From a virus: 25,245 nucleotides of DNA. This document shows positions 1 to 25,245 of this stretch, one piece after another. Numbering within the stretch: position 1 is the first letter of the stretch; the number at the start of each line of letters is the position of its first letter. The notes under the pieces are model-generated. The model was not told where the DNA came from. It saw nothing but the letters and a program-made list of their open reading frames with translations, and ran no database searches. A program made the translations under genes and the position numbers. The stretch lies in IMG/VR virus record IMGVR_UViG_3300022927_000101, positions 1 to 25,245 of that record, one strand, 5' to 3'.

Positions 1-1
1 G

Positions 2-874
2 GGGTATTCTATAGGATTGCCTCAATTTGACAACATATTTACAACGTATACCAAACAGTTTATAGTTGTGACAGGATTCCCTTCGTCAGGTAAGTCTGAT
101 TTTGTAGATCAAATGTGTGTCGGATATAACATTCAGCATGGATGGAAAACAGCATACGCGTCTACAGAAAACTTTCCTGCATACCTACACGTAGACAAGG
201 TGGTGAGGAAGTTTTATGGATTGAGACCAGACCCAACACAGGTGACTGAGTTGGAATGGAAAAAAACAGTTCAACATGTGTCACAGAATTTCTTTCATAT
301 TAATTACGATGACGGTTATGATCTAGTAAAAGTTTTATCTAAAGCTGAGGAATTGGTTAAAAGAAAAGGTATAAGGGTGTTGGTTATTGATCCCTACAAT
401 AAAGTTCGTTACAAAGAAAAGATTTCACTATCAATAAACGACTACACAAACTCATACCTAAACCTTATAGATACATTCTGTAAAAAGCATGACGTGTTGG
501 TGATTCTTGTTGCTCATCCAAATAAGCCTGAAAAAATCAACGGAGAGTTACAGCCTCCTACATTTTATGATGTTAAAGGTGGAGGAGAGTTTTACGATAT
601 GAGTCCTCACGGTCTATTAGTTCATAGAGAAAGAAAGGATGATGATAATCCTAGCAATCTGGTAACTATCAAGGTTCTTAAAGTAAAGTTCGCCAATTTA
701 GGAGTAAACGATGCTAGTTGTCAGTTCGGATGGAACGTAAACAACGGTAGGTATGACAAAGTAATTGGTGGAGACACCATTTGGGACAACTCCAATTGGC
801 TGTCTAAAGGAAATAAGTTTTCTCAAAATCAATTATCATTAAAAAACCTAGATAATTTAGCTGATGTCTTCTAA
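2..874 (+). CDS. Replicative DNA helicase, DnaB/Twinkle-type RecA-like domain (5' end outside window)
   Basis: Hexameric helicase motor that unwinds DNA at the phage replication fork. The reading frame is open to the window edge: GYSIGLPQFD is encoded ahead of the first possible start (TTG at 17), so this is the C-terminal part of a longer protein. In T7 gp4 and Twinkle a primase-like domain would lie upstream. Counting from the TTG, Walker A is GFPSSGKS (20-27). Walker B is the VLVIDPYN segment, followed by an AHPNKP motif-3 region. A later segment, ending in HGLLVHRER then VLKVKFANLG, matches the last conserved blocks of this family. It heads the plus-strand replication block and overlaps the next gene by 11 bases. 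Helicase identity is secure; whether a primase domain is fused cannot be seen. Confidence 0.9.
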   Translation, partial: GYSIGLPQFDNIFTTYTKQFIVVTGFPSSGKSDFVDQMCVGYNIQHGWKTAYASTENFPAYLHVDKVVRKFYGLRPDPTQVTELEWKKTVQHVSQNFFHINYDDGYDLVKVLSKAEELVKRKGIRVLVIDPYNKVRYKEKISLSINDYTNSYLNLIDTFCKKHDVLVILVAHPNKPEKINGELQPPTFYDVKGGGEFYDMSPHGLLVHRERKDDDNPSNLVTIKVLKVKFANLGVNDASCQFGWNVNNGRYDKVIGGDTIWDNSNWLSKGNKFSQNQLSLKNLDNLADVF

Positions 875-1112
875 GAAAAAAGAATTATTTGACTTTTATC
901 CAACCGACGAGATGTATCATGCCCAATCGGAGTGTTTTAAAAATGAGATATACGCATACATTGTGCCTGCAAGAGAAAAATGTTTTGTTGAGTTAAACTA
1001 CAAAGGAAACGTTAAAAAAGGCAAAGAGATCCTTGACTCACAAGAAGAGGCGTCTATGGTTATTTGGAAATTATATGAGCATATTTACGAAAATCAAATA
1101 AAAGTTTTGTAA
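864..1112 (+). CDS. Small protein of unknown function (82 aa)
   Basis: I do not recognise this protein. It is hydrophilic and mixed-charge, with no signal peptide or membrane segment. The N-terminus is Lys-rich (SSKKKELFDFYPTDEMYH). The middle resembles a short beta-hairpin (CFVELNYKGNVKKGKEIL) and the C-terminal half looks helical (EEASMVIWKLYEHIYENQ). The ATG at 864 lies within the last codons of the helicase gene (11-base overlap), which suggests coupled translation. A role beside the helicase in replication is only inferred from position. Confidence 0.65.
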   Translation: MSSKKKELFDFYPTDEMYHAQSECFKNEIYAYIVPAREKCFVELNYKGNVKKGKEILDSQEEASMVIWKLYEHIYENQIKVL

Positions 1113-1143
1113 ATTGTGAAATGTTTATTAACTTCACTATGGG

Positions 1144-1530
1144 ATGGCTACAAAATCACACATAGAACTAGTAGAGCAGTTCAATAAATCGTTTGGAATA
1201 ACGATAGGAAAAAAGCCTAGAGCTCTTTCTGAATCAGAATACACCATGAGGTATAATCTGATGCTGGAGGAGCTTTCTGAATACTTGGAGGCGTGTAAGA
1301 ACAATGATCTTGTTGAGATTGTTGATGCTATAGTAGACATGCAATACGTTTTGAATGGATTTATAGTTGCTCATGGACTTCAAAAGCACTTCAATGAATT
1401 GTTTAATGAGGTTCATAATAGCAATATGAGTAAGCTTGAAAACGGCAAGGTTTTAAAAAGACAAGACGGAAAAGTTCTAAAGGGTAAAAATTTCTTTAAG
1501 CCTGAAATAGAAAAAATTATAAAAAAATGA
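1144..1530 (+). CDS. MazG-like nucleoside triphosphate pyrophosphohydrolase
   Basis: All-alpha NTP pyrophosphatase of the MazG/HisE superfamily. Family members hydrolyse (d)NTPs to NMP and pyrophosphate with Mg2+. Phage versions are thought to clean up or rebalance nucleotide pools or lower host alarmone. The metal-binding EExxE...ExxD signature is present: E42, E43 and E46 in LEELSEYLEA, then E58 and D61 (with D65) in EIVDAIVDMQYVL. At 128 aa it is a single-domain form. The C-terminal third (EVHNSNMSKLE, then two KVLK segments) is typical of phage members, where an asparagine and lysines close over the substrate. ATG at 1144 follows a 31-base gap; the 3' end overlaps the next start by four bases (ATGA). 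Confidence 0.85.
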   Translation: MATKSHIELVEQFNKSFGITIGKKPRALSESEYTMRYNLMLEELSEYLEACKNNDLVEIVDAIVDMQYVLNGFIVAHGLQKHFNELFNEVHNSNMSKLENGKVLKRQDGKVLKGKNFFKPEIEKIIKK

Positions 1531-1778
1531 CAATAGAAGAGGAAATCAATAAGGTTTTTCATTACAAAACTTGGACTGTCAAAAGGAAAGTGGATCGTCT
1601 TTTAGAGATCGATGCGACGATGTATACCAACCTCGGAATTGAATCAAGCGAGAGAGAAAGAAAAAAAACAAAGGCGATGAGCAAAAAGATATATAAAATG
1701 ATCTTAAACCTTTCCTCTTTAGATGGATTTCTATTGAGAGCCCATATGGATGAAACAATAATAACTGTTGAGGAGTAA
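1527..1778 (+). CDS. Small protein of unknown function (83 aa)
   Basis: Not recognised. It is a highly charged, probably helical protein with a Lys/Arg/Glu-rich centre (ESSERERKKTKAMSKKIYKMIL). No membrane segment, cysteine cluster or nucleotide-binding motif is visible. The start ATG overlaps the stop of the MazG-like gene as ATGA, and its own stop TAATG overlaps the next start by one base. It is therefore a translationally coupled member of the replication block. Confidence 0.6.
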   Translation: MTIEEEINKVFHYKTWTVKRKVDRLLEIDATMYTNLGIESSERERKKTKAMSKKIYKMILNLSSLDGFLLRAHMDETIITVEE

Positions 1779-1948
1779 TGAAGTACGGATCATTTGTTAT
1801 AAGGTATTTTTCAGAACTAAATGAACTGATAACCGATATCTATGAGGCTATAACGGATGAAGAATTTGACGTTGCTAAAAATAAAATTAATAAGCTTATC
1901 TACCAGCTTCAAGAGTTGAGAAAGCTTTTACACGACAACAATGAGTGA
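1778..1948 (+). CDS. Very small protein of unknown function (56 aa)
   Basis: A short reading frame that fills the gap between two larger genes. It starts with ATG at 1778, inside the TAATG of the upstream stop, and ends with TGA at 1946-1948, overlapping the next ATG (1941) by eight bases. It begins MKYGSFVIRYFSELNELI and ends LQELRKLLHDNNE. The residues after position 10 suggest an alpha-helical hairpin with regular Leu/Ile spacing. Coding is supported by overlaps at both ends and by the otherwise unfilled 160 bases in a phage genome without gaps. Function unknown. Confidence 0.6.
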   Translation: MKYGSFVIRYFSELNELITDIYEAITDEEFDVAKNKINKLIYQLQELRKLLHDNNE

Positions 1949-3083
1949 TGAATTTTGGAAGTATATAGAAGATCACTATCATAAAGGCTTTAACAACAAG
2001 ACTTTATTGGCTAAAATGGCTGTAAAGCATTTCAATCTGAAAGACACAACCGTTGAAAAACTCAGAAGAAATATTAGCAAATATTTACAAAAACAGGATA
2101 GGAAAATAAATAACCCTGCCCTTGACTTGGCTTGTCAGGAAAGAGGAATTGATATAAGTACAGTTGGTATTGCTTGGCAAAAAGATAAAAAATGGTCAAT
2201 TCAATTCAAACCATCTGCAAACGAAGGTCCCTCCTTTGAGGAAATGCTTAAAGACCATATTGATGACGTTAAAAAACACACATTTAAGTATGAGGAGATT
2301 AAACGAGAAAAACATCCTTCTTCTAATTTACTTGTCATTGATCCTGCTGATATACATATTGGGAAACTAGCAACTAGTTTTGAAACAGGAGAGGACTATA
2401 ATTCTCAAATAGCAGTTAAAAGAGTAAAAGAAGGTGTTCAAGGCATACTAGATAAGTCTAGTGGATTTAACATAGATGCGATACTTTTTATCGCTGGAAA
2501 CGATATTTTGCATATAGATACTCCCAAAAGACAAACCTCTGCTGGAACTCCACAGGATACTGATGGAATGTGGTATGAGAACTTTTTGATTGCTAAAAAA
2601 TTATACATTGACGTGCTAGACTCTTTGATAAGCGTAGCGGATATACATGTAATGTATAACCCATCAAACCACGACTATACCAATGGTTTCTTTTTGGCAG
2701 ATGCAATCAAATCTTGGTACAAAGACTGCAAGAATATTACGTTCGATACATCTATATCTCATAGAAAGTATTATAGGTATCACAATAATCTTATTGGGAC
2801 CACTCATGGAGATGGAGCTAAACAGCAAGATCTTCCAATATTAATGGCTCAAGAAGCTAAGGAAGAGTGGTCAAAAACAAAACACAGATACGTTTACACG
2901 CATCACGTTCATCACAAAGTGTCGAAAGACTACATAGGAGTCACTGTAGAGGCTTTAAGGTCTCCTTCAGGCACAGACTCTTGGCATCACAGAAACGGAT
3001 ACCAGCACGCACCTAAAGCCGTTGAGGGCTTTATACACTCAAAAGAACATGGGCAATTAGCTCGACTAACACATTTATTTTAA
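1941..3083 (+). CDS. Calcineurin-like metallophosphoesterase with N-terminal extension
   Basis: Probable binuclear-metal phosphoesterase or nuclease. The five calcineurin-fold motifs are visible in order: D137 and H139 in PADIHIGK, G186-N-D188 (AGNDIL), N243-H-D245 (PSNHDY), H289-G-D291 (TTHGDGAK) and THHVHH (320-325). The first 120 residues precede the catalytic domain. They look helical and basic (KLRRNISKYLQKQDRK), possibly a DNA-binding element. Similar proteins are common in marine phage replication blocks, sometimes labelled as Mre11/SbcD-like exonucleases or just phosphoesterases. The natural substrate (DNA, RNA or nucleotide) cannot be told from sequence. All metal ligands appear intact, so the enzyme should be active. 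It overlaps the preceding 56-aa gene by eight bases. Confidence 0.85.
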   Translation: MSDEFWKYIEDHYHKGFNNKTLLAKMAVKHFNLKDTTVEKLRRNISKYLQKQDRKINNPALDLACQERGIDISTVGIAWQKDKKWSIQFKPSANEGPSFEEMLKDHIDDVKKHTFKYEEIKREKHPSSNLLVIDPADIHIGKLATSFETGEDYNSQIAVKRVKEGVQGILDKSSGFNIDAILFIAGNDILHIDTPKRQTSAGTPQDTDGMWYENFLIAKKLYIDVLDSLISVADIHVMYNPSNHDYTNGFFLADAIKSWYKDCKNITFDTSISHRKYYRYHNNLIGTTHGDGAKQQDLPILMAQEAKEEWSKTKHRYVYTHHVHHKVSKDYIGVTVEALRSPSGTDSWHHRNGYQHAPKAVEGFIHSKEHGQLARLTHLF

Positions 3084-3086
3084 ATC

Positions 3087-3323
3087 ATGGCAACAACTGA
3101 AAAAAAATCAAGACTAGATTCTTTACAAAAAGAATTAATTACTTTAAAAGCCAACTTGATTGGTCTAAATTCCAATCTTCAAGAGCTTCATGCAATGGTC
3201 GTTACAGTGCATCAAATCACCAGAAACCTTGACGGATACGAAGAGTCTTTAGAAAAAGTTAAAGAATTAGCTGCTCAAAATGCTGATCAAGCTAAAGAAT
3301 CAAATGAAAATGTTGGAAATTAG
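3087..3323 (+). CDS. Small coiled-coil protein of unknown function (78 aa)
   Basis: The 78-residue product is almost entirely a predicted amphipathic helix. Leu/Ile/Val repeat at heptad-like spacing through LQKELITLKANLIGLNSNL and on to about residue 65, and the tail is Asn/Glu-rich. No cysteine, membrane segment or enzymatic motif is visible. ATG at 3087 is three bases after the phosphoesterase stop, so it is probably on the same transcript. It could be an oligomerising accessory factor, but I cannot name a family. Its 3' end overlaps the next small gene. Confidence 0.65.
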   Translation: MATTEKKSRLDSLQKELITLKANLIGLNSNLQELHAMVVTVHQITRNLDGYEESLEKVKELAAQNADQAKESNENVGN

Positions 3324-3483
3324 ATTTTTCCCAATATACGGATTAGCTGCTGGTATTAATTACTGGGATTCATATATGGATTTTGATGCAGAAGAAGTGC
3401 AAGAAGAAGGCGAGAGCGTACATATGATACAGCTATTAATCTTCTTAGGTGGAATATCTTTCATCTGGTATAAACAGGCATAG
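3304..3483 (+). CDS. Small protein with C-terminal membrane segment
   Basis: A 59-aa reading frame with three possible starts (ATG 3280, 3304, 3310). I chose 3304 because it removes the Lys/Asn-rich stretch lying deep in the preceding gene and leaves a compact protein, MKMLEIRFFPIYGLAAG onward; 3310 is equally possible. It has a hydrophobic, aromatic N-terminus (FFPIYGLAAGINYWDSY), an acidic middle (DFDAEEVQEEGES) and one C-terminal transmembrane-like segment (IQLLIFLGGISFIWY) ending in KQA. I have an impression of similar small proteins in other aquatic phages, but I know no function. It is the last gene before the terminator at 3513-3547. Confidence 0.6.
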   Translation: MKMLEIRFFPIYGLAAGINYWDSYMDFDAEEVQEEGESVHMIQLLIFLGGISFIWYKQA

Positions 3484-3512
3484 TTTAGTTTATAATTAGT
3501 TTTTTTTGTTTA

Positions 3513-3547
3513 GCTCCTGGTTGATTAATTCGCCAGGAGTTTTTTTT
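3513..3547 (+). terminator. Rho-independent terminator
   Basis: An inverted repeat CTCCTGG (3514-3520) / CCAGGAG (3533-3539) has a 12-base loop and is extended by a G-T pair at its base. It is followed directly by a run of eight T (3540-3547). It lies 30 bases after the stop of the small membrane protein gene and 13 bases before the next gene, so it ends the first plus-strand operon and separates it from 3561-4748. Confidence 0.88.
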
Positions 3548-3560
3548 GTATTTTTACAGT

Positions 3561-4025
3561 ATGCTTAAAGATAAAATACTATTTAGCAAAGTCCTTTCCG
3601 AAAAACAAATAGATCTTTTTGTGGAATATTTAGAAGAAATAAATGTTTACGATAAGCTTTATTATAATTACATGTATGTTGAGATAATTGACGACGCTCT
3701 AAGTTCAAGCGTAATGTATAGGATGATAAAAAACAGTAAAATACATTATCTATGCGACAGATACTTGCTTACTGTTGAGGAAGCTGTATTGTATTGTTTT
3801 AATTCGTTTGAGTTTTTTCAAGAATTAAGAGAAGTACTATACTGGAATAGTATAAATGATTATAAAAAATATGTTCCTTGTACAGGAGAGATAAGAACTA
3901 ATGATGGGATTGAGCCAGTTATTGAGAACGACTTTTTGATAGCTAAGGGCGAGACAGAAGCAATGTCAATGTTTCGTAGTATAGGGTATAATGATCTAAT
4001 GTACGTAATAGATGTCGACGAGTAA
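3561..4025 (+). CDS. Protein of unknown function (154 aa)
   Basis: I start this gene at the ATG at 3561, beginning MLKDKILFSKVLSEKQIDLF. A TTG five codons upstream lies in the T-tract of the terminator and is unlikely. The protein is rich in Tyr, Asp and Glu, with a predicted helical N-terminal half (SEKQIDLFVEYLEEINVYDK). There is an aromatic middle (YNYMYVEIIDD) and a C-terminal acidic tail. No recognised motif, signal peptide or membrane helix is visible. It opens the short operon after the terminator, and its last 14 bases overlap the YkgJ-like gene. Function unknown. Confidence 0.65.
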   Translation: MLKDKILFSKVLSEKQIDLFVEYLEEINVYDKLYYNYMYVEIIDDALSSSVMYRMIKNSKIHYLCDRYLLTVEEAVLYCFNSFEFFQELREVLYWNSINDYKKYVPCTGEIRTNDGIEPVIENDFLIAKGETEAMSMFRSIGYNDLMYVIDVDE

Positions 4026-4302
4026 ATTCCCATGCGTAGGTTGCGGTGCTTGCTGTAGGAAACTAAACCTGCTAAGCGAAGAACAACTGAAAGAAGTAAA
4101 CCTAAAGGCTAGAAAAGACGGTAGCTGCGTAAACTTAAATGAAGACAACAGCTGTGCTGTGTATGAAAATAGACCTGAAATATGCATTGTAAGCAACAGA
4201 GGGACAGAACACACTACAGAAGAATATCATAAAATGGTTGCAGAAATATGCAACGAATGGATGGATGAAGAAGGATCCGATTACCCTAGAATAAAATTAT
4301 GA
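4012..4302 (+). CDS. YkgJ-family cysteine-cluster protein
   Basis: Small metal-binding protein of the YkgJ type (putative zinc- or iron-chelating cluster). The diagnostic arrangement is CxxCxxCC at C8, C11, C14 and C15, then C39, C48 followed by YENRP, and C58 (RPEIC). A further C80 lies in AEICNEW. All ligands expected for the family are present, at 96 aa, close to the usual domain length. The biochemical role of the family is not settled. It overlaps the upstream gene by 14 bases and the nuclease gene by four, and could supply or sense metal for a partner, but that is only context. Confidence 0.85.
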   Translation: MSTSKFPCVGCGACCRKLNLLSEEQLKEVNLKARKDGSCVNLNEDNSCAVYENRPEICIVSNRGTEHTTEEYHKMVAEICNEWMDEEGSDYPRIKL

Positions 4303-4748
4303 GAAGAAGAACTAAGTCAAGACAAATTACAAGGCATACAAAAGTTAATGAGGATGGAATTCAGTTCGCATCAAAATTAGAGCTGTACATGTACAGACAG
4401 CTCAAGAAAGAGAAAATAAAAAATCATTACGAAGGCAAAACATTTCAAATAGTAGAAGGGTGTAATTTCGATATGGATTCTTGGGAAAAAACCAAGGGCA
4501 GTAAACAACTTACTGACAGAGGAAATAAAAAGCTTTTAGGAATAAAGTACACGCCAGACTTTATAGACGTACAGGATCCTCCTAGGTTTATCATAGAAAC
4601 AAAAGGCAATCCAAACGAATCCTTCCCAATAAGATGGAAACTATTTAAAATGCATCTTATAGAGAAAGAAATAAACACAAAGCTATTTATGCCCAGGAAT
4701 CAAAAAGATTGTGATCAAGTTGTTGCTTATTTAAAAACAATTTTATAG
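4299..4748 (+). CDS. PD-(D/E)xK phage endonuclease, DUF1064-like
   Basis: Likely structure-specific or packaging-associated endonuclease acting on phage DNA. The restriction-endonuclease fold core is visible: E28 in ASKLELYMYRQL, D87 in KYTPDFID, and E100-T-K102 in RFIIETKG, then an aromatic/basic helix (PIRWKLFKMHL). The order and spacing match the DUF1064/phage nuclease group. That group is related in fold to T7 endonuclease I and Holliday-junction resolvases. The N-terminus is strongly basic (RRRTKSRQITRHTK), fitting DNA contact. It is the last gene of the plus arm; the minus-strand virion block ends 18 bases downstream. A resolvase role in replication or packaging is inference. Confidence 0.8.
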   Translation: MRRRTKSRQITRHTKVNEDGIQFASKLELYMYRQLKKEKIKNHYEGKTFQIVEGCNFDMDSWEKTKGSKQLTDRGNKKLLGIKYTPDFIDVQDPPRFIIETKGNPNESFPIRWKLFKMHLIEKEINTKLFMPRNQKDCDQVVAYLKTIL

Positions 4749-4766
4749 ACTAATTTATCACTATCA

Positions 4767-7700
4767 CTATTCAACAGTCTCTTCTACAGGCTTGTCTTTA
4801 ATAGTTACAGTGTACTTTCTGTCAAGCAAACCCTTTAGAGTTCTAGTAAATCTTTTCAAATCAGCTGAAGGCATAACAAGTTCCAATGCTTTAAGTTGAG
4901 CTAAAGTTACAACAGCATCTCGTACTTGCGGAACGTATTCTCTGTCCGCTGAAACTTCAGAATATTTATTTGCAGAAACATTATGCATTAAAGCATCATA
5001 AGTTTCAACTATACCGTATATGTCTTCAACCGCCATTCCAGCCATCCCTAGCTCAGTAAAAACCATATAAACAAAGTCTTTTTGACTCATAGCTTGGTTT
5101 TTCGGATCAGGTTCTCCAAACATATCTCTTATGTTTTTAGAAAAAACATTAAAAAACTCATCTTCGGATAATCCAGATTTTATTACTAAAGAGTTTAATC
5201 CAGCAAAAATAGGCTCATTGACAATTCCTGGCGTTGGTACAGGCAACATACCATCAATTAAAGATGTGATAAACTCTTTTTGAACATCTCTGCTAAAGTT
5301 TGAAACCTCAAAAGGCTGTCTTAGAGCCTCTCTTCCGATTGGATTCAATGCATTTATCTTTCTGTTCATTTCATTAACAAGACTATCATATTCGTCATCA
5401 AAACCAACTAATGAAGCTAATGCTCCTATTGATGCTTTAGCTGCAAGAGTAGCAGCAGCAGGCTGTATTAATTTAAAAGTTGCAATCTCAGCAGCAGCAG
5501 ACTTTAGCCTATTTCTAGCTCTTGATTTGTCTCCTTCGGAAGTTAACTCACTATTTAGAATGGATATGTCGTTAGCCATACCAACCTTTCTGTTAAACGC
5601 AAATTTTCCAAAAGGAAATACAATTCTAGCAACATCCTTGTTGTCTTTGTAAAAGCTTCCTTGATTCTGTGAAGCTGCAATCAACTGTGATCTATTTACT
5701 TGTTCGTCAGCATAAGCAATGGCGTCAATATCTGCTTTAGTTCCTTCTTTGGTGTTAGCCCACTTCCAGAAATCATCATAGCTCATGTCTTTGGTTTCTG
5801 TAGGATGAGTTTGCTTCATTCTATCATAATAAAAACCGCCAAAAGAAGCTATCCCTGCTGACGCATCTGACTCAGCAACGGTTTTTTTCAATATGAATGA
5901 GCTTGCTTTTTGCGAAGCCTCTGCTAATTTCATTGCAGCCTCTGTAAGAACGTAATTTCCCTTTCTTCTTTCCGCTTGATCAAGACCAGGTATTGCGTCT
6001 AATCCAGATCTTGCAGCTGTAGCAGACCTAGACAACACCTTCATAAATTCAGTGTTAGACTCCTGTTTTGATTTTAAATTAAAAGCAAGGAAATTAGCCA
6101 AACTGTTATACATCATGTTTGATCCATCTACAGACATGTTTAATGAAGCTCCAATCATAGCTGATCCCCCTTGAGAAGCCCTCATGGAAAATGATCCCAA
6201 TCTTGACGCAGAAACAAAGTCGTATAAAGCCTTTTTAGTTTCGTTATAAACGCTACTTTCTCTCATCATTGTAGATCCAGTGCTTCCGATCATTGAGTTA
6301 ACGTCCTCAACTTTTGTATTAAGCAAACCGATCATATAATCAAAATCAGCCTCAGATTTTGCGCCTCCAATGGTTTTTCTCTGTTCGGTGTCAAACATGT
6401 CACGAAACTCTGGACTCTTCAATACACCAGCCATGATGTCTAGATTTTCTCTCGACTCAATCTCGTTGTTTATGTTTTGATGACTTCTAAAAACCAAAGC
6501 GTCAAAGTTATCTCCAAAAATAGTTCTATCAGTCTCTAGAATATTATCAAATTCAGTTAAATCCTTTATGGATGCAGGACCAGATGTGCTTCTGTAAAGC
6601 ATAGTTTCGTCAGAAGCATCATTGGTGTTATTTGCATTATCGCTAGTCAATATCATTGGAAGATACCTTGTAATTCTTTTGGGCGTTCTTCCGTAGTAAT
6701 CCGACATGTGCGACAATGTTCTCTCGGTAAGCTCAGGAGTATAAATCTTCTGAAGCTCTTTTACTCCTAAATAGTTGTCTGCGCTAACCTCTTGAGCTCT
6801 TTTTACGAATTCATCGTGATTAGAAACTCCCTCAACTAAATTATTGTATGACCTCTTCCAAGCCTCAGCTCTTCTTTTTCCATGAGTACTAGTGTCTTTG
6901 CTTAACTTTTCAATATTGCCCTTAATGATTTGCTTCATTCTAGAAATCTGCTGTTCTGGAGAGAGCTTCGATGTTTGGTCATATCGATCCATCATTGAGA
7001 TAACAGTCCTATCTATGTTCCCTTCTAAAGACAAGTAGTTTTCTCTTCTCTGTTTGTCTTGTGAAAGCGCTTTTGGAGTCATTTTAACCGCAAGATTGTC
7101 TCTGAATCCAGGCAGAAAAGAAAGAGTAGAGTAATCTTTCATTTTCTGATTAGCTATTGCAGCATTTTTCCCAAGAGTAGCGTCTATTGCTCCGCTTACA
7201 TTTCTAAGAGGAGTTCTCATCTTGTCATTTTTCAATAAGAAAGAAAGGATGTGACCTGCATCAGCCATAGTATATTCACCATCAACCCCTGTGTAAAGAG
7301 CTTCCAAGTTTGTTATTGGGCTTATTTTTCCAGCTACAGGCTTGTTAAGCATAATCTCCCTAACTACTTTCGTTGGCTTAACAACCTTTTGGTCGAAAAT
7401 TTTAACAGCTCTAGCCACTACATTAAAATCATCACTTTGAGCTGCCTTCTTGAGTTCCTTGTACTCTTTATGGAATGGGCTTTGTTCGTTAATTAATTCG
7501 TAATCTACATTTAAAAAATCAGATACGGATTTTAATTGCTCACTAGACTTTAACATTTGATCAAGCTTAGCTCCTTTAGCTTGAAGAGCCCAAGATGGAG
7601 TCCATACACTTAATCTTTGATTGACCTGAATAACGTCATCAGGCACATTTATTTCGTAATCAACAGTAACTTTTTCGAATAAATCATTTAAAATGTCGTT

Positions 7701-10700
7701 AACTCCCTCTACGGAAGTTGAGAAGTATTCTATAGGAGAATTTGCGTCTTGTGATGGATCAATAACCTTAACGTTAATTCCAAATGAACCTTCTTCGTTC
7801 ATTGCGTCAGTAATTTCTGCGCTTGAGTAAACAGAATTGATTACATTTCCATTAGCGTCTTTTCTATAGACATTATAAGTATCTTTATAAACATCTCCTT
7901 CGTCAATTGTAGTCTTAACCATAAGCCCATTGTCTCCAAGAGAATACGGTGTTATTGTTTTTTTTGAGTCTGGAACATCTTTACCAGCTCTAGCTAAAGA
8001 TTCTTTTTGAAAGTCCTCGCTAGACAATTGAGAAGAAATTAAAAGCCAAGCAGTTTGCTCTTGAGGATTTAAGTCTGTTGCCTTTGTATCTATTGCGTTT
8101 TGATTAGCTTTACTTTTTGCGTCCTCAGTGTTTTTGTCAAAAACTTCTTGCGCTTTCTTAGAGTCCATACCCTCGAAAAGCTTTATGTTTTCATCGTAAA
8201 GATTAGTATTATCATCTACAAGAAGCTGTCGCTTTCTGTCGCTTGTCTCATCTAAACGAGACACATAATTGTTGTGTTGTATTTTAGCTTGATTCTTAGC
8301 TATTTTTACAAGAGTCCCTTTGTCGGTTATCTCTTGAATATCTGATAAAACTTGATTGTTTCTCGCTACAATAGCGTCAGAAACAGCATCTCTTCTATCA
8401 TATAAATCATCTATAAACCTAGGAGTTACTTCTAGTTTTTCTTCCTCAACCTTTCTTATCTCGCTATCTAGTTGTCTGAATTTGGTCTCCAGGTCAAATA
8501 AATCCTTACCTCCAACAGCATTCACTATCATCTGATCAGTAAACGCTTTAGAGCTTTTGCTCATTGTTTTATAACCAGCAGCAGTCATTGGCATTGTCAA
8601 AAATGGCAATTGAAGAGCTGTGTCTCCCATAGCTTTAGCGTAGTCCTTGAAAGTGTAATCTTTTGTTCCAAAAAGCTGTTCAGTCCACATCTGAGAGACT
8701 GTAATTAAGTTTTCTTCTTTAAACTCATTAACAAAACTTTTTCTAAACATAGGATTTATGTTATTAATGAAAGACTTTGCGTAAAAATCAGTCATTTCAT
8801 TCGCCTTGTTCAGGTTAAGATTAGCTGCTTTTGCGCTATTCCCAAGACCCTTTAGAAAATTATAAGTAAAGGCACGAGTAATAAGTGTTTCTCCCAATGC
8901 TTTTGACCCAGCTAAAGCTCTAGCTTGCCAAACATTCATGTCTTTGTATCCTCTATATTGTGCATCAGGATCTCCAGTTCCAGAAATATAATTTCTTATG
9001 TTGGTAGTTTCTCTTATGGTAGAGCCGTAGCTTCCAATACCAATATTAGCCAAACCTACTGGAGGAGCCATAATAAAAAGACCCATATTTAGAGCTGACT
9101 CAGCAGCGCCCTTTGCTCCCTTACTAAAGAACTGAGACATAGACTCAGCATCAGATATAGAGCCTTCTATTACGGGAATTTCTTTTCTGATAGATTGTGC
9201 AGCTTTCCAGAAAAGATCTTCATTCATAATAGATTCATACTTCATATCAAGAAATCTCTCGACATCTTTCATGTCATATGCCGAATCTTCGTTCAGCGAC
9301 AATCCATAGACAGCTTCTTCTGTTATTCTCTGCGCATCAAGAGCTGTAGCTACAACGTTGGAGAGTCCCTCCATACCAGAAGCTAAAATTGTTGATCCAA
9401 TTGCTGAAAGACCTCTCCAGAAACTACCAAGATCTCTTAGCTGAACTCTCTCCGTCTCCTTTGCCTTTTCAACTATTGGCTTTAGAAAATCATACCCCTC
9501 ACTTTCGTTGAAATCAGAGACACTAACAGATATATCTCCACTGTATATAGCGTCTCTTAAAGTTCCGTCCTGAGTGAAGTGAGTCAATTCATTTAAACTA
9601 GCGTCAGAGCCGTCTATTTGAATTTCTTTCATCTTTATGTCTCTAGGATCTAATCCACTATTAACCAATGACTCCATTTTGAATTTAGCCATCATACCTT
9701 CTCCGAGAAACTTTTTTAATCCGCCCCCTGAATGTATTAGTTGAGCTGCATTTCTGGAAAAATTAGATCTTTGTACAAGATATTTGCTTTCTATCTTGTC
9801 AAGACCAGTCAATGTGCTTTCAAGCTCCTCTATTCTGGTTTTGTTTTCTTTTAAAAAATTGGCATCCTCAGAAGTTACTGGCTTTAAATTAACTCCAGTT
9901 CTAGGTAAATATCCTGAAGACTTTTCCGCTTGCTCTTTTCTAGCTTTTTCTAGCTCTTTTTTAATATTTTCGCGGTTTAAATTTAATCCGTCCATGGAGA
10001 TCCTTTTTCTCCCAGGCTCACCAACAAACACCTCACTGTAAATAGATTTAGGAGAATCTTCTTCTGTACTTAAAGCCATGCTCTTGATGTATTCTCCAGG
10101 AACATTCATATTGCTTTCCAGAACATCATATAAAGCAATGTCAGGATCTCTCTTAAAAGACTCTAATGCAGTATAAAAACTTGATCCTGTATTTTTTGAG
10201 AAAAAATCTCTTAGTTTGCTGGCTTGAGTCAATAAGTGATCTGACTTTTGACCATCAGTATTCATGAGTCCATTTAAAGAAAGGTCTATGAGTATTTGAT
10301 CAGAACCATCTTTAGACAATACTTCTATTGCATTTCTTCCAGGCTGAGCCTCTTTAATAACAAATCTTTCGCCAAAATTAGAGGTTCTTATTAGGTTTTC
10401 AAGATCAACCTTTACCTCGGATTCTTCTCTATCTAAAAAATCAGCTGTTATTCCATTAAATCTATGGCTATTAATTCTTTCTGATTCATTAGCCCTGTAT
10501 TCAGCTATTCTAGACTCAATTCTGTCTATTCCACTAGCTGTAGGAACCGATGTACCACTCTCTACCGAACCAGGTGATTGTAATTCCAATGAACTTGGTT
10601 CTTGAGGTTGAGTCAGGTCTAGATTTTTTTTTTCAACCAATGGTTTTGCATCAAAACCTTCAAAGCTGATCTCGTTCTTCTCCATGTAAAGCTTTATCCT

Positions 10701-10817
10701 TTCTTCTGAACGGAAATTAATTCCAGTTCTTTGATAAACGTCACCAACAACATTTGGGTTATTGTAGAGAAGTCCTGGTTCAGAGCCTAATGCTTTTTTA
10801 AATTCTATTGGATCCAT
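4767..10817 (-). CDS. Giant internal virion (ejection) protein, T7 gp16-like by position
   Basis: The 2016-aa product is the last gene of the minus-strand virion block, after genes that look like T7 gp14 and gp15. By size and order I infer the large inner-core protein ejected into the host envelope to help DNA entry. It is mostly helical and Lys/Glu/Asp-rich, with long coiled-coil-like stretches. It has Gly/Ala-rich hydrophobic segments at about 465-490 (near AIGSTILASGMEGL), 569-602 (LNMGLFIMAPPVGLANIGIG) and 1780-1805 (AAATLAAKASIGALASLVGF). Near 1735 it has FPFGKFAFNRK, a type of motif found in large phage-borne polyvalent/internal proteins. I could not find a convincing lytic transglycosylase motif such as T7 gp16 carries. 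Start ATG 10817. Direct sequence recognition is weak. Confidence 0.65.
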   Translation of the reverse strand: MDPIEFKKALGSEPGLLYNNPNVVGDVYQRTGINFRSEERIKLYMEKNEISFEGFDAKPLVEKKNLDLTQPQEPSSLELQSPGSVESGTSVPTASGIDRIESRIAEYRANESERINSHRFNGITADFLDREESEVKVDLENLIRTSNFGERFVIKEAQPGRNAIEVLSKDGSDQILIDLSLNGLMNTDGQKSDHLLTQASKLRDFFSKNTGSSFYTALESFKRDPDIALYDVLESNMNVPGEYIKSMALSTEEDSPKSIYSEVFVGEPGRKRISMDGLNLNRENIKKELEKARKEQAEKSSGYLPRTGVNLKPVTSEDANFLKENKTRIEELESTLTGLDKIESKYLVQRSNFSRNAAQLIHSGGGLKKFLGEGMMAKFKMESLVNSGLDPRDIKMKEIQIDGSDASLNELTHFTQDGTLRDAIYSGDISVSVSDFNESEGYDFLKPIVEKAKETERVQLRDLGSFWRGLSAIGSTILASGMEGLSNVVATALDAQRITEEAVYGLSLNEDSAYDMKDVERFLDMKYESIMNEDLFWKAAQSIRKEIPVIEGSISDAESMSQFFSKGAKGAAESALNMGLFIMAPPVGLANIGIGSYGSTIRETTNIRNYISGTGDPDAQYRGYKDMNVWQARALAGSKALGETLITRAFTYNFLKGLGNSAKAANLNLNKANEMTDFYAKSFINNINPMFRKSFVNEFKEENLITVSQMWTEQLFGTKDYTFKDYAKAMGDTALQLPFLTMPMTAAGYKTMSKSSKAFTDQMIVNAVGGKDLFDLETKFRQLDSEIRKVEEEKLEVTPRFIDDLYDRRDAVSDAIVARNNQVLSDIQEITDKGTLVKIAKNQAKIQHNNYVSRLDETSDRKRQLLVDDNTNLYDENIKLFEGMDSKKAQEVFDKNTEDAKSKANQNAIDTKATDLNPQEQTAWLLISSQLSSEDFQKESLARAGKDVPDSKKTITPYSLGDNGLMVKTTIDEGDVYKDTYNVYRKDANGNVINSVYSSAEITDAMNEEGSFGINVKVIDPSQDANSPIEYFSTSVEGVNDILNDLFEKVTVDYEINVPDDVIQVNQRLSVWTPSWALQAKGAKLDQMLKSSEQLKSVSDFLNVDYELINEQSPFHKEYKELKKAAQSDDFNVVARAVKIFDQKVVKPTKVVREIMLNKPVAGKISPITNLEALYTGVDGEYTMADAGHILSFLLKNDKMRTPLRNVSGAIDATLGKNAAIANQKMKDYSTLSFLPGFRDNLAVKMTPKALSQDKQRRENYLSLEGNIDRTVISMMDRYDQTSKLSPEQQISRMKQIIKGNIEKLSKDTSTHGKRRAEAWKRSYNNLVEGVSNHDEFVKRAQEVSADNYLGVKELQKIYTPELTERTLSHMSDYYGRTPKRITRYLPMILTSDNANNTNDASDETMLYRSTSGPASIKDLTEFDNILETDRTIFGDNFDALVFRSHQNINNEIESRENLDIMAGVLKSPEFRDMFDTEQRKTIGGAKSEADFDYMIGLLNTKVEDVNSMIGSTGSTMMRESSVYNETKKALYDFVSASRLGSFSMRASQGGSAMIGASLNMSVDGSNMMYNSLANFLAFNLKSKQESNTEFMKVLSRSATAARSGLDAIPGLDQAERRKGNYVLTEAAMKLAEASQKASSFILKKTVAESDASAGIASFGGFYYDRMKQTHPTETKDMSYDDFWKWANTKEGTKADIDAIAYADEQVNRSQLIAASQNQGSFYKDNKDVARIVFPFGKFAFNRKVGMANDISILNSELTSEGDKSRARNRLKSAAAEIATFKLIQPAAATLAAKASIGALASLVGFDDEYDSLVNEMNRKINALNPIGREALRQPFEVSNFSRDVQKEFITSLIDGMLPVPTPGIVNEPIFAGLNSLVIKSGLSEDEFFNVFSKNIRDMFGEPDPKNQAMSQKDFVYMVFTELGMAGMAVEDIYGIVETYDALMHNVSANKYSEVSADREYVPQVRDAVVTLAQLKALELVMPSADLKRFTRTLKGLLDRKYTVTIKDKPVEETVE

Positions 10818-10826
10818 ATTTGTTTT

Positions 10827-12614
10827 TTATTTCGCTACTGGTGAAGTTACTAAAGATTTTAAAAAATCAGCCTGAATTTTTCTTCTACTTACGGGATTAT
10901 ATACATCTACCCCATTTCTAGAAGCAACCAATAAAGCTGTTTCATATCGAGTCTTGAATGAAGGGTTTGCTTTAGCTATAGACCCTAGAACAAGCTCTAC
11001 ATTTTCGTCGTTTAAAGGATCTGAAAACTCCGTTGTCATAAGAGATCTGTTTTGACTAGCAGAAAGCTTAGATCCGTCCTTGGCTAAATTACCCCCTTCA
11101 AACGCAACCTCTCTTGCCGTAAGACTTTCTTCCAAAGTTACATTACCTCTAAGCCTAAAGAATTGCTCTTTACTAACTTTTCCTTCATCGTCCTTTACCT
11201 CTCTTTCAACGACCATTATTCCAGATATATTTGAAAATGCTCTATCGTTAGATGAGCTTATTGCTAATTCAGATAAATCTTGACTCTGCATATCAGCTGA
11301 AATACCAACTGGCGTATAGCTTAGGTCTTCATCATTAGTCATAATGGCTCGTCCACCTACATACATATACATGTCTCTATTTCTGTTTTCAAATGCAGCA
11401 AGTTGAGCTGGATCATTTTCAAAAATAGTTTTAATCTTACTCTGTAAAGCAATATTAGTGTCTTCTGAGCTTATGCTTGATCTTTCTGATTTTGGCAACA
11501 AGCTTGATGTTAATGAAGCAGCCATAACTTTCGAATTCCATCCTGCTGTAGCTACACCATCAGCCATAGGGACAGATGGATTATAAGAAAATGTAGTTTG
11601 AAATGGAGCTGCCTTGCTAGATCCTCCAGAAACAGATGGTGCAGCGATGTATCTTCCTTGACCATCCTGCTTAATTCCCATCTGACCTTCGATCATAGTT
11701 CTGTAGTTCTCTCCTATTTCCTTTCTTTGCTCATTGCTTAACAGGAATTTACCATCTCTCTGAGATATATCTCTACCTAATTTCATTCCCATACTATCAT
11801 AAGCATAAGCAATAGCTTCGTCTGACTTGGAGAAATTTTCTATGTGAGAGTCCAAGAACGCTTTAAATTTAGGTCCTTCGCCACTAGTAGTAAGTGTTTC
11901 TGCCCATAAACCAGGATTTCCCTGTATTTGCTGAAAATCAACACCTAAATAATCTTTTTGACGATCCATGTATATTTTTTGAATATCAGAAACAGATCCT
12001 AAAGCATCAAACTTCTCAATCTCATCCTGTCCATTGATCATAAATCTCTTCATGTCAGTAGGAACTTCAGTTACATTACCATCTTCGTCCTCTTGATATG
12101 AGGTCATTATTATATCACCTTGTCTGAAATCAACTCGATATTTACCGTCCTTACTAAAAGCAGCTCCAATATTGTTTATGAAGCCATCTTTTACTATATC
12201 GGAAAGCTTGTCGTTTTTCTCTATCGCCTCTAACTGCGTCTTAGCAAACTCTTGGACACCTCCAAAGCTTTTTGCGCTATTCATGGCTTTATTATAAACT
12301 TTATTAAAGTCATTAACAGTGTATCCGTCTATTCCAATCTTTGCTTTTTCTGCGAAAAGATCGTTTCTTATTCCATTCATTACATCAGCTGAAGCTGAGT
12401 CTATGTCTGCTTGCCCAATATACTTGTAATCGGTGCTTTCCATCACCTGATTGACATTCTCTTGAATCTTCTTGTCGGTTCTTTCGGCTACCTCTCTTAT
12501 ATATCTTTGCCCCTCTGTAAAGGTCTTTGCTATGTCTCCAAAGTTGGTTTGGTTTAATCCACCAGCCTTTCTAGAATCATAAGTCAAGGGTTGTCTTCTT
12601 CGTTGTCTAGCCAT
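10827..12614 (-). CDS. Internal virion protein, T7 gp15-like by position
   Basis: The 595-aa, soluble-looking product has a strongly basic N-terminus (ARQRRRQPLTYDSRKAGG). Long charged helices follow (KTFTEGQRYIREVAERTDKK), then a more mixed region with beta character and a Ser/Gly-rich insert near residues 325-345. There is no membrane segment and no catalytic motif I can recognise. It sits between the 221-aa gp14-like gene (three-base gap) and the 2016-aa gene (nine-base gap), the same order as genes 14-15-16 of T7-like podoviruses. I infer the middle component of the DNA-ejection tube. Alternatively it is another tail or head-interior protein. Confidence 0.6.
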   Translation of the reverse strand: MARQRRRQPLTYDSRKAGGLNQTNFGDIAKTFTEGQRYIREVAERTDKKIQENVNQVMESTDYKYIGQADIDSASADVMNGIRNDLFAEKAKIGIDGYTVNDFNKVYNKAMNSAKSFGGVQEFAKTQLEAIEKNDKLSDIVKDGFINNIGAAFSKDGKYRVDFRQGDIIMTSYQEDEDGNVTEVPTDMKRFMINGQDEIEKFDALGSVSDIQKIYMDRQKDYLGVDFQQIQGNPGLWAETLTTSGEGPKFKAFLDSHIENFSKSDEAIAYAYDSMGMKLGRDISQRDGKFLLSNEQRKEIGENYRTMIEGQMGIKQDGQGRYIAAPSVSGGSSKAAPFQTTFSYNPSVPMADGVATAGWNSKVMAASLTSSLLPKSERSSISSEDTNIALQSKIKTIFENDPAQLAAFENRNRDMYMYVGGRAIMTNDEDLSYTPVGISADMQSQDLSELAISSSNDRAFSNISGIMVVEREVKDDEGKVSKEQFFRLRGNVTLEESLTAREVAFEGGNLAKDGSKLSASQNRSLMTTEFSDPLNDENVELVLGSIAKANPSFKTRYETALLVASRNGVDVYNPVSRRKIQADFLKSLVTSPVAK

Positions 12615-12617
12615 TTT

Positions 12618-13283
12618 CTATTTTTTAAATAAGCCCTTTACTCCCCTGAATACGCTTCCGCCTATATTCTCTAGTCCAACCTTAACTTTCGAGCCCCCTC
12701 TTTCGGTTCTTTGAGCTATTCTATTTTTTTGCCTCATAGCAGAAGGAGTTTGACTGCCAAATTCTGATGCAGCATTAGCTTCATTGTTTTGACCTATAGC
12801 CAATCCAACGTTCGCTATGTCTGACATACCACCGTACAAAGCTTCTGTTCCAGATGCGATATCAGCAGAAGCTGAAGCCATAGCTCCAGACAATCTTTGC
12901 TCTTGTACGTCATAAATATTAGCCTGTTCATCAGCTATCATTTGATCTTTTTTGAATATAGCCTCGTCTGTATCGATTCCAATCTTTCTCATTCCTTCAA
13001 TAGATTGCTCGTTGAGCTTACCTAAGCTTTGACCCATAGCTCTTGTTCCAGCTTGCTGTAAAGTAGCAGTTGTGTCCATGCGTTGACGTTCTAAAGCTTC
13101 TGTTCTAGCTTTAGTTCCTTCTGTAGGTAATTGTAGTGCTTCGTAGGCGTTGAGAGGCAGTGGAGCAGCTTCAAGCTTTCTCATTCTTTCCTCTGCTGCT
13201 TTCTTCTTGGAAAAGCCATCAATCATCTTGGTGACGCCTCCAACAACACTTATTCCCATTGAAATTGCGGTAAATGGATCCAT
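12618..13283 (-). CDS. Internal virion protein, T7 gp14-like
   Basis: A 221-aa protein with the usual look of podoviral gp14. The N-terminal hydrophobic segment (FTAISMGISVVGGVTKMI, residues 4-21) is followed by a long Ala/Gln/Glu/Met-rich helical region (DTTATLQQAGTRAMGQSLGK). After that comes a Gly/Ala/Ser-rich hydrophobic stretch (SGAMASASADIASGTEALYG) and a basic, Gly-containing tail ending GVKGLFKK. In T7 this protein inserts in the outer membrane during ejection. Repeated Ala/Gly residues and an N-terminal membrane-prone segment support that role. It leads the three-gene ejection set and has a TAnnTTTG box 16 bases before its ATG. Confidence 0.65.
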   Translation of the reverse strand: MDPFTAISMGISVVGGVTKMIDGFSKKKAAEERMRKLEAAPLPLNAYEALQLPTEGTKARTEALERQRMDTTATLQQAGTRAMGQSLGKLNEQSIEGMRKIGIDTDEAIFKKDQMIADEQANIYDVQEQRLSGAMASASADIASGTEALYGGMSDIANVGLAIGQNNEANAASEFGSQTPSAMRQKNRIAQRTERGGSKVKVGLENIGGSVFRGVKGLFKK

Positions 13284-13299
13284 GTTATCTAATTTTTAA

Positions 13300-13307
13300 C
13301 AAATATA
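13300..13307 (-). promoter_or_regulatory. TAnnTTTG -7-like box before the gp14-like gene
   Basis: On the minus strand the sequence reads TATATTTG and is separated from the ATG at 13283 by 16 bases. It matches the Bacteroidetes primary-sigma -7 consensus TAnnTTTG. The same position relative to the start recurs before 15185 and 20904. I see no clear TTG -33 element. Confidence 0.5.
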
Positions 13308-13313
13308 CAAATT

Positions 13314-14063
13314 TTACAAGTTGCTCTTCGTTGCTTCTGCGTTTATAGCGTAAAGCTCAACAGGACTGGTACTTGAGTTAGTCATGCTGATTTTTGCGTA
13401 ATACCCTCTCACTCCCTCAGATTCTGCTGATTGGTTTTTAGCAATAAGAATAAAATCTCCAGCATCAGGATTTGACACCACATTCGTAGTGTCTAAATAG
13501 TCTGATTCAATGCTTAGTATTTCTCCAACTAAAATCATTTCACCAATTTCAGATGTTTCTTCGTTCACAGAAGCCTTGAACACTCTGTCTCCCACGGAGC
13601 AAGTAGATTCGCTTATGCTGGGTAAATATATTTTGTTTTGAGACACAGAAGTAACAACTCCAATTCCTTGAACTGTAAGTTTTTTTGTATCAACAACTCC
13701 GTTGTCATTTCTAATATAAGAATAATACATCTCTTCTCTCTTTTGAAAAGAAGAAGCGTCTACATATCCTTTGTCTATTTCGCTCTCTACATTAACGCTC
13801 CACTCACCGCTATTGCCTTCGTGCTTGATGGCTCTAAACATTTTAGTTTCAGAAGGTCCGTCATTAGCGACAACCTCAATTTTAGATGGAGATGATTCGC
13901 CATAGAACGTATTTCTGCTTTCTTTGTCTTGGTGGTGAATATAAATCTGACCATCCTTAAACGTAAAGTAATCGTCATTTAAATTTTCAATCCACTCAGG
14001 TTCATATGAATAAAATGAAGTCCATCCTCTTGCGTCTTTTTTATATGATAAAGTTTTAGCCAT
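13314..14063 (-). CDS. Phage tail/virion structural protein (putative)
   Basis: 249-aa beta-rich protein. The N-terminal 90 residues carry a pattern I associate with virion proteins of aquatic and crAss-like Bacteroidetes phages: ARGWTSFYSYEPEWIENLND, then FTFKDGQIYIHH, NTFYG, and a KMFRAIKHEGN segment. The C-terminal part is a Ser/Thr/Val-rich beta domain (VTSVSQNKIYLPSISESTC). No catalytic motif or signal peptide is visible. It lies between a fibre-like gene (nine-base gap) and the ejection genes, consistent with a tail or tail-tip component. The family assignment is from memory of the pattern and should be treated as probable, not certain. Confidence 0.55.
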   Translation of the reverse strand: MAKTLSYKKDARGWTSFYSYEPEWIENLNDDYFTFKDGQIYIHHQDKESRNTFYGESSPSKIEVVANDGPSETKMFRAIKHEGNSGEWSVNVESEIDKGYVDASSFQKREEMYYSYIRNDNGVVDTKKLTVQGIGVVTSVSQNKIYLPSISESTCSVGDRVFKASVNEETSEIGEMILVGEILSIESDYLDTTNVVSNPDAGDFILIAKNQSAESEGVRGYYAKISMTNSSTSPVELYAINAEATKSNL

Positions 14064-14072
14064 GTTTTATAT

Positions 14073-15185
14073 TTAATCTATTTGCGGAACAGCAGTTAAA
14101 GAAGCAAATCCAAATGCTCCAGAAGCACAAGTCAAGGGGTCTATTTCTAATCTATATGTACCCACTTTCAAATTTACTATTCTAATAACCTCTGTAGGCA
14201 GTGCAGTTTCTTTTCCATTCTGAACGTATGGAGGATATCCATAAGGATTTAAAGGGAAGCTTGCAACCTTCTCGGTTAGACCGTCTCCAACCTTTAATAC
14301 TCGTCCAGTTCCTCTAGTGTATTCTCCAGTACTAGTGTTTACAGTAAAAGTAAACTTAACGTTCCCAGGTGAAGTCACGTTAAAAACAGAACTTTGAATG
14401 ACTGAATTAGAGCAATTAGCTGATGAGTTTAATGTTCCTGTAAGTACAGCGTTTTTGCTTGGCAATGTAGCTGTTCCAGTACAACAATCGTTACAGTTAT
14501 TATATATAGAGCTAGTTTCATTTACAATAATATCAAAAGCTTTTCTTGGAGAAACTTGCTCATCAACGTGCCAGCAACAAGTGCTATGTTCGGTCTTTAC
14601 GACGTTTCCTGGATTTAATTGGCTGGTGTGTCTAACGTATCTTTTTTCCTTGTTATTAAAACAGTTATATGTTATGTAGTGATATTTATTTATATCAATA
14701 TCGTTGAATCCTTGAATTATAGCCTCCTCATAAATCTCCAGCTGATCTGATCCTTGACCTGAATTGTACTTAGGCTCAGACAAACTACTAACGACCATCT
14801 CTTCTGATGGCTGCATTTCTCTTGAAATCCATTCTCCATTTAAGCAAGATTGATACTGAAATGAAAGCTGATATTTAGTAGATAAATTGTAAACTTGATA
14901 GCTCAAGCACACTTTATCCTCAACAACAGTTGTTGAACATTCAGAACATGAGTTTGGATCTGGACCAGGCTCTTCCTCTACAACGAACACAGGAGGAGGT
15001 GCAGATGGAACGACTTGTGGCGGTGGAGCTACAGGTGGAGGTGTTATTGGGCAACTTATATTATCAGTATAAGGAGCAATATAATCAGGATCTCCAGCTG
15101 TATTGGGTTTAGTGTCCCTAGTTGGTTTTCCGTTAATATATTTCCTTAGCCGTGTTACCGTCTTTATACCACTGTTCTCTGCCAT
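14073..15185 (-). CDS. Fibre-like protein with shared N-terminal anchor and Pro-rich linker
   Basis: Probable tail fibre or other receptor-contact protein of 370 aa. Residues 1-45 form an anchor module, including KPNTAGDPDYIAPYTD, that is repeated in the fibre-like protein at 20008-20904 (28 identical of 44 aligned). Residues 46-79 are a Pro-rich linker (ITPPPVAPPPQVVPSAPPP) ending in an acidic turn. A Cys-containing module starting CLSYQVYNLSTKYQLSFQYQ resembles a module in the large protein at 21904. The remainder is beta-rich with paired cysteines (NNCNDCCTG, TEHSTCCWH). The C-terminal domain (FNVTSPGNVKFTFTVNTSTG and on to LTAVPQID) looks like a beta-sandwich. The ATG at 15185 is preceded by TATCTTTG. 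Confidence 0.65.
   Translation of the reverse strand: MAENSGIKTVTRLRKYINGKPTRDTKPNTAGDPDYIAPYTDNISCPITPPPVAPPPQVVPSAPPPVFVVEEEPGPDPNSCSECSTTVVEDKVCLSYQVYNLSTKYQLSFQYQSCLNGEWISREMQPSEEMVVSSLSEPKYNSGQGSDQLEIYEEAIIQGFNDIDINKYHYITYNCFNNKEKRYVRHTSQLNPGNVVKTEHSTCCWHVDEQVSPRKAFDIIVNETSSIYNNCNDCCTGTATLPSKNAVLTGTLNSSANCSNSVIQSSVFNVTSPGNVKFTFTVNTSTGEYTRGTGRVLKVGDGLTEKVASFPLNPYGYPPYVQNGKETALPTEVIRIVNLKVGTYRLEIDPLTCASGAFGFASLTAVPQID
15051..15185 (-). repeat. Fibre anchor module, copy 1
   Basis: This stretch encodes the first 45 residues of the 370-aa fibre-like protein. It is paralogous to 20773-20904. A 20-base block (GGAGCAATATAATCAGGATC on the plus strand) is identical at 15073-15092 and 20795-20814, showing recent duplication or gene conversion, or strong constraint. 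Confidence 0.85.
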
Positions 15186-15200
15186 TGCCAGAATTTTTCA

Positions 15201-15208
15201 CAAAGATA
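15201..15208 (-). promoter_or_regulatory. TAnnTTTG -7-like box before the 370-aa fibre gene
   Basis: The minus strand reads TATCTTTG, with 15 bases between it and the ATG at 15185. It lies in the 28-base gap after the epimerase gene and fits the Bacteroidetes -7 consensus. No convincing -33 TTG was found upstream. Confidence 0.5.
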
Positions 15209-15213
15209 GTAAA

Positions 15214-16203
15214 TTAAGAGATTTGCTTTTTTATCCATTCGTAAGTAGGACGCAGACCATCAACAAGTTTGTACTTTGGCTCCCAGTTAAAAATAGATCT
15301 AATTAAATCGTTATGAGAAGATCTACCTCTAACTCCTAATGGTCCTTCTATATGATTTATTTCCAATTCCTTATTAGCTATTTTCATAACCGTATTTGCC
15401 AGACCGTTTATAGACACCATTTCTTCTGATCCGATATTAATTGGTCCCTCAAACTCTTCTCCTCTCATGAACATTGTGGTTGCCTCCAGGCAATCGTCTA
15501 TGTACAGGAATGACCTGGTTTGATCTCCGTCACCCCAAACCTCTATAGAGTCTTTTGATTCAGCCACTTTTCTACACATAGCAGCAGGAGCTTTTTCCTT
15601 TCCGTCATTCCAAGAGCAATTAGGTCCATATACATTGTGATATCTAGCTACCCTTACTTTAATGCCTAAATTCCTTGCAGCAGCTAAGTAAATTCTTTCT
15701 GAAAACAACTTCTCCCATCCGTACTCGGAATCTGGAGCTGCTGGATAAACAGTGTCCTCTTTGGTGATTGGCTTGTCCGCATTCAACTGATTGTATTCTG
15801 GGTAAACACAGGCTGAACTAGAAAAGAAAACTCTTTTAACGTTAAACTTAATGCAGTTCTTTATTACGTTTATGTTTATTAATGCAGAGTTAGTCATGAC
15901 TTCAAAATCATTTTCTCCTGAAAATATATACCCAGCGCCACCCATGTCAGCTGCTAAATTGTAAACTTCGTCAAATGAATTTTCACTATCATCTAAACTG
16001 TGCTGACCTGGAGCAAGAAACCAAGGAGATGAATTCAACCTCAAGTCATAAGAAACATACAAGTCGCAAATGTCTTCTTCGTTAAAAAACTCAGGCTTTT
16101 CTTTAATATCAATGATGCAGACCCAAAATCCCTCATCCTTTAGCCTTTTAGCTAAATGACCACCAATAAATCCTCCGCCACCTAAAACTAAAGCTGTTTT
16201 CAT
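15214..16203 (-). CDS. GDP-mannose 3,5-epimerase-like extended SDR enzyme
   Basis: Nucleotide-sugar epimerase of the extended short-chain dehydrogenase family, closest in motif pattern to GDP-mannose 3,5-epimerase. That enzyme makes GDP-L-galactose (and GDP-L-gulose) from GDP-D-mannose with bound NAD. The Rossmann GxxGxxG is at 8-14 (GGGGFIGG), NLAADMGG at 82-89, and SSACVYPE contains C132. Y161 and K165 form the YxxxK pair, and EKAPAAMCRK contains K204. C132 and K204 match the catalytic Cys/Lys pair of the plant enzyme, which ordinary GDP-fucose synthases and UDP-glucose epimerases do not arrange this way. WGDGDQTRSF and GVRGRSSHN also fit. Its ATG overlaps the stop of the carbamoyltransferase gene (four bases), so both are likely made together. 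Product identity (L-galactose versus L-gulose) is not decidable. Confidence 0.85.
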   Translation of the reverse strand: MKTALVLGGGGFIGGHLAKRLKDEGFWVCIIDIKEKPEFFNEEDICDLYVSYDLRLNSSPWFLAPGQHSLDDSENSFDEVYNLAADMGGAGYIFSGENDFEVMTNSALININVIKNCIKFNVKRVFFSSSACVYPEYNQLNADKPITKEDTVYPAAPDSEYGWEKLFSERIYLAAARNLGIKVRVARYHNVYGPNCSWNDGKEKAPAAMCRKVAESKDSIEVWGDGDQTRSFLYIDDCLEATTMFMRGEEFEGPINIGSEEMVSINGLANTVMKIANKELEINHIEGPLGVRGRSSHNDLIRSIFNWEPKYKLVDGLRPTYEWIKKQIS

Positions 16204-18767
16204 ATTAACTTTTTTAAATTACTGATTACCATATCCAATTCTCCGCTATTCAACATAACCCTTGCATCTGAGTACCTATTGATTATCGGTTTACCCATAA
16301 CATTAAATGATGTATTTAATATAACTGGCTTTAAACCTTTTTCCTTCATAGCTGTCAATATAGAATACACAAACGGCTCAGATTCCTCTGATACTATTTG
16401 AAGCCTTGAAGTCCCATCTTCGTGTATGACAGAAGCTAGGTCTTTATCCGAACACATTGCGTTGTGAGTCATGTACTTTAAGTTCGATGGAACATCAGTA
16501 AAATAATCATCTACATCAACATCTCTGCATATTGGAGCAAACGGTCTAAAATACTCTCTATGCTTTACTTGGGCATTGAGCTTATCCTTCATTCCTTCTC
16601 TTGGCATACAAATTATGCTACGCCTACCTAATGCTCTAGCTCCATACTCAGACCTTCCATGTATCATCCCTATAATCCTACCTTCGTCTAAAGACTGTAT
16701 CAATTCATCCATGGATATATCTTCTGTAGAGCCTATCTCATCAAAAGGGTATGACCCCAAATAAGCAGTATCAATAGTTTTTGGTTTAATTGTACCTGCA
16801 AGTAATCCAAAGGAAAGACCCCTGTCGTCTGGATTAGGAGTAACGTAGGCATCCCAAATAGTGTTGTTTATTATATTCATAGCGCCTCCACCAGCAAATA
16901 TTAGCTTGTGATCTGGGTATTTACGAACATAAGGCATTACCACCCCTCTGAAAACAGATTCAAACGTATATTGATTTATATATGCAAAATCTTTAGATAA
17001 TTCTTCGTCCAACCTAGACTCCCCATTAAGATTAAATGTCTTTTGAAAGTTTTCGTGAGCTTTGTTAGCACAATCGGATTGCTGTAGTTTGTAATAGGAA
17101 TCCATTTTTTCAAAAATATCCTGATCAAACTTTCCGTATCCAGATAACCCCATGACTTTTCCTGCGTAAATTAGGTTACCCCACCACCAGTTAAATTCTT
17201 TTTTTATAGGAGATAAGTAGTGACCGACAGCAGCATATGGAACACAAATGTCCTGAGTTGTTGTGTGTATTTTTGAAATCTCTTTTCCTTCTGCCAACCA
17301 TATATTGAAGTGACCCTCATCAGATCCTCCGTCAAATGTAACTACAAGAGACTTTTCGAAATCAGTTTGGTAAAGAGCGTTGTAAACATGAGCCTTATGA
17401 TGAGGCATCCAAATAAAATTATCTGCTGGAATCTCTTCTAGTAGCTTTAATTCTGAAGGACAACTATTGTTTATACAATTGTCATATCTATATGCTCCAT
17501 ATTTGTCTCTAAAGTAATCTATTATCTCAGCTAAAACTTTAGTCGGGTTTTTTAGCGGAAAATGACAACAAAATGCAGCGTTTTTAATGTCAGTCCATCT
17601 TTCGACCTCCACAGCCTCCAATACATCACCTCCTTTTGATATACACAGAGAAGCGTTGTGAGACCCATATATCCCTATGTTAAAACCTTCTTTCTCATAT
17701 TTCCAGTGGTAGTCCCAAGTTTTGTCCCAACTCCACGACTCTGCTAGCCAAGGAAATGTATCATAGTTCAAAGCACCTCTATTGAAATTAGTTCCTTCTC
17801 TATGCATATCTTTCCTTCCAGACTGCCCTCTAAGTATGTTTATATAGTCCGAAAAGGTAGATAAGAAGCTCCCTAAGAAGGTTTCTCCCATGGAGCATAC
17901 TATCTGATCCACCATTAACTCTTCGTGGCTATCTAGCCCTAAATTAAAGTCGCTAAGAAATCGTATGTCGTACTCTTTTTGTAGGTCAGAGAAAACGTTT
18001 TTATCTTTTTCATCTGTAGCAACATATGTTGGCACGTCTGTTCTGATTCTATTTGCAATGTCAGTAAGCAGATTTTCTGTTTGCGCCTCAGAATGGTCTT
18101 TTCTTGTTTGAAGAAAATCATTTCGTCTTATGTGTAAGGAATCAAATTCACCTCCTAAATCATCTACGATTTGTTTAGCGATATAGAAATATTTTTTCTT
18201 GTACTGTACTCCTAAGTTTACTTTATGAGTAACCTTGTTTCTTGTAGAAATATTCTTTCCGTATACGTGATAATAATAATGTCCAAAAAGGTTTCTTGGG
18301 AAGTGCAAAAATTTATCCTCAACATCCAGATTTATACCAGTTCTTCCTTGTGCGAAAGAATTATAATCGTTTTGATCATCAATGCCACAATACATGAAAT
18401 AATCACGGTCTGGACCATTCATAGGACCAAATTTGTCGTCTTGATCACCAAAAGTAATTACTTTGGCAATACTAGATACGTTTTCAAAGTATTGGGTTTC
18501 GTTTTCTAGCGAAGCGTATTCTGGAACATCATGATAATCAATACAGTCAAAATTCTCATAAAAAAGATCCTTGTCTAAAGTAGAAAACATGTCAAACCAA
18601 CTAGACTTATCTTCCCATTCAGAAAGAAATAAACAGTATATTTTTGGAGGTATGATCAGCTTTCTTCCTGTTATTACAGATATAGCAGCTACTATCTCAT
18701 AGGTCATCCTTATGTTCGAGTATCCTCCCCACCAAGGATCAAAAGATATGTACTTAGTTTCCGACAT
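16200..18767 (-). CDS. Fusion: O-fucosyltransferase-like domain + NodU/CmcH-type O-carbamoyltransferase
   Basis: Two enzymes in one 855-aa chain. Residues 1 to about 320 resemble the GDP-fucose O-fucosyltransferase (PF10250) fold: WWGGYSNIRMTYE (12-24), TGRKLIIPP (33-41), and LHIRRNDF (211-218) as the HxRxxD GDP-binding motif. Residues about 362-855 are a complete carbamoyltransferase. They include an N-terminal ATPase-like lobe (FNIGIYGSHNASLCIS, 362-377), MPHHKAH (454-460), TFDGGSDEG, GKVMGLSGYG and AGGGAMN. The C-terminal YrdC-type lobe has GRSEYGARALGRRSI (704-718), VKHREYFRPFAP and LNTSFNVMGKPI. The second half should transfer carbamoyl from carbamoyl phosphate via carbamoyl-AMP to a sugar hydroxyl. 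Sharing a transcript with the GDP-hexose epimerase suggests that the first half uses its product. It overlaps the dioxygenase gene by 14 bases. Confidence 0.85.
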   Translation of the reverse strand: MSETKYISFDPWWGGYSNIRMTYEIVAAISVITGRKLIIPPKIYCLFLSEWEDKSSWFDMFSTLDKDLFYENFDCIDYHDVPEYASLENETQYFENVSSIAKVITFGDQDDKFGPMNGPDRDYFMYCGIDDQNDYNSFAQGRTGINLDVEDKFLHFPRNLFGHYYYHVYGKNISTRNKVTHKVNLGVQYKKKYFYIAKQIVDDLGGEFDSLHIRRNDFLQTRKDHSEAQTENLLTDIANRIRTDVPTYVATDEKDKNVFSDLQKEYDIRFLSDFNLGLDSHEELMVDQIVCSMGETFLGSFLSTFSDYINILRGQSGRKDMHREGTNFNRGALNYDTFPWLAESWSWDKTWDYHWKYEKEGFNIGIYGSHNASLCISKGGDVLEAVEVERWTDIKNAAFCCHFPLKNPTKVLAEIIDYFRDKYGAYRYDNCINNSCPSELKLLEEIPADNFIWMPHHKAHVYNALYQTDFEKSLVVTFDGGSDEGHFNIWLAEGKEISKIHTTTQDICVPYAAVGHYLSPIKKEFNWWWGNLIYAGKVMGLSGYGKFDQDIFEKMDSYYKLQQSDCANKAHENFQKTFNLNGESRLDEELSKDFAYINQYTFESVFRGVVMPYVRKYPDHKLIFAGGGAMNIINNTIWDAYVTPNPDDRGLSFGLLAGTIKPKTIDTAYLGSYPFDEIGSTEDISMDELIQSLDEGRIIGMIHGRSEYGARALGRRSIICMPREGMKDKLNAQVKHREYFRPFAPICRDVDVDDYFTDVPSNLKYMTHNAMCSDKDLASVIHEDGTSRLQIVSEESEPFVYSILTAMKEKGLKPVILNTSFNVMGKPIINRYSDARVMLNSGELDMVISNLKKLI

Positions 18768-19971
18768 ACTCCCAGTCTTTTAGTCTATAATGAACAAACA
18801 TGTTATTAAAGCTAGTACCTCGGAATATTGTGTTTCTACCATGTTGGCAGGTAGCTGATTCATATAATATCATTTCTCCAACCTCAGCAGTTACGTTATG
18901 CCAACTGCCATCGTGTGCTTGGATGTCTAATCCCCAATCATCTGCTTCTGGCTTATTTACACATCCACAAGCCAAGTCTTTATCTACAATAATTATTGAT
19001 GATATGTGGTGAGTAGCTATCCTGTCTCTATGAAACTGAAGAGCAGCACCTCTCATGTAAGATCTTATTCCATATATAAATGTTGGCTCTATACTTTCTT
19101 TTGCGAATTCCTGATGCAAGGGAAGTAACATATTATGAACCATAAGTCTTTTTTCTGGAAGACTATTTATATCCATTATATAGCTAGTTATTCCTTCTCC
19201 TGGAATAATAGACTCCTTTCCTTCAAATTTTTCTTCAACGCCTCTTTCCTTAACCTCAGCATACATCTCCTGTATAATACTCCAGGCTTCTTCAGGAACT
19301 TTTACAACTTTAAATCCTACTGGATCTATCTTGGGCAAGTCCTCCCAATTGCTAAATGTTTTAGCAGGGGGAGCAGTGTTTCTGTGATGAACTGAAGCTA
19401 ATTGAGAATCAAGAGTGTTATTCCATGGCTTTTCTCTCCACCAGGAAGTCACTATGTATTTAGATCCAGAAATAACATCTGAACCCTCGTGAAGCGTGTC
19501 TCTTTGCAGCTCACCATCTTTCATGTCATACCACCAAACAGCCTTGCCTTTTTCTGGCTTTACAGAAGCTTCCAAGTTGGGGAAATTAGTTTCTCCTCCT
19601 TCAAAATCATCATTTAAATAAATCATGAATGTGTGAGTCCTGTTACCAGAGTGTAGACAATGATTTGTGTATGAATCTCCTTCAAAAAAATCATTATGAG
19701 GTCTAAAGTACTGACCAGGATCATATTTTTGCCCCTGAAGATCCTCTCCTCTAATCAGATCTATATTAAGTTCTTTTGCTATTCTAGTCTGTATTAATAC
19801 AGAAAGTTCTTCTTTTCCTAAGTTGGATGTTGACGATGTTCTGGCTGAATCATACTTTGATTGATCTGATCCAGAACCAGCAACACTAGATCTTGTGTTT
19901 GATTCGTCGATTCTTTCGATTAGTTTATCGCACTCCTCGTACGATAAAAAGTTTGGAATTTCTACTAACAT
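18754..19971 (-). CDS. Prolyl 4-hydroxylase-like 2OG-Fe(II) dioxygenase, tandem domains
   Basis: Iron/2-oxoglutarate oxygenase of the prolyl 4-hydroxylase class. The first domain (about 1-180) has H92-x-D94 (YFRPHNDFF), the EGGETNFP strand, H161 (LHEGSDV) and K171 (GSKYIVTSWWR). These are the Fe triad and the 2OG-binding Lys of P4H enzymes. The second domain (about 217-405) has its own candidate triad: H314-x-D316 (LQFHRDR), H377 (CQHGR) and R384 as the 2OG contact, with the final strand FNNMFVHYRL. Residues 181-216 are a linker. Likely reaction: hydroxylation of peptidyl proline, or another residue, with O2. It lies between two fibre genes and overlaps the fucosyltransferase/carbamoyltransferase gene by 14 bases. 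The Pro-rich linkers of the neighbouring fibres are obvious candidate substrates (inference). Confidence 0.87.
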   Translation of the reverse strand: MLVEIPNFLSYEECDKLIERIDESNTRSSVAGSGSDQSKYDSARTSSTSNLGKEELSVLIQTRIAKELNIDLIRGEDLQGQKYDPGQYFRPHNDFFEGDSYTNHCLHSGNRTHTFMIYLNDDFEGGETNFPNLEASVKPEKGKAVWWYDMKDGELQRDTLHEGSDVISGSKYIVTSWWREKPWNNTLDSQLASVHHRNTAPPAKTFSNWEDLPKIDPVGFKVVKVPEEAWSIIQEMYAEVKERGVEEKFEGKESIIPGEGITSYIMDINSLPEKRLMVHNMLLPLHQEFAKESIEPTFIYGIRSYMRGAALQFHRDRIATHHISSIIIVDKDLACGCVNKPEADDWGLDIQAHDGSWHNVTAEVGEMILYESATCQHGRNTIFRGTSFNNMFVHYRLKDWEYVGN

Positions 19972-19986
19972 TATTTTGTATTTTAT

Positions 19987-19994
19987 TAAATTTA
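19987..19994 (-). promoter_or_regulatory. Degenerate TAnnTTT box before the dioxygenase gene
   Basis: The minus strand reads TAAATTTA, 15 bases before the ATG at 19971. It differs from TAnnTTTG only in the last base and sits at the same spacing as the better boxes. Weak evidence alone, since the region is very AT-rich. Confidence 0.3.
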
Positions 19995-20007
19995 ATTCTC
20001 ATTACTT

Positions 20008-20904
20008 CTAGCAAGATAAGGACCATTCTGCTCCGTCTCCTATTGCATTATTCGGGTCAGAAGCTCCGTATTCGATTCTAACCTCTCTATTAGATGTAGA
20101 CGTCCAAGAGAACGAAAAGCTTCCGCTTCCTGGAGTGCTTAATGACATTCCCCAAGGACCTGGATAATTTGCTGTTCCAACCCATCCACTAGTAGATATT
20201 AAGCTTCCATTATTGTAAACGTTAAATCTATTAGGTCTATCTAAAGCAACCCAATTAAAAACGTTTGTAGACGTGTCAGATGGGTTTATTATTTTTGCAG
20301 GATAGCTTCCGTATGAAAGATCTAAAGTGGCTTCAGTAACAGAAGTTCCATTACAAGAGTAATCGTATACAAGCTCTGTAGTTGTAGTGGTTGTGCTTGT
20401 TGTAGTGGTCGCTTGAGTTGTGGTAGTTGTTGTGCTAGTAGTTGGTGCTGCACAAGCAAATATACTAGTTATTTTACCTGATGAGTTTACAGTATATGCA
20501 GAAGATGTTATTATAGAATAATATATTCCATCCGATAATAAGTTCTGTGCATTCATGTCAGTATAGAAAACATCGTTTACAACAGGTAAACTTGAATTTC
20601 CTGGAAGGAAATAAAATTCAGCATTAGCACCTCCATCTGTAGCATGAGCACAAGCATCAATTGTAGAGTTGTGACTGTGTACAGATAGTGTAAACGCAGA
20701 TAAAACATTAGAAGACGTAGTTGTGGTAGTAGATGTACTAGTAGTAGTAGTAACTGGGTCTATGTTTGGTAGACATGTTAAGATATCAAGATATGGAGCA
20801 ATATAATCAGGATCACCAGCAACATTTGGTTTTACCTGACCAGTATCTACACCGTTAACAAATTTTCTTAATTCCGTTACTACAACGACACCCGAATTAG
20901 CCAT
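20008..20904 (-). CDS. Fibre-like protein with shared N-terminal anchor and Thr-rich linkers
   Basis: The 298-aa modular protein is probably virion-attached. Residues 1-44 repeat the anchor of the 370-aa fibre-like protein (VKPNVAGDPDYIAPYLD). Residues 52-65 are a Thr/Ser linker. Residues 68-151 form a small Cys-bounded beta module (FTLSVHSHNSTIDAC and on to GKITSIFAC), similar in pattern to a module of the large protein at 21904. Residues 155-176 are a second linker of nearly pure Thr. Residues 178-298 form a C-terminal beta-sandwich-like domain (FNWVALDRPNRFNVYNNGS) that may bind a receptor or glycan. Thr-rich linkers of this type are typical O-glycosylation sites in other systems. It lies between a glycosyltransferase gene and a dioxygenase gene. 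Confidence 0.65.
   Translation of the reverse strand: MANSGVVVVTELRKFVNGVDTGQVKPNVAGDPDYIAPYLDILTCLPNIDPVTTTTSTSTTTTTSSNVLSAFTLSVHSHNSTIDACAHATDGGANAEFYFLPGNSSLPVVNDVFYTDMNAQNLLSDGIYYSIITSSAYTVNSSGKITSIFACAAPTTSTTTTTTQATTTTSTTTTTTELVYDYSCNGTSVTEATLDLSYGSYPAKIINPSDTSTNVFNWVALDRPNRFNVYNNGSLISTSGWVGTANYPGPWGMSLSTPGSGSFSFSWTSTSNREVRIEYGASDPNNAIGDGAEWSLSC
20377..20442 (-). repeat. Thr-codon simple repeat, linker 2
   Basis: An ACA/ACT-type trinucleotide repeat encodes residues 155-176 of the fibre-like protein: 18 Thr, two Ser, one Gln and one Ala. A shorter run at 20710-20751 encodes linker 1. Such repeats can change length by replication slippage without loss of frame. Confidence 0.8.
20773..20904 (-). 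repeat. Fibre anchor module, copy 2
   Basis: This stretch encodes the first 44 residues of the 298-aa fibre-like protein. It is the partner of 15051-15185: 28 of 44 aligned residues are identical, with an almost invariant core AGDPDYIAPY, and a 20-base block is identical at DNA level. Confidence 0.85.
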
Positions 20905-20920
20905 TACTTTTTACTTTATG

Positions 20921-20928
20921 CAAATTTA
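20921..20928 (-). promoter_or_regulatory. TAnnTTTG -7-like box before the 298-aa fibre gene
   Basis: The minus strand reads TAAATTTG, with 16 bases between it and the ATG at 20904. It overlaps the last codons and stop of the glycosyltransferase gene. It matches the Bacteroidetes -7 consensus; no clear -33 TTG. Confidence 0.5.
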
Positions 20929-21852
20929 ATGATTTTTACGATTCGCTTCTTTAAGTGTTTCATAATACAAAAATGAACATCTTTTTTCGTCTAACTTTAA
21001 ATCTGTATCAAAAGGGGAATTGCTTATGTATGCTCCTTTATAAAACATTCCGCTAGACGAGTCAGTGACTCCAGCATTGTGAAATATTGAGCATTCATCC
21101 CATCGATTTAAAGCGTCTGTAGCCCAGCAAAAATCTAATTCCTTTTCCACCTTAGTATATATACCTCTCTTCCAAGCATTCCAAATTGTAGCCCACATTT
21201 CAGCAGTCCAAACCTGAAGCATATGATACTCTGGATTATTCTTGAGTTTGGCTCTTTCATATACGTTAGTCATTTTATATAAATTAACTCCCATATCTCT
21301 ACATTCCCTCCAAAACTCAGCGTCAACATTTCTTAAAACGTATTGAGCGCCTCCTGAATTCTTTTGATTTCTCTTTACAAGATCCTCTTCCATTCCTGCC
21401 GTTATCAGCATCGTTTCCAAAGTGTCTCTACCCTTGCTAATTATGTATTCGTACCCAAGATAACTAACCGTGTCACTTAAATGCCAAATATCGCTATTCT
21501 CGTACTTTTCTAACCCAGGATTTTTAGTAAAAATGATATCGCTATCATGAAAAAAAATGCTTTCGTGTTTGAGTTCAGGATATTTTTCATAGTGCTTGTA
21601 TAGTAAGTGATGCTTAATACTAGGTATGTACGTCTTGTCTGGACGATCGTCTTCATATCTATATACTGATACTCCAGGATACTTTTCTTCTAAATAAGAA
21701 AAACAAAACTTTTCGCTAACTCTGTCAGAGGCTATAGAACAAAGTATTTGCACATCAGACAAATTAACGCCTACTTTCTCAAAAGAGAAAAGCATAACAT
21801 CAATCTGCCAAGCGAAATATTTTATTTCTGGCTGACAGCTTATATACTTCAT
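20926..21852 (-). CDS. Glycosyltransferase, resembling hydroxyproline/serine glycosyltransferases
   Basis: GT-A-type glycosyltransferase of 308 aa. The metal-binding DxD is D103-S-D105 (IFFHDSDIIFTKNPG), and NSGGAQYVLRN (165-175) and IFHNAGV (256-262) are further typical nucleotide-sugar or acceptor blocks. The N-terminus, ISCQPEIKYFAWQIDVMLFS then FEKVG, recalls the opening of plant peptidyl-serine galactosyltransferase and hydroxyproline O-arabinosyltransferase (GT96/GT95: C...YFxWQ...SFxxxG). The AEMWATIWNAWKRGIYTK segment recalls their conserved EM-containing block. That resemblance is from memory and short. The protein would be cytoplasmic, with no signal or membrane segment. It lies between two fibre-type genes that contain Pro- and Thr-rich linkers, so a virion protein is a reasonable acceptor. 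GT-A fold likely; the subfamily is uncertain. Confidence 0.7.
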   Translation of the reverse strand: MKYISCQPEIKYFAWQIDVMLFSFEKVGVNLSDVQILCSIASDRVSEKFCFSYLEEKYPGVSVYRYEDDRPDKTYIPSIKHHLLYKHYEKYPELKHESIFFHDSDIIFTKNPGLEKYENSDIWHLSDTVSYLGYEYIISKGRDTLETMLITAGMEEDLVKRNQKNSGGAQYVLRNVDAEFWRECRDMGVNLYKMTNVYERAKLKNNPEYHMLQVWTAEMWATIWNAWKRGIYTKVEKELDFCWATDALNRWDECSIFHNAGVTDSSSGMFYKGAYISNSPFDTDLKLDEKRCSFLYYETLKEANRKNH

Positions 21853-21867
21853 GATTATTATTTAAAA

Positions 21868-21875
21868 TAAAATTA
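21868..21875 (-). promoter_or_regulatory. Degenerate TAnnTTT box before the glycosyltransferase gene
   Basis: The minus strand reads TAATTTTA, 15 bases before the ATG at 21852, in the 51-base AT-rich gap after the large structural gene. One mismatch to TAnnTTTG; supported mainly by its fixed spacing. Confidence 0.3.
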
Positions 21876-21903
21876 CGAATAAAATTTTAAAAATCACAAT
21901 TTC

Positions 21904-24900
21904 TTAAACCATCTGTCCACAATTTAAATTACAGTCTTTAAGCGTAGCGTATTGAGGATTGGTCGTTGTTTCGAAACAAGTGTCCCCAAAACAACTCCAT
22001 CCTGAAACCGCTGGTGGCGGTGCAGCTGGGGCTGGCACTGGTATTGGAGTCGGCGCCGATGGTGATGGCGCAGTCGGCACTGGCGATGTCGTAAATACAG
22101 GCGCAGGTACTGGTGGCGCTGTAGGCGGTGCTACTGGAACCGTTGTATATACAGGTGATGGCACTGGTGACGCTGTAGGCGCAGCAGTTGGTGGCGGTGT
22201 ATATACAGGCGCTGGTGCTGGCGATGGTGATGGCGCAGTCGGCACTGGTGATGGCGTTGGCGATGGAGCAGTCGGTGGTGGCGCTGTAGGCGGTGCCACT
22301 GGTGCTGGAGCTGGAGTAGGACTAGGTGCTACTGGCGCTGGTACAGGTGCTGGTGCTGGAGATGGAGTAACAATTTTATCTTGACAAGCCACGCAATCTA
22401 TGTAAAAAGATGTTATGTCGTTTGTGTTATCGCTTCCACCTCCTTGTATTTCGTAACAAGTTCCGTTGTATAAAACGCCGTAATATCCAGCTAAATTAGT
22501 AGAACTTCTTACAGAAATAACCGTTTGAGGGTTATTACAGTCTTCTACTGAATAATAGAAATAAGAAGCTGTTGGTGCTGGCGTTGGAGTTGGGCTAGGG
22601 GCTACTGGTGTAGAAGATTCGCAATCTGTACAATCTGAATATTCACTAACTACAGTTTGTGTTGCAGCTCCACTAGATTGGAAACTATCAATTTCATAGC
22701 AAATTCCGTTTGATGCTTTTATTACAGTTCCTAAATCTAAATTAGAATCATAAGCTATCTGTTGGTTTGCTAATGCTCCAGAGCATAAGCGCAAGTTCCA
22801 ATACCCTCCTGATACTGGAGGCGTTGTTGGAGGTGTTGTTGGAGGTGTTGGAGTTCCAACGGTACAAGTTGTTGCTTCTGTTGTTAATACCCAGCTGTTA
22901 GTTCCACTCTGTCTGCTTACGCTTCCTTGTTCAGCACAGAAATCAGGTGTTCCAGAATCAGCTAATACTACTTGGTCCGAAATTAAGTTTCCATCACAAT
23001 CTCTGTATTGGAAAGTTAAGTTTTGACTGAAATCATTGTTTTGTATTGAGTAAGTATAACAAGGTGTAGAAGCTACAGGCGGTGCCACTGGTGGTGCCAC
23101 TGGTGGTACTACTGGCGTAGTAATACATGATGTGAAAGTAAATACAAATCCACTAGTCCCTACTTGAAATGAGTTCCCGTTGGTTCCGTATTGATCTTTA
23201 AAATGCGTGTTACCACCATTATATAAAGTGGTTAATCCAGCATCTAAGTATAGTGCATGACCATTGTTGTAGCTAGAAGCTACACTTGTTTCTCCGTAAG
23301 AACTATAAACAGTAACTGGCGCTCCTGTGGCAGCGCACGCAGTAGGTCCATCAGACCATCCTTGTAAAGGATTTGTTCCGCTAGATGTGTTAGCGTAAAT
23401 AACAAAAGAAGATACAGATGGTGGTGCTACTGGAGGTATTACAGGAGGTGTTGACCAAGAAACTCCTTGGTAGTCTTGGTAAGTTCCATCTACGGTAACT
23501 CCATAAACCTGATTCCCATCAACACTTTCTGTGATATTAATCACTTTGCTGGTAAGACCTTCTGCTGATCCTCCAGTCCATGCCCATGTAGATCCAGTAA
23601 ACTCATAGTCCTCTCCAGTCAACTGAATTGTTGATCCAGTAGTTCCGCTTGTAGGTCCTAATATATCAACATAAGGTGTTGCAACAGGTGGCGCTACTGG
23701 TGGCTCTACTGGTGGCAATACTGGTGGTTCAGAGGTCGGTGGCGCTACTACTGGTGGCTCTACTGGTGGTGCCACTGGTGGTGCTACTGGTGATGGCGTT
23801 GGAACAGGAGGGGTAGGTATTGTTACAGGAGCTGGCACTGGCACAGGTACAGGAACTGGCACAGGAACTGGTACAGGAACTGGTACAGGAATAACCGCAG
23901 GTGCAGGTACAGGAGTAGCAGTTTGCTCACAATAGTACTTGCCTATCTTCCAAACTACGGATCCTTCTCCACAATTGTAATCATCCTCTTTCCATTCTAT
24001 AACTGGATCCTGAACGCTAATGACATATAAATCATTGTAAGGGTCGTAACCTCCTACAATTTTATGATAATCTGCCGTTCCTATATTGGTTCTAAACCAA
24101 TCTTTCATTCCGTACTGAGAAATCTCATCTAAGCCATTTGAATCCAGCTTTAAGACGATACCTCTCTTGTCATCAGTCCAAAATAAATCATTGTACCATT
24201 TTGCAAAAGACTCTGGAGATGTAGACATCCCATATTCTCCTACAAAAGGAATTTGAGACCCTAAAACATCGTTTGTAGACGACACGTTTCCAGAACCATC
24301 AGCATTGTAAAGTACTGATTTTCCGTACATTACTTTGCTAGTTTTGTTTTCTTGAATAACTATTAGATCTTGATCTCTTGAAACTATTTTCTGTAAAGAA
24401 CCATACTTATCATCGAGATCCATGAACCCACCTAAGGTTAAGTTAAATTCATTTAATCCATTAAAGTTTGTTGTTTGTTCGTAAACTCCACCATAGGTAA
24501 GTGAGCTTATTCTGTTATTTTCTGCGTATCCAGAATAGTTAGTTAAAGGTCTTGCGTTATGCAATAGCTCTGGAGCATTAAAAGCATCCTTATACTTGTA
24601 GCTCTCTATTGCATTACCCCAGGTAAAAGCATTAAAGAAATCTAAAGTAATTAAGGCTGCTTGCTCAGAATCTTGATCACTATCATCAGTAGCTCCCAAG
24701 TGATATCCCTGACTAGACACACGATAAGTTTCGCCTATTTCGTAGAAAATATCGCTGTTAGTTACCTTGGGCTTAGTCTCTAATACAAGTAAAGAATCAT
24801 CTCTATCTTTTAATACTATATTCCATGAAGCCTCAGCGTTTATGTTTTTACCTACCTCAGTGTCTATAATTGTAGCTCCAAATAGACTTAAATTAACGCT

Positions 24901-25245
24901 TCCAGTCTGATATAAGTCAGACTCTATTATTAAATGTATAGGGTCCGAAATATTGTTATTTATAGCTAAAACTCTAGTTCTGGTTCCATTGTTGTCAGTT
25001 GAAACACCTCTTCTCCATCTGATATTTCCTTCTGGAATATCCTTGGTCATTTCTTCTTTCATCTGCTCGTGCCACCATTCCTCTATATTTGGATAGTATC
25101 TACTAGCAGTGTATGTTGCTGAAAATGTAGTTGATTGAGAGCCTTTATATTCAGTGTAAAACAACCTCATGCTACTTCCTGGACCAACTTCTTCACTATT
25201 TTCAAAGCCTTGTAGCACGGTCTGACATCTTACATCTTCATCGTA
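21904..25245 (-). CDS. Large modular virion/adsorption protein with Pro-rich linkers (5' end outside window)
   Basis: The frame stays open from a GTG at 25218 to the edge (nine more codons, YDEDVRCQTV), so the true start is probably outside. Numbering from the GTG, residues 1 to about 430 are a beta-rich structural domain, including FRTNIGTADYHKIVGGYDPY and WYNDLFWTDDKRGIVL, reminiscent of large tail proteins of Bacteroidetes podoviruses. The rest is a string of small modules separated by Pro-rich linkers. A (VP)n linker leads to an Ig-like module (TGSTIQLTGEDYEFTGS). A Cys-bounded module like that in the 298-aa fibre and a CYTYSIQNNDFSQNLTFQYR module come next. Two related CYEI modules follow, then a 121-residue Pro/Ala/Ser/Thr/Val linker and a terminal Cys knot-like module (GWSCFGDTCFE...DCNLNCG). 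It is probably surface-exposed. Confidence 0.7.
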   Translation of the reverse strand, partial: YDEDVRCQTVLQGFENSEEVGPGSSMRLFYTEYKGSQSTTFSATYTASRYYPNIEEWWHEQMKEEMTKDIPEGNIRWRRGVSTDNNGTRTRVLAINNNISDPIHLIIESDLYQTGSVNLSLFGATIIDTEVGKNINAEASWNIVLKDRDDSLLVLETKPKVTNSDIFYEIGETYRVSSQGYHLGATDDSDQDSEQAALITLDFFNAFTWGNAIESYKYKDAFNAPELLHNARPLTNYSGYAENNRISSLTYGGVYEQTTNFNGLNEFNLTLGGFMDLDDKYGSLQKIVSRDQDLIVIQENKTSKVMYGKSVLYNADGSGNVSSTNDVLGSQIPFVGEYGMSTSPESFAKWYNDLFWTDDKRGIVLKLDSNGLDEISQYGMKDWFRTNIGTADYHKIVGGYDPYNDLYVISVQDPVIEWKEDDYNCGEGSVVWKIGKYYCEQTATPVPAPAVIPVPVPVPVPVPVPVPVPVPAPVTIPTPPVPTPSPVAPPVAPPVEPPVVAPPTSEPPVLPPVEPPVAPPVATPYVDILGPTSGTTGSTIQLTGEDYEFTGSTWAWTGGSAEGLTSKVINITESVDGNQVYGVTVDGTYQDYQGVSWSTPPVIPPVAPPSVSSFVIYANTSSGTNPLQGWSDGPTACAATGAPVTVYSSYGETSVASSYNNGHALYLDAGLTTLYNGGNTHFKDQYGTNGNSFQVGTSGFVFTFTSCITTPVVPPVAPPVAPPVASTPCYTYSIQNNDFSQNLTFQYRDCDGNLISDQVVLADSGTPDFCAEQGSVSRQSGTNSWVLTTEATTCTVGTPTPPTTPPTTPPVSGGYWNLRLCSGALANQQIAYDSNLDLGTVIKASNGICYEIDSFQSSGAATQTVVSEYSDCTDCESSTPVAPSPTPTPAPTASYFYYSVEDCNNPQTVISVRSSTNLAGYYGVLYNGTCYEIQGGGSDNTNDITSFYIDCVACQDKIVTPSPAPAPVPAPVAPSPTPAPAPVAPPTAPPPTAPSPTPSPVPTAPSPSPAPAPVYTPPPTAAPTASPVPSPVYTTVPVAPPTAPPVPAPVFTTSPVPTAPSPSAPTPIPVPAPAAPPPAVSGWSCFGDTCFETTTNPQYATLKDCNLNCGQMV
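22006..22368 (-). repeat. Coding segment for 121-aa Pro/Ala/Ser/Thr/Val linker
   Basis: The segment encodes a linker with about 43% proline by my count (52 of 121). Apart from Pro, Ala, Ser, Thr and Val it has only a few Tyr, Phe and Ile. Motifs such as AP, SP, TP, VP and APSPTP repeat irregularly. DNA here is clearly more GC-rich than its surroundings, being built of CCx and GCx codons. Confidence 0.85.
22384..22563 (-). repeat. CYEI Cys-rich module, copy B
   Basis: Encodes a 60-aa module with the pattern C, about 25 residues, GxCYEI, about 15 residues, Y-x-D-C-x-x-C. It pairs with copy A at 22621-22803 and is separated from it by a short TPVAPSPTPTPAPTAS linker. Confidence 0.75.
22621..22803 (-). 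repeat. CYEI Cys-rich module, copy A
   Basis: Encodes a 61-aa module (SNGICYEIDSFQ, ending SEYSDCTDC) that shares its Cys spacing and GxCYEI core with copy B. The rest is diverged, so it is an old internal duplication or an acquired common module. Confidence 0.75.
23831..23892 (-). repeat. 12-base tandem repeat encoding (Val-Pro)n
   Basis: On the plus strand a unit close to GGAACTGGTACA repeats about five times with small changes. It encodes alternating Pro-Val (PVPVPVPVPVP). It is the purest repeat in the large virion gene and a candidate for length variation. Confidence 0.8.

Follow-up and report, generated by a model that had tools for sequence, protein, structure and literature searches.

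In plant extensins and arabinogalactan proteins, a prolyl 4-hydroxylase (P4H) acts first and is followed by HPAT (GT95) and further transferases (PMC8012813), and in the Skp1 system of Dictyostelium and Toxoplasma the hydroxyproline (Hyp) glycan is built by P4H/PHYa, Gnt1 (GT60), and further transferases (PMC11570480). Hydroxyproline has also been described in viral proteins (Eriksson 1999, as cited in PMC7019647).

The locus examined here lies in a window (the whole stretch of DNA analyzed, 25,245 nt) from a crAss-like phage. It resembles the plant Hyp-rich glycoprotein system in that its P4H fold is nearest to an algal enzyme, its linkers are of the AP/SP/TP/VP/PP type, and a PF23452 homolog is present in some relatives. 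It differs in that the system is encoded by a phage, is presumably cytosolic and would act on virion proteins, in that an O-fucosyltransferase (O-FucT), a GDP-mannose 3,5-epimerase (GME), and a carbamoyltransferase replace the arabinose/galactose pathway, and in that the HPAT likeness is weak and found outside the window. The likeness to the Skp1 system, which has a cytoplasmic P4H, consists of PF11397 domains in phage relatives and a fucosyltransferase-type enzyme nearby; however, one proline is modified in Skp1, whereas the predicted phage target is a long repeat linker, and PF11397 is missing from the window. The P4H of chlorovirus PBCV-1 (vCPH, PDB 5c5t) is also viral and tied to hydroxyproline in virus proteins, although PBCV-1 is a eukaryotic algal virus. 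No hydroxyproline glycosyltransferase is known beside this P4H.

Among phages, the GT-A glycosyltransferase shares the phrog_4417 family with proteins of Lactococcus phage 1706, Enterococcus phage Planchet, and Chryseobacterium phage MA9V-3 (34-42% identity). In 1706 and Planchet, the gene adjoins genes for virion structural proteins, and in MA9V-3 it is located directly after Thr-rich linker genes that bear an N-terminal anchor of the type found in FIB2 and FIB3 (see below). Unlike the window, the stretches read from these 3 phages contained no P4H. Cyanophage S-SCSM1 shares three families with the cassette, FucT, 2OG oxygenase, and carbamoyltransferase, which it encodes as separate neighboring genes together with epimerases, but inside a large sugar cluster and away from the tail genes. 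Proline hydroxylation combined with glycosylation is known from plants and protists, and we found no case in a bacterial virus; a literature search gave no report of phage hydroxyproline glycosylation, although an earlier prediction may exist in a dioxygenase review.

Gene order and predicted functions

The cassette consists of linker-bearing tail genes interleaved with 4 enzymes. All are encoded on the minus strand and are arranged as FIB1, GT-A, FIB2, dioxygenase, O-FucT/carbamoyltransferase, epimerase, and FIB3. The genes for the dioxygenase, the fusion protein, and the epimerase overlap by 4 to 14 bases, as in an operon. A megablast search of the region against phage records gave 0 matches. 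The features are:

21904..25245, minus strand: FIB1, C-terminal ~430 aa of the muzzle body, then Pro-rich linkers and small Cys-containing modules
23653..23928, minus strand: FIB1 Pro-rich linker 1 (VPVPVPVP..., APPVAPPVEPP)
23047..23136, minus strand: FIB1 Pro-rich linker 2
22792..22875, minus strand: FIB1 Pro-rich linker 3
21988..22383, minus strand: FIB1 Pro-rich linker 4 (SPTPAPAPVAPPTAP...)
20926..21852, minus strand: GT-A glycosyltransferase (phrog_4417, E 2.8e-77; AF2 pLDDT 94.6)
20008..20904, minus strand: FIB2, fiber-type, with N-terminal GDPDYIAPY anchor and two Thr-rich linkers
20767..20904, minus strand: FIB2 N-terminal anchor domain, common to FIB3 (62% identity over about 42 aa)
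20686..20781, minus strand: FIB2 Thr-rich linker 1
20344..20475, minus strand: FIB2 Thr-rich linker 2
18754..19971, minus strand: two-domain 2OG-Fe(II) dioxygenase (PF13640, E 2.3e-15; AF2 pLDDT 92.4)
19420..19971, minus strand: predicted P4H domain (residues H92, D94, H161, K171)
18757..19350, minus strand: second 2OG-oxygenase domain (H314, D316, H377)
16200..18767, minus strand: O-fucosyltransferase/O-carbamoyltransferase fusion (PF10250, PF02543, PF16861)
17748..18767, minus strand: O-FucT domain with HxRRxD motif (PF10250, E 5.7e-13)
16218..17681, minus strand: carbamoyltransferase domain, NodU/TobZ/GdmN type (Carbam_trans_C, E 1.7e-46)
15214..16203, minus strand: GME (Epimerase, E 2.4e-38)
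14073..15185, minus strand: FIB3, fiber-type, with N-terminal anchor as in FIB2 and a Pro-rich linker
14949..15080, minus strand: FIB3 Pro-rich linker
13314..14063, minus strand: crassvirus muzzle C-terminal domain protein (PF25729, E 1e-14)

All genes named in an earlier note on this DNA were recovered in the window, in the above order and on one strand, but the region start given there, 15051, cuts into FIB3 within its Pro-rich linker. Furthermore, FIB1, which had been taken for a fiber, is the C-terminal extension of a crassvirus muzzle protein, a component of the tail tip. The gene is 5'-open and runs past the window edge; the muzzle body in full comprises ~1100 residues, and the full-length homolog in L010 is 1778 aa. 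FIB1 matched the virion structural protein family phrog_14478 (E 1.7e-87), and its identity as a Crassvirales-type muzzle (PF25729) follows from single polypeptides in which the homologous body is fused to crAss_MUZ_C (L123) or to a MUZ match (L119, L130, and L140). This muzzle extension is the main Pro-rich protein of the cassette. In the best 40-residue segments of the linkers, Pro reached 50% (binomial about 4e-20) and Thr reached 53% (binomial about 3e-17), against a background of 3.1% Pro and 5.1% Thr in the other proteins of the window.

The dioxygenase had been described as prolyl-hydroxylase-like, which agrees with our results; it has two 2OG domains and not one. Its first half is clearly predicted to be a prolyl 4-hydroxylase: every match to PDB sequences to E 0.01 was an enzyme of this type (best 4.9e-37), and the top Foldseek match (E 2.7e-17) was 3gze, an algal P4H in which (Ser-Pro)5 is bound. 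The HxD...H iron triad and the Lys at H+10 for 2OG (H92, D94, H161, and K171) were kept in 27/27 and align with the corresponding residues of 5iax and 2jig. The second domain, in which HxD...H was likewise kept in 27/27, was 33.8% identical to a 2OG oxygenase of S-SCSM1. The sole match in a search of a defense-gene library was a generic 2OG model. A bacterial origin was considered and rejected, there being just six weak relatives, all from bacterial MAGs.

The earlier assignment of the other enzymes to GT-A glycosyltransferases, a fusion protein, and an epimerase-like family held on both profile and structure matches. The DxD motif of the GT-A enzyme (D103, D105) was invariant (29/29), and its model matched only generic GT-A folds by Foldseek (WbbM, UGGT, LARGE1, and COLGALT1). 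No meaningful match was obtained in a PDB sequence search with this enzyme and the PF11397-type domains. The O-FucT domain scored 49.6 bits against a PF10250 cut-off of 31.5, contained the HxRRxD donor motif in 8/8, and matched the POFUT2 structure (1.5e-11). Both Carbam_trans domains (PF02543 and PF16861) were above cut-off, with a match to structure 7xb6 (9.4e-43). The best PDB match of the epimerase was 2c59 (E 3e-84, versus 5e-27 for the next family), and its SSAC, YxxxK, and EKAPAA motifs align with GME.

Linker type and enzyme content in related phages

The gene clusters compared were drawn from IMG/VR relatives and comprised 38 clusters with P4H and 40 with GT-A only. Pro-rich linkers were encoded in 31 of the 38 P4H clusters versus 1 of the 40 GT-A-only clusters (Fisher 7e-14), and the contig of the latter (L026) ends before the P4H gene. 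Among phages sharing the muzzle body, the corresponding numbers were 21/22 and 1/15. The only clear exceptions were L083 and L113, in which P4H is present with no Pro-rich protein nearby. Thr-rich linkers tracked the GT-A enzyme (33/44 versus 2/34 clusters, 4e-10) and were carried by most of the GT-only phages, where PF13640 was missing from 32/32 whole contigs. The earlier note had proposed such co-occurrence across phages, which was borne out, with P4H tracking Pro-rich and GT-A tracking Thr-rich linkers; regular occurrence of the enzymes without such fibers, named there as contrary evidence, was not seen for P4H beyond the 2 clear exceptions and was partly seen for GT-A, with 11 of 44 clusters lacking a Thr-rich linker.

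Orthologous muzzle bodies carry either (xP)n or TTTTT linkers at one junction, matching the enzymes encoded, and zero genes separate P4H from the muzzle in the cassettes of L063, L065, and L068. In the muzzle tree, P4H changes just 3 times. The 2 to 3 pairs that are independent almost all point the way expected, but their number is too small for significance. The pairing of P4H with Pro-rich linkers recurs in other lineages (L111/L049, L176, L177, and S-SCSM1, whose Pro-rich virion proteins are encoded at about 23462-31273 and 170258-173017 of NC_070962). Chance or base composition was ruled out as the source of the Pro-rich linkers, since GC content was alike in both sets (0.35 versus 0.34) and the linkers are far above the proteome background. 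The converse relationship does not hold in general: PF13640 was found in 5 of 18 low-GC contigs, and 5 of 45 contigs in total, with TPAP-type linkers, and because of this low number Pro-rich linkers alone are not evidence.

Homologs of Hyp-glycosyltransferases were identified in several relatives. A PF11397 domain (GT60, Skp1-type) takes the place of the carbamoyltransferase half of the fusion in L025-L030 (E 6.5e-27) and is free-standing in L013-L015 (E 1e-25), and a PF23452 domain (GT95, plant HPAT) was found above its cut-off in L050 (E 1.1e-7), a modest likeness, with 3 of 8 members of the L050-type gene family matching. Over whole contigs, PF11397 was present in 10/25 with P4H versus 1/25 without, and PF23452 in 6/25 versus 0/25. 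Both domains are absent from the window and its 55.9-kb near-twin, and the Hyp-glycosyltransferase of this lineage is for that reason one that we infer. FucT was encoded in 15, carbamoyltransferase in 11, and the epimerase in 8 of the 38 P4H clusters. The O-FucT module was seen only with P4H (15/38 versus 0/40 GT-only clusters). Carbamoylation, encoded in 11/38 clusters, is predicted to be an optional accessory, and a supply of GDP-L-galactose with carbamoyl capping would be a plausible set of accessories.

Proposed pathway and rival explanations

From these comparisons, which cover gene families, catalytic residues, synteny, linker switching, and co-occurrence, we consider it likely that the locus is a phage virion-protein modification cassette, which would produce Hyp-O-glycosylated Pro-rich linkers alongside a separate Thr-linked glycosylation by GT-A. 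The idea of Hyp- or Thr-linked glycosylation in the earlier note gains support from co-occurrence and from the Hyp-glycosyltransferase homologs in relatives, and the 2 linker types are probably served by separate enzymes. The order of steps that we infer is as follows. Late in infection, the P4H domain would hydroxylate prolines in the xP repeats (AP, VP, TP, SP, and PP) that form the linkers of FIB3 and the muzzle extension, after which a glycosyltransferase would add sugar to the hydroxyprolines. The likeliest agent in the window lineage would be the O-FucT domain, with GT60-type or HPAT-type enzymes acting in relatives. The epimerase may provide GDP-L-galactose as donor for the fucosyltransferase, the carbamoyltransferase may cap a sugar hydroxyl, and the GT-A enzyme would independently glycosylate the Thr-rich FIB2 linkers. 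The presumed product would be a set of glycosylated tail-tip spacers that are stiff, extended, and resistant to proteases.

It is conceivable, if unlikely, that P4H only hydroxylates linker prolines and thereby stiffens polyproline-II spacers, with the sugar enzymes using other acceptors such as Thr linkers or other virion glycans. No glycosyltransferase adjoins P4H in the L063, L065, and L068 cassettes, the GT-A enzyme tracks Thr-rich linkers by itself, and chlorovirus PBCV-1 provides a precedent for a viral P4H (structure 5c5t). However, P4H cassettes repeatedly contain homologs of 2 Hyp-specific glycosyltransferase families, which are scarce in GT-only contigs, and the O-FucT module is confined to P4H clusters. 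We give little credence to a role of the sugar genes in modifying host surface polysaccharide, for receptor masking or superinfection exclusion, with incidental linkage to the linker genes. Homologs of FucT, the second 2OG domain, and the carbamoyltransferase do occur in the long sugar-biosynthesis cluster of cyanophage S-SCSM1, but S-SCSM1 too has Pro-rich virion proteins, the genes studied here alternate with linker genes within the late tail module, with their order conserved, and linker composition shifts with the enzymes present.

Some bacterial P4Hs are reported to act on EF-Tu, and a host protein of this kind as the target of the phage P4H would be in line with the nearest PDB sequences, which include Bacillus anthracis P4H, with the EF-Tu modification entry 5v7y; this is very improbable given the tight association of P4H with Pro-rich virion linkers and Hyp-glycosyltransferase homologs and a nearest fold that is an algal enzyme complexed with (Ser-Pro)5. 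Both 2OG oxygenases and glycosyltransferases act on DNA in other systems. A modification of phage DNA bases nevertheless deserves next to no weight here, as the dioxygenase is most closely related to prolyl hydroxylases and not to TET/JBP and has no base-synthesis gene next to it, and as members of the GT-A family in other phages adjoin genes for major tail or capsid proteins. DNA modification and a superinfection block had both been raised in the earlier note; neither found positive support, though similar glycan genes are also present in the larger S-SCSM1 sugar cluster.

Returning to linker glycosylation, we lean slightly toward a wider reading in which tailed phages use two interchangeable tail-tip linker codes, one of Thr with a single GT-A and one of Pro with P4H and HPAT/Gnt1-related Hyp-glycosyltransferases. 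Linkers and enzymes would be exchanged together, and this would be the first Hyp-O-glycosylation system in bacterial viruses. Since orthologous muzzle proteins switch linkers, the hypothesis can be tested by virion mass spectrometry. If true, it would provide a source of soluble, bacterially expressible enzymes and bear on the origin of the eukaryotic P4H and Hyp-glycosyltransferase families. It would also provide a function for part of the many 2OG oxygenases of marine phages, in which these enzymes are widespread (PMC12774648), and extend to bacterial viruses a chemistry, that of hydroxyproline-linked glycans, regarded as a eukaryotic speciality.

The muzzle, the fibre proteins and the gene order

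The 25-kb virus record was judged to derive from a crAss-like phage because one of its proteins contains a muzzle domain, and this gene and the cassette under study are located as follows.

25245 to 14073, minus strand: cassette of seven genes, in the order fibre-type gene FIB1, GT-A glycosyltransferase, FIB2, dioxygenase, O-fucosyltransferase (O-FucT)/carbamoyltransferase, epimerase, FIB3
13314-14063: crassvirus muzzle C-terminal domain protein (PF25729, E 1e-14)

FIB1 represents the C-terminal portion of a longer protein, which has 1778 amino acids in a near-identical contig, and homologs of its body in other phages contain the muzzle domain within the same polypeptide. The muzzle forms the crassvirus tail tip (PMC10172136). 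By this homology, FIB1 is a muzzle whose long C-terminal extension consists of small modules connected by Pro-rich linkers. The Thr-rich FIB2 and the Pro-rich FIB3 proteins have the N-terminal anchor GDPDYIAPY in common. It was also noted that a 2016-amino acid protein (4767-10817, minus strand) showed no Pfam or PHROG match; it is possibly virion cargo or an RNA-polymerase-type protein of crAss-like phages. Genes of replication type, for a DnaB-like helicase, a MazG-like pyrophosphatase, an exonuclease and a Holliday junction resolvase, were located at 2-4748 on the plus strand, opposite to the structural module and converging on it.

Enzymes encoded by the cassette

The dioxygenase consists of two domains. 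The first matched only prolyl 4-hydroxylases (P4H) in the PDB (E 4.9e-37), with the iron triad and the 2-oxoglutarate (2OG) lysine kept in 27 of 27 relatives, and the structure closest to the AlphaFold2 model (pLDDT 92.4) was the crystal structure of an algal P4H with (Ser-Pro)5 bound as substrate. In the second 2OG-oxygenase domain (18757-19350, minus strand), the HxD...H motif was kept in 27/27 relatives and the P4H lysine position was not; its homolog in cyanophage S-SCSM1 is a separate protein adjoining an O-FucT.

The next gene product is an O-FucT domain, with the HxRRxD motif in 8/8 sequences, joined to an O-carbamoyltransferase. The epimerase was identified as a GDP-mannose 3,5-epimerase (GME) by an E-value margin of 57 orders of magnitude, and the SSAC, YxxxK and EKAPAA motifs were conserved. 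The product of GME is GDP-L-galactose, which fucosyltransferases can use, and from this established biochemistry the epimerase would supply GDP-L-galactose to the fucosyltransferase. The GT-A enzyme had an invariant DxD motif (29/29) and a confidently predicted GT-A fold. Glycosyltransferase genes of the same family (phrog_4417), annotated as hypothetical, immediately follow the gene of the major tail protein in Lactococcus phage 1706 (L005:5001-5849) and come after the capsid gene in Enterococcus phage Planchet (L006:6001-6867); in these phages their products may glycosylate virion proteins.

Co-occurrence of enzymes and linker types

IMG/VR scans with dioxygenase and glycosyltransferase alignments, together with earlier scans, provided 104 P4H loci, which fell into 38 clusters at 80% identity, and 71 loci that carried the glycosyltransferase but lacked P4H (GT-only, 40 clusters). 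Pro-rich linkers, defined as at least 35% Pro within 40 residues, were present in 31 of the 38 P4H clusters versus 1 of the 40 GT-only clusters (Fisher 7e-14), and the latter, L026, is a contig piece that stops just past the glycosyltransferase gene and is nearly identical to P4H-bearing phages. Thr-rich linkers were found in 33 of 44 clusters with the glycosyltransferase versus 2 of 34 without it (4e-10). The G+C content was equal in the two sets, and PF13640, the Pfam model matched by the dioxygenase, was not found in any of 32 GT-only contigs scanned whole. Seven P4H clusters fell under the proline threshold. Two of them (L016, L104) are short fragments; the L049 sequence starts within a Pro-rich gene that is thereby truncated; L107 is incomplete, and the linker is present in its relative L111; and L101 is borderline (0.33). 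This leaves L083 and L113 as true exceptions.

When the comparison was confined to phages with this muzzle body in common, Pro-rich linkers were present in 21/22 with P4H versus 1/15 of the GT-only phages. Right after the same conserved body end, the orthologous muzzle proteins continue with (xP)n in phages with P4H and with TTTTT in those without, which is the most telling comparison. P4H changes only three times on the muzzle tree. Within crAss-like phages the correlation therefore depends on two or three events, which agree with the prediction in direction but whose number does not allow a significant test. Further support comes from the pairing of P4H with Pro-rich linkers in other lineages (L111/L049, L176, L177) and from Pro-rich virion proteins of S-SCSM1 (RPRPQPQP, TPSPTPRPSP; L309:23417-31270, L312:5255-8014), a phage in which at least a dozen 2OG oxygenases are annotated. 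The reverse relation fails: among 45 contigs recovered by a TPAP-repeat pattern search, PF13640 was found in only 5 (in 5 of the 18 with low G+C), and P4H is therefore not needed for proline-rich linkers.

Candidate hydroxyproline glycosyltransferases and the proposed pathway

Of the 38 P4H clusters, 15 contained the O-FucT module, 11 the carbamoyltransferase module and 8 the GME module; none of the three was found in the 40 GT-only clusters. A PF11397 domain replaces the carbamoyltransferase half of the fusion in L025-L030 (E 6.5e-27), and a separate PF11397 protein is encoded between the fusion and the epimerase in L013-L015 (E 1e-25). We take PF11397 to be GT60, to which the GlcNAc-transferase acting on the hydroxyproline of Skp1 belongs. 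The pathway of Skp1 modification has been described (PMC11570480). Where P4H cassettes lack PF11397, as in L050, a nearby gene matched PF23452, the model of plant hydroxyproline O-arabinosyltransferases (HPAT), over the cut-off (E 1.1e-7), as did 3 of 8 members of this gene family in total. In whole-contig scans, PF11397 was found in 10/25 contigs with P4H versus 1/25 without, and PF23452 in 6/25 versus 0/25; both were absent from the window. A 1205-amino acid multidomain enzyme adjoining P4H (L107:5498-9112) contained a weakly HPAT-like N-terminus, an O-FucT and two GT60 domains. Between P4H and a GT60-type gene, L073:11146-12054 and L113:5584-6489 encode a protein whose cysteine motif was recognized by eye as radical-SAM-like and which possibly performs another modification step. 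In the 142-kb phage record L131, which PF13640 did not match, PF11397 matched very strongly (E 2e-55) at 119666-120544, far from the GT-A gene.

The simplest account of the data would be that P4H hydroxylates the linker prolines and that lineages differ in the enzyme that then glycosylates the hydroxyproline, which would be of the GT60 type or the HPAT type; in the window this role probably falls to the O-FucT domain. For Thr-rich linkers, the GT-A enzyme would be a separate solution, with both systems present in this phage, and the carbamoyltransferase and GME would be accessories that shape the glycan. Known precedents are a chlorovirus P4H (cited in PMC7019647) and, structurally, the P4H-like folds widespread among marine phages (PMC12774648); no paper on phage hydroxyproline glycosylation was found among the journals that the literature search covered. 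The phage may benefit from stiff, extended spacers, from resistance to proteases, or because non-specific binding to its tail tip is kept under control.
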